Positions 1 to 64,000 of a stretch of DNA of 64,000 nucleotides are shown in pieces (positions within the stretch are counted from its first letter, which is position 1; each line of letters begins with the position of its first letter). The notes below the pieces were generated by a model. The model was not told where the DNA came from, made no database searches, and saw only the letters and a list, made by a program, of their open reading frames with translations. The position numbers and the translations under genes are program-made. The DNA comes from an uncultured Ruminococcus sp. GTDB taxonomy: Bacteria; Bacillota; Clostridia; Oscillospirales; Ruminococcaceae. Where the stretch lies: the NCBI RefSeq assembly GCF_946415235.1, contig NZ_CAMKRR010000001.1, positions 1 through 64,000 on the forward strand, in the 5' to 3' direction.

Positions 1-8
1 TGAAAAAT

Positions 9-160
9 GCTGTGTTTGCTGTGTAAGGTGTGTATTTGCCGATTCTGCGTTGGTTATTTTACACAGCAATACACAGCAATACACAGCGCTTACACAGCAA
101 CGGAACAGCAGGTGTGTAAAAAGCTCCGCGATATATAGCCTTTTACACAGCATACACAGC
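9..160. repeat. Iteron-like array of TACACAGC
   Basis: The octamer TACACAGC occurs at 60-67, 70-77, 80-87, 91-98, 144-151 and 153-160, mostly at 10-11 bp spacing. Inverted copies lie at 9-16 (last base differs) and 18-25. Helical-turn spacing plus flanking inverted copies is the layout of initiator iterons, integrase arm sites or an oriT region. No replication initiator is visible in the window, so the role is undecided. The mobC gene 300 bp downstream favours a mobile-element function. Confidence 0.6.
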
Positions 161-257
161 AAACACACCGATTTTGAAATCCATTTCAGTTTTTTCGGAA
201 AGGGAAAAATCAAAATTTCCGAAAAAGTTATCAGGCACTGAAGTGCATTTTGGAAGG

Positions 258-335
258 GAGCAAGCATAGCCTTTGTAAAGACACTTCGGCGGTTTCTGAA
301 GAAACTGTACTTGCTCTTTTGAAGGAGAGCAAGCA
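258..335. repeat. Short direct repeats GAGCAAGCA upstream of mobC
   Basis: GAGCAAGCA occurs at 258-266 and 327-335, each followed by a similar GCCT-containing stretch, and again at 785-793 at the very end of mobC. The stretch 241-456 holds no convincing gene. The repeats bracket mobC and could be relics of a transfer origin or the endpoints of a deletion that removed the relaxase. This is inference from position only. Confidence 0.35.
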
Positions 336-456
336 ACGCCTGTGTCATTACACTTTCGATTTTACAAGAAAAATCTCATCAAAGGCAGCAGACATTACTG
401 GGAGATTCCCAGACCCTTTTCGATGATGTTTATGATATTTTTCAAGGAGGGAAGAT

Positions 457-786
457 ATGGCAAACCGTGTAAGGAAACACATGATTAATTTCTATGTTGA
501 TGACGATGAACTTGCAGCTATCAGGCTGAAAATGAGCAAAATGAATATGACCAATCAATCGCTGTATATGAGAAAAATGGCTCTTGAAGGTCGTATCATA
601 AAAGTGGACTATTCCGTTTTCAATGATATCGCAAGTTCCATTTCCGGCGTATCAAGAAACATTAATCAGATAGCAAAACGTATCAATGCTACCGATAACA
701 TTTATGCAGAGGATATGCAGCAGATAGAACAGACTCAGGAGAATATATGGAAGTTATTGAAAAAGATACTTTCAAAACTTCTCTGA
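457..786 (+). CDS. mobC: MobC-like mobilisation accessory protein
   Basis: This 109-aa protein has an N-terminal stretch (residues 1-45) that fits a ribbon-helix-helix DNA-binding fold. A C-terminal region contains the MobC-type sequence SGVSRNINQIAKRINAT around residues 63-79. MobC proteins bind near the nick site of oriT and help the relaxase start DNA transfer. The start is set by a strong AAGGAGG ribosome binding site. The relaxase gene that normally follows mobC is absent; an integrase gene follows instead, so this looks like a leftover of a mobilisation module. Family assignment is good; activity is doubtful without a relaxase. Confidence 0.8.
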   Translation: MANRVRKHMINFYVDDDELAAIRLKMSKMNMTNQSLYMRKMALEGRIIKVDYSVFNDIASSISGVSRNINQIAKRINATDNIYAEDMQQIEQTQENIWKLLKKILSKLL

Positions 787-855
787 GCAAGCAGACATTG
801 TTGATCGACAAAAACTGGCAGTTGTCCTTTCCATGTAATTCACCAACTGCAAGTA

Positions 856-884
856 TTGACTTTAAAGTGTAAAAGTGGTATAAT
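856..884 (+). promoter_or_regulatory. Promoter of the integrase gene
   Basis: TTGACT (856-861) and TATAAT (879-884) are separated by exactly 17 bp. The integrase start codon with a GAGGAGG ribosome binding site is 46 bp downstream. Confidence 0.75.
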
Positions 885-929
885 CAGCGTGGAAAGGTAC
901 GCTGTAATATTATCGAGGAGGTAATTATT

Positions 930-2120
930 ATGGCCAGTATCACAAAACGAGGCGGCAGTTATCTTATCAAGGTAAGCTGCGGCTATAATTGCAAAGGCAA
1001 GCAGATGGTTCAGACTATTACTTGGAAACCTGAACCAGGAATGTCAGCTAAACAAATAGAAAAGGAGGTCAACAGGCAGGCTGTATTATTTGAAGAAGCC
1101 TGCAATCAGGGGTATCAGAGTTCGGCAGTAAAGTTTGAAGTGATGGGAGAAGAGTGGTTTAAAAACTATGCAAGGATAAATCTCAGAAAAACTACGGAAG
1201 AGAGAATGCGCCGTTTGTGTCCGAGAGTGTATTCTGCAATAGGTCATCTCCGCATGGATAAGATAACGCCGCGACATATTCAGGCGTTTATCAATTCGCT
1301 TTCCGAGAAAGGCGCCAATATGCTTAACGGAGAGCCGCTCTCACCTAAAACGATCAGACACTATCACAGCTTTATATCGGAAGTTTTTACGTATGGTGAA
1401 AGAATGGGAGTAGTCAGCGAAAATCCGTGCGAGAAAGTGATCCTGCCAAAGATACAATACACTGAAAAGCAGATATACACATCAGAGGACATACAAAGAA
1501 TACTGGTATTGCTTGAAAAAGAGCCGCTTCAGTTCAGAGTATTTTTCACACTGATGATATACAGTGGCTTCCGCCGCGGCGAAATGCTTGGTCTGGAGTG
1601 GAAAGATGTGGATTTCGAGAACAACATCATCAGTATAAGACGCACAAGCAACTATCTTAAACCCATCGGAACATACACCGATACGACAAAAACAAAGCGC
1701 TCACAGAGAACGCTGAAATTTCCCGAACAGATCATTGAACTTCTGAAACTTTACAAAGAAGAGCAGGATATGCAGGCGTTGAAGTTCGGTGATAAGTGGA
1801 TCGACAACGACAGGCTGTTTGTAAAATGGAACGGCGAACCTATGTATAACGGAATACCGTATTCGTGGTTCAAGAGATTCTGTGACCGGAATGATATACC
1901 GTTCCACGGGATCCATTCATTCAGGCACACCTTCGCTTCGCTCCTTGTCAATCAGGGAGTGGATATTGTTACGGTATCAGGAGCGTTAGGACATTCAGTA
2001 GTTTCAACAACGAGCAATATCTACTGTCATATGCTTGATGAAGCAAGGGCGAAGATCACCGAAGCTATCACTGCATCACTGGATTTTTCGGACAAAAAAA
2101 CAGAGCCACAAGGTGCTTGA
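930..2120 (+). CDS. int: Tyrosine recombinase / phage-type integrase
   Basis: This 396-aa site-specific recombinase would integrate or excise a mobile element. Residues 1-60 resemble the AP2-like arm-binding domain of Tn916-type integrases. Residues 60-170 form the SAM-like core-binding domain. The C-terminal catalytic domain shows the conserved Arg in SGFRRGEMLGLEWKDV, the HSFRHTFASLL box (H-x-x-R) and a late catalytic Tyr in SNIYCHMLDEA. All catalytic residues appear present and the length is normal, so it may be active. It has its own promoter and a hairpin at its stop codon. It sits beside a stand-alone mobC, suggesting an integrative mobilisable element whose other parts lie left of the window or were lost. 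Confidence 0.9.
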   Translation: MASITKRGGSYLIKVSCGYNCKGKQMVQTITWKPEPGMSAKQIEKEVNRQAVLFEEACNQGYQSSAVKFEVMGEEWFKNYARINLRKTTEERMRRLCPRVYSAIGHLRMDKITPRHIQAFINSLSEKGANMLNGEPLSPKTIRHYHSFISEVFTYGERMGVVSENPCEKVILPKIQYTEKQIYTSEDIQRILVLLEKEPLQFRVFFTLMIYSGFRRGEMLGLEWKDVDFENNIISIRRTSNYLKPIGTYTDTTKTKRSQRTLKFPEQIIELLKLYKEEQDMQALKFGDKWIDNDRLFVKWNGEPMYNGIPYSWFKRFCDRNDIPFHGIHSFRHTFASLLVNQGVDIVTVSGALGHSVVSTTSNIYCHMLDEARAKITEAITASLDFSDKKTEPQGA

Positions 2121-2133
2121 CCTATTGGCTCTG
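2101..2133 (+). terminator. Hairpin at the end of int
   Basis: CAGAGCCA (2101-2108) pairs perfectly with TGGCTCTG (2126-2133) and straddles the integrase stop codon. The 17-nt loop and the lack of a long T tract make it a weak intrinsic terminator candidate. Confidence 0.4.
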
Positions 2134-2208
2134 AAACGGTATATTGTTCGATTATTTAGTAAAGAACAAACAAAGAACAAATTGCATAAGAGCAAAATGT
2201 GAAATCAC

Positions 2209-2234
2209 GGGAATGGCTATATATAGCCATTCCC
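2209..2234. repeat. Perfect 26-bp palindrome
   Basis: GGGAATGGCTATA is followed immediately by its exact reverse complement with no spacer. It lies between int and the next minus-strand gene. It could be a recombination or regulator site, or a terminator between converging genes, although no T tract follows. Confidence 0.6.
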
Positions 2235-2253
2235 ACAGCTTAAAACTGTAAGA

Positions 2254-2273
2254 GGTACTCAAAAATGAGACAA
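2254..2273 (+). repeat. Left copy of a 20-bp inverted repeat (partner 29559-29578)
   Basis: GGTACTCAAAAATGAGACAA matches the reverse complement of 29559-29578 at 19 of 20 positions. The pair encloses the 27.3-kb stretch holding the restriction, recombinase, conjugation and defence genes. The orientation is inverted, so simple excision between them is not expected. Confidence 0.55.
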
Positions 2274-2305
2274 TTTAGTCGCTGTACTCGTTTAACTCAT
2301 TATAC

Positions 2306-2575
2306 TCATTTTACACGCATAATGTCTTGGTCTTGATCAATACTATCTTCTGACGACTTTGTATTCTTGAGTTGAATAGTTTGTAGTTCCTCTTCTTTTA
2401 CTGGTTTTCCCTCGTAAAAGTCCGCTCCATAAACTGGAGCAGTTGGTTTAACCCATTTGCCATCAATATATTCCATGACACGATAATCGCTACTAAGGCC
2501 GACAATTCGGTCGTTTTCAAGTTTTACGATACTTTCCATATGAGATTTCATTATTTGGTACTCTTTTGGAATCAA
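2306..2575 (-). CDS. Small protein coupled to the Mrr gene
   Basis: This 89-aa protein is not recognised. It begins inside the end of the Mrr-like gene with a 4-bp overlap, so the two are translationally coupled and probably work together. It has no membrane segment or signal peptide; the C-terminal third is rich in charged and Gln/Ser residues. A companion or regulator of the neighbouring nuclease is the natural guess from context only. Confidence 0.6.
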   Translation of the reverse strand: MIPKEYQIMKSHMESIVKLENDRIVGLSSDYRVMEYIDGKWVKPTAPVYGADFYEGKPVKEEELQTIQLKNTKSSEDSIDQDQDIMRVK

Positions 2576-3501
2576 GCTTCGAAATAGTCTGTATCGGCAA
2601 TATATGAAACTACTTCTTTAACCTTGAAGTTGTACTTTATCATTAGATCAATGAGTTTATTGCCATCAATTAGCGTAACCGGCGTTCCACCCGCACGAGA
2701 ACTTTCGATCGCGTCTTTAGAGTAATACGACGTCGTTATGAAGATTCCATAGTCTGCTCTATGAGTATCTACTGCGCCGCGTAAGTTGTTTATATCTGCA
2801 GAGCCGACTGGATTATCTCTGTATTTTTTGCATTGAATCGCAACGCGAGTAGTTTTTAGACTTTGCTCATCTAGACAATAAGCGAAACCGTCTATTCCTC
2901 CGTCTCCTGATTTGTTTATGCCTTTCACGAGATCTATGTCGAACCCCATTCTTTTTAATAAGCCTCGCGAGAATTGCTCGAACCTATATGGATTGAGATT
3001 TAGAATAGCTTCGAGGATATCATTGCGCCACCCCTGGCCAACTTCTTTTTCGAGGTCGCTAACGTCTTGTTCTCCAAGATCTTCAATCGTGCTTTCGTCT
3101 GCTTTTCTGTTTTTCCTCTCTTCGGCCTTCTTTTCCCAATAAGGTCGTGACTTGGCGTAGATATCCTGCTCGAAATTTATGGCGTTAGCGTCTATGTTAA
3201 GTCCGTCTGTAGTTAGCTTAATGGGCATATTGCGCCCATAAGTTAAGATTCCAGCAAGGGAAAGGTTTTTAAGTGCAAAATTGCGCCCAAACCAGTACGG
3301 AGTATACTTGTTGCCTTTTTCTGTTATTTTCGTGAAGTTAATTTCGTTTTCGGTGAAGTCCGTATATGACGGTATTAATTTATCTATTTGCGAAACGCCT
3401 TCTAGTTCTCCGCCGTTTTCCTGCAAGATTTTAATAATAGGAATAAAAAAGCTTTGCTCGTTCCTCAATGCCCTAATTCTTTCTTCTGATAGCTGATCCA
3501 T
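2572..3501 (-). CDS. mrr: Mrr-family type IV-like restriction endonuclease
   Basis: This 309-aa protein has an N-terminal winged-helix-like Mrr_N region (about residues 1-110), a charged linker, and a C-terminal PD-(D/E)xK nuclease domain. The nuclease motif is visible as GDGGIDGFAYCLDEQ followed by VAIQCKKYRDNP, giving the Asp and the Q-x-K catalytic signature. Mrr enzymes cut DNA carrying foreign methylation. The gene starts with ATG after a GAGAGGTA ribosome binding site and overlaps the next small gene by 4 bp. It is the leftmost defence gene of the island. Confidence 0.85.
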   Translation of the reverse strand: MDQLSEERIRALRNEQSFFIPIIKILQENGGELEGVSQIDKLIPSYTDFTENEINFTKITEKGNKYTPYWFGRNFALKNLSLAGILTYGRNMPIKLTTDGLNIDANAINFEQDIYAKSRPYWEKKAEERKNRKADESTIEDLGEQDVSDLEKEVGQGWRNDILEAILNLNPYRFEQFSRGLLKRMGFDIDLVKGINKSGDGGIDGFAYCLDEQSLKTTRVAIQCKKYRDNPVGSADINNLRGAVDTHRADYGIFITTSYYSKDAIESSRAGGTPVTLIDGNKLIDLMIKYNFKVKEVVSYIADTDYFEA

Positions 3502-3624
3502 GGATAATATTTACCTCTCAATTACGCTAGCACTTTATATAATTCTATCATGACAGAAAAGAATTAAGGTTTTACTATTTTAGCTCATGCTTGAAAATGT
3601 ATCCCAATATGCTAGTTTTTAGTT

Positions 3625-4389
3625 ATGGATACTAAATGGATTGTATTCTGGGCACTTTTTATTCCTGTGCTCATCTATAAGCCTATAAAGAAGGCTATTT
3701 CTTCTCGTGCGGATTTTAATCATAAACAACGAGCCATTCGATATAGTAAAGGGCTCGACAAAGTATGCTTAATAATTAGAGAAGATGCTCGTCTGTTTTT
3801 TGCTATGACTGATAGTAGGTGTAATACGCCTCTTTTTCATATTATTAAAGCTTATACTACTTTTGTTGATTGTTTTTATTCTTCCCTAGTTGAGATTTAT
3901 GGCGATAGCATTATGGGAATGCCTTCAGCCTTGAAACGATATTTTAATAATTTTGGTGTAAAGGTATATGAACATAAAAATAGCAAGTATCGTTATAAAT
4001 ATTCGGCTCGAATCTACGGGTTTATATTTGGGCTTTTACTAGTAAAGAATTCTACGGTGAAGCGCTGCGGAATTAATAGAAAAAAGGCAATTTCATTTTT
4101 ATCAAATAAAGTATTTTTAGGTGAATGTAATGAATATGCTACTAAGAGTTTTAACCGATGTTTACTGTATGTATCTGAATTAAACTCATTAGGCGAATCA
4201 AATGAAAAGTCCAAATACGAAATAAAAATAGCTGTTTCATTTTTAGGATTAAACGCAAAAGATCTTAATAAATATCATAATCTTGAAAGTGCATTAAGGA
4301 CTTCTTTTGCGACGGCGACACTTAAGGCATTGAACGAGATTGATACCTCAAGTATTGATGATTTAATAAGCGAAAAGTTCATTAAGTAA
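3625..4389 (+). CDS. Orphan protein with N-terminal membrane segment
   Basis: This 254-aa protein is not recognised. A hydrophobic segment near residues 5-19 (IVFWALFIPVLIY) could anchor it in the membrane, leaving a basic, mostly helical cytoplasmic part. It is the only plus-strand gene between int and 18.8 kb, is AT-rich relative to its neighbours, and lacks a good ribosome binding site, so expression is uncertain. A strong bidirectional terminator follows. Its place between Mrr and the recombinases suggests cargo of the element. Confidence 0.5.
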   Translation: MDTKWIVFWALFIPVLIYKPIKKAISSRADFNHKQRAIRYSKGLDKVCLIIREDARLFFAMTDSRCNTPLFHIIKAYTTFVDCFYSSLVEIYGDSIMGMPSALKRYFNNFGVKVYEHKNSKYRYKYSARIYGFIFGLLLVKNSTVKRCGINRKKAISFLSNKVFLGECNEYATKSFNRCLLYVSELNSLGESNEKSKYEIKIAVSFLGLNAKDLNKYHNLESALRTSFATATLKALNEIDTSSIDDLISEKFIK

Positions 4390-4390
4390 A

Positions 4391-4416
4391 AAGGCTCCGC
4401 AAAGAAACGGAGCCTT
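4391..4416. terminator. Bidirectional terminator between converging genes
   Basis: AAGGCTCCG (4391-4399) and CGGAGCCTT (4408-4416) form a perfect 9-bp stem with an 8-nt loop. It lies between the ends of the plus-strand orphan gene and the minus-strand recombinase gene. Confidence 0.8.
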
Positions 4417-4436
4417 ATTATGGCATCAATAGTCGA

Positions 4437-6029
4437 TTATTTGTCAGTTTTTTCATCAATAGAAATACTCATATCTGAGCCATCCTTGAATTGAAAACTT
4501 AGCTGGTTATCGGCGTAAATGGTTATTTTGTCTACAAAAGCATACCAAAGATCTTCGTTGAACTCTTCAATTATTCTATCGTCTGCTTTTAACGCGTCGA
4601 GATAAATAGCTATTTTTTCTTGTTGCGCTTTTATTGCGGCTATTTCGGTATTGAGTTCTGAGATTTCCTTTTCGATGGCTTGAAAGCGTAGCTCGGCTTC
4701 ATTAAACCTTTGGGTATAATCATCTTGGTTTTGTAGTCTGCTAGCATTTGAATCAACCAAATCCTTGAGAGCTTTATATGCTTCGTCGTATTCGGCTTCT
4801 TTGAATTCTAGCTTTTTCTCCAAAACCGATGTATCGATTAAGCTATTAATACGCTTTTGCGCCTTACTTATATATGCTTCTTTGTCTTCTATTAAGCAAT
4901 TGAATACTTCTATAAAAGCAACCTTTAGCTGTTCATCGCGAATATTTGGAGTTTTGCATATATGTTGGCCTTTATACTTTGAATTACAAAACCATATATG
5001 GCTTTTATATTTCGTTTTTGAATGCCAAACTTTGCGACCATAATAAGCGCCACAGTCCCCGCAGATGATTTTGTTCGAGAATGGCCCGGTATTCCTTTTG
5101 TGCTGATCTTTCCGTTTAGCGATTTCATTCTGCACTAAATCAAATACGGCAGGACTTATAATCGCTGGGTGTGAGCCTTCTATATAATACTGTGGTAATT
5201 GTCCGGTATTCTTTCCGCGCTTTTTATTAAGCCAGTCGACTGCATATGTCTTCTGAAGTAGTGCATCGCCTTTATATTTTTCATTCGATAGAATACTTAG
5301 TATTGTCCTTACGCGCCAGCACTTACCGTTCATTGGCGTAGGAATACCTTCTCTATCAAGAGTGTTGGCTATTTCGCGATATCCCATTCCCTTTAGGAAC
5401 ATGGAATATATTCTTCGAACAATTATAGCCTCTTCTTCGTTGATTCTAGGTTTACCGTCTTCGCCGCGTTCATATCCAAGAAAGCCTCTATAAGCCATGT
5501 ATACCTTACCGTCTGCCATACTTTTACGCTTGCCCCAGGTTACATTCTCGCTAATGGAACGGCTTTCCTCCTGTGCTATTGATGACATTATCGTAAGCAT
5601 GAGCTCGCCTTTAGAGTCCATAGAATAAATGTTCTCTTTCTCAAAATATACCTCGACACCTTTTTCCTTCAATTTCCTAATAGTTACGAGTGAATCTACG
5701 GTATTACGGGCAAAGCGAGAGATAGACTTAGTTAGTATGAGATCGATCTTACCGGCAAGAGCATCATCAACCATGCGCTTAAAGCCTTCACGATGTTTAG
5801 TATTAGTGCCAGAAATGCCTTCATCCGCATATATACCAGCAAATTCCCATTCTGGGTTGCTCTGAATGTAATTAGTATAGAAATTGACCTGTGTCTCGTA
5901 GCTAGACTGTTGCTCTTCCTGCTCAGTGGAGACACGGGCATATGCAGCAACACGTCTTTTACGCACAGTACCGTCCTTTTCCGATAGTAGCAATGACGGT
6001 TTCGCTTCAATCTTTCTAACGGTAGCCAT
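4437..6029 (-). CDS. Large serine recombinase (second of pair)
   Basis: This 530-aa protein has an N-terminal resolvase catalytic domain (about 25-170) with the nucleophilic Ser in AAYARVSTEQEEQ. A Recombinase domain (about 190-290) follows, then a zinc ribbon (CGDCG near residue 320 with a later C...C pair), then a long coiled coil and a C-terminal domain. Large serine recombinases integrate and excise elements at short att sites. It starts 2 bp after the stop of another recombinase gene, with a clear AAGGAGG ribosome binding site. A tandem pair resembles the ccrA/ccrB arrangement of SCC elements, where both genes take part in excision. Confidence 0.92.
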   Translation of the reverse strand: MATVRKIEAKPSLLLSEKDGTVRKRRVAAYARVSTEQEEQQSSYETQVNFYTNYIQSNPEWEFAGIYADEGISGTNTKHREGFKRMVDDALAGKIDLILTKSISRFARNTVDSLVTIRKLKEKGVEVYFEKENIYSMDSKGELMLTIMSSIAQEESRSISENVTWGKRKSMADGKVYMAYRGFLGYERGEDGKPRINEEEAIIVRRIYSMFLKGMGYREIANTLDREGIPTPMNGKCWRVRTILSILSNEKYKGDALLQKTYAVDWLNKKRGKNTGQLPQYYIEGSHPAIISPAVFDLVQNEIAKRKDQHKRNTGPFSNKIICGDCGAYYGRKVWHSKTKYKSHIWFCNSKYKGQHICKTPNIRDEQLKVAFIEVFNCLIEDKEAYISKAQKRINSLIDTSVLEKKLEFKEAEYDEAYKALKDLVDSNASRLQNQDDYTQRFNEAELRFQAIEKEISELNTEIAAIKAQQEKIAIYLDALKADDRIIEEFNEDLWYAFVDKITIYADNQLSFQFKDGSDMSISIDEKTDK

Positions 6030-6031
6030 AC

Positions 6032-7333
6032 TTAGACCTCCTTTTTCTTTTGCCTATTTTCTATGGCTTTCTGCCTAGCTGCCTCGCGCATTTCTTCAGT
6101 CCACGAGCAGCTCCTAGATCGATAACGCCAGGGGATAATATCTTTGCGTCCGTCTTTATAACGTAACTCTATGGTTTGATTATTATTTACAACTATCTTT
6201 TCAAGCCGTTCTTTCATAGTTACAAGAGACTCATCTTTCAGCTGTTCGGCTACCAAAGATGTAAGCATATCCTCTCGAATCTGCTTTGAATCGCAATACC
6301 CCCTGCCAAAGTCGTTATACGTCTTGCATATCCAGATATATTTGCCGCTATTCTTTCGTCTGCGCAGCTTTTCGCCACAGACACCACAATACAGAATCCC
6401 AGAGAATTCGTAATTATCATGAGGTGCCATATGTTTCTTATGAGTGCAGCTGCGTCGACCTATTTCCGCCTGAACCTCTTCGAATGTCTTTTCATCAATA
6501 ATCGCCTCATGGGCATCGATAACCTCATACATAGGCTTTTCTCCGTTGTTCATTACGGATTTCTTAGAAATATAGTCCTTATGATAGGTCTTTTGGAGCA
6601 GCAAGTATCCAGTATAGGCCTTATTCTTGAGCATTTCATATATTACAGCCGGTTGCCATTTCTTATCAAAGCGAGTCGGAACGCCTTCGTCGCGCAGGAT
6701 TTTAGCAATCTTAGTTACGCCAAGTCCGGATAAGTACATTTCAAATATGCGCTTTACGACCTCTGCTTCTGCCGGAAAAATCTCAAATTTTCCATTTTTA
6801 AGCCTGTATCCGTAATGATGGCAAGTGTTGGGTTGTCCATTTTCGAACATTCTCCTAATGCGCCATAGCTGATTTTCGCTCGCAGATCGCGCTTCTTCCT
6901 GCGCATACGAAGCTAGGAGCGTAATCATAAACTCGCCCTCAGAGCTTAAAGTATGGATATTTTCTTTTTCAAAATAAACGTCTATGTTTAGGAGCCTTAA
7001 CTCCCTAATGGCATTCAGGAGCGTCACAGTGTTACGCGCGAAACGGGTTATAGACTTTGTGAGTATCATGTCTATTTTTCCGTCACGGCTATCCTGCAGC
7101 ATTCGCTGGAAATCAGGACGCTCTTCTTTTGTTCCCGAAATACCTTCGTCTGCATATATCTCGACAAGCTCCCAGTTGGGATGCATAGATATATACTCGT
7201 TGTAGTAGCTTATCTGCGCCGACAAGGAATGAATCATAGAATCCTTACCGGTAGAGACACGCGTATATGCTGCAACTTTCTTTTTCGCTATCGTTGGTAT
7301 AATTCTAGATTCTATAACTTTTATCTTTGACAT
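6032..7333 (-). CDS. Large serine recombinase (first of pair)
   Basis: This 433-aa protein has a resolvase catalytic domain with the active Ser in AAYTRVSTGKDS, a Recombinase domain around residues 180-280, and a zinc ribbon with CGVCG near residue 315. It lacks most of the long coiled coil of its downstream partner and is about 100 aa shorter. The two share domain order but differ in sequence, so they are not a recent duplication. A strong AAGGAGG ribosome binding site precedes the ATG. Confidence 0.92.
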   Translation of the reverse strand: MSKIKVIESRIIPTIAKKKVAAYTRVSTGKDSMIHSLSAQISYYNEYISMHPNWELVEIYADEGISGTKEERPDFQRMLQDSRDGKIDMILTKSITRFARNTVTLLNAIRELRLLNIDVYFEKENIHTLSSEGEFMITLLASYAQEEARSASENQLWRIRRMFENGQPNTCHHYGYRLKNGKFEIFPAEAEVVKRIFEMYLSGLGVTKIAKILRDEGVPTRFDKKWQPAVIYEMLKNKAYTGYLLLQKTYHKDYISKKSVMNNGEKPMYEVIDAHEAIIDEKTFEEVQAEIGRRSCTHKKHMAPHDNYEFSGILYCGVCGEKLRRRKNSGKYIWICKTYNDFGRGYCDSKQIREDMLTSLVAEQLKDESLVTMKERLEKIVVNNNQTIELRYKDGRKDIIPWRYRSRSCSWTEEMREAARQKAIENRQKKKEV

Positions 7334-7353
7334 ATCATATCCCTCCTTGTAGT

Positions 7354-7379
7354 GTGGCGGCCTCCTTAGAGACCGCCAC
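7354..7379 (-). other. Hairpin in the leader of the recombinase pair
   Basis: GTGGCGG (7354-7360) pairs perfectly with CCGCCAC (7373-7379). In the minus-strand transcript the loop contains AAGGAGG. It separates the DUF4314 gene from the recombinase genes and has no T tract, so an mRNA-processing or regulatory role is as likely as termination. Confidence 0.5.
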
Positions 7380-7387
7380 TAATGTAC

Positions 7388-7621
7388 TTATTCGTTGACT
7401 TTACGAATACTATCCACGCCGTAAGCCACACCGAGTCCAGAGCCGTTATCCCAAGCAACAAAGATTGTGCCCATGTCATCGATAATTTTTACTGTTCCTT
7501 TGAGTCCAGGAGTCAGCTTTGTATACGGATCGTCCATATATACAAGTTCAACTCTAGTTCCTGCTGGATAAGTTTCTTTCAGACGCTTGAGCGCGCTTTC
7601 GCTGATATTTCTATCTCGCAT
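7388..7621 (-). CDS. DUF4314 small protein
   Basis: This 77-aa protein matches the DUF4314 pattern: YPAGTRVELVYMDDPYT, then a GLKGTVKIIDDMGTIFVAWDNG-like SH3-fold stretch, then GLGVAYGVDSI. DUF4314 proteins are frequent on Clostridia conjugative elements; their function is unknown. The ATG at 7621 was preferred over an in-frame GTG three codons upstream because AGGAGG then sits 8 nt before it. Confidence 0.75.
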   Translation of the reverse strand: MRDRNISESALKRLKETYPAGTRVELVYMDDPYTKLTPGLKGTVKIIDDMGTIFVAWDNGSGLGVAYGVDSIRKVNE

Positions 7622-7689
7622 AGGTTTCACCTCCTTTTGATCATCATATCTATCACTCTTTTCAGAGGAGAAAGCAAGTCTTCTTTGTA

Positions 7690-8136
7690 TTATTTTTGGT
7701 TACTAGAAATAGCATCATAAAGCCTCTGAACATCAAGTCCGCAATCTTTATATCCTTCGGCAATTACACGCGCATAATAAGGTGACGGATGATTGTATGA
7801 GAAAGCAGGATTATCGTTCATGATATAGGCCATGCCACTATACAGCTCGCCGTTTATATTTATTTCGATTGTTTCCTTGCGATAAAGATGCGGGTACCCC
7901 TCGTAAATATCGAGTGATTTCTCGTCTTTGGGGCGTATTTTCCATACCAGTACCGGAACGCTGCCTCCATTAGCTTTTTCTATAGTTGCGACGGCGGAGC
8001 CATATCTGCCATAAAAGCGTAGGCGATAATCTTTTATCTCGCCAACCGCAACGGCAACTGCTGTTCTGCAACGATGCCTCATCTGCGTAACATTCATGTT
8101 TGAACCATAGGCAACATAAAGCTTCTCGTTTTTCAT
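7690..8136 (-). CDS. Gamma-glutamylcyclotransferase-fold protein
   Basis: This 148-aa protein shows the GGCT/AIG2 signature YVAYGSNMN at residues 7-15 and the region YEGYPHLYRKETIEI with the expected catalytic Glu. The fold converts gamma-glutamyl amides to 5-oxoproline plus the free amine, so it can undo gamma-glutamyl bonds. It is cotranscribed with an amidoligase 0.75 kb upstream. Comparative genomics has linked such pairs to peptide or cell-wall modification on mobile elements. A good ribosome binding site (GGAGG) precedes the ATG. The substrate is unknown. Confidence 0.85.
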   Translation of the reverse strand: MKNEKLYVAYGSNMNVTQMRHRCRTAVAVAVGEIKDYRLRFYGRYGSAVATIEKANGGSVPVLVWKIRPKDEKSLDIYEGYPHLYRKETIEININGELYSGMAYIMNDNPAFSYNHPSPYYARVIAEGYKDCGLDVQRLYDAISSNQK

Positions 8137-8150
8137 ATCAGTACCTCCGA

Positions 8151-8366
8151 TTATTCGTCATCTTCGTCATCAACGGACACGATATTTACATATTCGCTAA
8201 TAATACAAAGCGCTTCTTCATAGCTACTAGATGAGAATACTCTATTCCTCATTTCCTTAGCCTGCGCATTTAGTCCGTGCTTTTTGAGTGTTCTCGAGGC
8301 GATGCCTACGAGATTAAAGATATTACCGTCCGCACCAATTAACGGACAATTCGGCTTAGTAGTCAT
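8151..8366 (-). CDS. Small acidic-tailed protein
   Basis: This 71-aa protein ends in SVDDEDDE. The motif DGNIFNLVGIASRTLKKHGL suggests a small helical protein of a type often found on Clostridia plasmids and conjugative elements. The ATG at 8366 was chosen because AAGGAGG lies just upstream; longer in-frame versions lack one. The gene overlaps the end of the upstream gene by 11 bp. Confidence 0.7.
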   Translation of the reverse strand: MTTKPNCPLIGADGNIFNLVGIASRTLKKHGLNAQAKEMRNRVFSSSSYEEALCIISEYVNIVSVDDEDDE

Positions 8367-8880
8367 TACGCAATTCCTCCTTTTCAACGCCAAAAATATT
8401 ACTAACGAAATCCAATATGTCTTCAACATATTCAGGATAATATTCTTCGTACTGTTCGCCGCCACGATATACTATTCTTCCGCAATCTGAACCATAGTCT
8501 TCATTGGCCCACTCGTGCGTTATCTCAAGTTCGGGATACAGAGTGGACAGTTTTCGAATAACGGGATGCGGAGCGGCCCAAGCCGTAAGAAAACTCATAG
8601 TGCCCGGCATATACGAACCGTATTCCGTACCGTCATATCCATAGGCGTTCCATTTAGTTCCCCAGTTGTCGACGCTCCAGTCATACCAATTGTTTTTGCC
8701 AAATTTACGGCGTTCCTTAACCCCGAGATTGCCGCGAAAGATATTGCGCGGCATAGGAATTATCTTGTTAAAGTCTATAGTTCCTAAGCCGTATTTCTTG
8801 TTCTTAACAGCTTCATGCATAGCCTCTATTTCGTCTTTATCTCCGACGAAAGTCAGTATATTCGTTACATGATTAGGCAT
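8356..8880 (-). CDS. YubB/Api92-like ferredoxin-fold protein
   Basis: This 174-aa protein begins MPNHVTNILTFVGD and contains FNKIIPMP, WYDWSVDNWGTKWNAY and a later ITHEWANEDYG. This pattern is typical of the Api92/YubB family with a ferredoxin-like domain. These proteins are common on plasmids, prophages and conjugative elements; their function is unknown. AGGAGGGG precedes the ATG. It sits directly between the amidoligase and the small acidic protein. Confidence 0.8.
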   Translation of the reverse strand: MPNHVTNILTFVGDKDEIEAMHEAVKNKKYGLGTIDFNKIIPMPRNIFRGNLGVKERRKFGKNNWYDWSVDNWGTKWNAYGYDGTEYGSYMPGTMSFLTAWAAPHPVIRKLSTLYPELEITHEWANEDYGSDCGRIVYRGGEQYEEYYPEYVEDILDFVSNIFGVEKEELRNDY

Positions 8881-8882
8881 AT

Positions 8883-9833
8883 TTACCCCTCCTCGTTGTT
8901 TTCGTTTTTAGGTGGTCGGTGGCTCCTGCAGTTATCTTTTGAGCCATATCTCCAGGCGGCATTGCCGCTGAGATGCTCATAGAGATGAGCGCGGCAGCTT
9001 TTGAATTCTTCGCCTATAAAGCCAATCCTGTTGAGATATACGCGCATAGCAAACTTTTCGTTTTCCTCCTGAACCTTCTTGTATCTGGCGCTCTTTTGAG
9101 AGAGAGCCTGATGGTCGAGAGCGAGAGCAAATACTATGTATGCGCGGACCTTTCCGGCATGAAGATCGCTGTTGAAGCCCCTAAGTTCAACTGTATGGTT
9201 ACCGTTGAAGAAACTATGAAGATTGAGGAAATGATATCTACTATCGTGATAGTGGTGCCATCTGCTCTCGGAATACCTGGAGTACCAGATATCTTCAATT
9301 TCTGTCATAGTTTTAGGCTTCTTTTGGTTGATCTGTTCAACCAGATACTCGTCCATTTTCTTGCAGTATCTCGCTCTAGCGGGCTTTATTTGCAGAGCCT
9401 TATAGAATAAATCGTTACGGCTTGCAACTAAATTGATAAAGTTTACGATACTGCGTGGAGTGTGCGGCTCGCCATCAAGATGGATATGTATGCCGCAAGT
9501 GCCATTAGTAAAACCGCCAGCTTTTCTGAGAAGCCTTACCATATTCTGCAAAGTATCAATATCTTCACGATAAGTAAGTATTGGTGTCACAAGCTCAACG
9601 GCGTGTAAAGACGAAGCGGAAGTTCTATGCCCATTTACCGTATGCATACATTCGATGCTTGAGTCATTCATGATTTTCCATTTACGTCCATCAGCGGCTT
9701 TGATTACATAAGAATCGTAGCCGTCACTCACGCGTTCCGTCGTGCCGTTGACGACCTTTGCGACTACTGTCGCAGCTCTGTTCCTGGTTATACCAGTGAA
9801 CTCGATTTCTACGCCAAACTTGTTTGACAACAT
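8883..9833 (-). CDS. Putative amidoligase (COOH-NH2 ligase)
   Basis: This roughly 316-aa protein belongs to the putative amidoligase family, a branch of the glutamine-synthetase-like fold. The N-terminal motif FGVEIEFTGI carries the metal-binding glutamates. GTCGIHIHLDG, RYHFLNLHSFF and HTVELRGFNSDLHAGKV are further family hallmarks. Such enzymes are predicted to form an amide bond using ATP. The ATG at 9833 was chosen because GGAGG lies 8 nt upstream, rather than the ATG five codons earlier. It is cotranscribed with a GGCT-fold protein that could reverse the bond. The natural substrate is unknown. Confidence 0.85.
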   Translation of the reverse strand: MLSNKFGVEIEFTGITRNRAATVVAKVVNGTTERVSDGYDSYVIKAADGRKWKIMNDSSIECMHTVNGHRTSASSLHAVELVTPILTYREDIDTLQNMVRLLRKAGGFTNGTCGIHIHLDGEPHTPRSIVNFINLVASRNDLFYKALQIKPARARYCKKMDEYLVEQINQKKPKTMTEIEDIWYSRYSESRWHHYHDSRYHFLNLHSFFNGNHTVELRGFNSDLHAGKVRAYIVFALALDHQALSQKSARYKKVQEENEKFAMRVYLNRIGFIGEEFKSCRAHLYEHLSGNAAWRYGSKDNCRSHRPPKNENNEEG

Positions 9834-9891
9834 TTCTCTCGCCTCCATTCGAGAACCTTGATCGTGCGTTTATACCCGAAAAAGAGACCTG

Positions 9892-9923
9892 CGACGTGCG
9901 CAGATTTCTCGCTACGCACGTCG
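9892..9923 (-). other. Hairpin upstream of the amidoligase
   Basis: CGACGTGCG (9892-9900) pairs perfectly with CGCACGTCG (9915-9923) in the 146-bp gap between two minus-strand genes. It has no T tract and may be a processing site, an attenuator or a weak terminator. Confidence 0.5.
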
Positions 9924-9979
9924 TGTGACTATTGATTTTAATGTGCTTCGGATCTTGTCCGATACCTATTTGAAAGCCC

Positions 9980-10198
9980 CTATTCCTCCTTTCGTGGGCT
10001 TTCCGTTGGATTGTTATCGTGCGTTGCCGAATTATCAGCTTCGCACAAGGAGCCGATTAGTGGTTTATATTCCTCGATCAGCATTTTTTTGACCTCGGCA
10101 TATTGTTCCGGAGTAATCAGCTCCATAGCGAGAAGCTGCTTGGCGAGTGCCTTTTCGATAACATATCCAAGTTCGTGATCGTACTCTTTATTCTTCAT
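9980..10198 (-). CDS. Small helical protein
   Basis: This 72-aa protein is not firmly recognised. Its core, YVIEKALAKQLLAMELITPEQ followed by YAEVKKMLIEEY, looks like a short SHOCT-like helical hairpin often found next to recombinases on Clostridia conjugative elements. It overlaps the upstream zinc-finger gene by 11 bp. The C-terminal tail is polar and probably disordered. Confidence 0.6.
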   Translation of the reverse strand: MKNKEYDHELGYVIEKALAKQLLAMELITPEQYAEVKKMLIEEYKPLIGSLCEADNSATHDNNPTESPRKEE

Positions 10199-10550
10199 AT
10201 TTCTTTACCTTCTGGCAGTAGCATTTCCTACTGCAATATCTTTTATTTGGGTTGCCTTTGCTAATGAATGTCTTGCCGCAGTTTTCGCAGATTAATTCAT
10301 ACTCCTGCTCCATTTTCTGCTTGTTCCAGTAGCTGACGCGGCAGTGATAGGAACAAAAACCTCTTTTCATACCCCTGTTATTCCTTTGAAATTCTTTACC
10401 GCAGTACAAGCAGTAATTCTTGCCGTCGGAATATTTTTGTTTGCGACGGCGACGTCGAGATTTGACAGTATTTATTGAGATGCCGAGTATATCGGCTATT
10501 TCTCTATCCGTTGCTCCTTTAGTAATTAGGAGCTCCATTTCATTTGTCAT
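10188..10550 (-). CDS. HTH plus double zinc-finger protein
   Basis: This 120-aa protein joins a short helix-turn-helix (residues 8-35, with DREIADILGISINTVKSR) resembling sigma-70 region 4, a basic linker, and two Cys pairs with CLYCGKEF and CENCGKTF plus later C-x-x-x-C/H partners. The layout suggests a DNA-binding regulator of the element. A GAAAGGA ribosome binding site precedes the ATG. Confidence 0.7.
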   Translation of the reverse strand: MTNEMELLITKGATDREIADILGISINTVKSRRRRRKQKYSDGKNYCLYCGKEFQRNNRGMKRGFCSYHCRVSYWNKQKMEQEYELICENCGKTFISKGNPNKRYCSRKCYCQKVKKYEE

Positions 10551-10607
10551 GCTTTTTCCTTTCTACCCGAAGACTTGGGGCATACAAGCCCATAACATCG
10601 CCTAGGC

Positions 10608-10850
10608 TCAATCAGGCCTTTCCGCACTATTGCTAGGCTTTATATTCATAAAGCATCTCATTCGATTACAGAACCTAAGTAAGTCATTTGTTTCGACCAT
10701 GACAGGTGCAAGCAATTCGCTAACATCTTCTCCATATTCATCAAGTACTGCTAAGACGCGTCTCGCATTTTCGCAATCTTCACGTAACATTTCTAATGTA
10801 GAGTTATATTCGTCATATAGCTCAAGAATGAAGATTTCTTCATTTGTCAT
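10608..10850 (-). CDS. Small acidic protein
   Basis: This 80-aa protein is not recognised. It is rich in Glu and Leu and probably helical, with ENARRVLAVLDEYGEDVSEL in the middle. It overlaps the upstream DUF5049 gene by 11 bp, in the same manner as other pairs in this block, which supports it as a real gene. Confidence 0.55.
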   Translation of the reverse strand: MTNEEIFILELYDEYNSTLEMLREDCENARRVLAVLDEYGEDVSELLAPVMVETNDLLRFCNRMRCFMNIKPSNSAERPD

Positions 10851-11061
10851 TATTATTGTCGCCGTTTAGGATGAAGTTTAGATATGCAAGTCTGTCTTCC
10901 TCAATCAGCATCACGAGTTCGTAATACTCCTCGCGGTTAGCAATTTCCTGAACGGTACGGGTATCAAACATGTTAGTTTCACCCGAATCGCGGATAGCGA
11001 TGATTTGTTCTTTGATTTTATCTGTGATAGGCTTTGTACTATCAGCTTTCTTTTTATTCAT
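10840..11061 (-). CDS. DUF5049 protein
   Basis: This 73-aa protein shows the DUF5049 pattern: ITDKIKEQIIAIRDSGETNM, then FDTRTVQEIANREEYYELVM, then a short tail. The function is unknown; the family is common on Clostridia mobile elements. The ATG at 11061 follows AAAGGATCTT and is preferred to an upstream start that would run through the preceding non-coding gap. Confidence 0.75.
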   Translation of the reverse strand: MNKKKADSTKPITDKIKEQIIAIRDSGETNMFDTRTVQEIANREEYYELVMLIEEDRLAYLNFILNGDNNNDK

Positions 11062-11158
11062 AAGATCCTTTCGGATTAAAGTTTGTATTGGGCGCAAAAA
11101 CCTTACCCGCGCCTGCGGAATGCTATGGCTTGTATGCGCCAAGTCTTCGGGATTTTAC

Positions 11159-12118
11159 TTAATAAAGCGTACTTGGATCGCAGCCGTTGATGATAATATC
11201 GCCGAGCTCGTCCATTGTTATTACGCGAAATAGTTTGGGTTTGTTTGAAAACTCACTTTTTATCTTTTCTTCAAGCTTATCTTTCCGGCTAATGTCCGGC
11301 ACTATCCATAGCGTTATAGGGAATACTGCATTATTACGCTGTTCGAGCGAAGTATTATAGTAGCTATGGTAGCGCTCGCATTTGAATATGATAGTTGCCG
11401 GAGATTCCGTGCTTAAATCCACCTCAATAAACCATCTGTCTTCGAATCCATCGGAATGAGTAACTATGAACAGATCCGGGTTCAGGGATATTCGCTTGCC
11501 AGCGTACATATACTGACGCCAGCACTCAGGCTCAAATTCAACTTCTTTTAGAAATAGCTTGTCGGTATTTCTGCAGAGCTCAACTATCCTCGTATAGCAC
11601 TCCGCTACTGATAGTGTGTGTCTCATAAAAGAATATGATGGTTCCACGAAGCGTTTCCTGGAAGTGTCTCCCGGAACGTTCATATTCACGAATCTCATTC
11701 CACCCTCGGTAAGGTGCCAGACGTATGATGCGGATCCTGCTCGAACTCCACCAATCCTACGTTCAAACGAAGATACTAAGCCGTTTAATCTGAGCTTCTT
11801 CATAGCTCTGGTAGTTGCAGACATAGCAGCCTTCTGAGACGCGGATTTATAGAAATGAAGTCGCTGAATCTGATTGGTCATTAGATACCGGCAGCTTGAT
11901 AGGCTTGCAAGTATATCCTTGTCTTTTGAGGTAAGTGAGTCCCTGAGCATCTCCAGTCTTGATTGACTGAGCCTGATGGTCATATGCCTCGCCTCACTTG
12001 TTTTAATTACCGTTGGAATACGGTAGTAGTCGCTTCCGTTGTTGTCTGAATTTGCCGTTTTTGCGGCCATTGTGGGAATATTTGATTGGTCTCGAATATT
12101 CGGTCGAAGCTTCATCAT
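11159..12118 (-). CDS. Replication-relaxation family protein
   Basis: This 319-aa protein fits the Replic_Relax family: a winged-helix segment (ILASLSSCRYLMTNQIQRL, about residues 68-86), a wing ending in YVWHLTEGGMRFV, then a nuclease-like beta region with LNPDLFIV and WFIEVDLSTES. These proteins are encoded next to coupling ATPases on Gram-positive conjugative elements and are thought to act in DNA processing. It overlaps the coupling-protein gene by 4 bp (ATGA), so the two are translationally coupled. Confidence 0.8.
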   Translation of the reverse strand: MMKLRPNIRDQSNIPTMAAKTANSDNNGSDYYRIPTVIKTSEARHMTIRLSQSRLEMLRDSLTSKDKDILASLSSCRYLMTNQIQRLHFYKSASQKAAMSATTRAMKKLRLNGLVSSFERRIGGVRAGSASYVWHLTEGGMRFVNMNVPGDTSRKRFVEPSYSFMRHTLSVAECYTRIVELCRNTDKLFLKEVEFEPECWRQYMYAGKRISLNPDLFIVTHSDGFEDRWFIEVDLSTESPATIIFKCERYHSYYNTSLEQRNNAVFPITLWIVPDISRKDKLEEKIKSEFSNKPKLFRVITMDELGDIIINGCDPSTLY

Positions 12119-14271
12119 ATTTTACGGCGTCCTATTGGTGCTTGAGTGGCCTCTGGGGCAGGAGTCTCATCGCTGCGCCTGAGCAATTCGAGGAATTCTT
12201 CCTCAACCTCTTCAATAGGTCGACCGTAGGTGGTCTGACTTAACGCTCTCAGCTCAGCCGGATTTTTGAGGCTTGCCGGAGGCGGTAAAGTTTTACCATG
12301 AATCCATCCAGTACTCTTACCATCAGACATGACATTTGCATATACTTCATATCTTGGCAGCGTCATGAAATCCAGCGCTTCAAGATTAGGGGCCATAGCT
12401 GCAACTTCTTTTGCGTCTGATGAATTCAGTCCGAATATGATTTTGTTTCTTGCGTTCGCATCGATACCGGCTTTAAGCTCAGGTGGAAGCTGCGCTCTAT
12501 ACTGATGCGCCATCGTAATACTTACGCCAAGTCCACGAGCTTGAGCTAATGCATCTGCTAGATCTGTCGGTAGACTTAAGTAATCTTGAAGCTCGTCAAT
12601 ATATAGCGAAATGATATGCCGCTTCTCAGCCGGTATATTCGCGCGAGAAAGGGTTAGTGTCCAGGTTAGGCCAACTATAAGGGAACCGAGTAGTTTGGCG
12701 CTTTCTGCGCCGACTGTGCCCTTGTTGAGCGGTACTAGGACTATTTTTCGTTTGTAGAATAAATCGGTGAGCTGAAACTTAGGTTCACTCTGTCCGAGAA
12801 TAGCTCTTAAGCCCGGACGATATAGGAATTGCCTGATCTTGTTAAGTACGGGTGCTATTTCTTGCTTGCGCTCACTATCGCGCATATTGTCGTAGGAGTT
12901 CCAGAATGGCTTTAAAGCAATCTGATCTTTTATCTTATCCGTAAGGCTATGCCTGAAGTTTTCGTCTGTGAGTAGCTGCGGCAGCCAGAGCAGCGAGGAT
13001 TCTTTTACCTCCGCCAGCGTCAATAGAGCTGCGCTCAGTACGTCTTGACTACGAATACCCCAGTTTTCCGCAAATATCTCCTTAAATACTGCAAGTATTG
13101 CGTCTGCAATAAGAACAGGATTACCCGGCAGCGATAATGGATTGAAGCCAACCGGACACGGATCCGACGGATCAATAACCACTACGTCGTTATATCTGCT
13201 CTCGGGTATGCGTTCCAGAATGCTATTAACAAGATCTGCTTTCGGATCAATAACTAATACGCTTCGTCCGGCATAAATATCTGAAAGGATCAGATTTTGC
13301 ATTGCTGTAGATTTACCGGAGCCTGTCGGTCCGAGCAGAATCGTGTGCTCGAGTCCGTCTTTTGGTGATATGCTTAGTTTCTTACTATTAATGCCGTCTT
13401 TGCTCATAGCGAATGTTCTATCATTCATGCGATTTGTAGGCTCGCGATACCATGACGGCGGTAATGTAGTTTTCGGATGAAGCCCATTTGTTCCCGGCAG
13501 TTCTTCGTCTCCGACTGGCAGCATGAGAAAACTTGCGACTTCTTTAACTGATAGCCGTAATGGAAAATGCCACGGAACATGAGCCATGTTAAGGTTTTGA
13601 TTCTTTTCGCTGTCGGTATAGATTCTTACGCCGGCAGACTCTAGAGTTCTTAAGGCGCTCAATACGCCGTTAATGTTGCCTCTGGCATATTCGCCGCTTG
13701 CGCCAATGCGAATCAATGCCTGAAAGCAATGTTGTTCAGATTTCTCCTTGATTGACTTTCTGGCTTCATTGGTTATTTGCTCGGTGCTACCGAAAATAGT
13801 CTGAAGCCAAGAAGCGTGAGGATCGGGAAAAGTCTTAGGTACGATCGTCGGAGCATAAGAACCTCCGAGCACGATTTGGAGTACGGCGCTATCTTCGCCT
13901 CGTACATTAGCAAGCGCTGCTAGTCCTGCGCGAACAGTAGACGTCATAACATTTGTGTTTAGCGCCAGAGATGGTTTGGTTATGCTCACTTTGCGAGCTA
14001 CTCGCATTGGAACGCGTGTATGCGCCGGGAGGGGATATATTGCTATATCCCCGTGAATCTTGATTGCCTCGGCGATTTTATTCATATATTTTCTGTCAGC
14101 GCCAATGATATTTTTAACGTATCCTTTGTGGCTGCGAGATTCCCATATGATGGGGCCGCGACCTTCGATAGTCGCAAGATGAGTGAGCATTTCGTAAACA
14201 TTATCTTCATTGAACGGCCTTTGCCATGCTACTTCTCGCCATTCAATGTTGTCTATGCTATGCTTCGCCAT
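12115..14271 (-). CDS. VirD4/TraG-like conjugative coupling ATPase
   Basis: This 718-aa ATPase has Walker A GPTGSGKST near residue 318 and a Walker B-type strand ISLYIDELQDYLS near 556, followed by QARGLGVSITMAHQY, the sensor region typical of TraG/VirD4 and TraM-recognition proteins. It would bring the DNA-relaxase complex to a transfer channel. There are no strong N-terminal membrane helices; a separate two-helix membrane protein is encoded just upstream and could supply the anchor. No VirB4, VirB6 or other channel genes are visible, so the element may borrow a channel. Confidence 0.88.
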   Translation of the reverse strand: MAKHSIDNIEWREVAWQRPFNEDNVYEMLTHLATIEGRGPIIWESRSHKGYVKNIIGADRKYMNKIAEAIKIHGDIAIYPLPAHTRVPMRVARKVSITKPSLALNTNVMTSTVRAGLAALANVRGEDSAVLQIVLGGSYAPTIVPKTFPDPHASWLQTIFGSTEQITNEARKSIKEKSEQHCFQALIRIGASGEYARGNINGVLSALRTLESAGVRIYTDSEKNQNLNMAHVPWHFPLRLSVKEVASFLMLPVGDEELPGTNGLHPKTTLPPSWYREPTNRMNDRTFAMSKDGINSKKLSISPKDGLEHTILLGPTGSGKSTAMQNLILSDIYAGRSVLVIDPKADLVNSILERIPESRYNDVVVIDPSDPCPVGFNPLSLPGNPVLIADAILAVFKEIFAENWGIRSQDVLSAALLTLAEVKESSLLWLPQLLTDENFRHSLTDKIKDQIALKPFWNSYDNMRDSERKQEIAPVLNKIRQFLYRPGLRAILGQSEPKFQLTDLFYKRKIVLVPLNKGTVGAESAKLLGSLIVGLTWTLTLSRANIPAEKRHIISLYIDELQDYLSLPTDLADALAQARGLGVSITMAHQYRAQLPPELKAGIDANARNKIIFGLNSSDAKEVAAMAPNLEALDFMTLPRYEVYANVMSDGKSTGWIHGKTLPPPASLKNPAELRALSQTTYGRPIEEVEEEFLELLRRSDETPAPEATQAPIGRRKI

Positions 14272-14283
14272 CTACTTCGCCTC

Positions 14284-14481
14284 CTACCATTTGGTTTCGT
14301 TGTGCTTCTTCCAAATTCGGTAAATTAAGATACCTGTCAGTATAAGCGTAGCAATTATGACGAGCACAGGCCAAACCTGTACAATGTAGCAAACGCCTAA
14401 TCTTATGAGATACGACGCTATCGCGAATATTATCGCAATTTCCAGGAATCTCGTTATTAAACTCTTCGGCTGCTTGTCCAT
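14284..14481 (-). CDS. Small two-helix membrane protein
   Basis: This 65-aa protein has two hydrophobic segments (about residues 10-30 and 34-54, the latter VWPVLVIIATLILTGILIY) and a basic tail. Two overlapping frames are open here; this one was chosen for its clear membrane topology and an AGGAGG site 10 nt before the ATG. It lies 12 bp upstream of the coupling ATPase, which lacks its own membrane helices, so it may anchor that protein. Confidence 0.65.
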   Translation of the reverse strand: MDKQPKSLITRFLEIAIIFAIASYLIRLGVCYIVQVWPVLVIIATLILTGILIYRIWKKHNETKW

Positions 14482-14486
14482 GCATA

Positions 14487-15059
14487 TCAAACCTCCTCAT
14501 TGTCAACACCAGCCTTTTCGCTATACTTTGGAACAGGATAGCCTGGGATCTCGATATCGGAATCAATTTGATTACCCCAGGCGTCCCATCCGGCTTGATG
14601 ACGTCTTGCGAACAGTTCAAGATATGGGCCAGGCGAACAGCGCTCAATAATGGCATACTGTTCCTCGGGTTTATGAGAGTGATCTTGTAACGGTGCGAAC
14701 AGCCAGTTTGGCTGAGCCTTGAATTTTATAGGTGCTTTGCCGCGAGTGCCGAATAATACGGTTTCGCTTGCATTTCTTAGGTAGTTTCCGAGTCCAAGAC
14801 GAGGCTTGATCCAGAAGAACGGCGACCTATATGTAAATCCCCATGCTTCCATTACCTCGATACCTTCCTTGAGGAGGCCATTGGTAACCCAGAGCCATAA
14901 ATGTGCGTCTTCTGTGCAGAAGTCAGCTACCGGCATATTTTTAATGTCATCAAGTGTCATTAGGTCGTAATGACTGGCAGCGCCGCGTTTGCCTTGCTGA
15001 TTTATGTTCCACGGCGGATCTGCCATGATGGTTGAGTATTTGGGCTTTTCTTTATTCAA
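14487..15059 (-). CDS. MT-A70 family DNA N6-adenine methyltransferase
   Basis: This 190-aa protein contains the catalytic DPPW motif (STIMADPPWNINQQ, residues 9-22). It also has HLWLWVTNGLL, PFFWIKPRLGLG and the C-terminal YLELFARRHQAGWDAWGNQ characteristic of MT-A70 enzymes. It transfers methyl groups to adenine, probably protecting element DNA from host restriction. The apparent start is TTG with an AAGGAAG site just upstream. It lies in the mobile-element block between the AAA+ gene and the membrane protein. Confidence 0.88.
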   Translation of the reverse strand: MNKEKPKYSTIMADPPWNINQQGKRGAASHYDLMTLDDIKNMPVADFCTEDAHLWLWVTNGLLKEGIEVMEAWGFTYRSPFFWIKPRLGLGNYLRNASETVLFGTRGKAPIKFKAQPNWLFAPLQDHSHKPEEQYAIIERCSPGPYLELFARRHQAGWDAWGNQIDSDIEIPGYPVPKYSEKAGVDNEEV

Positions 15060-15085
15060 TATCCATCTTCCTTTCGTTTAAGTTG

Positions 15086-15227
15086 CTTTGCGGCAGAGTA
15101 AACCACACTTTTTGCTTGACATAAAGGACTTTTTATTGCGGAATTTTGAGCGATACAACAGGGGTTAACAGATATAGGCCGCTGTTTAATGGCTATCGAA
15201 AAACGGTGTTGTTTTTCTGCCGCAAAG
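15086..15227. repeat. 12-bp inverted repeat enclosing an intergenic gap
   Basis: CTTTGCGGCAGA (15086-15097) and its exact reverse complement (15216-15227) enclose most of the 177-bp gap between the AAA+ ATPase and MT-A70 genes. No gene is seen inside. It could be an operator pair, an oriT-like structure or a long-range mRNA hairpin. Confidence 0.5.
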
Positions 15228-15236
15228 ATATTGATT

Positions 15237-16664
15237 TTACATTTTTATCAGTGTTGGCTCTTCGATAGAACCTTCAATTTTATATATATCGTCGTCGCTA
15301 GCATCGATGTTTGCAAAGGCTTCAATAAGCCGACCTTCAATTACTGCCTTGAACGATCTTACGGTGAGGCTGTTCTCTGAAGATACTTCATCTATGATGC
15401 CTTGCATTACGCCCTTTGATATATAGCCGATACGGACGCCATATTCGAATCCAGTTTCAATTATTTGCTTTGCAAGTATTTTTGCCTTAGCCTCGTTGCT
15501 CAGGGGCTTATACTCAACAAAACCATGAAATCTACTGGCAATTTCTGCGAGGGTGCCATATTTAATAAACTCGCGGCGAGCTTGTTCGGTTTGTTTATAG
15601 ATGCGCTGAGTAATACTTTCTTCTATATCGACCGGCGCTTCTTCTTTCATATAAGCAACCTTAACAGCTCCGTCATCAAAGGAAATATCCTCTACGTCAT
15701 TAGAAATTGAGAAACCGATGGGGTTCTTTGGGGTATCCTGATTATCGCCGGATAATATATAGTTGCTAGTGAAGAAGAATATGCAGTGCTTAAAGTCGAA
15801 CTCGCGGCTTCCGTCAGGAAGTCTTGAGCGTGACGCGCATCTGCCTTCATCGAGTATAGCCATGAAAGTCTTTAGGACTTGTGGGTGAGCCTTATCTAGC
15901 TCATCAAAAATAAATACAGTGTAGGGATTATCGAGGACGGCCTCGAATACGGGCTTATCTTCGTAGCCGACATATCCGGGCGGAGAACCAATCAGTCTAT
16001 ATACCGTATGGGCTTCCGTGAAAGTATTCAGGTCTGTCCATACCGTTGCATATGTATGGCCGCTTTGCTTCGATAATATGCTCGCTAAACACTTGGCAGT
16101 TTCAGATTTACCTATTCCGGGCGGACCATATGCTAGTAGCGACAATGGTTTCTTAGGTCTTTTCTTCTTAGTAAATGCGGCTGTTTGGAAGCAGACCGTA
16201 TCTACGGCGTCGTCTTGGCCTATAATAGACTTCTTCATTTCCTTGCGTAGACTGCCGAAGGACAATGTTTGCTCAATGGCCTGTTCGGGCGGAATCGTTA
16301 TGTTGGACCAATCCGCGACTTCTGATTCTTCGTTAGATTCCCCAGAGCCTTCCGGCTCCGGAGAATCCTCCTTGAATTTTCGACAGAGCCTCACGAATGA
16401 AGCCCAATCCTTACTTGTGATCTGGTTGTACTTGAATAGCTTATAGAGTGACGGGTTATGTCCGCGATATCTTATGTCTTCATGGCAGTAGATAATATAG
16501 CTATCACCATCTGTTCCAATGCTTATTGTTGCTGTATTGGGTGTGCATACTTCCGGTAACTCACAGTCATCAAAAGTATAAACGCCTGGACTAGCAGAGT
16601 CGACTGCCGTCTTGAGGTCGTCAAAGTCTTCCTTGGGCGCTATAGAAAAATCCGTAATCTTCAT
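15237..16664 (-). CDS. ClpB-D2-like AAA+ unfoldase with unique N-terminus
   Basis: This 475-aa AAA+ protein has Walker A GPPGIGKSE near residue 180, the substrate-gripping pore loop SPPGYVGYED near 226, Walker B VFIFDELDKAHP near 252, and a C-terminal ClpB-D2-small-like lid. The GYVG loop is the mark of protein unfoldases of the ClpA/B/X type. The first 140 residues are not recognised and may recruit substrate. The start follows AGGAGGGG and overlaps the JAB-E1 stop by 4 bp. No ClpP-like peptidase is nearby. Being coupled to a JAB/E1 gene, it may unfold tagged proteins; that is inference. Confidence 0.85.
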   Translation of the reverse strand: MKITDFSIAPKEDFDDLKTAVDSASPGVYTFDDCELPEVCTPNTATISIGTDGDSYIIYCHEDIRYRGHNPSLYKLFKYNQITSKDWASFVRLCRKFKEDSPEPEGSGESNEESEVADWSNITIPPEQAIEQTLSFGSLRKEMKKSIIGQDDAVDTVCFQTAAFTKKKRPKKPLSLLAYGPPGIGKSETAKCLASILSKQSGHTYATVWTDLNTFTEAHTVYRLIGSPPGYVGYEDKPVFEAVLDNPYTVFIFDELDKAHPQVLKTFMAILDEGRCASRSRLPDGSREFDFKHCIFFFTSNYILSGDNQDTPKNPIGFSISNDVEDISFDDGAVKVAYMKEEAPVDIEESITQRIYKQTEQARREFIKYGTLAEIASRFHGFVEYKPLSNEAKAKILAKQIIETGFEYGVRIGYISKGVMQGIIDEVSSENSLTVRSFKAVIEGRLIEAFANIDASDDDIYKIEGSIEEPTLIKM

Positions 16665-18094
16665 ATCAGACCCCTCCTGGTATCTTTGATTCTGTCCTTG
16701 CTTTTCAGAAGGTTGCCCTCGCCGCCGCATAACGGGCAGTTATTGTTGGGCTCCTGCGGAATCCATACTGTACTGTCGCAGAACGCAAACTCCTTATCAA
16801 AAGCGTCATCAAAAATGTCGTTCTTAATTACGTTATCGAATGGCGTTATATTGATCTGAATGAAGTTGCGATCTGCTACGCGCTCAAGTATCTTGCCGTA
16901 TCGGCCTCTTTCGCAGCCATACTGGAGAAGCATTAAGCTTATCTGTCCGCATATAGCGTTTACGCGACCGGTAGAGAAGATTGTTGAGCATGAGCTGGTT
17001 ACATTATTATTAAAGCCATGTCTGTAGGCCTGATATCGAGATTCTGTAGCACATCTATGACAGCTTGCCGTTACGCCTGGGTACGAAAAGAATACTTCGG
17101 CGGCATCGCCATTTTTATACATCTGTGCCGATATGAAGGGAGTGCCGAACTTTACTGCAAGTGCTGCGGCTCTTGCCTGAGCATAGAAATCATCAGTAAA
17201 AGCAGCGATTAGGTAGTCCTCCGGGTGTTTCAATATACCCTTGCCAACCAAAGAAACAAACTCCTCGTCGGAAATACTATCATTAAGGCGACGCTGAATA
17301 GCCTTAACGCTTGCCGATGGATTGACATCAAGGATCTTCTCCTTGGCTACTTCGACTTTACCTTTACCTAAATTGGATATCTCTGCGTACTGGTTAGCGA
17401 TATTGGTGTCCTGATAGTAATCGTGATCGAATACTACATATTTCGATACGCCACATCGAGCCATGTCTACGTAATATAGCTGAGCTCCGCCGCAACCTAA
17501 CGCAACAATAGTCTTATTCTTCATTACGTCCATATCGATAGCTTGTTCGATTCTGTCGTATTTATGGCTAGTAATGCGTTCGTGGTCTGACTTTAGTTTA
17601 GGCTTAAGCTCCGTCTCGTAGTCTTCTACTACTTCATACAGGACCTCTTCAGTTTTCTTGTGCGATTTTCTTGGATATACTCTGAAAAAGCGCATATCGA
17701 GAGAGTTGCCTTTTCTTCTTTGTCCTACGCCAACATCGAAAAACGGAATGTAATATGCATCAATGATTCTTTTCGCATATTCCTCATCTGCGTCCGAATA
17801 ATAAGGGCAACCATCCGGGTGCGAGTGTACGATTCCTGTAACATACTTATCGCTTGCAATGGCTCTACCGATTTTAGGGCTCATTATTGCTGTATCGGGT
17901 GAGTAAGCAGCAGCTGAAGTGTTTGCGCTGAAGTCGTATATGAAGTCGTTGATGATTACTTTGTCGCCTTCGATATTAGATATTGTGTATCCGCCTTGTT
18001 CTGGAATCTGGGAACCGAGCGTCGCAATCATCTTCTCGAAGACTTCCTTTTTTATTCGTATTTTGGTTTTTGCCTTAGCTCTGCGGTTAAACAT
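16661..18094 (-). CDS. JAB/MPN protease fused to an E1-like ThiF adenylyltransferase
   Basis: This 477-aa two-domain protein begins with a JAB/JAMM metalloprotease domain (about 1-160) holding VHSHPDGCPYYSDADEE near 87-103, which matches H-x-H-x7-S-x2-D. An upstream Glu lies in PEQGG. The second part (about 190-477) is an E1/ThiF domain with ALGCGGAQLYYVD, the acidic FDHDYYQDTNIANQ loop, and Lys-rich SNLGKGKVEVAKEK. Cys pairs CHRC and CPLC suggest a zinc site, and further Cys residues could take a thioester. Such domains activate and remove ubiquitin-like tags. The start shares a TAATG overlap with the preceding gene. Confidence 0.88.
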   Translation of the reverse strand: MFNRRAKAKTKIRIKKEVFEKMIATLGSQIPEQGGYTISNIEGDKVIINDFIYDFSANTSAAAYSPDTAIMSPKIGRAIASDKYVTGIVHSHPDGCPYYSDADEEYAKRIIDAYYIPFFDVGVGQRRKGNSLDMRFFRVYPRKSHKKTEEVLYEVVEDYETELKPKLKSDHERITSHKYDRIEQAIDMDVMKNKTIVALGCGGAQLYYVDMARCGVSKYVVFDHDYYQDTNIANQYAEISNLGKGKVEVAKEKILDVNPSASVKAIQRRLNDSISDEEFVSLVGKGILKHPEDYLIAAFTDDFYAQARAAALAVKFGTPFISAQMYKNGDAAEVFFSYPGVTASCHRCATESRYQAYRHGFNNNVTSSCSTIFSTGRVNAICGQISLMLLQYGCERGRYGKILERVADRNFIQINITPFDNVIKNDIFDDAFDKEFAFCDSTVWIPQEPNNNCPLCGGEGNLLKSKDRIKDTRRGLI

Positions 18095-18432
18095 TAGAAT
18101 CCCTCCTTGTCTCGCAGTTCTCTGCAAACTTCGTCGAAGGGCCGTCCCGTATTTAACATTATCGAAGTGGTATCTGCCCACAACGAAGCTACAGCTTTGG
18201 CTTGTTCGAATGTGTTGATTAATCCGCCCCAACAGATATAGTCGTAATCCTCACCGGCATCATGTAGACGATGAGTGGCATGAAAATTTCTTCTGAGACG
18301 AAAACCGTAGCGAATATGATTAATAATATATATTCGCCATGTTCGGAGATCTGGGTAATAGCAGAATAGAAATTCATATCTCATTCTTCCGTCACTGCTC
18401 AGATACTCCATAGGGATGAATTGCTGTTCCAT
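18094..18432 (-). CDS. 112-aa protein, possible E2-like conjugating protein
   Basis: This protein is not firmly recognised. Its order of elements is strand-rich start (MRYEFLFCYYPDLRTWRIYI), then FHATHRLHDAGEDYDYICWGG, then the helix FEQAKAVASLWADTTS. A His-rich loop leading to an ICW cysteine (Cys67) recalls the HPN...C segment of E2 enzymes, and the position directly before a JAB-E1 fusion fits an E2. The similarity is by eye only. The ATG lies 7 nt after GGAGG, and that site sits inside a switchable hairpin. The stop overlaps the JAB-E1 start. Confidence 0.6.
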   Translation of the reverse strand: MEQQFIPMEYLSSDGRMRYEFLFCYYPDLRTWRIYIINHIRYGFRLRRNFHATHRLHDAGEDYDYICWGGLINTFEQAKAVASLWADTTSIMLNTGRPFDEVCRELRDKEGF

Positions 18433-18439
18433 GCGGAAT

Positions 18440-18473
18440 CCTCCTTTCGGAGGACGCCAAGAAGACGTCCTCC
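18440..18473 (-). promoter_or_regulatory. Mutually exclusive hairpins over a ribosome binding site
   Basis: In the minus-strand mRNA the segment from 18456 to 18449 (CGTCCTCC) can pair with the upstream GGAGGACG (18473-18466) in an 8-bp stem. Alternatively, its last five bases can pair with the GGAGG ribosome binding site (18444-18440) across a GAAA tetraloop. The first fold frees the site, the second hides it. This lies in the 64-nt gap after the 40-aa peptide gene. Confidence 0.5.
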
Positions 18474-18496
18474 TTGGCTATTTTTTGAGCTCCCTA

Positions 18497-18619
18497 TTAT
18501 CTGAAAGTTCCAGGAGGCAGCTCGCCCTGTCTGCCGCCTCTGAATGTGCCAGGGGGCAGCTCTCCCTGACGTCCGCCGCAGAAAGTGCCGTTCGGAAGCC
18601 AGTAAGTAAATCTTTTCAT
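18497..18619 (-). CDS. 40-aa tandem-repeat peptide, first gene of the JAB/E1 operon
   Basis: The peptide starts MKRFTYWLPNGTFCGGRQ and continues with the 13-residue unit GELPPGTFRGGRQ, then GELPPGTFR at the end. It is thus three copies of an L-P-x-G-T-F-x-G-G-R-Q type unit, the first degenerate. The last two DNA units (GGRQGELPPGTFR) differ at seven bases in 39, and every change is synonymous, so the amino-acid sequence appears to be under selection. AAAGGAG precedes the ATG. It is too short for a ubiquitin fold and probably disordered. It heads the operon of a possible E2, a JAB-E1 and an unfoldase, so a tag or substrate peptide is an attractive inference. Confidence 0.75.
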   Translation of the reverse strand: MKRFTYWLPNGTFCGGRQGELPPGTFRGGRQGELPPGTFR

Positions 18620-18653
18620 GACTTCTACTCCTTTCATACAAGACTAGAAGAAT

Positions 18654-18716
18654 AACGCCTATTGATTATGTGGTAGAAATATGATATAATACTCTTACCA
18701 GCCTGTTTTAGGCGTT
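18654..18716 (+). promoter_or_regulatory. Promoter of the STAND NTPase gene inside an inverted repeat
   Basis: TTGATT (18662-18667) and TATAAT (18685-18690) have 17-bp spacing. AACGCCTA (18654-18661) and its reverse complement TAGGCGTT (18709-18716) flank the promoter exactly like operator half-sites. The right arm is also part of a small hairpin GCCT-GTTTT-AGGC (18701-18713). The region also separates the divergent peptide/JAB-E1 operon. Confidence 0.7.
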
Positions 18717-18769
18717 TTTCTTTCCGTGCTTATATCATATCAGTTTTGTCTAAGATAAAAAATGTCAGA

Positions 18770-18794
18770 AATACTGACAATTTTTGTCAGTATT
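18770..18794 (+). promoter_or_regulatory. Inverted repeat before the STAND start codon
   Basis: AATACTGACA and TGTCAGTATT form a perfect 10-bp inverted repeat with spacer ATTTT. An additional TGTCAG at 18763-18768 can pair with the CTGACA of the left arm. It lies in the leader just before the AAGGGGGG ribosome binding site (from 18796), so it could be an operator or an mRNA stem controlling translation. Confidence 0.6.
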
Positions 18795-18808
18795 CAAGGG
18801 GGGACACT

Positions 18809-21244
18809 ATGACTGGGCCATTATCGCTATATGGACTCTTTTCGGATTTGATATATAAATATTGCAATACGAGCAGTAGCATGGTTAAGCTAATACTCGA
18901 AGTATTGTTGCCTGCCGGCTTAGAGTCGATAAATGTAGATGGATACGACATAATAGAACCTTACCGTCTAGATCCGAACCGCATCTATAAATTTCGAAAA
19001 TTTGGCGGCGTTCGTATCAATAAGAACATAATTGATGAATATAGAAAAAGTAGCGCCATAGAGCATTGCATCAAGCGATTTAGTAGTTTTTTACCCTCAG
19101 ACTTAAAAAAGCTATTCGAACTGAGGGATGACGTTTATTCGATTATGCCTATTGATACGTTCTCCGTACTTGGAAGAAAATACCTCGATTATCTCAAAAA
19201 CCATATATGTAATGACGAGGATGAGAGTAGGAAACAGGCTATAAAGCTAATCTCCTTGTGTTATATTTATTGCGTAGTGGAGCAAGAACCCATTTCCTGG
19301 TCCGATGAATATCAAAAAATTGAAGAAACAACTAAACATTGCGCGATTATAAATGCGCCTATTTTTAATAAGCGACATTTCATCGGACGCGAAGAAATAG
19401 TTAGTGATATTCAGGCTGCTTTTAATAAAGGTAATCGAGTAAACCTGTATGGCACTTCCGGCTGCGGAAAAACTCAAATTGCACTTAAAATTGCCTCATT
19501 ATTTGAGGAAAAACAATATGTTGTAGTTTGGTGCAATGCCTCAAGCGAAAGCACTTTATTACAGTCATACACATCTTTCCTTCACTCCGTTGGACGTGGT
19601 GAAGAAAAAATGAGCGCATATAGAATCGTTTTGCTTGTTAAGAATTGGTGTAAAGAAGTTAAAAACTGGCTTTTTATATTTGATAACTATATAAGCTATT
19701 CATTTGGAAATACTTTAAACTTCGAAGCCTTAATTCCAGACGGAAATGACGGAAGAATCTTATCAACATCACTAAAGTATGAGGATAGCCTCGAAACCGA
19801 AAACATTAAAATTTCGGCCTTTACGGATGAGGAATCAGCTAAATTTCTAAATACTCTTCTCCGTAGACCTATTTCTAGCGAGGATTGCTCATTATTATCT
19901 TTACGAATGGCTAACCATCCTCTAGCTTTGGCACAAGCAGTTGCTTATATTAATAAGAATAAGGATTTAAATATCGAACAATATATCGCCTTACTTAATG
20001 AGCAAGGACTTTCGTTTCATAGAAAGTCCGGAATTAGTTCCCATGAGGAAGCCGTATATTCTTCATTATTCCTATCTCTGAAACTAATTGGAGAACACTA
20101 TGGCACTATCGGCGATTATGCTTTTTTCTTCATGTTTGTTCTTTCGTTCTTCCCAGATTTTGGCATAACGGGTTTATTGTTGAATAGATGCTTTTATAGG
20201 CCATACGTTTTTAGCGGTGATAACTATGATTTGATAGACGGATATATTTCTCCATATTTTTATTCTAAAGCTGGACCTCTAGCTATTGATGCTAATGCAA
20301 AAAGAATTTTCGATAAGGTATTATTACCTCTCTATGATAAAAAAGAGTTCTATGAAATAATTGAGCTTTTATCTGATTTTGCATTATGTGAGGCCATCCA
20401 TGAAGAGGGATTTTGCCCGTATTACTACTTTAATGATATATCTTACGTAAGATCTCATGCTCTTGTATTAGAAATTATTCGGGAACGTGTTGTTACTCAA
20501 AAAGAATTCGAGGACCTTCTCGACACGACACTTTACACCGTTATAACATTTTTAGATCTAGCTTCAAATGCAAATAAATGCCTTTCTAATTATGGCGAAA
20601 TACTTAACTTAACTCCAATTTACTATATGACAGTGAAACGCTTAAAAAAGTATAGAGACAAATTTAATGATAATACAAGATTTCTTTTTAGAAGATGCCT
20701 ACTGTTTACGAGCACTCTGATTCAGATTACTACCAATCACTATATACAAGACTATACTAATAAATATATCGTTCCTGAGCAAAAATGGATATGGAATTAT
20801 ATTATAGACAATACACTACAATTCGAGAATGAGGCCTTTTTGTATATACGAAAGCTAGAATACTGTGCTCTTTTTGCGCCAAATTACTACCACGATTCTA
20901 TAAATGCATTAAAAGACGCGCTACTGTTTTGGTATGGCAATATCGCCGATTCAGATTGGGAAGAATTGGTAGGACTATTTGCATACAATAAGGCAGCGGA
21001 ATTTAGGGACTTTATTTATGATGTATTAAATCAGCTATATGAGAATTCCACGAATGTCAGCCGAATTCAGGCTCCTAGTTTTGGAATAGTTTGCGTGCTT
21101 GATGATTTTACTATTTCGGAAATAAAGAAAGCATTTGCGGCAGCAGGAATGAAATACGATAATATCAATTTCGTAGATAATTCTGATAATTTTTTATTCT
21201 TTTCATGTCCAGACAACTATTATCCAAACTATTTTACATATTAA
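18809..21244 (+). CDS. STAND-class NB-ARC-like NTPase
   Basis: This 811-aa protein has an unrecognised N-terminal region (about 1-180). The linker HFIGREEIVSDIQ leads into a P-loop NTPase domain: Walker A YGTSGCGKTQIA near residue 214, Walker B WLFIFDNY near 287, and a later MANHPLALAQAVAYI block (GLPL-like motif). The rest is helical without clear repeats. STAND proteins act as sensing switches, and many bacterial ones are antiphage proteins. The ATG at 18809 follows a strong AAGGGGGGAC site; an upstream in-frame TTG has none. It is divergent from the JAB/E1 operon and next to a type I restriction system. Confidence 0.8.
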   Translation: MTGPLSLYGLFSDLIYKYCNTSSSMVKLILEVLLPAGLESINVDGYDIIEPYRLDPNRIYKFRKFGGVRINKNIIDEYRKSSAIEHCIKRFSSFLPSDLKKLFELRDDVYSIMPIDTFSVLGRKYLDYLKNHICNDEDESRKQAIKLISLCYIYCVVEQEPISWSDEYQKIEETTKHCAIINAPIFNKRHFIGREEIVSDIQAAFNKGNRVNLYGTSGCGKTQIALKIASLFEEKQYVVVWCNASSESTLLQSYTSFLHSVGRGEEKMSAYRIVLLVKNWCKEVKNWLFIFDNYISYSFGNTLNFEALIPDGNDGRILSTSLKYEDSLETENIKISAFTDEESAKFLNTLLRRPISSEDCSLLSLRMANHPLALAQAVAYINKNKDLNIEQYIALLNEQGLSFHRKSGISSHEEAVYSSLFLSLKLIGEHYGTIGDYAFFFMFVLSFFPDFGITGLLLNRCFYRPYVFSGDNYDLIDGYISPYFYSKAGPLAIDANAKRIFDKVLLPLYDKKEFYEIIELLSDFALCEAIHEEGFCPYYYFNDISYVRSHALVLEIIRERVVTQKEFEDLLDTTLYTVITFLDLASNANKCLSNYGEILNLTPIYYMTVKRLKKYRDKFNDNTRFLFRRCLLFTSTLIQITTNHYIQDYTNKYIVPEQKWIWNYIIDNTLQFENEAFLYIRKLEYCALFAPNYYHDSINALKDALLFWYGNIADSDWEELVGLFAYNKAAEFRDFIYDVLNQLYENSTNVSRIQAPSFGIVCVLDDFTISEIKKAFAAAGMKYDNINFVDNSDNFLFFSCPDNYYPNYFTY

Positions 21245-21246
21245 AA

Positions 21247-21273
21247 AATACCCTAGCGTTACGCTAGGGTATT
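21247..21273. terminator. Bidirectional terminator
   Basis: AATACCCTAGCG (21247-21258) and CGCTAGGGTATT (21262-21273) form a perfect 12-bp stem between the converging STAND and hsdR genes. Confidence 0.85.
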
Positions 21274-21283
21274 TGTGTTATAT

Positions 21284-24200
21284 TTAGTTGTTTTCTTTGA
21301 AGCCTTCAACCTGTTCCATTACTTTATTAAAGACCTCTGGGCTATACTTCGGAGGGTAGCCATTTTTTACAAGGCATATTTTGATGTCCAACTTGAGCTT
21401 ATTGCGAACGTTTCTGTTATTTAACCAGTCCGCGAATGACGATTGTGTATCGATGAGTTCTTTAATTTTTTTTGCTAGCGTCTTACAACGCTCATTTACA
21501 ATGATGCCGTCAACTTCTTTATCTTCACCGTATTCAAAGTTAAACTTGTCTCTGAGCATCATCAAAATATCATAGAAAGCCTTTTCTTCAAATGTAAGTC
21601 CCATTTTTCTGAAGCTCTCGCGATCAGCTTGCATATCCTTTAGGATTTTCAATGCCTGCTCAGTCGCGTTTTTAATGATTTCTTCAGAGGTATGCTCTTG
21701 CGCTTCTCCGGCTTCTTCAGCAGATAAATGCTTTCTTCTTTCGTGATAAATACGAATGGTATCCTCAAGCATATCTTGATATTTCTTAGCTGCAGCCTGA
21801 TTTGTTTTCATGTACTCTGCTATCTGTTTACGGAGGAGTTTAACGAGGATTTCAAGTTTAGAGGCTGGCATCTTTATATCTGAAAGCTTTTCGAAGTATT
21901 CTGGGCTGAAAATATCTTCTTCTTCGCCTTCTTCGAGAATGCTTTCGACTTTATTGTATTTAAGTGCTTCTTCCACCATTTGCGACACGGCTTTGTTCAT
22001 GGATTCCGTATCAACTTCATTGGTGCCGCTCATTTTTCTTACAAATCCGGCAATGGCCATAAAGCATTGAGCTAACGCAGATTCTTCCTCTGTTAAGTTA
22101 CCTGATGGTTGGCAAATATCGTAAGCCTTCCTCATTCGCTTTACTGTCTTTAGGAAATATGTTTTGAAAGAAACCTTATTGGTTCTATATTTACCCTCTA
22201 CATTTAGCTCTTCGGTAGAATAAAAGACATATTCAGCCGCACTCGAAAGTAACTTATATCTTTCGAATGGGCTGCCATTTGGATCCATAAATGGCGCAAG
22301 ATCAAAGTTGGTAAACTGATCTATTAGCAAAGATAGGTTATCATGGAATATTTCTGTAGCCTGATCAATATCGTCAACAGTAGGTGCTACAGTTGTATCG
22401 CCGCCATACACCTTTAATGCCTGGCGCATATTATCTCTAATACCGATATAGTCGATAATAAGGCCGAAATCCTTGCCTTCGTATTTTCTATTTACGCGGC
22501 TAATGGTCTGAATGAGCTGATGTTTTTGTAGTGGCTTATCATTGTACATATAGGTAAGGCATGGTACGTCAAAGCCGGTAATCCACATATCAACTACGAT
22601 AACGATGCTAAGATTAGATTTTTCAGCCTTAAATGCAGCGTCCAATTCGTCTGAGCGTTTACTATTCTGTGTTCCACCGAGATAGTCGTACATCTCTTTT
22701 TTGTCATTTTTCCCGACACTTGCAACCATTGCCATGAACGGAACCTTTTTAAGCTTCTTGATTTCTTCTGGGGTTGCATTTGAGTTATCTGGTACTTTCT
22801 TTTCTATGAACCACTCAGGATACTTATCTTTGAAAATCGATAATAAGTCATATGCGATTTCGCGTTTCGAGCATACGATCATTGCCTTCTGGATACGCTC
22901 TGGATCGTTAGCGCAAGCGGAAGTATAGTGATCGTGAATATCGACAGCCAGACGCTCAAGCCTAGAATGCTCACCGATAATGATCTCCAATGAGCTCATG
23001 GCCTTTTTACTTGCCTCTATGTCTTCCTTGGAAGCTCCTTCGTCTGCGCATAGACTATAGTATTCTTCGATGAGTTTAACCTTCGCCTCATCGAGAAGGA
23101 CTTTGGCTATTCTCGGATGGTATTTAATGGATACAGTTAGGCCATCAGATACGGCCTGATCCATTGTGTAACGATCAATTTCGTCGCCAAATGTCTGATA
23201 TGTTTCTGCTATCGGTGTACCAGTGAATCCAACAAATGTCGCATTTGGGAATGCTTCTCTCAAAACCTTTGCATAAGGCTTTGATATGAGCGCCTTCATA
23301 TTTTCGTCGGCATCTTTACTAAATTGGATTTTCTTTGAATGAGCCAATTGCGTTCTGTGTGCTTCATCTGAGAAGCAGATGATATTGGATCTATTATTGA
23401 TTAAGCCAATAATATCGTCTTTCCTGTCGCAGAATTTCTGGATGGTGCAGATGTAAAAGCCGCCGCTTTCGCGTCTTCCCAGTTCCTCTCTCAATACTGC
23501 GCGACTTGGAACTACACTAACTTCGCCTATATTAAGGAATTCCTTACTTTTAGTGAACAGTTTTGCTCCTTGTTTTTGCAGATCTTCACGGTCAACAATA
23601 AGAACAATGGTTGGTGAGCCCATTTCCGCAATATCTCCACAACGCATAGAGAGCTGACGTGCAAGGAATGCCATCGTATATGTTTTGCCGCAGCCTGTGG
23701 CTCCAAAGTATGTTCCGCCCTTACCACTTTTTGTTTGAACGGATTCTACAATGCTTCTCTTTAGAAGACGAGAAGCAAAAAACTGAGGGTAACGGCAAAC
23801 GATTTCTCTTTCTTCGTTATCATATATTTCGTCCTGGAAATAGATATAATCTCTAAAGATTTCGAGGAAACGCTCAGGCTCGTACACGCCCTTAATCATT
23901 GTCTCGGTTTCTTCGAATGGCAAAGTGGAAACCTTATCTCCATCATTAACACGTCTCCATGCATAAAAATGCTCATACGGAGTACGAACCGTTCCTAGTC
24001 TTGTCTGAACGCCATCTGAAATACAAGCAAGGGGACAATAATGCAACAAATGCGGAATATCTCGCCAGTAGCGAATGTTGATTTGTTTCCATGCCTCAAA
24101 GATGGTTGCTTTTGCGTCAGTAGGATTCTTTAATTCTATAATACAAACAGGAATGCCATTAATGTAAAGCATTACATCTGGACGGCGATTATATATTTGT

Positions 24201-24607
24201 CCATTGTTTGTATAGTCGATACTAAGTTGGTTTATGACCTTGAAGATATTGTTACTAGGTTCCTCAAAATCTATAAGTGGAATCATTTTTGGCTGGCCAT
24301 TTTGAGGTGTAAACTGTATGCCATTAACAAGCCAGTTATATACCTTATGCAAGGTTGCAAAGTCGCTTTCGGCGCCAACAAGTTTTATCGTATCAGAGAT
24401 CTTTTTGATTTCGTCTTCAGTTAGCTCAGGGTTAGTATTCCTAATAAACGCCTCTAAGTCGTCAGTATTTAAGACGTCACGTCCATATACACGATTAATC
24501 TGGTCACCCGGGAGATATGTCCAACCTTCTTGTTCAAGGAATGAAATGAAGGCATATTCGTAATCGGATTCACAAAATCTTCCGTTAAAGTTTTGTAGTT
24601 TGGCCAT
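21284..24607 (-). CDS. hsdR: Type I restriction enzyme R subunit
   Basis: This 1107-aa protein is the motor and nuclease subunit of a type I restriction system. The N-terminal nuclease motif is RRPDVMLYINGIPVCIIELK near residue 140. The helicase part has Walker A FGATGCGKTYT near 305, the DEAH box FSDEAHRTQ, FVGFTGTP and a later VDMWITGFDVPCLTYMY. The C-terminal region is helical, as expected for assembly with HsdM/HsdS. Length is normal and no frame break is seen. It is the last gene of the operon, 34 bp after the KAP-like ATPase, with its own AGAAGGA ribosome binding site. Confidence 0.95.
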   Translation of the reverse strand: MAKLQNFNGRFCESDYEYAFISFLEQEGWTYLPGDQINRVYGRDVLNTDDLEAFIRNTNPELTEDEIKKISDTIKLVGAESDFATLHKVYNWLVNGIQFTPQNGQPKMIPLIDFEEPSNNIFKVINQLSIDYTNNGQIYNRRPDVMLYINGIPVCIIELKNPTDAKATIFEAWKQINIRYWRDIPHLLHYCPLACISDGVQTRLGTVRTPYEHFYAWRRVNDGDKVSTLPFEETETMIKGVYEPERFLEIFRDYIYFQDEIYDNEEREIVCRYPQFFASRLLKRSIVESVQTKSGKGGTYFGATGCGKTYTMAFLARQLSMRCGDIAEMGSPTIVLIVDREDLQKQGAKLFTKSKEFLNIGEVSVVPSRAVLREELGRRESGGFYICTIQKFCDRKDDIIGLINNRSNIICFSDEAHRTQLAHSKKIQFSKDADENMKALISKPYAKVLREAFPNATFVGFTGTPIAETYQTFGDEIDRYTMDQAVSDGLTVSIKYHPRIAKVLLDEAKVKLIEEYYSLCADEGASKEDIEASKKAMSSLEIIIGEHSRLERLAVDIHDHYTSACANDPERIQKAMIVCSKREIAYDLLSIFKDKYPEWFIEKKVPDNSNATPEEIKKLKKVPFMAMVASVGKNDKKEMYDYLGGTQNSKRSDELDAAFKAEKSNLSIVIVVDMWITGFDVPCLTYMYNDKPLQKHQLIQTISRVNRKYEGKDFGLIIDYIGIRDNMRQALKVYGGDTTVAPTVDDIDQATEIFHDNLSLLIDQFTNFDLAPFMDPNGSPFERYKLLSSAAEYVFYSTEELNVEGKYRTNKVSFKTYFLKTVKRMRKAYDICQPSGNLTEEESALAQCFMAIAGFVRKMSGTNEVDTESMNKAVSQMVEEALKYNKVESILEEGEEEDIFSPEYFEKLSDIKMPASKLEILVKLLRKQIAEYMKTNQAAAKKYQDMLEDTIRIYHERRKHLSAEEAGEAQEHTSEEIIKNATEQALKILKDMQADRESFRKMGLTFEEKAFYDILMMLRDKFNFEYGEDKEVDGIIVNERCKTLAKKIKELIDTQSSFADWLNNRNVRNKLKLDIKICLVKNGYPPKYSPEVFNKVMEQVEGFKENN

Positions 24608-24641
24608 ATTATCACATTCCTTCTATATAATTTATAGTACT

Positions 24642-26423
24642 CTATTTGGCTTTTTGGTTCTCGAAAGCGGTTATCATATCAGAAAGGTTCTTAATGAACC
24701 ACTTGATTTGCATTTTCTGTATTTTATCATATTTATTATATTCTTTAAGGCCACTAACGGCTTCATGGATTGTCTTGAGTGCCGTTAGGTCTTCTTCTAC
24801 TATTTGAGAATAGTGTACATCCCTATACAAATCCATAAATAGGGAGCGAATTCGACTTATAGTTTCTGAAGAGCATTTCTTAAGCATAGATATAAAACGA
24901 TTCACATCTATGTTATTAGCAAAACCATTTTTTCTAAGCATTTGTTTGGCAGCACTAGTTAGATTTTTGCAGTATTCTTTTATTGCAATAGGAGAGTAAG
25001 GGAAATCTTCCTGCTCATGCACTCCTGTTAGTGCTTCCTGCATCCTACGTTTAATCTGTTCGAAGTATTCAATACCATCTTTATTGAAAAGTGTATAACC
25101 CGAACTGAATAGAGACTCGAAGTCAATGTTTTCGTCTATCGTTTTTAGACTATCAATCATCGGGTTAGTTATGTTTTCAATATCAAATTCTATTTCGGCA
25201 TCGTATTTAATAGCGACGATATAATTAGCAAGAATTCCATAATCATAATACGGAATAGAGCCGTTCTTTATCTTATCAGGGATATTAGCAAGAGCTTTCT
25301 TTGTTTTTTCTTCCGTGCTAACATGATACTCTCGTATAGCCTGAAGATCCTTGTCTCTTCCTGAATTCCATTTTCCTTTTTTCATATAATCCGTGTAATA
25401 TGAAACCGATTTCTTGATCTCTTCTTCTGAAATGATCTGATAGGCTATGTAGTCATAGCAAAAGCGGAATAAAGGTAAACTGTCATTTACTCCTAAGCTC
25501 CCAGACAAATAGGCTTTTGTATCAAATCTGAGATCTGAACTCTTACTCTGCCTTTGCGTAAATGCGATGACACCATAAAAAATCATTTCCTCTATTTTCT
25601 CATTAACGGTGATGCCATGATCGGAAATAAATTCAAAGATATCTTTGCACTTTTGGCAGCCATAAATAAAAGCTCTCAAATTATATGAATTCAATCTCGT
25701 GAAGACATTGACTATATCATCCGCTTGTGTTTCAGTATTGAATTTACTAAGATAAATACCGAAGTTTCCAATAATGGTTTGTATAGCGGTTTTAAAGTCG
25801 CAGACAAAGCATATTGTATCTCCAACAGTCTTTTCTTTGACTCGTTTGTATGCAATTGCGGATTCGGTATAATATTTTACAGCTTTTCCTTCGCTATTAG
25901 TTCCGTCGTATGTTGTTAGTAGTTCATCTTCATTTGTGATAAGTAGAACTTTGGCATGATCATTTTCGCAAAGATTATTAATGTATCCAAGCAGCTTAGT
26001 AATCTCAATTTGAGTTCTTTCAATATCTTCAAGAATAATGAGCGTATCTGAAAGATTTATGGACTCATATAGCTGTTTCAATGTTTCTTCACTAGGATTC
26101 TCAATATCGAAACCTATTTTGCTTGCTGCTGCATTTAGAAGAGTTTTACCAATTACTTTTGCTGTGTTTTTGGCAGGAGATAGTTTTTTTATAACTGGGT
26201 GAAGTTCAAGGAAAATAGCTTTGCTTATTTCAGTCGTATCAGAAAGGCCGTATAAGGAAACGATTACGCATTTCTTATTTTTCTTTACAAGATAAGGTTT
26301 TAACTCGTTTTTTACATAGTGGCTTTTTCCTGATCCCCATTCGCCGGAAAGCATAATAGCTCTACCGGTAATATCATTTTTTAGATAATTGAGTAAAAAG
26401 CTATTAAGCTCGTCGTAAGTCAT
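24642..26423 (-). CDS. KAP-like P-loop NTPase inserted in the hsd operon
   Basis: This 593-aa ATPase has Walker A LSGEWGSGKSHYV at residues 25-37 and Walker B LIILEDIERTQ near 148, followed by LLITNEDEL. The GEWGSGKS form and following LYGLSDTTEISKAIF suggest the KAP family or a close relative. No membrane segments are seen. The C-terminal 350 residues are helical and unrecognised. It starts inside the hsdS stop codon (TAATG) and precedes hsdR, the same slot in which the anticodon nuclease PrrC occurs in some type I systems. It is not PrrC by motif. A backup defence role is inference. Confidence 0.75.
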   Translation of the reverse strand: MTYDELNSFLLNYLKNDITGRAIMLSGEWGSGKSHYVKNELKPYLVKKNKKCVIVSLYGLSDTTEISKAIFLELHPVIKKLSPAKNTAKVIGKTLLNAAASKIGFDIENPSEETLKQLYESINLSDTLIILEDIERTQIEITKLLGYINNLCENDHAKVLLITNEDELLTTYDGTNSEGKAVKYYTESAIAYKRVKEKTVGDTICFVCDFKTAIQTIIGNFGIYLSKFNTETQADDIVNVFTRLNSYNLRAFIYGCQKCKDIFEFISDHGITVNEKIEEMIFYGVIAFTQRQSKSSDLRFDTKAYLSGSLGVNDSLPLFRFCYDYIAYQIISEEEIKKSVSYYTDYMKKGKWNSGRDKDLQAIREYHVSTEEKTKKALANIPDKIKNGSIPYYDYGILANYIVAIKYDAEIEFDIENITNPMIDSLKTIDENIDFESLFSSGYTLFNKDGIEYFEQIKRRMQEALTGVHEQEDFPYSPIAIKEYCKNLTSAAKQMLRKNGFANNIDVNRFISMLKKCSSETISRIRSLFMDLYRDVHYSQIVEEDLTALKTIHEAVSGLKEYNKYDKIQKMQIKWFIKNLSDMITAFENQKAK

Positions 26424-27544
26424 TATTCTTCACACTCCTCCAAAGAGCCTTTAATAAGAATCGGGCAAATATCTTTTATCTGTGATTTGAGACGTTCATT
26501 TATTTGCTTACGCATATTATATACGGTGAATATTTCAGCAATTGCTTTCTGTATAGATATGTCAGGAATAGGAATTTTGACTTCTTGCATCTCATAAAAA
26601 TCAAATGTGTCCCTTACAGAACCTGAAGCATAAAATAAAGTACTACGCTGAAATTCTTTTCGACTAAACCACATCATAAGATAATCTGGAATCAGTTGAT
26701 CTTTATCTTTTACTTCAAATACTGTATACATTGGAGATATAATACAGTCTTTATCTCGCAATAAGGCTATTGAGCCAAGATTGATTCTTGAAGGATTATA
26801 TGCAAATTGTCCTGTCCTTACAATCTTATAATTATGAAGATCAATGCCTGTCATATTAGCTTTTGTTTCATCAAATGTACTTGTGCTGTTGACGCCTTGT
26901 ACTAAGCCGACTTCGAGATTAGTATTTCGTTTATTAGATTCGGATATGTAGGCTCCGATTTTGGAGCATGGCATTTTTCTCCGCAAATCCTCGATATAAG
27001 CATCACAAACGAGCTTCAAATCCTCCAGCCCGCGTTCATAGCTCTGCTGATTAGCAATCATTGCATTATAAATAGCTACATATTTTTGCTGAACAGAGAG
27101 TGGCGGGAGTTCCATATCGACATCACATAAGTCATCCCAATTATAGAACTCTGTGGAACTGCCCCATGAGTTTGTGATGACATATCTATCAAACTCCGGA
27201 CGATTGAAAAACATATATAGCCATTCCGGAAGAATGTACTTTTTTCCATATTCGCTGATTCGGAATACAACATAATCCTCTGTGCATATAATAGTAGAAT
27301 CCGTGTCGTTATAAGTTACACTGAATTTGCTGCCATTTCGTGAAGTACGGTGATTGAAAAAGAAAACTCCCGGCTCAACAATTTGAAATTTACTGAGGTC
27401 ACGATTGTTCAGATCCGCTTTTGTTGGCATCATCTGTTTTGATGTGTTGACACCTCTAACTTCATCTACACCGTACCGAAGATCACTATTTCTGATTTCA
27501 AGAAGTTCAATATACTTTCCGAGCTTTTCCTTAATCAATGCCAT
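26423..27544 (-). CDS. hsdS: Type I restriction enzyme specificity subunit
   Basis: This 373-aa subunit determines the DNA target. Two target-recognition domains are each followed by helical spacer regions. The repeated halves are visible as IELLEIRNSDLRYGVDEVRG near the start and KIGAYISESNKRNTNLEVG in the middle, and LPPLSVQQKYVAIYNAMIAN and IPIPDISIQKAIAEIFTVYN at the helix starts. The ATG at 27544 lies within the end of hsdM (14-bp overlap) and is preceded by AGGGGG. It overlaps the next gene by one base. Confidence 0.92.
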   Translation of the reverse strand: MALIKEKLGKYIELLEIRNSDLRYGVDEVRGVNTSKQMMPTKADLNNRDLSKFQIVEPGVFFFNHRTSRNGSKFSVTYNDTDSTIICTEDYVVFRISEYGKKYILPEWLYMFFNRPEFDRYVITNSWGSSTEFYNWDDLCDVDMELPPLSVQQKYVAIYNAMIANQQSYERGLEDLKLVCDAYIEDLRRKMPCSKIGAYISESNKRNTNLEVGLVQGVNSTSTFDETKANMTGIDLHNYKIVRTGQFAYNPSRINLGSIALLRDKDCIISPMYTVFEVKDKDQLIPDYLMMWFSRKEFQRSTLFYASGSVRDTFDFYEMQEVKIPIPDISIQKAIAEIFTVYNMRKQINERLKSQIKDICPILIKGSLEECEE

Positions 27545-29171
27545 AACCAATCCCCCTGAATGCCTCTGCCAGCATCTGCTGAGACTTCTTTTCCTCAATC
27601 ATCACAGCACGCATTTCGTCCTGAATTCGCCTCATTTCTGCTTCATAGTCAATTTCCAGATCATGGTCAATAAACTCAATGTACTTGCTCGGCGTAAGTG
27701 CGAAATTACATGATTCTATCGTATTAACATTGTTCTGCTTTTCCTCGGGAGAAAGATCTTTGTTCCAAACCTTAACAGAGCGGTACAGCTCAGGAACAGC
27801 ATAATTTGCCCCGTCAGTACCAACATTCTGCCAAGTGTGGTAAATTTCAGCAGCCTTCTTAATCTGTTCTTCGTCGAGACGAACTTTCTTTTTCTGTTCG
27901 CCCTTTACGGCATTTTCAGTCCAAGTTCGCAAATCCATAAACAAAACTTCGCCGGAACGGTTGCGGAGCTCGCGGCCATGATAGTTTCCACCTTTTTTAT
28001 CCTGATTAAGTATCCAGAGCGTTACACTGATATCTGTCGTAATAAATAGCTCACGAGGGAGAATGATAATTGCTTCAACTTTATCGTTCTCAATCAGTTT
28101 TTGACGAATATTCTGAGCAACATCGTCGTTTAAGGCACCGTTGGCAAGAAGGAAGCCAGCAACGCCTTTAGACTTCAAATGAGAAAGAATATGAAGAATC
28201 CATGCATAGTTGGCGTTACTATCCGGCGGCGTTGAATAATCTGCCCAACGAGCATCATTTTCAAGTGCGCTATCATACCAGCTCTTCAGATTGAAAGGCG
28301 GATTAGCCATTATGTAGTCAAAATTGATTCCCTTATGAAGGTCGTGCGTAAATGTGGAGTCAGCTTCGTCGCCGAGATTATGGCTAAGGCCGCGGAGGGC
28401 GAGATTCATTTTTGCAAGACGATAAGTGGCAGGCTCTTTCTCCTGACCATAGATATTGATACGGCTAATATCGCCTTGTTTTGACTTAATCAAATCTGCG
28501 CTCTGGATAAACATACCGCCGGAACCGCAGCAGGGATCATAGAGCGTACCATCAAATGGCTCTATCATAGCTGCGATAAGCTGAACGACATCGTGAGGCG
28601 TGTAGTATTCGCCCTCTTCTTTGGTTGCGTTTACGGCAAATTCCTTTAGAAAGTATTCATAAACTCGTCCAATAAGGTCTTTTTCTTCGCCGAATGCCTT
28701 ATGGCTGATTTTATTAACTTCGTCAACAACCTTTTTAATATCGTTAGGAGCAAGGTTTCTTGAAGTAAACGTACCCTCAATAAAACAGCCCTTAAGCTGC
28801 TTATTTGTCGCCGCAATACTGCTCAAAGCAGTATCAAGTGCAACATTTAGCTGCGGAGCAGGGGTATTTATAATAGTAGACCATCTTGCCTCTACGGGGA
28901 GATAATATGTACCGTCGGTAAAAGTGGCGTCCTCGAAGAATGCCGCCTGGATATCAGGATCATCAGGATCAAGTTCTTCTTCAATAAGTTTCTGACGCAG
29001 TTTCTCTATACCATCATCAAATTTTTCACCGATGAAGCGTAGGAAGACTAAAGTCAGCATCATATCACGCTTTTCAAAGAATGAACCTGAGTTCCTAGCC
29101 TGACGAAGATGATCGCGGCATTTAAAAAGTATATTTTCAAGATTTATAGTTTCTTCTTTTTTCTTTGCCAT
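27531..29171 (-). CDS. hsdM: Type I restriction enzyme DNA methyltransferase subunit
   Basis: This 546-aa N6-adenine methyltransferase subunit has an N-terminal helical HsdM_N domain (residues 1-150). The S-adenosylmethionine motif DPCCGSGGMFIQSADL and catalytic NPPF (YIMANPPFNLKSW) follow. It would modify host DNA together with HsdS. First gene of the hsdM-hsdS-KAP-hsdR operon, with a strong promoter about 100 bp upstream. Confidence 0.95.
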   Translation of the reverse strand: MAKKKEETINLENILFKCRDHLRQARNSGSFFEKRDMMLTLVFLRFIGEKFDDGIEKLRQKLIEEELDPDDPDIQAAFFEDATFTDGTYYLPVEARWSTIINTPAPQLNVALDTALSSIAATNKQLKGCFIEGTFTSRNLAPNDIKKVVDEVNKISHKAFGEEKDLIGRVYEYFLKEFAVNATKEEGEYYTPHDVVQLIAAMIEPFDGTLYDPCCGSGGMFIQSADLIKSKQGDISRINIYGQEKEPATYRLAKMNLALRGLSHNLGDEADSTFTHDLHKGINFDYIMANPPFNLKSWYDSALENDARWADYSTPPDSNANYAWILHILSHLKSKGVAGFLLANGALNDDVAQNIRQKLIENDKVEAIIILPRELFITTDISVTLWILNQDKKGGNYHGRELRNRSGEVLFMDLRTWTENAVKGEQKKKVRLDEEQIKKAAEIYHTWQNVGTDGANYAVPELYRSVKVWNKDLSPEEKQNNVNTIESCNFALTPSKYIEFIDHDLEIDYEAEMRRIQDEMRAVMIEEKKSQQMLAEAFRGIGYGID

Positions 29172-29230
29172 TATTTTTACCTCTTATTCGCATATTTTGT
29201 TATCGGGCGCTTCTACAAGATTATTTGAAT

Positions 29231-29254
29231 GCCATAGCGTCTTTTAGCTATGGC
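29231..29254 (-). promoter_or_regulatory. Inverted repeat at the start of the hsd transcript
   Basis: GCCATAGC (29231-29238) and GCTATGGC (29247-29254) form a perfect 8-bp inverted repeat 13 bp downstream of the -10 box. It is placed as an operator or as a 5' stem of the hsdM mRNA. Confidence 0.55.
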
Positions 29255-29267
29255 TACTATTAGTATT

Positions 29268-29296
29268 ATTATACCATATTTCACCAAAATAATCAA
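29268..29296 (-). promoter_or_regulatory. hsdM: Promoter of the hsd operon
   Basis: On the minus strand, TTGATT (29296-29291) and TATAAT (29273-29268) are 17 bp apart. The spacer sequence is closely similar to that of the STAND NTPase promoter. Confidence 0.8.
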
Positions 29297-29389
29297 GCTT
29301 ACAACTTGCAATTCTATCAATATTTTTAACTCAGGCCACACCCGCACAAGTTCTAATTAAATTTTATCACGAAAAGTAAATCCAAGCTT

Positions 29390-29430
29390 GGTGCATCTGA
29401 GGTGCATTTGGGTGCTATTGGGTGCATTTG
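29390..29430. repeat. Short tandem GGTGCAT repeats near the island end
   Basis: GGTGCAT, GGTGCAT, GGTGCTA and GGTGCAT begin at 29390, 29401, 29411 and 29421, one DNA turn apart. They lie within 200 bp of the ssrA 3' end. They resemble arm-type integrase sites or a degenerate repeat; nothing else is recognised in 29300-29445. Confidence 0.45.
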
Positions 29431-29449
29431 TTTTTTTGTTGTAATAAAA

Positions 29450-29480
29450 AATCGGATCAGCATATTCATACTGTCCGATT
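29450..29480 (-). terminator. Second hairpin downstream of ssrA
   Basis: AATCGGA (29450-29456) and TCCGATT (29474-29480) with inner CAG/CTG form a stem. It is followed on the minus strand by a T-rich run, so it would act as a terminator for leftward transcription. Confidence 0.6.
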
Positions 29481-29510
29481 ATTATTCTTATTATTTTTAA
29501 GGCTATAAGA

Positions 29511-29535
29511 AAAACACCCCTATAAATAGCGGTGC
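29511..29535 (-). terminator. ssrA terminator
   Basis: CACCGCTA pairs with TAGGGGTG (one mismatch) in the minus-strand transcript and is followed by TTTTTC. It lies about 50 bp after the tmRNA 3' end. Confidence 0.65.
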
Positions 29536-29558
29536 TTTTCTACGGGTACTACAAAGTT

Positions 29559-29578
29559 TTGTCTCATTTGTGAGTACC
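29559..29578 (-). repeat. Right copy of the 20-bp inverted repeat (partner 2254-2273)
   Basis: This sequence equals the reverse complement of 2254-2273 except at one base. It ends 6 bp before the tmRNA 3' end, at the probable edge of the island. Confidence 0.55.
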
Positions 29579-29583
29579 AAATA

Positions 29584-29953
29584 TGGTGGAGGCGAGGGGA
29601 ATTGAACCCCTGTCCGAAAATCCGTTCATGCAACTTTCTACGAGCGTATTTTACCTATTATGATTCCCTGTGTCGGCCGCCGATAAACGGGCTGAGGTCA
29701 CAGGTAGTCCGTATACAACTGACGGACACGGACACTTCCGACAGTCGTTCACCGCTCATCGATGCCCAAGCGAGAGCCGCGGTACTCCCTCGGTGGACAG
29801 AAGCTGACTTAAGCAGCTACCAGTTCGCTATTTCTAGAAACTGTAATGTTATTTCTTGCGTTTATATTTAAACGTGGCGCAGGTTATGGAGATCACGCCA
29901 TTCTCCGCTCGCTTATCACACTTCGAGACCCCCGTCGAAACCTTTACGCCCCC
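29584..29953 (-). ncRNA. ssrA: Transfer-messenger RNA
   Basis: The 5' end GGGGGCG (from 29953) pairs with CGCCTCC before an encoded CCA (ending at 29584), giving the tRNA-like acceptor stem. The T arm GGGGTTCAATTCCCC is visible at the 3' end. A reading frame ending at the stop 29809-29811 gives the degradation tag ARNNITVSRNSELVAA if it resumes at the GCA at 29859. The resume codon is inferred. It rescues stalled ribosomes with SmpB, whose gene lies 1.8 kb upstream. The 3' end faces the accessory island, a common integration target. Confidence 0.95.
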
Positions 29954-30000
29954 ATATTGTGAGGGAGTGAGGTGGGGAGCTGAAAAGTGCTCCGAATAAT

Positions 30001-30029
30001 ATTATACAATGTTTGCAGCCGTTTGTCAA
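30001..30029 (-). promoter_or_regulatory. ssrA: ssrA promoter
   Basis: On the minus strand, TTGACA (30029-30024) and TATAAT (30006-30001) are separated by 17 bp, a near-perfect sigma-A promoter. Confidence 0.85.
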
Positions 30030-30042
30030 CTGCAAACATTGT
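30006..30042 (-). terminator. 13-bp inverted repeat overlapping the ssrA promoter
   Basis: ACAATGTTTGCAG (30006-30018) and CTGCAAACATTGT (30030-30042) are exact reverse complements with an 11-bp spacer holding the ssrA -35 box. It sits directly downstream of the S66 peptidase gene, so it can serve as its terminator hairpin, although only a weak T-rich stretch follows. It could also be an operator. Confidence 0.6.
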
Positions 30043-30051
30043 CGTTATCTG

Positions 30052-31173
30052 CTATAGCAGGGTGATTTCCTGTTTGTATGCGTCAACATGAGCCACAGCT
30101 CCGTATGGGAGTATCGCTCTCGGTGATGAATGGCCGAAGTTCACATTATAAAGTATGGGGAGCTCACTGTTATTGACGATATCGCGCCATACAGACTTGT
30201 ATTCCTCGTAGTATCTCTCATTCATTGGCTTTCCGACTATTATTCCGCATATGTTGTCGAAAACGCCCTCTTTTTTCAGAGTGCCGAGGTATTCCGCAAG
30301 CATTTCGGGAGTCGGCATTACTTCACTTGTCTCCGCGAATAGTATCCTGCCCTTCCATTCTTCGGCAGCAGGGAAGATGCTGTATCTTCTTGTAATTTCT
30401 GCCTGCTTTGCGAAGTCCTCTTTGAGCTGAGGGCATTTCTCGAATTCCTCGGAGAGCATATCGCCGAAGCTTTCGATATTGTCCGTCATGAGCATTTCTC
30501 CCATGCTGTCGATACAGCCGCCGAGAAGCTCACCTTCAAATACGGGCCTGCCCTGCAAAAGCTCATAGCCGTGCTCTTCCCTGTGAGAAACAGGCATAGT
30601 TCCAACAGCAGCTGCGGAGAAGTCTGTCCTCTCCTCGTACCATACGTCGGAGGGAGTTATCTTCCTGCCGTGATAGGGTGCAAAGCAGCTCTCAAACTGC
30701 GCCTTTGAATATGGGAGCATATCACCCGAAAGCTCTGCGAGGTCGCACATGAAAGCCTGACCGTAGAAGGTCTGCAAGCCCAGCCTGCGGAACATGAAGT
30801 GGTTATTGGTGGTATCCGAAAAGCCGAGGAAGAACTTGGGGTGCTCCTTTACGGCGTTTTTGAACTCCTCGTCCTCCATGAGATACGGGAAAGTGCGGAA
30901 TGTTTCTATACCGCCGATAGCGCAGATGATACCCTTTACCGATTCGTCGAGAAAAGCGGCTTTCAGGTCTGCGGCGCGGGCTTCGGGGTGAGACATGATA
31001 TATTCATTTCCCATGAGGGCGTGTTCTGTGAAAACGGGTTCAAGACCGAATTCGCGGAGCTTTTTTATGCCCAGCTCTTTTTCGTGAGCGCAGTACGGTT
31101 CACCGAGTATACCGCTTGAAAGACATATTACAGCGACCTTATCGCCCTTTTTCAATGGCTGTGGGTATATCAT
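30052..31173 (-). CDS. Peptidase S66 family (LD-carboxypeptidase / MccF-like)
   Basis: This 373-aa protein matches the S66 serine peptidase fold. The N-terminal part has GDKVAVICLSSG, VKGIICAIGGIETFR (nucleophile elbow region) and FLGFSDTTNNHFMF. The C-terminal part has GELLGGCIDSM, RILFAETSE and the final FGHSSPRAILPYG with the catalytic His. The length fits the MccF subfamily, which cleaves acyl-sulfamoyl adenylates such as microcin C, rather than the 300-aa murein LD-carboxypeptidases. It is third in the smpB-lipoprotein-S66 gene run. Confidence 0.85.
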   Translation of the reverse strand: MIYPQPLKKGDKVAVICLSSGILGEPYCAHEKELGIKKLREFGLEPVFTEHALMGNEYIMSHPEARAADLKAAFLDESVKGIICAIGGIETFRTFPYLMEDEEFKNAVKEHPKFFLGFSDTTNNHFMFRRLGLQTFYGQAFMCDLAELSGDMLPYSKAQFESCFAPYHGRKITPSDVWYEERTDFSAAAVGTMPVSHREEHGYELLQGRPVFEGELLGGCIDSMGEMLMTDNIESFGDMLSEEFEKCPQLKEDFAKQAEITRRYSIFPAAEEWKGRILFAETSEVMPTPEMLAEYLGTLKKEGVFDNICGIIVGKPMNERYYEEYKSVWRDIVNNSELPILYNVNFGHSSPRAILPYGAVAHVDAYKQEITLL

Positions 31174-31188
31174 AGGGAAGCCCCTCCA

Positions 31189-31737
31189 TTAGCAGAAAAT
31201 CTTGATAGATCTTATTTTGTCACCGTTAAAACTGAATACGACCTGTTTATCTGAGTTTTCGCCGTAAATTAATGTTTCTTCTGTTTGGTCAGTCGGTTCT
31301 CCATAGGCTTGAAGAATATCATCTTTGAATGAGTCATAACCGATATCGCAGATACTGAAATCGCTGCTTGGAACATCATTGTCAATGTATAATCCGTGCA
31401 GCTCGTTGTTTGCGGAGAGGTCAGCAAAGCCTATATTCTTTTCTTTGTAGTATAGCTTATATAGTGCTATATCAGTTCCTTCATAAGGGATAGGCTCAGC
31501 CGCAGTATAATCATCTGAGAGCAAGTCGAATGACGAAGGTAATGAGAGCTTTTCGCCGTAAAGGATAACATTATCAAGCATTTTGAGAACAATATCCTGT
31601 TTATCAGCAGAAGTTGTCCCGATTATTTCAGATGTAGTATCAATATTGCTGTTATTTGCAGACGGCTTTATATCTTGTCCGCAACCGACCGATAATGCAG
31701 CAGTTGCGATAAATATTGTTAGAAAAGATTTTCTCAT
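31189..31737 (-). CDS. Small lipoprotein
   Basis: This 182-aa protein has a signal peptide ending in a lipobox (AALSVGCGQ, Cys19), then a Ser/Thr/Asn-rich linker, then a globular part with the strand pattern YDSFKDDILQAYGEP and VVFSFNGDKIRSIKIF. This resembles small BLIP/SmpA-like lipoprotein folds. It would be anchored outside the membrane. No specific function is evident. It lies 15 bp before the S66 peptidase gene in the same operon. Confidence 0.75.
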   Translation of the reverse strand: MRKSFLTIFIATAALSVGCGQDIKPSANNSNIDTTSEIIGTTSADKQDIVLKMLDNVILYGEKLSLPSSFDLLSDDYTAAEPIPYEGTDIALYKLYYKEKNIGFADLSANNELHGLYIDNDVPSSDFSICDIGYDSFKDDILQAYGEPTDQTEETLIYGENSDKQVVFSFNGDKIRSIKIFC

Positions 31738-31763
31738 AAAAAATATTGCCTCGCAGAAATTCG

Positions 31764-32228
31764 TTACTTATTGCGTGATTTGAGATTGCGGTCTATTTCG
31801 CGGTTGGCGTCGCGCTTTGCGATGTCGGCGCGCTTGTCGTAGAGCTTTTTGCCCTTGCAGAGTCCCAGCTGCATTTTAACTCTTGAGTCCTTGAAGTAAA
31901 GGCTCAGGGGGATAAGTGAAAGTCCCTCCTGCTTAAGTGTTCCGTATAATTTATTTATCTCGCGCTTGTGCATGAGGAGCTTTCTGACTCTCATGGGATC
32001 GCGGTTGAAGATATTGCCTTTCTCGTAAGGGGAGATATGCATACCGCGGACGAAGAGCTCGCCCTTGTCGATAGAGCACCATGAGTCCTTGAGGTTCACG
32101 CCGCCCTGACGGATGGATTTTACCTCTGTTCCCACGAGCTCGATGCCTGCCTCGTAGGATTCAAGCACGAAATAATCATGTCGTGCCTTGCGGTTTTCGG
32201 CAATAGTTTTAGTACCTTTTGAGCGCAT
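31764..32228 (-). CDS. smpB: SsrA-binding protein SmpB
   Basis: This 154-aa protein is full-length Smp[21 protein letters not shown] at the start, [18 protein letters not shown], then [10 protein letters not shown], and a basic tail ending in [15 protein letters not shown]. It binds the tRNA-like part of tmRNA and positions it in the stalled ribosome. The start after AGGAGATGATAAT was chosen over an upstream in-frame codon. The gene is linked to ssrA on the same strand, 1.8 kb away. Confidence 0.97.
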
Positions 32229-32252
32229 ATTATCATCTCCTGTCTGTAAAAA

Positions 32253-32281
32253 ATTATACACTATCCCGCACCAAATGTCAA
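32253..32281 (-). promoter_or_regulatory. smpB: smpB promoter
   Basis: Minus-strand TTGACA (32281-32276) and TATAAT (32258-32253) with 17-bp spacing. Confidence 0.85.
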
Positions 32282-32292
32282 CAGCGGGGATA

Positions 32293-32321
32293 TTGCAAAA
32301 CCACGGGAATCATGGTATAAT
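32293..32321 (+). promoter_or_regulatory. Divergent promoter for the small coiled-coil gene
   Basis: TTGCAA (32293-32298) and TATAAT (32316-32321) with 17-bp spacing, back to back with the smpB promoter. Confidence 0.75.
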
Positions 32322-32357
32322 GTATATGAAAAGGTCAGATAACAGGGGAGGAAAGCC

Positions 32358-32645
32358 ATGAACAGACTGATAATAAGGCTCTTGGAGCTGATAGTGAGTG
32401 CGATACACGGATTTGTAAGATACGCTGCGGATGAAAGGCGTGAAAAGCGGGGCGAGCCCATGAGGAACGATCAGTATTACGGCAGTATCAGCGGTAATCG
32501 TTCCCTTGATTACATCACCGAGCTCCGCGAGGATATGGAGGAAATAAAACGTGCCCGTGAGAGCATGGAACAGCAGCAGCGCGAAAAGTACGTTTTCAGC
32601 GACAGTCGGGCTGATATGGACGATATTTATTCGGACAGGAAATAA
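32358..32645 (+). CDS. Small charged helical protein
   Basis: This 95-aa protein is not recognised. An N-terminal amphipathic segment ([16 protein letters not shown]) may associate with the membrane. The rest is highly charged with a short coiled coil ([19 protein letters not shown]) and an acidic tail. GGGGAGG precedes the ATG, and a clear promoter and terminator show an independent transcription unit. Confidence 0.7.
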
Positions 32646-32691
32646 AAGCACCGGGCGGCTGACCGTTCGCCGTGTTACAATACGATAATTA

Positions 32692-32731
32692 AAGTCTGAG
32701 AGCAGTAAAAGCTGCTTTCGGACTTTTTTGT
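32692..32731 (+). terminator. Terminator
   Basis: AGTCTGAGAGCAG and CTGCTTTCGGACT pair (with two G-T pairs) around AAAA-containing loop, followed by TTTTTT. The right arm plus T run is repeated at 41061-41078. Confidence 0.8.
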
Positions 32732-32852
32732 TTCCGGATGAAGAATATGAACTGAAATGTCAATATTATGATTATTTTAAAAATATTATGCGGTAATTTA
32801 TACAAAAGGTAACACGATATGTGTTTTGTCCACCTAATCTTCAAAAAATCGG

Positions 32853-32881
32853 TTGAACAAATCATAATGTAATGGTAAAAT
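32853..32881 (+). promoter_or_regulatory. Promoter candidate for the GH43/CE1 gene
   Basis: TTGAAC (32853-32858) and TAAAAT (32876-32881) with 17-bp spacing, 138 bp before the start codon. The AT-rich gap 32732-33018 holds no gene. Confidence 0.55.
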
Positions 32882-33018
32882 AAACAAGGAATAGTGTTGA
32901 AATAGGTGTCAATATGTCGAAATGCTCAAAAAGATACACATTGAGCATGAAAATTCATTTGTGTTAACAGGGGATATGTCAGACAAACATGATGAAAAAG
33001 AATTCAGGAGGTATTAAA

Positions 33019-36000
33019 ATGAGATTTGGCAAAAAAGCAAAGGCAGCTGCGGCATTATTGCTGACTGCGGCTGTCGTTATGCCGTCTGCTGCGGGAGTAA
33101 TAGGCGCTCCGCGTACAGAGGCAGCGGCGGCATCAACGGCTTCAAACCCTATAATATGGGCGGACGTACCTGATGATGATGTCATCAGGGTAGGCGATAC
33201 ATATTATATGGTAAGCACGACTATGTTTTTCAGTCCCGGGGCTCCAATTATGAAGTCCAAGGACCTTGTTTCGTGGGAGATATGCAATTACGTATTCGAC
33301 ACCTACGCAAACGGCGACGTTCAGAACCTGAAAAACGGCAAGCATGACTACGCTCACGGACAGTGGGCAACAAGTCTCCGCTACAACGAAAAGGAAAAGA
33401 AGTATTACGCTTTCTTCGGAAGCTACGGCTCGAACAAATCCTACATATGCTCCACGGACGATATCGAGCACGGTGAATGGTCCCGTGTTGAGCTCAACGG
33501 TATGTATCACGACGCTTCTATCCTCTTCGACGACGACGGCAGGAACTACCTCGTTTACGGTGCAGGCGGTACCTGCAACATCAAGGAGTTCAACTCCGAT
33601 ATGACGGGCTGGAAGTCAGGCGGACTCGAAAAGCAGCTCTTCAAGACGAATTTCGATAACCTTGCGGGCGAGGGCTGGCATATCCATAAGATAAACGGTT
33701 ACTATTATATACTCGGTATCGCATGGCCGTCAGGTCACGGCAGACTTGAATTCTGCTACCGTTCAAAGAGCCTCACAGGCAGCTGGGAGAACAAGACTCT
33801 TCTCGATTCGTCACTGGGCTCATACGGCGCAGGTGTTGCACAGGGCGGTATCGTAGATACTCCCGATGGAAAGTGGTACGGTCTGCTCTTTCAGGATCAC
33901 GGCTCAGTAGGAAGAATACCTGTACTTGTACCCGTTACATGGCAGAACGACTGGCCGATGATGGGCGTAAACGGAAAAGCTCCGCTTACACTTGATCTCG
34001 GTTCGGGTGTAGGTACCGACCTTGCAGGCGACGACAGCTTTGACTATTCGTCCAACGATCTCGCACTGGAATGGCAGTGGAACCATAACCCAGACAACAG
34101 TGCATGGTCAGTTACCGAGCGTGAGGGCTGGCTCAGACTGAAGAACAAGAATATCGCCACAAATCTCCTCAACGCAAGGAATACCCTTACTATGCGTACA
34201 GAGGGACCTGCCTGCAGCAGCTACATAAAGCTTGACGCTTCAAATATGAAGGCGGGAGACTATGCGGGACTTTCCGCATTCCAGCTCATGTACGGCTGTA
34301 TAGGCGTCCGCGTGGACGACAGTGGTTCAAAGAAGGTATATATGTCCGTCAACGGCGGAAACGATATCGGAAACAGCTCCAATAAGATAGTTGCCGAGGA
34401 GAACATGAGAGGCGACGAGGTATACCTCAAGGTGGACTTCAAGTTCGCAAATGTAGGCTCTGACGGAAGCTCCTCCAATAACATCGACAAGGCTAATTTT
34501 TATTATTCATACGACGGTATGAACTGGACAAAGCTCGGTCAGGAGCTCTCCATGTCATACGACCTCAAGCTCTTCACAGGCTACCGCAGCGGTATCTACA
34601 GCTATCCCACAAAGAACACCGGCGGCTATGCTGATATCGACTTCTTCGAGTACGACCGTCAGACATGGAACGGCAGCAGCGGCAGCAAGGTCCTCAGCGG
34701 TACACCTGTTGTCATAGAGCCTGACGAAAACGGATATTACTTCCATAACACATTCGAGAGCGGCACAGAATCATGGGCTGGAAGAGGCTCCGCAAAGGTC
34801 GCAGCAGACAAGAATGAGGCTTATGACGGCAGCGGCTCGCTTTACTGCTCGGGCAGAGAGGCAAGCTGGAACGGCGCTTCAAAGAGCCTTTCATCAAGCG
34901 TTTTCAAGGCAGGACAGGAGTACAGCTTCAGTACTGTCGTAAAGTATACGGAAGGCCCTGCTTCACAGAAGTTCTATCTTACCCTCCAGTATGAGGCTGA
35001 CGGAGAGGTGCAGTACGACAAGATAGCTATCGTTGAGGATGTTCCGAAGGGCGAGTGGGTACAGCTTGCCAATGACAGCTACAAGATACCCGAGGGAGCT
35101 TCAAGTTTACAGATGTACGTTGAGACGGATTCCGACGATTACAGCTTCTATGTTGATGAAGCCATAGGCGGCGTTGCGGGAACGGTCATAGACGGCCCCA
35201 AGGCTGTAAAGGCGATACTTGGCGATATCAACGGCGACGGGAAGATCGACAGCATGGATATGATAGCTGCAAGAAAGGCGGTAATCAGTCAGAAATTTGC
35301 CGACAGCAGAGCTGAAAGAGCTGCCGACGTTGATAAGAACGGCAAGTTCGAGACTGCCGATCTGGTGCAGCTGCAGAAGTTCATACTCGGCAAGACAAGC
35401 GATTTCACGAAGTCCGAAGCTTCGCAGAATGACGACGGCGACACCAATGGCACAGCCACATATACTATGGAGGCTTATACAAAGCTCATAGAACCAAAGG
35501 TCGCCAACAAAGAGCCCGATTCCTCGCATCAGGAAAGAGGTGGAGTACAGTACGGCACTGTAAAGAGCGGCACTTACTACTCCACGACCTGCAAACGCAG
35601 CAAGCCGTACAATATACTTCTTCCCGCCAATTACGACGAGAACAAAAAGTATCCTGTCCTTTATGTAATGCACGGCTACTGGGAAAATCAGGACAGAATG
35701 ATAATCAAGGGCAACGGCACTATGTATACCCGTCAGATAATCGGCAATGCCATAGCAGACGGCGAAGCTGAGGATATGATAGTTGTGTTCCCGTACATAT
35801 ACTCCAGTGCGACGCAGGCTGACTGTACGGCAATGGACGACGCAAACAATGCAGCGTATGACAATTTTATAAACGATCTTACAAAGGATCTTATGCCTTA
35901 TATCGAAAAGACATACAGTGTAAAGACAGGCAGAGATAATACTGCGATAACAGGCTTCTCAATGGGCGGACGCGAATCCCTCCTTATCGGTATGCAGCGC

Positions 36001-36270
36001 CCCGACCTGTTCGGCTATATCGGAGCTATCTGCCCTGCCCCCGGCGTTACGGGAGACTTCAAATGGAAGAGCGGAGAAGAACCGTATCTTGTGTTCCTCA
36101 CAGCAGGAAGCAATGATGAGGTAGTATACTCAACGCCGAACGGCTATCATGAGAGCTTCACCAAGAACGGAGTACCTCATGTATGGCACTATGTAAACGG
36201 CGGATACCACGGCGACAATTCCATTCATGCACACCTTTACAACTTTGTGCGTGCGGTTTTCAAGGCATGA
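33019..36270 (+). CDS. Secreted GH43-CBM22-dockerin-CE1 xylan-degrading enzyme
   Basis: This 1083-aa protein has a signal peptide (to about residue 38), then a GH43 five-bladed propeller starting at ASNPIIWADVPDDDVIRVGD, with a second Asp region YHDASILFDDDG and Glu in AGEGWHIHKINGYYY. A beta-sandwich C-terminal GH43 domain follows, then a CBM22-like module (about 570-710). A dockerin is near 735-790 (GDINGDGKIDSMDM and ADVDKNGKFETADL). Last comes a CE1 esterase with nucleophile GFSMGG and His in GGYHGD. It should remove side chains and ester links from arabinoxylan as part of a cellulosome. The ATG follows AGGAGG. Confidence 0.9.
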   Translation: MRFGKKAKAAAALLLTAAVVMPSAAGVIGAPRTEAAAASTASNPIIWADVPDDDVIRVGDTYYMVSTTMFFSPGAPIMKSKDLVSWEICNYVFDTYANGDVQNLKNGKHDYAHGQWATSLRYNEKEKKYYAFFGSYGSNKSYICSTDDIEHGEWSRVELNGMYHDASILFDDDGRNYLVYGAGGTCNIKEFNSDMTGWKSGGLEKQLFKTNFDNLAGEGWHIHKINGYYYILGIAWPSGHGRLEFCYRSKSLTGSWENKTLLDSSLGSYGAGVAQGGIVDTPDGKWYGLLFQDHGSVGRIPVLVPVTWQNDWPMMGVNGKAPLTLDLGSGVGTDLAGDDSFDYSSNDLALEWQWNHNPDNSAWSVTEREGWLRLKNKNIATNLLNARNTLTMRTEGPACSSYIKLDASNMKAGDYAGLSAFQLMYGCIGVRVDDSGSKKVYMSVNGGNDIGNSSNKIVAEENMRGDEVYLKVDFKFANVGSDGSSSNNIDKANFYYSYDGMNWTKLGQELSMSYDLKLFTGYRSGIYSYPTKNTGGYADIDFFEYDRQTWNGSSGSKVLSGTPVVIEPDENGYYFHNTFESGTESWAGRGSAKVAADKNEAYDGSGSLYCSGREASWNGASKSLSSSVFKAGQEYSFSTVVKYTEGPASQKFYLTLQYEADGEVQYDKIAIVEDVPKGEWVQLANDSYKIPEGASSLQMYVETDSDDYSFYVDEAIGGVAGTVIDGPKAVKAILGDINGDGKIDSMDMIAARKAVISQKFADSRAERAADVDKNGKFETADLVQLQKFILGKTSDFTKSEASQNDDGDTNGTATYTMEAYTKLIEPKVANKEPDSSHQERGGVQYGTVKSGTYYSTTCKRSKPYNILLPANYDENKKYPVLYVMHGYWENQDRMIIKGNGTMYTRQIIGNAIADGEAEDMIVVFPYIYSSATQADCTAMDDANNAAYDNFINDLTKDLMPYIEKTYSVKTGRDNTAITGFSMGGRESLLIGMQRPDLFGYIGAICPAPGVTGDFKWKSGEEPYLVFLTAGSNDEVVYSTPNGYHESFTKNGVPHVWHYVNGGYHGDNSIHAHLYNFVRAVFKA

Positions 36271-36306
36271 AACATACCTGTCAGACATTTGACTTACTTT
36301 AAAAGA

Positions 36307-36340
36307 AACACCGCAGCTTTCGTATAAAAGTTGCGGTGTT
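36307..36340. terminator. Bidirectional terminator
   Basis: AACACCGCA and TGCGGTGTT with inner GCTTT/AAAGT pairing form a long stem between converging genes, with T-rich flanks on both strands. Confidence 0.8.
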
Positions 36341-36346
36341 CTGCGT

Positions 36347-37744
36347 TTATATATCGTTTACGATGTTTTTTACCCACACATTGCTGCGTACCATGAAGTA
36401 GCCGATAGCAACCTTGACTACCTCCGAGAAGGTGACCACGGCAAAGACTATCCGTATATCAAGGTCGGTGAAGTAGGAGAGGACTGCGGCAAGTGGTATC
36501 ATCAGGAACCATGTGAAGCCGAAGTCGAAAAGGAAGGTTATACCCGTTTTACCGCCGCTCCTCAGAGTGAAATAGCAGGCATTGGTATAGCTCCACAATG
36601 GCATCGCAAGAGCCTGTATGATTATCATGTAAGCGGCGAGACTGCGTACAGAGACCTCGGTGTTGTATATCCTCGGGAAAAACGGCGCCAGAGGCAGAGT
36701 TATGAGCCCCACAATCGTCGCAGCGGTGACCGCGAAGAAAAGCAGCTTGTTGTCAAGGTCACGGGCTTCACCGAGTTTGTTTGCTCCCAGCCTTGCGCCT
36801 ACGATTATGGCTATGCAGGCTCCCATCTGTATGTATACGGAGCTGAACAGGTTCGTAATGGTGCTTGATATGTTTCGCGCAGCCACCACCTCGGTGCTCC
36901 TTACGGAATAGCACTGCATGACTATGGACATACCCAGCGACCACAGGAACTCGTTGACAAGCATGGGGATACCCTTTTTGGTGATGTCTGCCATGAGCCT
37001 TGCAGGTATGCGGAAGCCGCGGAAAAGTCCGATTATATACTTGTTTTTGTCGGGGTGAGAGTGAGTCCATACTATGACCACCAGCGCCTCGAAGGTCTTG
37101 GCTATGACAGTTGCCCATGCAGCGCCCTTAACGCCCATTTCGGGCATACCGAGCCTGCCGAATATGAGGCAGTAGTCAAGGAGCACGTTGATACCCACAG
37201 CCGACATTGCGGCAGCCATGGGAGCTTTTGTGTTACCGCACTCACGGGCAGCGCTGGAATATGCCTGTCCTATGCCGAATGGTATAAAGCCGAGGATCAT
37301 TATCCTCAGATAGTCCGTTCCGCTTTTGAGTATAGCCGAAGCCTGAGCAGCTTCGCTCTCCCTGCTTATGAACAGCGATATGAGCGGAGCTCCGAACGCA
37401 AGGCAGATGAGAGAAGCTATACCGATAATAAAAGCACAGACGAGAAGTCTGAACCTGAATGTATATTTCTGTCCTTCGTGGTCTTCCTTGCCGAAGAACT
37501 GTGCGCCGAATATGCTCGGTCCCGCAACAGCTCCGAAAATAGTGACATTGAAGACGAAAACGAACTGGTTTATTATGGCAACGCCGCTCATGGGTCCGGT
37601 TCCGAGTCTGCCAACCATTATATTGTCGATGAGACTGACGAGATTGGTAACTGCCATTTGCAGTATCATAGGCACGACCATTGACATTACCATTTTGTAA
37701 AAGCCTTTATTTCCGATGAATTTTTTTCTGAAACCCTTTAACAT
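36347..37744 (-). CDS. MATE family multidrug/cation exporter
   Basis: This 465-aa protein has twelve hydrophobic segments and MATE hallmarks: MVVPMILQMAVTNLVSLIDNIMVGRLG at the start, PSIFGAQFFGKEDHEG after helix 3, and the second-half repeat GIPMLVNEFLWSLGMSIVMQ. It likely exports drugs or metabolites using Na+ or H+ gradients. A GGAGG site precedes the ATG. The leader contains the first of the hairpins of the array described upstream. Confidence 0.92.
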   Translation of the reverse strand: MLKGFRKKFIGNKGFYKMVMSMVVPMILQMAVTNLVSLIDNIMVGRLGTGPMSGVAIINQFVFVFNVTIFGAVAGPSIFGAQFFGKEDHEGQKYTFRFRLLVCAFIIGIASLICLAFGAPLISLFISRESEAAQASAILKSGTDYLRIMILGFIPFGIGQAYSSAARECGNTKAPMAAAMSAVGINVLLDYCLIFGRLGMPEMGVKGAAWATVIAKTFEALVVIVWTHSHPDKNKYIIGLFRGFRIPARLMADITKKGIPMLVNEFLWSLGMSIVMQCYSVRSTEVVAARNISSTITNLFSSVYIQMGACIAIIVGARLGANKLGEARDLDNKLLFFAVTAATIVGLITLPLAPFFPRIYNTEVSVRSLAAYMIIIQALAMPLWSYTNACYFTLRSGGKTGITFLFDFGFTWFLMIPLAAVLSYFTDLDIRIVFAVVTFSEVVKVAIGYFMVRSNVWVKNIVNDI

Positions 37745-37783
37745 AAGTACCTCCGATGAAAAGTGCTTATTAATGTCTGCTCA

Positions 37784-38003
37784 ACAATTAAAAATTGGCT
37801 TTATCCATGTTTAAAAGCCAATTTTTAATTGTCAAGGTGCAAGAAAAAATAATGATATTTCACTTTTTCTTGCACCTTGTTTTGCCCTTTGGGGCAAAAT
37901 GAGCATGACATAAAGAAATGTGACGCGCAAATTCACTTTTTTATAAAGAATTTGCGCTCCCCGAAAGAAGTTCGGGGCAATAACTGCCTTGAGGCAGTTA
38001 TTG
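37784..38003. repeat. Array of six abutting inverted repeats
   Basis: Six perfect stems are packed end to end: 37784-37802/37814-37832 (19 bp), 37833-37848/37864-37879 (16 bp), 37880-37887/37892-37899 (8 bp), 37925-37934/37948-37957 (10 bp), 37959-37965/37971-37977 (7 bp) and 37978-37988/37993-38003 (11 bp). Most abut with zero or one base between; only 25 bp at 37900-37924 is less structured. The stems differ in sequence. No gene is seen in 37745-38171. It may be several terminators, a decayed repeat element or a structured RNA. Confidence 0.8.
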
Positions 38004-38171
38004 AGTAAGCATTTATTATACCACAGGTTCGGAAAAAAATCAAGGTCTTGAGGATATAAAAAGAAAAACTGTTATCCTGAACGATTGAAGTGATAACATA
38101 GCAGGGGAATTAAAATCGAATATCATGTCTCAGAAGAAAAAACGGGACAGGTATAGAAGGAGGAATTACTT

Positions 38172-41024
38172 ATGAGCATCAGAAAAAGAGGGACAGCTCT
38201 TGCCGTAAGCGCGGCAGCGGCTGTTTCGGCACTGAATATGGGAGGTCTCACGGGCATTGCCAATGCCGAGGACGGAGTGCAGGCAGTTTTCTATGTATCT
38301 CCCGACGGAAGCGACAGCGGCAGCGGTACAGTCAGCTCTCCGTTTGCGACTCTTGAAAGGGCACGTGATGAGGTAAGGAAGATAAACGGAAGCATGACAG
38401 GCGACATCATCGTTTATCTCCGCGGCGGTGATTACCGCATCACAGAGCCTGTGGAGTTCGGCACAAGTGACTCGGGCACAGGGGGACATACCGTAAGGTA
38501 TGAGGCGTTCAACGGCGAAACGCCTGTTATCAACGGTGCACAGAAGGTCACGGGCTGGACTAAATTCAACGACAAGCTCTGGTCTGCGCCCCTTGACAGG
38601 GATATAAAGCTCCGCAACCTTTATGTCAACGACAGACGCGCGGATATGGGAAGTGTTCAGGTGCAGGCCAAAGGCGGCTGCGGAGACTACTACGTTACTG
38701 CGGGACAGGCTGACTGGGCGTGGGATTCGGGCAGAAAGAGCGACGGAATAGTTTACGATGCAGGCTCGATGCCGCGTATAACCTCGAATTTCGACGATCT
38801 TGAGGTAGTCAACGGCACAACGTGGAACGAGAACATCGTCTGCTCCCGTGATATAAAGTACGACGGCGGCAGCATGATACTTCTGATGCAGCAGCCCTAC
38901 GGCGCAATAGCTCAGACTCCCGGCTGGGGCGCAGGATTCACAACGAGCGGAACTCATACTATCTACAACGCTTTCTCCTTCGTTGACAGCGAGGGCGAGT
39001 TCTTCTTCGACAAGAGCGAAAAGGTGCTGTATTACTATCCGAGAAGCGGTGAGGATATGACCTCTGCAGACGTTGAAGCTCCTGTTGCTGACTGTCTTAT
39101 AAAGATAGCGGGAAAGTCCACCAGCGACCGCGTTGAGAATATCTCGTTCAGCGGTCTGACCTTTGCGAATACGGATTATCAGCTTACAGATGTTGCGGGC
39201 TCCCACGGCAAGACCACCTGTCAGGCCGCACAGTGCTATACGGCTTTTGCAGACTCAAACTGGCACAGCAAAAATTACGAAATGGTCGATACTCTCCCTG
39301 CGGCTGTACATATCACAAGCAGCGACAGCATAAAGCTCACGGGTAATGTTGTCAAGCATACGGGAGCAGACGGTATCTCAATGACCAATGACGTTATAAA
39401 TTCGGAGGTAAGCGGAAACTTTGTTACCGATATCACCTCCAGCGGTATAACATTGGGACATCCCCAGCACATTTACATCGGTGACGGTGACGGTACGAAC
39501 CGTGAGAAGTTCCCGCGCGGTGTTGAGGGAGTATGTAAAAACGACCTTATCACGCAGAATCTCCTTTACGATATCAGCGTTGTACACGGTTTCGGCGGCT
39601 GTGCTGCCATAACTGCATATTTTGTGGACTCGGTGAAGATACTGAGCAATACCATTGAAAAGACCGCTTACAACGGCATACACCTCGGCTGGGGCTGGTG
39701 CAACTTCAAGGACAGCACCACCTGCCGCGACAATCAGATATGCTATAACAGAGTTATCAATTCCCTGAACCGTCTCCACGACAGCGGCGGTATCTATACT
39801 ATCGGTCAGATGCCGGGTACAATAATCAATGAGAACTATGTTCAGGGAATACCCGCAGGCGGCTTCGGAGCACCTACATACGGACTTCACAACGATGAGG
39901 GAACGACCTACATCGAGGAGAACGACAACGTCCTTGAAATAAGCCCCGATGTTACTTATACAATCAACTGCGAGGAATACGGCGACAAGCACCACCTCAC
40001 TATCAAGCGCACATACGCCACAGTCAACAAAATGGGCAAAAATCCTCCATACAGCGATATTGATACTCCTATTGTAGTATCTGATAACGTATGGCCGTTC
40101 CGTCAGTACAAGGTCTGCCTCAACTCGGGCATATCCGATGAATACCGCGGACTTGTGCCTGCATGGCTCACATCCGCAGCTGACTATGTATTCCCTGCAA
40201 GCTGTGAGACTTCCTGCGGAAGCACTCTCCCTGTAAGAAAGACCGACGGTACAGTATGGATAGCTCCCGACGGCACGGATACATTCAAAGCGGGAACTGA
40301 CATGACAAAGGCAGGCGGCAGCAAGGGTTCCATAAAAACTCCGTCAAAGGAGGGCGAGTACAGGATATATGTTCTTGACGCAGGCGGCAAGGTGCTCAGC
40401 AAGTCCTCGCATCTTCTGAGGCTCAGCGGCACAGGCAGTACAGAGCCTGATAATGTTATACAGGCTGAGGACTGTGATTACAGATCGGGCATCGAGACCG
40501 AGAACTGTTCTGAGGGCGGACTTAACGCTGCTTTCATTGAAAACGGTGATTATATCGGCTTCAGGGACGTTGACCTCACAGACGCAAAGGACGCTGACTT
40601 CCGACTTGCTTCAAACGGCGCACAGGCTTCACTGGAGGTACGTCTTGACGCTCCCGGCGGAAAGCTCATAGGCAGCATTGACGTCAAGGGCACAGGGGAC
40701 TGGCAGAAATGGTCGACTCAGACCTGCAATATCGCGGAGACCACGGGCAAGCATGATGTTTATCTGGTATTCACGGGTGAAGAGGGATACCTCTTCAATA
40801 TAAACTGGTGGAAGCCGAACACTCCTGCCGAGGAGTACATACTCGGCGACCTCAACGGCGACGGAGCTGTTGATATCTATGACCTTACACAAATGCGAAA
40901 GGCGGCTCTTGAGGGCGATGCTGAGCGTTTTGAAGCTGCCGATATAAACGGCGACGAAACTATCGACAGCGACGATCTTACTCTCCTTAAAAGGTTCATC
41001 ATGGGAGAAATAAGCACATTCTGA
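38172..41024 (+). CDS. Secreted beta-helix (GH141-like) protein with CBM6 and dockerin
   Basis: This 950-aa protein has a signal peptide (cut near residue 32), then FYVSPDGSDSGSGTVSSPFATLERARDEV, the usual start of a right-handed parallel beta-helix. Repeating helix coils follow with VENISFSGLTFAN and IKLTGNVVKHTGADGISM. This arrangement suggests GH141 or a related fucosidase/xylanase family; the family call is tentative. A CBM6 begins at VIQAEDCDYRSG (about residue 760). The C-terminal dockerin has GDLNGDGAVDIYDLTQ and ADINGDETIDSDDLTLL. It likely acts on plant hemicellulose or pectin in a cellulosome. An AAGGAGG site precedes the ATG. Confidence 0.85.
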   Translation: MSIRKRGTALAVSAAAAVSALNMGGLTGIANAEDGVQAVFYVSPDGSDSGSGTVSSPFATLERARDEVRKINGSMTGDIIVYLRGGDYRITEPVEFGTSDSGTGGHTVRYEAFNGETPVINGAQKVTGWTKFNDKLWSAPLDRDIKLRNLYVNDRRADMGSVQVQAKGGCGDYYVTAGQADWAWDSGRKSDGIVYDAGSMPRITSNFDDLEVVNGTTWNENIVCSRDIKYDGGSMILLMQQPYGAIAQTPGWGAGFTTSGTHTIYNAFSFVDSEGEFFFDKSEKVLYYYPRSGEDMTSADVEAPVADCLIKIAGKSTSDRVENISFSGLTFANTDYQLTDVAGSHGKTTCQAAQCYTAFADSNWHSKNYEMVDTLPAAVHITSSDSIKLTGNVVKHTGADGISMTNDVINSEVSGNFVTDITSSGITLGHPQHIYIGDGDGTNREKFPRGVEGVCKNDLITQNLLYDISVVHGFGGCAAITAYFVDSVKILSNTIEKTAYNGIHLGWGWCNFKDSTTCRDNQICYNRVINSLNRLHDSGGIYTIGQMPGTIINENYVQGIPAGGFGAPTYGLHNDEGTTYIEENDNVLEISPDVTYTINCEEYGDKHHLTIKRTYATVNKMGKNPPYSDIDTPIVVSDNVWPFRQYKVCLNSGISDEYRGLVPAWLTSAADYVFPASCETSCGSTLPVRKTDGTVWIAPDGTDTFKAGTDMTKAGGSKGSIKTPSKEGEYRIYVLDAGGKVLSKSSHLLRLSGTGSTEPDNVIQAEDCDYRSGIETENCSEGGLNAAFIENGDYIGFRDVDLTDAKDADFRLASNGAQASLEVRLDAPGGKLIGSIDVKGTGDWQKWSTQTCNIAETTGKHDVYLVFTGEEGYLFNINWWKPNTPAEEYILGDLNGDGAVDIYDLTQMRKAALEGDAERFEAADINGDETIDSDDLTLLKRFIMGEISTF

Positions 41025-41037
41025 GCCTTATGAAAAG

Positions 41038-41079
41038 AAGTCCGAAGGCGGTCAACGTGACTGCTTTCGGACTTTTTTT
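41038..41079. terminator. Terminator sharing sequence with 32712-32731
   Basis: AAGTCCGAA and TTCGGACTT with inner pairing, followed by a T run on the plus strand. It ends the dockerin gene and overlaps the end of the converging nitroreductase gene. CTGCTTTCGGACTTTTTT is identical to part of the terminator at 32.7 kb. Confidence 0.8.
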
Positions 41080-41665
41080 ATCTGTATTCAACAACGTCCC
41101 CGAAGTCTTTACGGGGTCTTGCGGCAGGAGCTTCATCTGCGTAGCCGAGAGCAACTGCGCCTATAAGCTGAGCGGTGGTGCCAATGTGATCGACAAGCTC
41201 ATTGTACGCATAAGAGGTGTTTGCAATCCATAGTGTACCGATGCCGAGCTCTGTGGCTTTCAGGAGCATATTCTCAATAGCCGCTCCTATCGACAGGCTG
41301 TCGCATATTTCGGTGATACGGGCAAAAGTGCCGATATCCATGAAAGGTGAGCTTCCGTTTGTGTTCAGTACCATGATAATTACAGGAGCTTCACGCATTA
41401 TCCTCAGCGTATTGAAAGCGTCTGACAGCATATATTCCGAGTCGGGCAGGTGAGCGAGCTCTTCCCTTGTCTTGGTGAGACCTGTTTCCATTTTTGCAAG
41501 GAGCTCATCCTTTGAGCTGCCGCTGTAGACTATGAATTTCCACGGCTGTCTGTTTTTTGCCGACGGCGCAAGGACAGCTGCACCGAGTATTTCGCCGATA
41601 AGTTTTTTGTCCACTGTTTTTGAGCTGTATTTTCTGATGCTTCGTCTTTCTTTAATAGGGTCCAT
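41078..41665 (-). CDS. Nitroreductase family protein
   Basis: This 195-aa flavin-dependent oxidoreductase starts IKERRSIRKYSSKTVDKKL and has APSAKNRQPWKFIV (FMN and NAD(P)H binding), SIGAAIENMLLKATELGIGTLWI, and a C-terminal VALGYADEAPAARPRKDF. The R-S-I-R-x-Y start and the C-terminal G-Y motif are typical. It reduces nitro or quinone compounds in the cytoplasm; the true substrate is unknown. A CAAGGAG site precedes the ATG. Confidence 0.92.
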   Translation of the reverse strand: MDPIKERRSIRKYSSKTVDKKLIGEILGAAVLAPSAKNRQPWKFIVYSGSSKDELLAKMETGLTKTREELAHLPDSEYMLSDAFNTLRIMREAPVIIMVLNTNGSSPFMDIGTFARITEICDSLSIGAAIENMLLKATELGIGTLWIANTSYAYNELVDHIGTTAQLIGAVALGYADEAPAARPRKDFGDVVEYR

Positions 41666-41751
41666 AGTATTCTCCTTGATAATTTATATATTTACAATTA
41701 TACATTGATATGATTTCTTTGTCAATGGCTTGGGGATAAGAATATTTTCTG

Positions 41752-41780
41752 TTGACGCTGCGTGAAAAAAATGGTATAAT
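41752..41780 (+). promoter_or_regulatory. Promoter of the permease gene
   Basis: TTGACG (41752-41757) and TATAAT (41775-41780) with 17-bp spacing. It shows that an ATG at 41789 would be almost leaderless, supporting the downstream start. Confidence 0.8.
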
Positions 41781-41812
41781 CATTACGCATGAAAAATTGG
41801 AAGGACGGTTTT

Positions 41813-42925
41813 ATGGAGAAGATCCGGAAGTTTATAAAGGCTCAGCCTGTAATGGTGATATCATTTTTGCTTGCGGTGGCTACGATGTTTATAGTTCCAC
41901 CTGACAGCGAGTACATAGGCTACTGCAACAGGACAGTGCTTATTGAATTATTCGCACTCATGGCAGCTGTAGCGGGGCTGCGGAGCATAGGTATATTTGA
42001 CAATGCCACAAGAGTAATACTTCAGAAGGCGGGAACTGTCCGCAGGCTCGGCGCTGTGATGATACTCATATGCTTTTTCAGTGCGATGCTTGTTACAAAC
42101 GATGTTGCGCTGATAACATTCGTGCCGCTGACGCTGCTGATCTACGGCAGCATTAAGGACGAGAAAAGCCTGATACTTACGATAGTACTTGAATCGGCGG
42201 CGGCAAATCTCGGAAGCATGATGACTCCTGTGGGAAATCCGCAGAATTTGTTCCTGTATGATAAATACGGACTTACGGCAATGACATTCCTGAAAACAAT
42301 GCTCCCCGTGGGCACTCTCGGACTGGCGGCAGTTCTTGGACTTACTCTGTTCCTGCCGAAGGACAGGTGCAAAGCTCCCGAGCGCAGGGACGTGAAGCTG
42401 CCCGTATTCAAGGCGGCGGTGTATACAGGACTTTTCCTGCTTTGCATAGCGGCTGTATTCAGACTTGTTCCCGACTGGGTATGCCTGATAGCAGCACTGC
42501 TTGCGGCATTGATATGCGATGTGAAGCTGCTTCTTAAGGTAGACTACATACTTCTTGCCACATTCGTGTGCTTTTTCGTTTTTGTGGGGAATATCGCACG
42601 TATCGGAGCGGTAAGCGACTTCTTTTCCCATATCCTCACAGGCAGGGAGCTCATAGTTGCAGCTCTGCTCTCACAGCTCATAAGCAATGTGCCTGCGGCG
42701 GTAATGCTTGCCGAATTCACAGGCAAGGGTACAGATCTGCTCCTCGGAGTGGATATCGGCGGCTTCGGAACGATAATAGCTTCAATGGCGAGCCTCATAG
42801 CGTTTCAGATATACAGAGGCTCAAAGGAAGCTCATGCGGGAAAGTACATGGTGATATTCACGGCAGTAAATATAGCGCTTCTCATACTGCTTCTCGGATT
42901 TCAGTTACTTATAATGAAAATATGA
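41813..42925 (+). CDS. SLC13/ArsB-type membrane permease
   Basis: This roughly 370-aa protein has about ten hydrophobic segments. Motifs MLVTNDVALITFVPLTLLIY and NLGSMMTPVGNPQNLFLYDKYG, with the repeat half SNVPAAVMLAEFTG, are typical of the ion transporter superfamily that includes ArsB, CitMHS and NhaD. The substrate cannot be told from sequence. The ATG at 41813 is chosen because GGAAGGAC lies 8 nt upstream. Confidence 0.8.
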   Translation: MEKIRKFIKAQPVMVISFLLAVATMFIVPPDSEYIGYCNRTVLIELFALMAAVAGLRSIGIFDNATRVILQKAGTVRRLGAVMILICFFSAMLVTNDVALITFVPLTLLIYGSIKDEKSLILTIVLESAAANLGSMMTPVGNPQNLFLYDKYGLTAMTFLKTMLPVGTLGLAAVLGLTLFLPKDRCKAPERRDVKLPVFKAAVYTGLFLLCIAAVFRLVPDWVCLIAALLAALICDVKLLLKVDYILLATFVCFFVFVGNIARIGAVSDFFSHILTGRELIVAALLSQLISNVPAAVMLAEFTGKGTDLLLGVDIGGFGTIIASMASLIAFQIYRGSKEAHAGKYMVIFTAVNIALLILLLGFQLLIMKI

Positions 42926-42926
42926 T

Positions 42927-42961
42927 AAAACGGCAGCAATCGAAAGCTTGCTGCCGTTTTT
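42927..42961. terminator. Bidirectional terminator
   Basis: CGGCAGCAA (42931-42939) and TTGCTGCCG (42948-42956) with A and T runs on either side, between converging genes. Confidence 0.85.
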
Positions 42962-42968
42962 ATGTACA

Positions 42969-43526
42969 TCAGTCGTAATTCTTGAAATAAAGCCCGCCGA
43001 AAAGGCTGAACATGAGCTTTTCGAGAAATTTCACATCGGCTTTTCCGTTGGTAAGGATATAATTCTTGGCGATACTGTTCATTCCGCTTGCGATGAAGTC
43101 CACAATAAAAACGCGGCTCTCGTCGGAAACGTCGCTGATGAAGTATTTACAGTCCATGAGCGAACGGTACTGGACATCATAAAGAAAATGTATCATGTCG
43201 TTTTTTACGAGCAGAGAGATAATATTCTTTTTATCCACGATATATCTGCTGTAGCCCTCGCAGAAGCCGCGGAAGATCGCAGAACGGCATGAAGCGGGAT
43301 TTTTCTCGGGCAGAAAACAGCAGTTATTGCTGAGCTCATATATTATAACATTTTCCTTTGTACCGAAAAGGGAATAGAAGGTCTGCCTTGAGACCTGAGC
43401 TTCGCGGCAGATGCAGCTGATGCTTATATCGCTGAACGATGTGCTTTCAAGGAGCTTTAGCAGTGCGTCGGAGATAAGCTTCTGAGACAGGAGAGCAGAT
43501 TTGTTGCTGCCTTGGTACATGGACAA
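42969..43526 (-). CDS. TetR family transcriptional regulator
   Basis: This 185-aa protein has an N-terminal helix-turn-helix (residues 15-62) with ISCICREAQVSRQTFYSLFGTKENVI, typical of TetR-type repressors, and a helical ligand-binding C-terminus. It is divergent from a DUF1858 gene, and the intergenic region carries two TGACA-TGTCA palindromes that are its likely operators. It probably controls both itself and the neighbour. Confidence 0.88.
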   Translation of the reverse strand: MSMYQGSNKSALLSQKLISDALLKLLESTSFSDISISCICREAQVSRQTFYSLFGTKENVIIYELSNNCCFLPEKNPASCRSAIFRGFCEGYSRYIVDKKNIISLLVKNDMIHFLYDVQYRSLMDCKYFISDVSDESRVFIVDFIASGMNSIAKNYILTNGKADVKFLEKLMFSLFGGLYFKNYD

Positions 43527-43560
43527 AACACCTCGCTTTGTAAAAGTTTAAAGCACGTCA

Positions 43561-43615
43561 TTGACAAATGTCAAAGACTATGATAATATTATAACAGCAG
43601 AGCTGACATTTGTCA
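43561..43615 (+). promoter_or_regulatory. DUF1858 promoter with paired TetR-type operators
   Basis: TTGACA (43561-43566) and TAATAT (43584-43589) are 17 bp apart. The -35 box is half of the palindrome TTGACAAATGTCAA (43561-43574); its reverse complement also gives a TTGACA for the divergent regulator. A second palindrome TGACATTTGTCA is at 43604-43615, 43 bp on. Binding at both would block transcription in both directions. Confidence 0.7.
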
Positions 43616-43647
43616 AGCTCTGTGAATAACAAAACGGAGGAAAAGGT

Positions 43648-43848
43648 ATGGCACAGGTTACAAAGGAAACAAAGATAGGAGAGCTTCTCCAGCTTGATAA
43701 AGACGTATCACCGATACTTTTCAGCATTGGAATGCACTGTCTCGGATGTCCGGCATCGCAGGGCGAAACAATAGAAGAGGCAGCAATGGTTCACGGCGTA
43801 AATGCAGACGAGCTTGTAAACGCTATCAATCAGAAGCTTGCTGAATAA
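43648..43848 (+). CDS. DUF1858 small protein
   Basis: This 66-aa protein fits the DUF1858 pattern (KIGELLQLDKDVSPILFSIG, then MHCLGCPASQGETIEEAAM, then ELVNAINQKL). The C-x-x-C (CLGC) may bind metal or be redox active. Related domains often accompany hybrid-cluster or nitric-oxide detoxification proteins. A GGAGGAAAAGG site precedes the ATG, and a strong terminator follows. Confidence 0.88.
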   Translation: MAQVTKETKIGELLQLDKDVSPILFSIGMHCLGCPASQGETIEEAAMVHGVNADELVNAINQKLAE

Positions 43849-43851
43849 TTT

Positions 43852-43883
43852 AAAGAGGTACACCATTATGAGTGTACCTCTTT
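43852..43883. terminator. Bidirectional terminator
   Basis: AAAGAGGTACAC (43852-43863) and GTGTACCTCTTT (43872-43883) form a perfect 12-bp stem between converging genes. Confidence 0.85.
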
Positions 43884-43886
43884 ATT

Positions 43887-45785
43887 TTATATGATATTAT
43901 GGTCGAAAACGAACAGGGTATAGGTTATACCGTTAGCAACGGTCTCTGCCTGTCGGACAGGTTCATGCACTGTGAAGAAGTCTGAGGCTGAAAGCTTTTC
44001 CAGCTCGGAGCTTCCGAGAAGCAGGAAGTACTCGTTCTGCGAGGGATCATCGTCGTACCATAAACTTGATGACTGATAGGCGCGGCGTCTTGCACCGCCC
44101 TCGTCCACGTAGATATCGCGGACCTTGACTTTTTCTCCTGTGATGACTGTTATCGAGTTGGCGTTCCAGAAAGTGGAGTAGCCCTTTGTCACGCCTTCGG
44201 ATTCAAGGAAATCGGCAAGGATAAACTGTGTATTTTTCTTGTAGCCGTCCTTATCCAGTTCAGTAACCATGCTGCAGCTGATGATACCGCTTGCGATAAC
44301 GGGAACCATGAGAAGTACGGATAATCTTGAAAACTCCGTATTTTCCGAGACAGCCCAGAATACAAAGAGTATGCTGACGATGATGGCAGTTCCGAGCATA
44401 GGGATGATGCGCCAGTCAGCGGCTGAAAGGATACCGAAGATATAGCCTGTGAGGATAACTGCCGTAACAGCCCAGTGTATCCATATCCATATCCTTATCA
44501 TTCTGCCTTTGCGGTCATTGCCGTACTTTTTGAAGCAGCAGGTGGCGATGATCGGTAAAACAGCTATTATAATTGATGTCATGATATAAATGATATTGTA
44601 GATACCCTTTTCGTCGGTGAACATCACATCGGGGAGACTTTGCACACCGATGAGCCTCATCCATGCCAGAGGCAGATTGTGAAGATGTTCTGTCCATGAA
44701 TCCATTCCTGAGAATTCGGTATTTGCGTCCTGATAGCTTGCGACAAGCTTACCTACGCACTTGTTGTTGATAATTACTCCGATAACTGCCATTATCAGGA
44801 AGGATACGACTCTGAAAAGTATTATCCCCGATTTGCTGCTGAACAGTCTGTGCTTGCTGTTGATGAACTGCTCTGCAAAAACAGCTCCAGTGAACGGGAT
44901 AGTAAAGAGCGTAAGACCTGTAACTCCGTCCATGCCTGTAAGCAGCATAAAAATGCAGAGTATCAGGAAAACGATGATCTTCCGTATGGTTTTTGAGCGT
45001 GAGCTCTTCCCGTTTTTTCTCAGAGTCCTGCCCTGAGAGTCAAGAGTGAGTATACGGAAGTACATGAATGTGCCCGCTGCAAGGAAGAACAGACCGAGGG
45101 AGTAATAGATAGTATGTCCCCAGAATATCTCGCGCATTTTCTCTGTTGAAAGAGTCATTGCAAGGAACAGGGAAGTACCCGTCAGAGCGGCAGGCAGACT
45201 GCCCGTTACCTCGCGCATCATCAATACCATGAACAGCGTGAGCAGTACGAAAAAGCAGGTCATGCCGATTATGTGTGTCGTCATGCTGAGTCCGTAGAAA
45301 TGCATCAGGAAATGCATGATATTGCTTGTGCCTATAGGGAGAAAGCAGGCGTATTTGAAGTTCTGATCGTACAGATGACCGCTTTCCGCCGAAGCGTTTG
45401 CCCACATTATGGTATCTGTGCAGTCAGCGTGGAATTCAGTTTTTGAAGCAGTCGTAACGTAGTAGCCTGTTATAATGAAAACGCTCAGAAAAACTGCTAT
45501 GGCAGCTACCCATACGGCGGTTTTTCTCATTATATCGGGTCTGTATTTTTTTATCGCTTCCGGGCTTGCGGCACTGCTTTCTGCGTGGGACCTTTCATCG
45601 CCTTTTTCGGGAGCACTGTCGGCTTCGGTTTTTCCTTCGTCGGCAGCAGCCGTTACGGCTTCGCTTTCTGCGGTCACTTCCGAAAGATCCACGATATCCT
45701 CGGTGTTTACGGAAGGAGCCTCCGTAAGGTCTGTGACAGCTTCCGCGTTTTCGGGCGGAGCCTTTTGTTCTTTTTCATTGTTCAT
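43887..45785 (-). CDS. Polytopic membrane protein of a glycan operon
   Basis: This 632-aa protein has an acidic, Ala/Glu-rich cytoplasmic N-terminus (1-90) and about eleven membrane helices. A large extracytoplasmic loop follows the first helix, and a soluble C-terminal part ends in TYTLFVFDHNII. Its layout resembles GT-C-type glycosyltransferases or O-antigen-like membrane proteins, but no catalytic motif could be identified. It lies 48 bp after a GtrA gene in a run with a UDP-galactopyranose-mutase-like gene, so work on a lipid-linked sugar is a reasonable inference. Confidence 0.65.
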   Translation of the reverse strand: MNNEKEQKAPPENAEAVTDLTEAPSVNTEDIVDLSEVTAESEAVTAAADEGKTEADSAPEKGDERSHAESSAASPEAIKKYRPDIMRKTAVWVAAIAVFLSVFIITGYYVTTASKTEFHADCTDTIMWANASAESGHLYDQNFKYACFLPIGTSNIMHFLMHFYGLSMTTHIIGMTCFFVLLTLFMVLMMREVTGSLPAALTGTSLFLAMTLSTEKMREIFWGHTIYYSLGLFFLAAGTFMYFRILTLDSQGRTLRKNGKSSRSKTIRKIIVFLILCIFMLLTGMDGVTGLTLFTIPFTGAVFAEQFINSKHRLFSSKSGIILFRVVSFLIMAVIGVIINNKCVGKLVASYQDANTEFSGMDSWTEHLHNLPLAWMRLIGVQSLPDVMFTDEKGIYNIIYIMTSIIIAVLPIIATCCFKKYGNDRKGRMIRIWIWIHWAVTAVILTGYIFGILSAADWRIIPMLGTAIIVSILFVFWAVSENTEFSRLSVLLMVPVIASGIISCSMVTELDKDGYKKNTQFILADFLESEGVTKGYSTFWNANSITVITGEKVKVRDIYVDEGGARRRAYQSSSLWYDDDPSQNEYFLLLGSSELEKLSASDFFTVHEPVRQAETVANGITYTLFVFDHNII

Positions 45786-45806
45786 TCTATACCTCCGATA
45801 ATATGC

Positions 45807-45832
45807 AGAGCGCAGATAACTGCGCTCTTTTT
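45807..45832. terminator. Intergenic hairpin in the glycan operon
   Basis: AGAGCGCAG (45807-45815) and CTGCGCTCT (45820-45828) with a T run on the plus strand only. In the direction of the flanking minus-strand genes it may attenuate rather than stop transcription. Confidence 0.5.
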
Positions 45833-45833
45833 G

Positions 45834-46313
45834 TTATTTTTCTTCCTTTTTGGTATACAGGAGTATCTTTCTTGCGAAGAAGTTCCACAGGAAAGATACA
45901 GCTGTTGAAACGACCTTTGCGATTATCTGGAAAAGGCTCGTAGTATCTCCCAGCCATATTTCAAACAGCTTGGTTATGCCGATGGTTATCAGCAGACCGA
46001 CCACGCCTATGGCTGCAAAGCTTATGAACTCCACAAGCTTGTTATCGACCCTTGAGGTCTTGAATATCCAGAATGTACTTATGACGTAGTTAACGATGAG
46101 CCCCGCAACAAAGGAGAGAGCATTGGCTATCCAGCCGAATTCCTTCTGTTCATGGAAAGCAAATCTGAAAAGGATATACGACAAAGCGAAGTCAACGACG
46201 AATGCAAGTCCGCCCACAAAGAGATAGCGGAAGAACTGGATAAGCGTGTTGTCGGTGTCACCCACGAAGAGCTTTTTGAACTGCCTGTCGCGGAGTATCT
46301 GCTTTATCTCGTC
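45834..46313 (-). CDS. GtrA family membrane protein
   Basis: This 159-aa protein has four hydrophobic helices; FFRYLFVGGLAFVVDFALSY, NALSFVAGLIVNYVISTFWIF and the final VVSTAVSFLWNFFARKILLY match the GtrA family. GtrA-like proteins are thought to flip or help handle undecaprenyl-linked sugars. The start follows GAGGAGAAG and lies just past the stop of the upstream gene. Confidence 0.9.
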   Translation of the reverse strand, partial: DEIKQILRDRQFKKLFVGDTDNTLIQFFRYLFVGGLAFVVDFALSYILFRFAFHEQKEFGWIANALSFVAGLIVNYVISTFWIFKTSRVDNKLVEFISFAAIGVVGLLITIGITKLFEIWLGDTTSLFQIIAKVVSTAVSFLWNFFARKILLYTKKEEK

Positions 46314-46315
46314 CA

Positions 46316-47872
46316 TTACTTCTTCTCCTCGTGGTATTCCTTTTCCGTATTGACGTTCCACAGCGCGGACTTGTCAGTGCTGCCGCTCTTTATAGCCTTT
46401 ACAGCTTCAAAGGAAGTAACCATTGAGTGGTCGATATTGTTGTATCTGTGCTGACCGTTTCTGCCTACGCAGTAAAGGTTCGGGATAGTATCGAGGTAAG
46501 CGATGAGCTTGTCCATTTCCTCGTAGGTATCAAAGTAAGCAGGGTAAGCCTTCTTTACCTTTTCCATATGAGTGTCGATGACCTCGTCTGCACTGCCGAT
46601 AAGGCCGAGCTTTACCATTTCCTTCACGCAGAAGTCCGAGAACTGCTTTTCTGTCATGTTCCAGAACTTATCGCCCTCGGTAACGAAGTACTCAAGACCT
46701 ACCCATACGGTATGACCGAGATCCTTTACCATATAAGGCGACCAGTTGTTGTATATCTGGAAACGACCCATTTTAACACGTCTGTCCTGAACGTATACCC
46801 AGCAGTCGGGAACAATATTTCCCACAGTTTTCATGGCTGTCTTGTTTTTGAGCCTGAGCTTCGGAACAAGTACGCCGAGAGTCATATAGTCACGGTAGGG
46901 GAGACCTGCTGCAATGCGGGCAGCCTCCTCGGGAACATCGTTCATGCCTGCAACGAGATCCTTGACAGGCATTGATGAGATAACGCAGTCGCCGCCGAGA
47001 GTGATCTCCTGACCGTCCTTTACGTAGGTAACGCCCGTGAGATTGTTGTTTTCGTCCTTATGGAGCTTCTTTACGGCAGCTTCCATAATGATAGTGCCGC
47101 CAAGCTTCTTTATTTCCTCGGCAGTGACCTCCCAGAGCTGTCCGGGACCAAGCTTAGGGTACTTGAATTCCTCGATAAGGGAGGTATTCACTTTGCGGTT
47201 CTTGACCTTGAACACTTTTCCGAAGAAGTCCTTGATTATACCGACTATGGAGAGACCCTTTGTACGCTGAGCTCCCCATGAAGCGTCTATCTCACTGGGG
47301 TGTCTGCCCCAGAGGTTCTCGGTGTAGTACTCGAAGAACATGGAATAAAGCTCCTTGCCGAAGCAGTTGATATAGAAGTTTTCGAGATTTGTCTCGGGGC
47401 GCTTGTGCAGAGCCGCTTTCAGGTAGCTGAAGCCTACTTTCATTGTAGTAAGGAAACCGAAATTCTTGATAGTCTCGGGCTTCAGTGAAACAGGATAGTC
47501 GTAGAACTTGTCGTTGAAGAGTATGCGTGAGACCCTGCGCCTTTTGAGCATTACGCGGTTTTCTTTCTGAGGGTCGGGGCCGCCGCTTTCAACATTAACG
47601 TGTCTTTTCAGGTATTTATCGTCAGATGAGGGAGCGCCCTGAGTAGGGAGCATATCGCTCCACCACTGATTTACCTCGGGTATTTTTGAGAAAAAGCGGT
47701 GACCGCCCATATCCATGCGGTTTCCCTTGTAGTTTACGGTCTTGGAGATGCCGCCGATAGCGTTTGTCTCCTCAAGAACTGTAACGTCGTACTCGCCCGA
47801 GCCGTCCTTAAGGAGCTCATATGCGGCGGTAAGACCCGCAGGTCCCGCACCGATTATTATGACTTTTTTCAT
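46316..47872 (-). CDS. FAD/NAD(P)-binding protein related to UDP-galactopyranose mutase
   Basis: This 518-aa protein begins with a dinucleotide-binding motif [19 protein letters not shown], followed by [15 protein letters not shown] and [15 protein letters not shown]. Internal features include [12 protein letters not shown] and the C-terminal [18 protein letters not shown]. The overall pattern is that of the amine-oxidase/UGM-like superfamily. It probably modifies a nucleotide sugar or lipid carrier rather than protoporphyrin, judging from its GtrA and GT-C-like partners. First gene of the three-gene run. Confidence 0.8.
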
Positions 47873-47916
47873 TATAAAATGTCCTTTCGATGAAGTGCTG
47901 TGATAATATCAGATAT

Positions 47917-48299
47917 ATTTTATGTCTGCCCAACAACTAAGAAAGCGGCTTTTTGATATATAAGCCAATTTTTAGTATTCATTACTTGTTAGACGCTGTC
48001 AGAGCATAAAAACTCTAAGTTAAAAAATAATTATTTGTATTATATCTCAAACGACCGTTTTTAAATAAGAAAAACGGCAAAACAAGACTAAATAAACATG
48101 ATCTGATCCATTATGATATGATCGCCCGATTTGTGTATCTGCATGGGCGTATAAATAATTATATCATATTTTAAATAAGTAATCAAGAATAACATTGCTA
48201 AAAAATATAGTGCACATCCCACAAATAGAAACGGCTTGAATTGTACATATATACGAAATTCAAAAAAACTTTTTTGAAATTAAACGGTTTTCCGTTTAA
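47917..48299. repeat. Second hairpin-rich spacer
   Basis: The 500-bp gap 47893-48395 has no gene. It includes ATGTCTGCCCAACAA, nearly identical to ATGTCTGCTCAACAA near 37773, in both cases just upstream of a minus-strand gene. Stems include CCGTTTTT/AAAAACGG (48055-48062/48070-48077), GCCC...GGGC near 48124-48147, TTCAAAA/TTTTGAA near 48259-48278 and TTAAACGG/CCGTTTAA (48280-48287/48292-48299). It looks like a worn copy of the 37.8-kb array type. Confidence 0.5.
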
Positions 48300-48360
48300 A
48301 AATGGTGTATTTCAGCCCCCTTATGAAAGGCGGTTTCAGAGCCGGCGCTTCATGATAATG

Positions 48361-48387
48361 AAAAAAGGCGCACAGTTCATGTACGCC
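48361..48387 (-). terminator. thiC operon terminator
   Basis: On the minus strand GGCGTAC...GTGCGCC forms a stem followed by TTTTTT, 9 bp after the thiC stop. Confidence 0.75.
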
Positions 48388-48395
48388 TCTGAGTA

Positions 48396-49709
48396 TTATT
48401 TTTCTGTGCAGAATTCGACTTTTTCGCCGTTAAGGATCATATTTGTAGTCCTTACGGCGCACATTTTTCCGCACATAGAGCAGGTGTGCCTGTCAGCAGG
48501 GGGAGTGCTCTCGAAGTAAGCGCGAGCCTTTTCGCCGTCAACGGCTATCTCGAACATCTTTTCCCAGTCCACCTCGTGACGGGCTTCAGCCATAGCGTTG
48601 TCACGGTCGGTCGCATGGGGTACACCCTTTGCGATATCCGCAGCATGAGCGGCGATACGGCTTGCTATGATGCCTTCCTTGACGTCATTTGCGTCAGGCA
48701 GGCGGAGATGCTCTGCGGGAGTAACATAGCAGAGGAAGTCAGCACCGCTTGCAGCAGCGATAGCGCCGCCGATAGCGGAGGTGATATGATCGTATCCGGG
48801 GAATATATCCGTAACGAGAGGTCCGAGAACGTAGAACGGAGCGTTGTGGCATATGCGCTTCTGGAGCTTCATATTGGTTGCTATCTCGTTCATTGCCATA
48901 TGTCCGGGACCTTCAACCATTACCTGAACGTCCTTTGCCCATGCTCTTTCGGTGAGAGCACCCAGCTCGATAAGCTCCGCTATCTGACCGCCGTCTGTGG
49001 AGTCGTCGATACAGCCGGGACGGAGAGCGTCTCCGAGAGAGATAGTGCAGTCATATTCGCGGAGTATATCCAGTACCTCGTCGTAGTACTCATAGAACGG
49101 GTTCTCATTGCCTGTCATCATCATCCATGCAAAGAGAAGCGAGCCGCCGCGTGATACGATGTTCATTTTTCTCTTGTCCCTGCGGAAGGCTTCAACTGCA
49201 CGGCGGTTTATTCCCGCATGGATAGTCATGAAGTCAACGCCCTCTTCCGCATGAGCGCGTACAACGCGGAGAAAGTCCTCGGCGGTTATTTCAAGAAGGT
49301 CTTTCTCAAGATAGCCTATAGCGTCATACATAGGAACAGTTCCTATCATGGCAGGGGACTTCTCTATGAGAGCCTTGCGGAAGGTATTGGTCTTTCCGTA
49401 GTTGGAAAGGTCCATGATAGCTTCAGCTCCGAATTTAAGAGCCATATCTACCTTTTCCATTTCGATGCCGTAGTTCTTTGCGTCACCTGAGATACCGAGG
49501 TTGACGTTTATCTTTGTACGCATTTTAGTACCGATACCCTCGGGAGATATAGACTTGTGGTTGATATTGCAGGGAATGCATACCTCTCCCTTTGCCACCA
49601 GTGCGCGAAGCTCCTCAGCGTCGATATATTCCTTTTCAGCGACTGTTTTCATTTCGGGTGTGATGATACCATTTTTAGCCGCTTCCATCTGTGTATAATA
49701 ATTCTTCAT
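48396..49709 (-). CDS. thiC: Phosphomethylpyrimidine synthase ThiC
   Basis: This 437-aa radical-SAM enzyme converts aminoimidazole ribotide to hydroxymethylpyrimidine phosphate for thiamine. Family motifs include [43 protein letters not shown] and [21 protein letters not shown]. The C-terminal cluster site is [10 protein letters not shown]. It is the last gene of thiD-cytX-thiC under a TPP riboswitch; length is normal for the short ThiC of Firmicutes. Confidence 0.97.
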
Positions 49710-49732
49710 TTATATTTCCTCCAAAAAACGAT

Positions 49733-50926
49733 TTATTCGGTCTGTGTTCCGACACTTCCGCGGCTTCCGGCGAAGAGCTTCTTTGCTGCTGTGCAGAGTA
49801 TGACAGTTGCCGCCATATCGGGCAGAGTATTGCCTACAGGTATATCCTTTGTCATAAGGAATCTGTACAGAGCAAAGCCGAGTACCCATACGATACAGCT
49901 TATGATATCAAAGCTCTTGTCCGAGCTGTCCCTTTTCAGTATGAAATAGTCCGCGATCTGAACAGCTATCATAGGTGCAAAGACAGAGCCTATAAGGTAC
50001 ATGAAGTCAGTGATATCGTCCATAGGGAAGAGCGCAGCTCCTGCAGTACCTATTATTGCAGCCGCAACGGCTACCCATTTGCCTTTGAGCTTTGAAAAAA
50101 TTGATTCTCCCGAGATGCCTGCCGAATAAGCGTCAAGGAAGGTAGTTGTGACAGTTGAGAATACCACGATAAGAAGACCTGCTATTCCGAGACCTGCCTT
50201 TACCATTATCTGAGCTATGTCAGATTCCGCGGTAAATATAGCAGCTCCCATGCCTATAGCGTACATCCAGCAGCTTATTATGCCGTATACTATGGCGCTT
50301 ACAGCTGTTGCAGCAGCGGGCTTTTCCGCTTCTCTTGTGTAGTCGCTTATGAGCGGGAGCCATGAAAGCGGCATAGCCACGGACAGCTCAACAGCAGCGC
50401 CGAAGCTCATGCTTTCCTCTGATACGGGGAGCTTGCTGCCGTCAAAGAATATGACCTTGCAGAGTATGAGCGTGAGTATGAAAAGAGCAGCCATAGCGAC
50501 GGTATTTATCTTGCCGAGGTTCTTGATGCCTATGAGTATCCAGAGTATGATAAGTCCGCCGATAACAAGGCACCATACCCATTTACCCGCGCCGAAGATA
50601 CTGTTTGCGGCAAGTGCGCCGTCGTATATCATGATAGCAGTCCAGCCTACGAGCTGAAGTACGTTGAGTACCGAGAAAAAAATGCCGCCCTTGCTGCCGA
50701 AGCTCATTTTTACGGTCTCCATAGCGCTTTTTCGCGCCATTCCGCCGATAAGTCCCGCAAGGAAGAGCAGTGTGCAGCCTATGATATGTCCGACTATAAC
50801 TGCAAGAAGACCCTTTCCGAAGCCGAGGGGAGCAAAATATGTTCCAATGATTATTTCGGCGATCGAAACACCTGCGCCGAACCAGATAAGTCCGTTTTCG
50901 TATACGGAAGTGCGTTTCTGTTCCAT
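49733..50926 (-). CDS. cytX: Hydroxymethylpyrimidine transporter CytX
   Basis: This 397-aa NCS1-type transporter has about twelve membrane helices and starts ENGLIWFGAGVSIAEIIIGTYFAPLG, the usual CytX opening. Also visible are LQLVGWTAIMIYDGALAAN and PLSWLPLISDYTREA. It likely imports hydroxymethylpyrimidine. It is translationally coupled to thiD (TAATG) and followed by thiC, all under the TPP riboswitch. Confidence 0.92.
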   Translation of the reverse strand: MEQKRTSVYENGLIWFGAGVSIAEIIIGTYFAPLGFGKGLLAVIVGHIIGCTLLFLAGLIGGMARKSAMETVKMSFGSKGGIFFSVLNVLQLVGWTAIMIYDGALAANSIFGAGKWVWCLVIGGLIILWILIGIKNLGKINTVAMAALFILTLILCKVIFFDGSKLPVSEESMSFGAAVELSVAMPLSWLPLISDYTREAEKPAAATAVSAIVYGIISCWMYAIGMGAAIFTAESDIAQIMVKAGLGIAGLLIVVFSTVTTTFLDAYSAGISGESIFSKLKGKWVAVAAAIIGTAGAALFPMDDITDFMYLIGSVFAPMIAVQIADYFILKRDSSDKSFDIISCIVWVLGFALYRFLMTKDIPVGNTLPDMAATVILCTAAKKLFAGSRGSVGTQTE

Positions 50927-51738
50927 TACTCCGCCTCCTTTGCAAATTCTCCCGAAAGAGCGAAGGCATGAGCCATAGGACCGCTGCCTTTTCCGAGGTC
51001 CAGCATGGCGGCAAGAGCGCCGGATATGTAATCCTTTGCGCGTTCTACCGATTGTTCAAGTGTGAAGCCCTTTGCAAGATTTGAGGCTATGGCACTTGAA
51101 AGAGTGCAGCCTGTTCCGTGGGTGTTTGGATTGTCGATGCGCTTTCCGTTGAACCATGTGCAGCTGCCATTGTTCCAGAGCAGGTCGTTAGCGTCGTTAA
51201 GACTGTGACCGCCCTTGCAGAGTACGGCACAGCCGTATTTTCTGCCGATGATCTCTGCGGCGCTGATCATGTCCTCCCGTGAAGCTATCTTCATGTCCGC
51301 AAGTATCTCTGCTTCGGGGATATTGGGAGTAACGACAGCGGCTATGGGAAGAAGCTCTGCCTTGAGAGTTTCAACAGCTTCCTCTGCGATGAGCCTTGCG
51401 CCGCTTGTAGCTACCATAACGGGATCGACAACTATATTGTCAGCCTTGTACTGACGGAGCTTTTCCGCAATGGTGCGGATGAGTTTTTCGGAGGAGACCA
51501 TGCCCGTCTTGACTGCGTCGGGACGAATGTCCGTAAACACAGCGTCAAGCTGCATAGCCAGAAATTCAGGCGATACCTCCATAATACCTGTTACGCCGGT
51601 CGTGTTCTGTGCGGTGAGAGCTGTAACTGCGCTCATAGCGTAAACACCATTCATGGTCATTGTTTTAATGTCCGCCTGAATGCCGGCGCCTCCGCAGGAG
51701 TCGCTTCCTGCGATCGTTAATGCTGTTTTCATTTTCAT
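50926..51738 (-). CDS. thiD: HMP/HMP-phosphate kinase ThiD
   Basis: This 270-aa ribokinase-fold protein phosphorylates hydroxymethylpyrimidine twice. It has ALTIAGSDSCGGAGIQADIK, TALTAQNTTGVTGI, VVDPVMVATSGARLI and the C-terminal anion hole HGTGCTLSSAIASNLAKG. First gene downstream of the riboswitch. Confidence 0.96.
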   Translation of the reverse strand: MKMKTALTIAGSDSCGGAGIQADIKTMTMNGVYAMSAVTALTAQNTTGVTGIMEVSPEFLAMQLDAVFTDIRPDAVKTGMVSSEKLIRTIAEKLRQYKADNIVVDPVMVATSGARLIAEEAVETLKAELLPIAAVVTPNIPEAEILADMKIASREDMISAAEIIGRKYGCAVLCKGGHSLNDANDLLWNNGSCTWFNGKRIDNPNTHGTGCTLSSAIASNLAKGFTLEQSVERAKDYISGALAAMLDLGKGSGPMAHAFALSGEFAKEAE

Positions 51739-51821
51739 TTCTCCTTTTTGGCAAATTCGGGCTTTTGCCCCAGCATTAATTTTGTATAGCGAGACAAGGT
51801 GGTGCCCCCGATGTCACGCTT

Positions 51822-51940
51822 TTGATAATTCATAATTCTTAATGCATAATTCATAATTAAATGCTGCCGATACAAATATGTAAGCCATAATTATATTCTT
51901 TCCCCACAAGCGTACGGCAAAATCATGAATTATGAATTCT
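51822..51940. repeat. AT-rich repeats in the thiD leader
   Basis: TAATTCATAATTC-type repeats (51826-51858) face complementary GAATTATGAATT (51927-51938), so a long hairpin can form between the riboswitch terminator and thiD. Such AATTATGAATT repeats are often seen dispersed in Clostridia. The 51740-51950 stretch has no gene. Confidence 0.45.
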
Positions 51941-51953
51941 TAGTTATGAACTG

Positions 51954-51983
51954 AAAAAGGTGTGCCCGCAAAGAGACACACCT
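51954..51983 (-). terminator. TPP riboswitch terminator
   Basis: On the minus strand AGGTGTG...CACACCT forms a 7-bp stem followed by TTTTT, directly after the aptamer: the off-switch of a transcription-terminating riboswitch. Confidence 0.85.
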
Positions 51984-51996
51984 ACACTTCATAAGT

Positions 51997-52076
51997 ATTT
52001 CCCTCCGTTGGCATTATCCAAATCAGGTAAGGTCGGAGTTTGAAACTCCCTCTCAGCCTGTTACACAAGCTCCCTT
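51997..52076 (-). ncRNA. TPP (THI-box) riboswitch
   Basis: The minus-strand sequence contains the conserved CTGAGAGGGA and the ACCTGATTTGGATAATGCCA core with CGGAGGGAA at the 3' side. These segments bind the pyrimidine and pyrophosphate of thiamine pyrophosphate. A promoter sits immediately upstream and a terminator downstream; thiD-cytX-thiC follow. Confidence 0.95.
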
Positions 52077-52086
52077 TTTCATATTA

Positions 52087-52114
52087 ATTATACCACTTTT
52101 GCGGCAAATGTCAA
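52087..52114 (-). promoter_or_regulatory. thi operon promoter
   Basis: Minus-strand TTGACA (52114-52109) and TATAAT (52092-52087) with 16-bp spacing, just upstream of the TPP aptamer. Confidence 0.8.
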
Positions 52115-52140
52115 GGAGTGGGATTGTTTACAAAATATAC

Positions 52141-52169
52141 TTGAATGTCTAAGCAGATTTTGGTAAAAT
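52141..52169 (+). promoter_or_regulatory. Divergent promoter of the rubredoxin-flavoprotein gene
   Basis: TTGAAT (52141-52146) and TAAAAT (52164-52169) with 17-bp spacing. Confidence 0.65.
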
Positions 52170-52232
52170 TATTATAGGACAATTTGACGCAGAACGCTGT
52201 ATCTTTAACGTAATACACAGGAGGTATGAAAT

Positions 52233-53009
52233 ATGGATAAGAAAGCAATGTACAGAATAAGCTACGGACTTTTTGTCGTTACAGCCGTCAGTGACGGAAA
52301 GGACAACGGCTGTATAACAAATACTCTCGCACAGGTAACGTCCTCGCCGAATAAGGTGAGCCTTACAGTTGCAAAAAACAATTATACCCACGATCTTATA
52401 ATGGCAACGGGAAGGTTTACAGCTTCTGTTATAAGCACTGAGGCTGATTTTGAGCTTTTCAGGCACTTCGGCTTTCAGTCGGGAAGAGATGTGGACAAGT
52501 TCGCCGAATTTAAGGACTGCAAACGCGGCGAAAACGGCTGCCTCATAGTCACAAAGGGGACTAATGCCTATATATCGGGATCTGTATGGCACAGCATTGA
52601 CCTCGGTACTCATACCATGTTCATTGCGGAGGTAACGGATATGGAAGTCCTCAGTGATAAGCCCTCTGCGACTTATGAATACTACCAGAGCCATATCAAG
52701 CCGAAGCCCGAGGCTGTGGGAACTGCTCCCGACGGACAGACCATATGGAGATGCAGTATCTGCGGCTATGAGTACACAGGCGAGGAGGTTCCCGATGACT
52801 TTATCTGCCCTATATGCAAGCATGGAAAGGCTGATTTCGAGAAGGTCTCGGGCGGCAGTCACGAGGCTGTTCCCGTCGGAAAGACAGAAAGCGGAGAGAC
52901 TGTATGGAGATGTACGGTCTGCGGCTATGAATACGTGGGAGATGAAGTACCTGCTGACTACGTCTGTCCTATATGCGGCGTAGGGGCTGATATGTTCGAG
53001 AAGGTCTGA
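52233..53009 (+). CDS. Flavin reductase-like domain fused to two rubredoxins
   Basis: This 258-aa protein is a flavin reductase-like split-barrel domain (about 1-155, starting YRISYGLFVVTAVSDGKDNG) followed by two rubredoxin domains in tandem. These carry WRCSICGYEYTGEEVPDDF with ICPIC, and WRCTVCGYEYVGDEVPADY with VCPIC. The single-rubredoxin form is known as high-molecular-weight rubredoxin and passes electrons from NAD(P)H to oxygen- or NO-reducing partners. The doubled rubredoxin is a variation. A strong AGGAGG site precedes the ATG. Confidence 0.92.
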   Translation: MDKKAMYRISYGLFVVTAVSDGKDNGCITNTLAQVTSSPNKVSLTVAKNNYTHDLIMATGRFTASVISTEADFELFRHFGFQSGRDVDKFAEFKDCKRGENGCLIVTKGTNAYISGSVWHSIDLGTHTMFIAEVTDMEVLSDKPSATYEYYQSHIKPKPEAVGTAPDGQTIWRCSICGYEYTGEEVPDDFICPICKHGKADFEKVSGGSHEAVPVGKTESGETVWRCTVCGYEYVGDEVPADYVCPICGVGADMFEKV

Positions 53010-53045
53010 GCTTTGCATCAATGCCGTATAAGGGGGATATAATGT

Positions 53046-53798
53046 ATGATAGTTTATTTTTCGGCTACAGGAAACAGTAAATACGCAGCGGAGCGCATTG
53101 CTGCCGCACTCAATGAAAAAACTATGTCCATTGAGGAGGGATGCTATGATATAACCCTTGAGGACGGGGAATGTTTCGGTATCGTCACTCCTACTCACTG
53201 GTGGGCTCTGCCTGTACCTATGAGGGAGTTCTTACAGAAGCTGAGACTTCACAGGCAGGGGAAGCACTATGTTTTCATAGCGTCCACCTACGGTACTACA
53301 GTCGGCTGCAGCGGCGAGGAGGCAAGACATATCCTGCGCGATAACGGTATCCGCCTGAGTGCGGCATACGGCATAAAAATGCCCGATAACTGGACGGTCA
53401 CCTTTGACCTCAGCAATAAGGAAAAGGTAGCCCGTCAGAATGAGGCTGCTGAAAAAAACATAAACAATGTCATAGCAAAGATACTTGACAGGAAAAAGGG
53501 CTGTTTCCAGACTATCAGGACTCCATACGCTATTCATAAGTACACGGACAGGGTATTTGCAAAGGTGAGAATGACAAAAAATCTGAGCGTTGAGGACAGC
53601 TGCAATGGCTGCGGTCTCTGCGCGAAGAAATGTCCCGTGAAAGCCATTGAGATACGCGACGGGAAGCCGGTATGGGTTAAGGAGCGCTGCGCTCTGTGCT
53701 TCCGCTGTCTGCACCATTGTCCGCAGTTCGCTATACAGTTCTGGAACGGTGCTACAAAAAAGCACGGGCAGTATACTAATCCCAATGTAAAGGTATAA
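53046..53798 (+). CDS. EFR1-type flavodoxin/ferredoxin protein
   Basis: This 250-aa protein starts with a flavodoxin-like domain (MIVYFSATGNSKYAAERIA, and later STYGTT). It ends with two 4Fe-4S motifs CNGCGLCAKKCP and CALCFRCLHHCP. It likely transfers electrons and may work with the rubredoxin flavoprotein 36 bp upstream; both may belong to one transcript. Confidence 0.9.
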   Translation: MIVYFSATGNSKYAAERIAAALNEKTMSIEEGCYDITLEDGECFGIVTPTHWWALPVPMREFLQKLRLHRQGKHYVFIASTYGTTVGCSGEEARHILRDNGIRLSAAYGIKMPDNWTVTFDLSNKEKVARQNEAAEKNINNVIAKILDRKKGCFQTIRTPYAIHKYTDRVFAKVRMTKNLSVEDSCNGCGLCAKKCPVKAIEIRDGKPVWVKERCALCFRCLHHCPQFAIQFWNGATKKHGQYTNPNVKV

Positions 53799-53818
53799 GG
53801 AGCTGGAATAAACTCGCT

Positions 53819-54595
53819 ATGGGCAAATCTGACTGCAATTACAGAATATTCAACCGCGACATGATGAAGTATCTTGCCATATTCATCATGTTCTGGGGAC
53901 ATCTTATAGGCTGGGCCGTGCAGTATAAGTACGGTGATGTCGAAGCTTACTATACTCTCCCCATGTGGGAATATATCATAATATACACTTCACTGTTCTG
54001 TCCGCCTGTAATGTTTTTCTTTATAGCGGACGGCTACAAATACACACGTGACAGGAAAAAATATGCACAGAGGCTTCTGCTCTTTGCCTGCATAACTCAG
54101 CCCTTTGACTGGCTGTGCTGTCATAAATTCAGCGGGTGGTGGCACACCAATGTTATATTCACGCTGTTTTTCGGACTTCTTGCCATAATGGCATGGGAGA
54201 GCAAATTCAAGCTTTGGCAGAGGATAGCGCTTGTCATACTGTGTGACGGAATGACGCTGCTTATATATTCAGACTGGATCATATTCGGAGTTCTGTTCAT
54301 ACTGTTCCTGCATATCTTCCGTGAAAAGCCAAAGGCGAGGTTTATAGCCTATATGAGCCTAACAGCTCTGCATTTCCTTCCCAACCTTTTCAGTCTCGGC
54401 AAGATACCCACAGACAGACTTATCATACAGATAGCGGTCATGATGCTCATGTTCGTACTGGCATATCTGTGCATGACTGTGTTCTACAACGGCAAAAAGG
54501 GCAAGCACCCGACTCTGGCAAAATGGTTCTTCTACGGATTTTATCCGCTGCACTATCTCATAATATGGATAGTCGGCGTTATCATCAGTACATAA
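53819..54595 (+). CDS. TraX family membrane protein
   Basis: This 258-aa polytopic protein begins FNRDMMKYLAIFIMFWGHLIGW, with the Lys-Tyr and His typical of TraX acyltransferase-like proteins. Later motifs include PPVMFFFIADGYKYTRDRKKY and FYPLHYLIIWI near the C-terminus. TraX acetylates pilin on F plasmids; chromosomal members in Firmicutes have unknown targets. It follows the ferredoxin gene by 20 bp. Confidence 0.88.
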   Translation: MGKSDCNYRIFNRDMMKYLAIFIMFWGHLIGWAVQYKYGDVEAYYTLPMWEYIIIYTSLFCPPVMFFFIADGYKYTRDRKKYAQRLLLFACITQPFDWLCCHKFSGWWHTNVIFTLFFGLLAIMAWESKFKLWQRIALVILCDGMTLLIYSDWIIFGVLFILFLHIFREKPKARFIAYMSLTALHFLPNLFSLGKIPTDRLIIQIAVMMLMFVLAYLCMTVFYNGKKGKHPTLAKWFFYGFYPLHYLIIWIVGVIIST

Positions 54596-54596
54596 G

Positions 54597-54623
54597 AAAA
54601 GGCACTCTCAGGAGTGCCTTTTT
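54597..54623. terminator. Terminator
   Basis: GGCACTC (54601-54607) and GAGTGCC (54612-54618) with TCAG loop and T run on the plus strand and A run upstream, serving both converging genes. Confidence 0.85.
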
Positions 54624-54628
54624 GATGT

Positions 54629-57226
54629 TTATTGGCTTATGAGAAGCTTACGCAGTGCTATGAGGTCAAATACATCTAAAACAGCATCATTGTTGATATC
54701 TGCATTCTCGGCACTGACTTCTCTTTCGGAACCGAGAAGGTATTTCTGCAGCTTTACAAGGTCTGAGACGTCTGTGCTTCCGTCGCTGTTAACGTCGCCT
54801 ATAAGTGCTTTCACACCTGCTGCGCCGTATACTGCTATCTCGGCTATGTTGCAGAGGTATACGCTGTCCTTGTTGAGCGAGCTTGCGGGAACTCCAGTGG
54901 GTACTTCATAGCGGATATATCGTGCAGTGAGGCTTTCGGATACGTCGATGTAATTCATCTGGTGTGAGGGTACGGCTTCGACCGTATATACCTTTTTCCA
55001 GTTTGTCCCGTCGGAGGAAACACTGAAAGAGCCTCCGACCATTCGGTATTCGTAGCCCTCGCGCGGACAGTATGCGATATTCCCTATAGTGCAGAGTTCG
55101 CCGAGGTCAATATCAACATAGCCGCCCTCAAGTCCGTCAAAATAGGTGTTGATATCACCGTCACAGGCTTTTTCGGCAGAGGTTACTGAGGATTCGTGCC
55201 ATGAAAGGGTTCCTGTTACTTCCTTAGCGCTGAGCCTGTCATACTTTGGCCGTGCCGACTGGCCGTGCGGAGTTCCGAAAAGAGCTATTTCCGCGATATT
55301 CGCACAATAAGCGCTGTCGCTGTTGTACTCGTTGTTAGGAGCGCCCGTGGGAACTTCATACCTTACATAACGGGCTGCTGTGCCGCCCGAAAGGGCTGTG
55401 ACATAGTGCATTCCCGAGGTCGGCTTTCCCTTGACGGTGTAAATTGTCGTCCAGTTCGTACCGTCTGCGGATGCTTTGAAAATGCCGTCTGCCATGCGGT
55501 ATTCATAGCCTGCGCGGGGAGCGTAGCCTATAGCCGTAAGGTCATAGAGCTGTCCGAGGTCTGCCTGTACCCATCCGTCGGAAACGCCGTCAAAATATGT
55601 GGATGTGCTGCCGTCAAATGCATATGTATAAGCTGTTGAAGCGTCGCTCTTCCATGAGTCGGAGCCGCTGAGCATATCCGATGTGATGTTGATCTTGTCT
55701 GTGAGAGCTCCGCCGCCCTTTACTCCGTCAACAATGAAGGTGGTAACGGACTGCTTTGCCAGAGATACGGTCAGAGAGCTGCCTGATACGTTCATTCTAC
55801 CTATGTCTTTCCAGTTTTCGGAATTGCTGGTGCGGACAGCTTCAGCGGAAGCTCCGACACTGTCAAAGCCCGAAAGGTCGAATACCATATCCTTGCCATA
55901 TGAGCTGTCGTTCGTTGCGACTATCACGAGCTTGTTGTTCTTGGTATCAAGGGCTGCCATGCAGCTGCCGCCGCATTTCAGCATGGTCATTCCAGGGCGT
56001 ATGTAGCGTGAGAATTGTCCCATTGCGTAATACTTCTTTGTGAGAATTATATTGTTATTATCATGGTCTGCGACTGCGAGTCCCCAGTAGCCGCCCTGAG
56101 TATTTACCATGCCCTTGTCCTTGTTTCCGTTCATTCCCACGGAGGAAATGTGGTTGTCGATGACCTGCCACAGTATCCACGCGGAGCAGTTGAGCTCGTT
56201 GCAGTCGAGAGTTATGCGGTCTGCAAGCCATAGTGCCGCACCCATCTCTCCTGCGTCCGTACCTGCTGTCGAGCCGCCGTCGACCTCGCTCATCCATAGG
56301 TTCCTGCCTGCCTTTATGGCAGTATTTTTCAGCTCCGCACGTTGGCTGCCGCCGTAGGTGTGAGTGTCTATACGTCCTATAAGAGCCTTTGTGGTATCGG
56401 ACATCTTGTTCCACGAGCTTATTGCCGTATCTATTACGGATTCGTCGCAGGCGCTTATGATAATATCGTTTATGTTCCGCTTTTTCAGGGACTTTGAAAG
56501 CTCCTGATATATCTTGTCCATTGAGGAGCCCTGATCGAAGTGGCAGCCCTCCTGCTTGTTGCTGTAAGCTCCCCAGTAGTTGGTATAGGGCTCGTTCATG
56601 GGGGTTATGCTCTGTACGTTTATGCCCCAGTCGTTTTCGTAATGGGCTGTGACTTCTGCTAAATACTCGGCAAAGTCGGTATACTTGTCATCGCGGAGGT
56701 TATTGTTGCTGGAGTCCTTGGCTCCCGAGCTGCATCCGCTGTTTGTCATATAATACGGCGGAGAGTTCGAGAACATTTCCACTATCATATCATCGCCTGC
56801 GGCTGCGATACAGCGTTTGAGTACATTGCGCTGGTTTGTGTCGGCGCTCCAGTCGTAGGTGACACTGCCGTTATTGTACTTGGTATAGCCCGGCATATTG
56901 GAGTCGGTCCTTGTTATGTGGGTATGTGAAGGATCGTCGCCGCCGCCGATGTTGAAGCGTGCGATATTAAGTCCAAGTCCGTCGGTGCTGAAAAAGGTCT
57001 CGGCTGCTTTCTGTGATAAGGCGTCCGAATAGCCGATGCGGTTTGCCCACCAGCACAGGGACGTTCCCCAGCCCTCGAATTTTCCGCCGTTTATGTCGTA
57101 TACGTCATATGGTGAGATGCTGACCACAGAGGCGGCTCCTGCTTCTGAGACAGGGAAAGCCGCAGCTGTTGATGACAGCAGAAACAGCGAGGCTGCTGCC
57201 GAGATGATACGTCTGAATAGTTTCAT
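54629..57226 (-). CDS. Secreted GH30 beta-1,6-galactanase-like enzyme with two CBM32-like modules and dockerin
   Basis: This 865-aa protein has a signal peptide (to about residue 31), then a GH30 TIM barrel beginning FEGWGTSLCWWANRIG, a start typical of endo-beta-1,6-galactanases of GH30 subfamily 5. The acid is in MNEPYTNYWG and the nucleophile in WMSEVDGG. A beta-sandwich side domain follows, then two F5/8-type (CBM32-like) modules with YEYRMADGIFKASADGTNWT and YEYRMVGGSFSVSSDGTNWK. The C-terminal dockerin has GDVNSDGSTDVSDL and ADINNDAVLDVFDL. It should act on arabinogalactan side chains in a cellulosome. Confidence 0.9.
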   Translation of the reverse strand: MKLFRRIISAAASLFLLSSTAAAFPVSEAGAASVVSISPYDVYDINGGKFEGWGTSLCWWANRIGYSDALSQKAAETFFSTDGLGLNIARFNIGGGDDPSHTHITRTDSNMPGYTKYNNGSVTYDWSADTNQRNVLKRCIAAAGDDMIVEMFSNSPPYYMTNSGCSSGAKDSSNNNLRDDKYTDFAEYLAEVTAHYENDWGINVQSITPMNEPYTNYWGAYSNKQEGCHFDQGSSMDKIYQELSKSLKKRNINDIIISACDESVIDTAISSWNKMSDTTKALIGRIDTHTYGGSQRAELKNTAIKAGRNLWMSEVDGGSTAGTDAGEMGAALWLADRITLDCNELNCSAWILWQVIDNHISSVGMNGNKDKGMVNTQGGYWGLAVADHDNNNIILTKKYYAMGQFSRYIRPGMTMLKCGGSCMAALDTKNNKLVIVATNDSSYGKDMVFDLSGFDSVGASAEAVRTSNSENWKDIGRMNVSGSSLTVSLAKQSVTTFIVDGVKGGGALTDKINITSDMLSGSDSWKSDASTAYTYAFDGSTSTYFDGVSDGWVQADLGQLYDLTAIGYAPRAGYEYRMADGIFKASADGTNWTTIYTVKGKPTSGMHYVTALSGGTAARYVRYEVPTGAPNNEYNSDSAYCANIAEIALFGTPHGQSARPKYDRLSAKEVTGTLSWHESSVTSAEKACDGDINTYFDGLEGGYVDIDLGELCTIGNIAYCPREGYEYRMVGGSFSVSSDGTNWKKVYTVEAVPSHQMNYIDVSESLTARYIRYEVPTGVPASSLNKDSVYLCNIAEIAVYGAAGVKALIGDVNSDGSTDVSDLVKLQKYLLGSEREVSAENADINNDAVLDVFDLIALRKLLISQ

Positions 57227-57276
57227 ATCAGATACTCCTTTCGGATAGTTTTCTCCAAAAACATTATGTTACTAAC

Positions 57277-57305
57277 ATTATAGCGCCTTTTTTGTCTGTT
57301 GTAAA
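57277..57305 (-). promoter_or_regulatory. Promoter of the GH30 gene
   Basis: Minus-strand TTTACA (57305-57300) and TATAAT (57282-57277) with 17-bp spacing. Confidence 0.75.
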
Positions 57306-57365
57306 CATAAATTATGATATTTTTGATGAAAATATGACGTTTTCTTGCCTCGTATCCCTTTTCAC

Positions 57366-57394
57366 TTTACACAGCGTATCAAATGTGTTATAAT
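57366..57394 (+). promoter_or_regulatory. Promoter of the ABC exporter operon
   Basis: TTTACA (57366-57371) and TATAAT (57389-57394) with 17-bp spacing. The transcript would start near 57401, so the cloverleaf that follows lies in the 5' leader. Confidence 0.75.
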
Positions 57395-57422
57395 CTTAAA
57401 GTGAGTTTCGGGTCGTTTTGCA

Positions 57423-57535
57423 GCCGCCGTGCATAGGCGGAGCTTTGCTCCGCCTGACGGTTTCGCTGCAATTACCGAAAATACAGTCAGCAATGCGGGC
57501 GAAACCGTCGGACGCCTGCGTCCATGCACGGCGGC
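57423..57535 (+). ncRNA. Predicted cloverleaf (four-way junction) in an mRNA leader
   Basis: Four perfect stems nest as a cloverleaf: outer GCCGCCGTGCAT (57423-57434) with 57524-57535; arm A GGCGGAGC (57436-57443) with 57447-57454; arm B GACGGTTTCGC (57456-57466) with 57499-57509; arm C GGACG (57510-57514) with CGTCC (57519-57523). Almost every base outside the arm B interior is paired. It lies 38 bp before the ABC ATPase start, inside the transcript. Riboswitch, protein-binding leader or inserted miniature repeat are all possible. Confidence 0.7.
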
Positions 57536-57573
57536 GTACCGCTTCCGTAAAAATTGTTAAGGAAAGGGATACT

Positions 57574-58278
57574 ATGAGCGCTTATGTTGAATTTAAAAAT
57601 GTGAAAAAGACATATAAAACAGGCGAGGTGGAGATACACGCCCTCAATGACGCCAGCTTTGAGATAAATAAGGGCGAATTCTGCATCATCGTCGGTGCAT
57701 CGGGTGCGGGAAAGACTACCATACTCAATATACTCGGAGGTATGGATACACTTTCAAGCGGAAGCGTATTCCTCGACGGTACGGAGATCTCTTCCCTGAG
57801 CAAGAGAAAGCTGACCGCGTACAGACGCTATGATGTGGGATTTGTTTTCCAGTTCTACAATCTTGTGCAGAACCTTACGGCTCTTGAAAATGTTGAGCTT
57901 GCTTCTCAGATATGCCGCGACCCCCTTGACGCGAAAAAGGTTCTCGATCAGGTGGGACTTTCGGAGCGTATGAAGAATTTCCCGGCACAGCTCTCTGGCG
58001 GTGAGCAGCAGCGTGTGGCTATTGCCCGCGCTCTTGCAAAAAATCCCAAGCTGCTCCTCTGTGACGAGCCTACAGGCGCTCTTGACTACGCTACGGGAAA
58101 GGCAGTCCTTAAGCTATTGCAGGACACCTGCCGCGAAAAAGGCATGACGGTAGTGGTCATCACTCACAATCAGGCGCTTACTCCCATGGCTGACCGTATT
58201 ATAACGGTGAAAAACGGTACTGTTTCAGGCATCCGTCTGAATGAAAAGCCTGCGGATATTTCAGAAATAGAGTGGTGA
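57574..58278 (+). CDS. ABC transporter ATP-binding protein (MacB/LolD type)
   Basis: This 234-aa ATPase has Walker [10 protein letters not shown] near residue 40, signature [16 protein letters not shown], and Walker [17 protein letters not shown]. The [10 protein letters not shown] start is typical of the LolD/MacB-FtsX exporter family. The ATG follows GGAAAGG; upstream in-frame sequence is the cloverleaf and is not coding. The permease gene follows 4 bp later. Confidence 0.95.
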
Positions 58279-58282
58279 TGCT

Positions 58283-61012
58283 ATGAGATCTGCAATAAAA
58301 AAGACTGCGCTTCGTGAGATACGCGGCTCATTCGGACGTTTTTTCGCTATTTTGGCGATAATTGCCCTCGGAGTAGGCTTCTTTTCGGGCGTAAGGATAA
58401 CTACTCCCGCAATGGTGGATACAATTGACAGATTCCTTGACGAGAATCAGTTTTACGATTACAGGCTCATGTCCGCAATAGGCTGGACCGACGAGGACAT
58501 CGAGGACTTTGCGGGACAAAGCGGTGTCCGCTGCGCTGAGGGAGCTTATTCCGCGGATTTCCTTGCGTCTGGCGTAAACGAATATGTGGTGAGAGCTCAC
58601 TCCATCACGGAAAATGTCAACAAGCTCAAGCTCGTCTCGGGAAGAATGCCCGAGAAAAACAGCGAATGTCTTGTTGAAAACGGCAAATACGGGATAGGGC
58701 TCCAGCTTACCATAGCGGGAACAAATCCCGATTCAATAAGACAGAGGTTCAAGCATGAGACATTTACGGTTGTCGGCTTGGTCGAGTCGCCTTTGTACAT
58801 CAACTTTGAAAGAGGTAATTCCTCTCTCGGAAACGGCGAGATAAGGACCTTTGCTTATTTCCCGAAGGACTCCTTCAACTTTGAGGTGTATACCGAGGCT
58901 TACCTGCGCTTCGATCAGGATCATACCATTTATTCTGACGAGTATGAGGACTATATGGACGGCAGGGAGGAGCAGTGGAAGGAAATCGCACAGTCCCGTG
59001 CTGATATAAGATTCGATAAGCTTTACAGCGAAGCCGAGGAAAAGCTCCGCGACGGCAGAAAAGAGCTGGACGACAAGAAGGCTGAGGGTCAGCAGAAGCT
59101 TGATGAGGCGAAGAAAAGCCTCGATGAGGGCAAGGCACAGCTTGACGAGCAGCTTGCTCAGCTTCAGCAGATAAAGGATATCATGCCCGATCAGTATGCT
59201 TCGGGTATGGAGCAGTACAACGCGGCTTATGCCGATTACGAAAACGGACTTGCGGAGTACGAGAGCTCCGCTGCCGATTACGAAAAGCAGATAAAGGACG
59301 CGGAGGATGAGCTGCAAAAGGGAGAAAATGACCTTGCAAAGCAGAAAAAGCCCGATATATACGTCCTTGACAGAAATACCAATATCGGCTACGCCTGCTT
59401 TGAGAGCGATTCCGAGATAGTTGCTCAGGTGGCAAGAGTATTCCCTGTATTCTTTATACTGGTCGCAGCTCTTGTCTGCATGACTACCATGAGCCGAATG
59501 GTGGAGGAACAGCGTACTCAGATAGGCGGACTTAAAGCTCTGGGCTATTCGGAAGGCTCTGTTATGGGAAAATATATGTTTTACTCGGGAACGGCTGCGA
59601 TACTTGGCTGTGTGCTCGGCTACGGCGCGGGTACTTACCTTTTCCCGAAGATAATCTGGAAAACATATACCCTTATGTACCTTGATCTCCCGATGAAGTA
59701 TCTTTTTGACCGCAAGCTCGCCATCATAGCTCTTGCAGTATCGCTTCTGTGCTCGGTGGGAGTAACATGGTTCAGCTGCCGCATTGAGCTTTCGGAAACT
59801 GCGGCTGCACTTATGAGACCAAAGGCACCAAAGCCCGGCAAGCGTGTATTCCTTGAATACATCGGCTTTATATGGAACAGGCTGAAATTCCTTAAAAAAG
59901 TATCTATAAGGAATATTTTCAGATACAAAAAGCGTTTGTTTATGATGATACTCGGTATCGGCGGCTGTATGGCACTGCTCCTGACGGGCTTCGGCATAAA
60001 GGATTCAATTGCGGGCTTTGCGGATACGCAGTATAGCGAGATACAGGTGGCTGACGCTTCCGCAGTTCTCAGAAAGACCGAGGACGGCATACCCGATGAG
60101 CTGAAACAGGTCCTCGATGATAATACCGAGGACTATACCTTCCTGTATACAGGCTCGTGGGACCTGCTTTACGGTAAAAAGGTCAAGAGCGTGACACTGA
60201 ACGCTGCCGAGGATTTCAGCGGTATGGAAAACTATTTCAGTCTCCATGATATCAGCGGTAAGCCCCTCGAAGCTCCCGCAAAGGGCGAGGCTGTCGTCAG
60301 CCACAGTATAGCGGAGCGCTATGGCATAAAAAAAGGCAGCATAATGAGGCTCAGAAACGAAAATATGAAGGAGCTCAGCGTAAAGGTCACGGGAGTCTTT
60401 GAAAACCATGTATACAACGTGGTTTTCATGGGAAGAGACACTGTATGTGAACAGCTGGGGGAAGACGTTCCGCTTAACAGCGCGTTTCTCAACTTCAGAA
60501 AGGATTCCGACGTCCATGAAGCGCAGGCGGCTATATCAAAGGACAATCACGTTCTTCAGATGCTGGTGTTTGACGATCTCAAGGTAAGGCTCGGCAAAAT
60601 GATGGGCAGCCTTGACTATATCGTTCTCATCGTTATCATCTGTGCGGCAGGCCTTGCGTTCATCGTGCTCTATAACCTTACGAATATCAATATCACGGAG
60701 CGTCAGCGGGAGATCGCGACCATAAAGGTCTTGGGCTTTTTCAGGCGCGAGACCTCGGCATATGTTCTCCGTGAGAACCTTGCGCTGACTGCTATGGGCA
60801 TCATTGCGGGAGTTGGTCTCGGAATACTGCTCCACAGGTTTGTAATGGCGCAGATAAGGGTGGATCTTGTGGATTTCAGCGTGTCTATAGCGCCTGAGAG
60901 CTACCTTTACAGTATTCTGCTGACCTTCCTTTTCACCGTTGCCGTAAACCTGTTCATGCAGATAAAACTTGAGAGGATCAACATGGCTGAATCGCTTAAA
61001 TCCGTTGAATAA
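58283..61012 (+). CDS. ABC transporter permease, FtsX type, with coiled-coil insert
   Basis: This 909-aa permease has an N-terminal helix (RFFAILAIIALGVGFFSGV), a large outside domain, and a charged coiled coil near 245-360 (QKLDEAKKSLDEGKAQLDEQLAQL). Membrane-helix clusters around 385-500 and 545-570, another outside domain, and three final helices (near 770-900) follow. Two FtsX-like halves are typical of mechanotransmission exporters acting on antimicrobial peptides or lipids. It pairs with the ATPase gene just upstream. Confidence 0.9.
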   Translation: MRSAIKKTALREIRGSFGRFFAILAIIALGVGFFSGVRITTPAMVDTIDRFLDENQFYDYRLMSAIGWTDEDIEDFAGQSGVRCAEGAYSADFLASGVNEYVVRAHSITENVNKLKLVSGRMPEKNSECLVENGKYGIGLQLTIAGTNPDSIRQRFKHETFTVVGLVESPLYINFERGNSSLGNGEIRTFAYFPKDSFNFEVYTEAYLRFDQDHTIYSDEYEDYMDGREEQWKEIAQSRADIRFDKLYSEAEEKLRDGRKELDDKKAEGQQKLDEAKKSLDEGKAQLDEQLAQLQQIKDIMPDQYASGMEQYNAAYADYENGLAEYESSAADYEKQIKDAEDELQKGENDLAKQKKPDIYVLDRNTNIGYACFESDSEIVAQVARVFPVFFILVAALVCMTTMSRMVEEQRTQIGGLKALGYSEGSVMGKYMFYSGTAAILGCVLGYGAGTYLFPKIIWKTYTLMYLDLPMKYLFDRKLAIIALAVSLLCSVGVTWFSCRIELSETAAALMRPKAPKPGKRVFLEYIGFIWNRLKFLKKVSIRNIFRYKKRLFMMILGIGGCMALLLTGFGIKDSIAGFADTQYSEIQVADASAVLRKTEDGIPDELKQVLDDNTEDYTFLYTGSWDLLYGKKVKSVTLNAAEDFSGMENYFSLHDISGKPLEAPAKGEAVVSHSIAERYGIKKGSIMRLRNENMKELSVKVTGVFENHVYNVVFMGRDTVCEQLGEDVPLNSAFLNFRKDSDVHEAQAAISKDNHVLQMLVFDDLKVRLGKMMGSLDYIVLIVIICAAGLAFIVLYNLTNINITERQREIATIKVLGFFRRETSAYVLRENLALTAMGIIAGVGLGILLHRFVMAQIRVDLVDFSVSIAPESYLYSILLTFLFTVAVNLFMQIKLERINMAESLKSVE

Positions 61013-61032
61013 CTTAAATGATAACCGAAATT

Positions 61033-61065
61033 TGCTCTCCCTTCAATCGGGGGAGGGCATTTTTG
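61033..61065 (+). terminator. Terminator of the ABC operon
   Basis: GCTCTCCC and GGGAGGGC pair (with one G-T) around a 9-nt loop followed by TTTTT. Confidence 0.7.
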
Positions 61066-61105
61066 TGCAATTCACCAAATATAGGGGAATAGTCCTTGCG
61101 GAGCA

Positions 61106-61134
61106 TTGACATTTTGTGTTTTTTGTGATATAAT
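61106..61134 (+). promoter_or_regulatory. Promoter of the LRR gene
   Basis: TTGACA (61106-61111) and TATAAT (61129-61134) with 17-bp spacing; a near-consensus sigma-A promoter. Confidence 0.8.
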
Positions 61135-61207
61135 AAAAATGAACCTAAAAAAGATAAAAGAGGTTCAAGGGGAAATGTATCGAGGTAATCGATAAGGAGA
61201 ATAATGA

Positions 61208-61666
61208 ATGAATTACAAGATCAGAAGAGGCGTACTCAAAAAGTACAAAGACGAGAGAAACGTCACCGAGATCTTTGTTCCAGATGATGTAGGCATCATC
61301 GGCGAAGGAGCTTTTAACGGCTGTACTAATCTTGTGAGGATCCTTTTACCCGATACCGTTCAGCTTATTGCTGACACGGCATTCAGCGGCTGTGATAACC
61401 TGAAATGCATTGCTCTTCCCGAAAGCACTATAAGGTTGGGCTGGTATGCGTTCAAGGGCTGTCATAACCTCAGTGATCTGACTATCCCTTCAACTCTCAA
61501 AGAGATAGGAAAACACGCCTTTGCAGGCTGTGACCGTCTTGTGTCGGTCAATGTACTGCATGAAGGCAGGATCTACAAGTTTGTACTCAACTCGGAACTC
61601 GATGACGAAAGATGGCAGGAGATAAGACATTCTCTTCGCCGCCTTGACAAAGCAATTGCGGTTTGA
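61208..61666 (+). CDS. Small BspA-type leucine-rich repeat protein
   Basis: This 152-aa protein holds four LRR_5 units of the pattern V/I-G-x-x-A-F-x-G-C-x-N-L (IGEGAFNGCTNL, IADTAFSGCDNL, LGWYAFKGCHNL and IGKHAFAGCDRL). It lacks a signal peptide, so it is probably cytoplasmic, unlike the larger surface BspA proteins. Its partner is unknown. It has its own promoter and terminator. Confidence 0.85.
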   Translation: MNYKIRRGVLKKYKDERNVTEIFVPDDVGIIGEGAFNGCTNLVRILLPDTVQLIADTAFSGCDNLKCIALPESTIRLGWYAFKGCHNLSDLTIPSTLKEIGKHAFAGCDRLVSVNVLHEGRIYKFVLNSELDDERWQEIRHSLRRLDKAIAV

Positions 61667-61673
61667 TAATCCC

Positions 61674-61714
61674 ACACCCCCGTCCGTAATAATGGGCGGG
61701 GTGTTTCTTTGTCC
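61674..61714 (+). terminator. Terminator of the LRR gene
   Basis: ACACCCC-CGTCC pairs with GGGC-GGGGTGT around GTAATAAT, followed by TTTCTTT. Confidence 0.75.
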
Positions 61715-61722
61715 CGACGTAC

Positions 61723-61750
61723 AAAAAGCCCGTGCTGCTGCACGGGCTTT
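61723..61750 (-). terminator. nadE terminator
   Basis: AAAGCCCGTGC and GCACGGGCTTT form a perfect 11-bp stem with a 4-nt loop, followed on the minus strand by a T run. Confidence 0.85.
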
Positions 61751-61754
61751 GATA

Positions 61755-62504
61755 TTACTTGTTCTGTTCGTATTTGGGCATGAGCTGGAGCTTGTGGAGA
61801 TTTGCCCTGTGAAGGCGGTCTATCTTCTCCTTTATATCGGGTACGGAGCTGAGGTCGTCCTCGCCGCGGATGTACTTATCCAGCATGGCATATGTAAAGC
61901 CGAGATTTTCTTCGTCGGTCTTGCCGCAGAGGCCGTCTATCGGTACTTTATGCACAAGCTCGTTGGGAAGTCCGAGTACCTCGCCTACCTGTAATACCTC
62001 GGTTACCGTAAGGTCCGAAAGGGGAGAGAAGTCTCCTGCGGCGTCGCCGTACTTTGTGGAGTAGCCTACCCAGTCCTCGGAAAGGTTGCAGGTATTTACT
62101 ACTCTGCCGTTGTGGCAGGCCGCTATGGCGTAGAGAGTGGTCATCCTGATACGCGCGGGAGTGTTGACTATTGCCTGATCGGAAGGCTCAACGTGCTTTT
62201 TCAGTTCGTTCATGAAAGCCGTTACCGTATCGCCTATGTTGACGGTATAGCTCCTGATACCGAGAGTGTCAACAAGCAGGTGACTGTAGGATATATCAGC
62301 CTGTTCGCCCTGAGGCATGAGAACGCCGATAACTCTGTCCCTGCCGAGAGCCTTTGCACATACTGCTGCGGCTACGGAGCTGTCCTTTCCTCCCGATATG
62401 CCTATTACGGCATTCGTTGTAGGTGAAGCAGTTTTCTCGAACAGGTCGCGTACCCACTCAACTACTTCATTTGTCACTTTCTCTGCATTGAAACTGTAGC
62501 TCAT
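61755..62504 (-). CDS. nadE: NAD synthase
   Basis: This 249-aa PP-loop protein has the pyrophosphatase motif IGISGGKDSSVAAAVC, TCNLSEDWVGYSTKYGDAAGDFSPLSD, and C-terminal SVPDIKEKIDRLHRANLHK. It makes NAD from nicotinate adenine dinucleotide with ammonia; no glutaminase domain is present. The start follows GGAGGTATTTTT. It lies downstream of thrH on the same strand. Confidence 0.95.
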   Translation of the reverse strand: MSYSFNAEKVTNEVVEWVRDLFEKTASPTTNAVIGISGGKDSSVAAAVCAKALGRDRVIGVLMPQGEQADISYSHLLVDTLGIRSYTVNIGDTVTAFMNELKKHVEPSDQAIVNTPARIRMTTLYAIAACHNGRVVNTCNLSEDWVGYSTKYGDAAGDFSPLSDLTVTEVLQVGEVLGLPNELVHKVPIDGLCGKTDEENLGFTYAMLDKYIRGEDDLSSVPDIKEKIDRLHRANLHKLQLMPKYEQNK

Positions 62505-62562
62505 AAAAATACCTCCGCTCTTTATGTTGCGGCAGCGCGGCAATCAGCCGCTGTCAGCCGTT

Positions 62563-63168
62563 TTATTCTGCCATTGCCTTCTTTATTGCTGCAAGAAGCT
62601 CGTCATATGTCTCATATGCGGGAAGCTCGGGGTGATCCTTCTTTATCTGCTCTGTGCTGCGGAAAAGGAAGCCCGCCTTGCTTGCTTCTATCATTCCGAG
62701 GTCGTTGTAGCTGTCGCCGCTGGCGATAGTATCATAGCCTATGGACTGGAGAGCCTTTACCGTTGTGAGCTTGGACTTCTCGCAGCGCATCCTGAAGCCT
62801 GTTATCTCGCCGTTTTCAGCTACTTCGAGGCTGTTGCAGAAGATAGTCGGCCAGCCCAGCTTCTTCATGAGAGGTGCTGCAAACTGTGTGAACGTATCGC
62901 TGATGATTATTACCTGACCAAGCTCGCGGAGAGCGTCAAGGAACTCCTTTGCGCCTTCCATTGGTTCGATCTTTGCTATGGTATCCTGTATCTCTTTGAG
63001 TCCGAGACCGTGCTCCTTGAGAACGCCGAGACGCCAGTTCATGAGCTTATCGTAATCGGGCTCGTCACGGGTGGTCTTTTTAAGCTCGGGAATGCCGCTT
63101 GCTTCCGAAAAGGCGATCCATATCTCGGGCACAAGAACTCCCTCAAGATCAAGACAAGTTATATACAT
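62563..63168 (-). CDS. thrH: ThrH-type phosphoserine phosphatase / homoserine phosphotransferase
   Basis: This 201-aa HAD-family protein opens CLDLEGVLVPEIW, the ThrH form of the catalytic DxDG motif, with Glu at the second position. Other HAD motifs are VIISDTFTQF, RCEKSKLTTVKAL and ASGDSYNDLGMI. ThrH removes phosphate from phosphoserine and can pass it to homoserine. A GGAGG site precedes the ATG. The nadE gene follows by 58 bp. Confidence 0.92.
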   Translation of the reverse strand: MYITCLDLEGVLVPEIWIAFSEASGIPELKKTTRDEPDYDKLMNWRLGVLKEHGLGLKEIQDTIAKIEPMEGAKEFLDALRELGQVIIISDTFTQFAAPLMKKLGWPTIFCNSLEVAENGEITGFRMRCEKSKLTTVKALQSIGYDTIASGDSYNDLGMIEASKAGFLFRSTEQIKKDHPELPAYETYDELLAAIKKAMAE

Positions 63169-63267
63169 AATGAATTCCTCCGTTAAAAAATATCTTACTC
63201 AACTATTATACAACTTTTTATGATGTTTGTAAAGAAAAAAATAAGAGCAGCGGTGAAAGTATCTGTG

Positions 63268-63296
63268 TTGACAGCTGATATATTTTATTGTATAAT
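63268..63296 (+). promoter_or_regulatory. Promoter of the last membrane-protein gene
   Basis: TTGACA (63268-63273) and TATAAT (63291-63296) with 17-bp spacing. Confidence 0.85.
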
Positions 63297-63356
63297 AATT
63301 TATGCATGGATACGAAGCCTGTGCTTCGGCAAAATGTCTTGAAAGAGGAAATATAA

Positions 63357-63947
63357 ATGGATAAATACAAGAATAAGTTCCCGATCATTGCTGGATTGAT
63401 ATTTGTGATAACCGCTGTTGCAGCTGTTGCTTATTCATGGCTTAAGGGAATATACAGATATGATCTCAGGCTTTCTTTTTCGGAATATGTAGGGCTGCAT
63501 TACTCAATGTCGGTACTGTATTTTATTTCGGCGGTAATGATGCTCGTACTGCTGAGCATTTACGCATTTAAACTGAAATTGCCGCTCCTGAAGAAGATCG
63601 TTTATACAGTGGTTTTCCTGTGCATTTTCGGAACAGCTTTTTTTCCGTGCAACGGAAAACACAGCATTACCACGACCATACTTCACAATTACTTTGCTAT
63701 AGGTCTTATGCTGGCGGCAACCGTTTCCTTTGTGCTGTCAGCAATACTCACCAAAAGCAAGGTCCAGCGGATCATCGCTGTTTTGTCTCTGATATATGCG
63801 GCTGTATTCGTTGTGATGTTCTTTATCGGTTTCAGACCGCTGTTTCAGACTTTTTTCATCTGGGAAAACCTGTTTATCATCCTTTTGCTTCTCGGACTTC
63901 ATATGGAGCAATACGGTGAAAAGGCAGAGGTTTCGGATCGGGTATAA
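63357..63947 (+). CDS. Six-helix membrane protein (DUF998-like)
   Basis: This 196-aa protein has about six membrane helices (first FPIIAGLIFVITAVAAVAYSW). CNGKHSITTTILHNYFAIGLML in the middle resembles DUF998-type proteins. The function is unknown. A GAGGAAA site precedes the ATG; a strong terminator follows. Confidence 0.7.
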   Translation: MDKYKNKFPIIAGLIFVITAVAAVAYSWLKGIYRYDLRLSFSEYVGLHYSMSVLYFISAVMMLVLLSIYAFKLKLPLLKKIVYTVVFLCIFGTAFFPCNGKHSITTTILHNYFAIGLMLAATVSFVLSAILTKSKVQRIIAVLSLIYAAVFVVMFFIGFRPLFQTFFIWENLFIILLLLGLHMEQYGEKAEVSDRV

Positions 63948-63953
63948 ATAGCA

Positions 63954-63985
63954 CAGCCCCGAAGCTTTTGAAGGCTTCGGGGCTG
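63954..63985 (+). terminator. Terminator
   Basis: CAGCCCCGAAGC (63954-63965) and GCTTCGGGGCTG (63974-63985) form a perfect 12-bp stem followed by a T-rich stretch. Confidence 0.85.
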
Positions 63986-64000
63986 AATTTATTTTAATGG

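Follow-up and report, generated by a model that had tools for sequence, protein, structure and literature searches.

A repeat peptide gene at the head of an E2-like, JAB-E1 and Clp-type unfoldase operon in an uncultured Ruminococcus: a candidate conjugation tag without a ubiquitin fold

Introduction

On a mobile element of an uncultured Ruminococcus sp. we found a compact operon whose first gene encodes a short repeat peptide that, as judged from its codons, is under selection at the protein level. Four genes lie close together on the minus strand and encode, in order, this peptide of 40 amino acids, a protein of 112 amino acids, a 477-amino-acid fusion of a JAB peptidase with an E1-like domain (JAB-E1), and an AAA+ protein of 475 amino acids. 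Known E1/E2 pathways have folded ubiquitin-like modifiers. In this operon the tiny peptide gene takes the position in which one would look for a ubiquitin-like gene, ahead of genes that resemble ubiquitin machinery and of an unfoldase gene, and it may therefore encode a miniature tag. On balance, we slightly favor a reading in which a bacterial ubiquitination-like pathway without any ubiquitin fold uses this peptide, produced as a multi-copy precursor, as its modifier. In the open-access literature we found no description of an operon that combines such a peptide with an E2, a JAB-E1 fusion and an unfoldase.

The window, meaning the whole stretch of DNA that was analysed, comprises 64,000 nucleotides (positions 1 to 64,000 of contig NZ_CAMKRR010000001.1, RefSeq assembly GCF_946415235.1). 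The features discussed here are collected in Table 1.

Table 1. Features of the peptide operon in the window
Feature	Coordinates	Strand	Basis
Shine-Dalgarno-like AAAGGAG of the peptide gene	18628..18634	minus	sequence
Gene P0001 for the 40-aa repeat peptide, a proposed multi-copy precursor of a modifier	18497..18619	minus	translation; homologous peptides at 8/8 loci
Two adjacent predicted RNA hairpins, peptide stop to gene 2	18438..18478	minus	z -4.0 vs dinucleotide shuffles
112-aa E2-fold protein P0002; invariant Cys67, His51, His54	18094..18432	minus	alignment, predicted structure
JAB-E1 fusion P0003, a JAMM peptidase joined to an E1-like adenylation domain	16661..18094	minus	profiles, fold comparison
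Clp-type AAA+ unfoldase P0004; GYVG pore motif and IGF loop	15237..16664	minus	profiles, alignments

The peptide gene and selection upon it

The peptide frame translates to MKRFTYWLPNGTFCGGRQGELPPGTFRGGRQGELPPGTFR*, which consists of two units of the form LPxGTFxGGRQGE and a terminal LPPGTFR. A preliminary description had counted three units; this stands for the LPxGTFx core, but not for the full unit, as GGRQGE follows only two of the three cores. A longer frame from 18637 is unlikely, since its start precedes AAAGGAG, which sits before the ATG at 18619; a purine-rich site is likewise found 5' of all seven complete peptides among the loci described below. P0001 matched nothing in Pfam, NCBIfam or PHROGs, and its array was not reported by a DNA-repeat search at default settings. 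With 27-72 Gly/Pro-rich residues across loci, peptides of this kind are plausibly too short and unsuited for a ubiquitin fold.

The two copies of GGRQGELPPGTFR (residues 15-27 and 28-40) differ at seven of 39 bases, in six codons, and every difference is synonymous, including CGT against AGA for arginine; our recount agrees with the earlier one. When seven random changes were simulated in one copy, under equal base-change rates, all were synonymous in a fraction of 6.5e-5 (n=200,000). Comparison of units 1 and 2 of P0001 over LPNGTFCGGRQGE gives six synonymous and two non-synonymous codons. Pooled over eight non-independent pairs of units at four loci, pS within arrays is 0.60 and pN 0.06. Non-synonymous drift of the repeat in close relatives had been named in advance as one of two observations that would refute the preliminary interpretation; within arrays the opposite is seen, while units of far relatives do vary (pN 0.31 for the window against L008). 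From these codon comparisons we conclude that selection acts on the encoded peptide itself, as had been claimed.

Enzymes of the operon

The stop of gene 2 and the start of gene 3 share TAATG, and genes 3 and 4 overlap at ATGA. No ubiquitin-like open frame occurs in the window operon, and there is no room for a further gene. The preliminary description had placed the peptide before a possible E2, a JAB-E1 fusion and an unfoldase; the E2 gains support from its predicted fold, and the other two assignments were borne out.

The product of gene 2 has an E2 fold in its predicted structure, which best matched the E2 of a CdnG-E2 complex and also matched 9eae_C of the Bub system; a search of BFVD with this model returned no significant match. 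Its Cys67 is invariant in five of five sequences. Gene 3 encodes a JAMM peptidase fused to an E1 of the MoeB/ThiF/UBA5 kind, with Pfam matches to Prok-JAB (residues 30-118) and ThiF (189-371) and profile matches to Cap2, an E1, and, distantly, to BubCD (9ea4, 1.2e-4). The matches listed in its fold comparison were E1 proteins alone, and the JAB half was barely probed by it. A cysteine lies between the two zinc pairs of the JAB-E1 protein (C370 in the window, alignment column 411) and is replaced by N in L008 and by G in L009.

Gene 4 has ClpA as its best NCBIfam match (1.3e-33) and ClpB and ClpC as its best matches in the PDB. It contains PPGYVGYE, and its IGF aligns with AGF of Staphylococcus aureus ClpC. 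A docking-type loop of the form [IVL]G[FL] is present in all five aligned rows (IGF, IGF, IGF, LGF, IGF), with G and F invariant; in Clp unfoldases a loop of this type docks on ClpP. The roughly 115 residues N-terminal of the matched part could, as a guess, bind the tag.

Related loci

Searches with JAB-E1 found seven further distinct loci, making eight with the window, and the operon order with the peptide first is kept at every one. L004 and L011 come from IMG/VR, L005 from a record titled uncultured Clostridiales RUG460, L006 from one titled uncultured Ruminococcus, and L007, L008 and L009 from genomes of the family, in which three of 396 genomes were positive at 1e-20, the window's own included, and one genome has two loci. 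Identity of JAB-E1 to that of the window is 96-97% in L004, 96% in L005 and 73% in L006, falling to 38% in L007, 35% in L008 and 32% in L009. A small frame equivalent to P0001, which the preliminary description had proposed to look for upstream of homologous JAB-E1 genes, lies immediately 5' of gene 2 at all eight loci down to this lowest identity, complete at seven and cut by a contig end at one. Its absence had been named as the other refuting observation, so this comparison, too, favors the preliminary description.

Both the length (27-72 residues) and the unit number of the peptide vary. It has 40 amino acids in L005, as in the window, and 53 in L006, which has one extra unit; that of L004, MKRHTYWLPDGTFRGGRQGELPPGTFR, is shorter than the window's. 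The L007 peptide is MRKLSFLPVGIFNGGREGQELPSGVFC and that of L009 is MKKRDDIISRVNAGSKGGSSESQDTDFTRSLPPGTFRNS, while L008 encodes 72 amino acids with the cores LDGGTWC and LDSGTWC. The L011 contig starts within the peptide, which ends in LPIGVFC. The core LPxG[TVI][FW] is the best-conserved part; the C-terminus is not conserved, the seven complete peptides ending in R, R, R, R, C, I and S. A frame of at least 25 amino acids with the core L[PD]xG[TVI][FW], a pattern composed after the peptides were known, was present 5' of the E2-like gene at all seven loci tested, and dinucleotide shuffles of the sequence upstream of gene 2 yielded a core-bearing frame in 0-2 of 2000 per locus.

Searches with the peptide itself pointed to the same places. 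Of 125 genomes of the genus two were positive, namely the two with JAB-E1, and among eight chosen records six matched, each at an operon; the misses were G1179, in which no JAB-E1 was found either, and the record of the truncated L011. Additionally, an E2-like profile found two positives in 247 family genomes, both of which bear the operon. In the genera to which the hosts of L007 and L008 belong, one of four and one of 16 genomes were positive, respectively. Plasmids and phages held no JAB-E1 relative at E 1e-5. In the order (394 genomes, 1e-40) and the class (391 genomes, 1e-30) the window's own genome was the only positive, at strict thresholds that weaker relatives would escape. A viral scan with the unfoldase gave 446 relatives, of which 80 were kept, the best being the L004 contig.

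Mobile element and neighboring genes

Genes of MT-A70, TraG/VirD4-like and Replic_Relax types come after the four-gene operon, and at loci with flanking sequence the module has conjugation genes on one side and varying defence genes on the other. Type I restriction genes adjoin it in the window, L004 and L023, and a type III restriction system is near it in L006. In L005, the RUG460 copy, the operon is preceded by Gabija genes (GajA/GajB) and a type II restriction system, at 161-3614 and 3665-6491. Within the type I restriction genes of the window, a P-loop protein (24642-26423, minus strand) matches the PADLOC candidate PDC-S49 (1.9e-50).

We considered whether the operon is a core part of a conjugative element and rejected this. 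Five IMG/VR contigs filed as viral (L040-L044), chosen for a TraG of 55-62% identity and for having upstream sequence, carry MT-A70, TraG and Replic_Relax with other cargo at the module site, and none of the five has any of the three operon enzymes at E<=1e-4. The operon enzymes are present on L039 and L045, which are the same contigs as those of L004 and L011; L046 has no upstream sequence. Since related elements occur without the module, and L022, the 11.4 kb contig of L008, has the module without conjugation genes alongside, the operon is cargo. The conjugative element that carries it is rare: TraG was found in three of 125 genus genomes at 1e-100 (the window's own, the operon-bearing G1249 and, as a fragment, G1179) and in one of 164 family genomes at 1e-60, again the window's own, and a plasmid tblastn search with TraG and the unfoldase gave no record reaching 80% coverage. 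The lone 1.25 kb TraG fragment of G1179 (L031, 2227-3481) is 98% identical to the window TraG and may be either what is left of the element or an artefact of assembly.

A divergent large ATPase gene with weak STAND/NB-ARC matches adjoins the peptide gene in the window (18746-21244, plus strand), L006 (6593-9370) and L021 (7081-9210), and L005 has a homologue beside its peptide (6630-9230). The proteins of the window, L005 and L006 are 27-28% identical to one another, and an ATPase of this kind might partner the operon as a sensor. In its place L004 has a gene for 325 amino acids with a weak Vps16_C match (4324-5301), and L023 a 355-amino-acid homologue in the region of 11280. L004 shares HsdR (99.9%) and JAB-E1 with the window, but neither the divergent gene nor the peptide length, so the stretch beside the peptide is swapped as a cassette.

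Comparison with known systems

A close parallel in gene order is with the polyUbl operons of row 6e in Iyer, Burroughs and Aravind 2006. As outlined there (PMC1779556), these operons have a multi-copy modifier gene, sometimes a stand-alone E2-like gene, and then a gene for an E1 that bears JAB at its N-terminus; the modifier has one to three beta-grasp domains of 70-75 residues, and the E2-like domain is without the cysteine. The present operon shares the gene order and the N-terminal fusion of JAB to an E1-like domain. It differs from that outline in having 13-residue peptide units and no 70-75-residue beta-grasp gene, an invariant cysteine in its E2-like protein (5/5), and a Clp-type unfoldase.

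With the Bub pathway, named in PMC13373217 and represented in the PDB by BubB and BubCD structures, the operon has in common a predicted E2 fold and the distant JAB-E1 match given above. Type II CBASS, with Cap2/Cap3 and CdnG-E2, supplies the best structural match to gene 2 and an E1 profile match to Cap2, but no CD-NTase is found among the four operon proteins by Pfam or PADLOC. Bub employs the ubiquitin-like protein BubA, whereas the window operon has no BubA-type open frame and adds an unfoldase. The likeness to Pup, Mpa and the proteasome lies in a short, probably unfolded tag near glycines and a dedicated AAA+ unfoldase. Pup is attached by PafA, not by E1/E2; none of the four operon proteins matches PafA in Pfam or NCBIfam, and the operon has no proteasome gene. 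Because the proposed modifier fails membership in the known ubiquitin-like families, it would be at most a functional lookalike.

Proposed mechanism and alternatives

We tentatively propose, at somewhat less than even confidence, a full E1-E2-deconjugase pathway with a tag of about 13-16 residues in place of a ubiquitin fold, a tandem precursor cut near glycine pairs, and its own Clp-type unfoldase. In the reading slightly favored at the outset, JAB would separate the units by a cut near the glycine pair that lies between them, the E1 domain would adenylate the newly made C-terminus, and Cys67 of the E2 would accept the activated peptide and transfer it to proteins, from which JAB would be able to strip it again. 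Less surely, the AAA+ protein might recognise the tag and pass tagged proteins to host ClpP by way of the IGF loop, much as Mpa does for Pup, and the hairpins might hold the peptide in excess over the enzymes. A cut after GG would leave an FxGG end like that of ubiquitin; a cut before GG would leave TFR or TWC, which resemble the natural ends, and would cost L008 and L009 two extra residues. The peptide sequence of L009 argues that LPPGTFR is the essential core and that GG is not a signal common to all loci. The mobile element setting and the neighboring restriction-modification and Gabija genes suggest that the role might be in defence or in rivalry between elements.

An unlikely alternative is that the peptide is a RiPP-like precursor of a modified small molecule (an antibiotic, toxin or signal), on which the E1 would act as MccB or PaaA do, while JAB would free the units and the other genes would modify the product or protect the producer. 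According to the account of microcin C in PMC6495379, a short peptide gene, mccA, is followed by a hairpin and then by mccB, the E1-like MccB acts on the C-terminus of the peptide, and the precursor ends in Asn. The order of peptide gene, hairpin and E1-like enzyme is the same here, but the C-termini are R, C, I or S, with no terminal Asn in the seven complete peptides, and an E2-fold protein, unexpected in such clusters, a JAB and an unfoldase are added. The N-terminal part of the E1-like enzyme, where a microcin C-type enzyme would bear an RRE domain, is a JAB domain. Among the immediate neighbors of the operon no transporter gene stood out.

It is rather improbable that the peptide is a non-covalent ligand of JAB-E1, the E2 or the AAA+ protein, such as a pseudosubstrate, inhibitor or adaptor, with another protein as the true modifier. 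Conservation centered on the core rather than the C-terminus, and the free variation in unit number, would suit such a ligand; the GG-spaced repeats fit a precursor that is cut, and the operon is without another modifier gene. We give still less credence to a ubiquitin- or ThiS-like protein from elsewhere in the host as the modifier, with the peptide in a side role. The window's own genome does have two more weak E1-type matches, which suggest sulphur-carrier systems, but several genera have the module with the peptide and without a beta-grasp gene in the operon, and in L022 no conjugation genes accompany it.

Equally improbable is a regulatory leader, in which translation of the repeats would control the downstream hairpins and expression of the enzymes. 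The hairpins do lie 3' of the stop, the second in the window covering GGAGG, the Shine-Dalgarno sequence of gene 2, and the spacer folds strongly at six of seven loci (z -2.9 to -4.4 against dinucleotide shuffles); but L008 shows no strong folding (z +0.8), the hairpin sequences differ between lineages, and up to 72 codons in variable copy number are not what a leader would lead one to expect. PPG, a known ribosome-stalling motif, occurs in the peptides of the window, L004, L005, L006 and L009, but its absence from L007 and L008 led us to reject a ribosome-stalling leader as the main reading.

Conclusions

Should the peptide prove to be the modifier, E1 and E2 enzymes acting on a short repeat peptide would reveal what these enzymes really require, and peptide tagging would have another origin beside Pup and SsrA. 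A very small conjugation tag would be on offer, within a compact operon of four genes. A mobile element in a gut bacterium would then carry the logic of ubiquitin and the proteasome, remade with a minimal tag at its centre.
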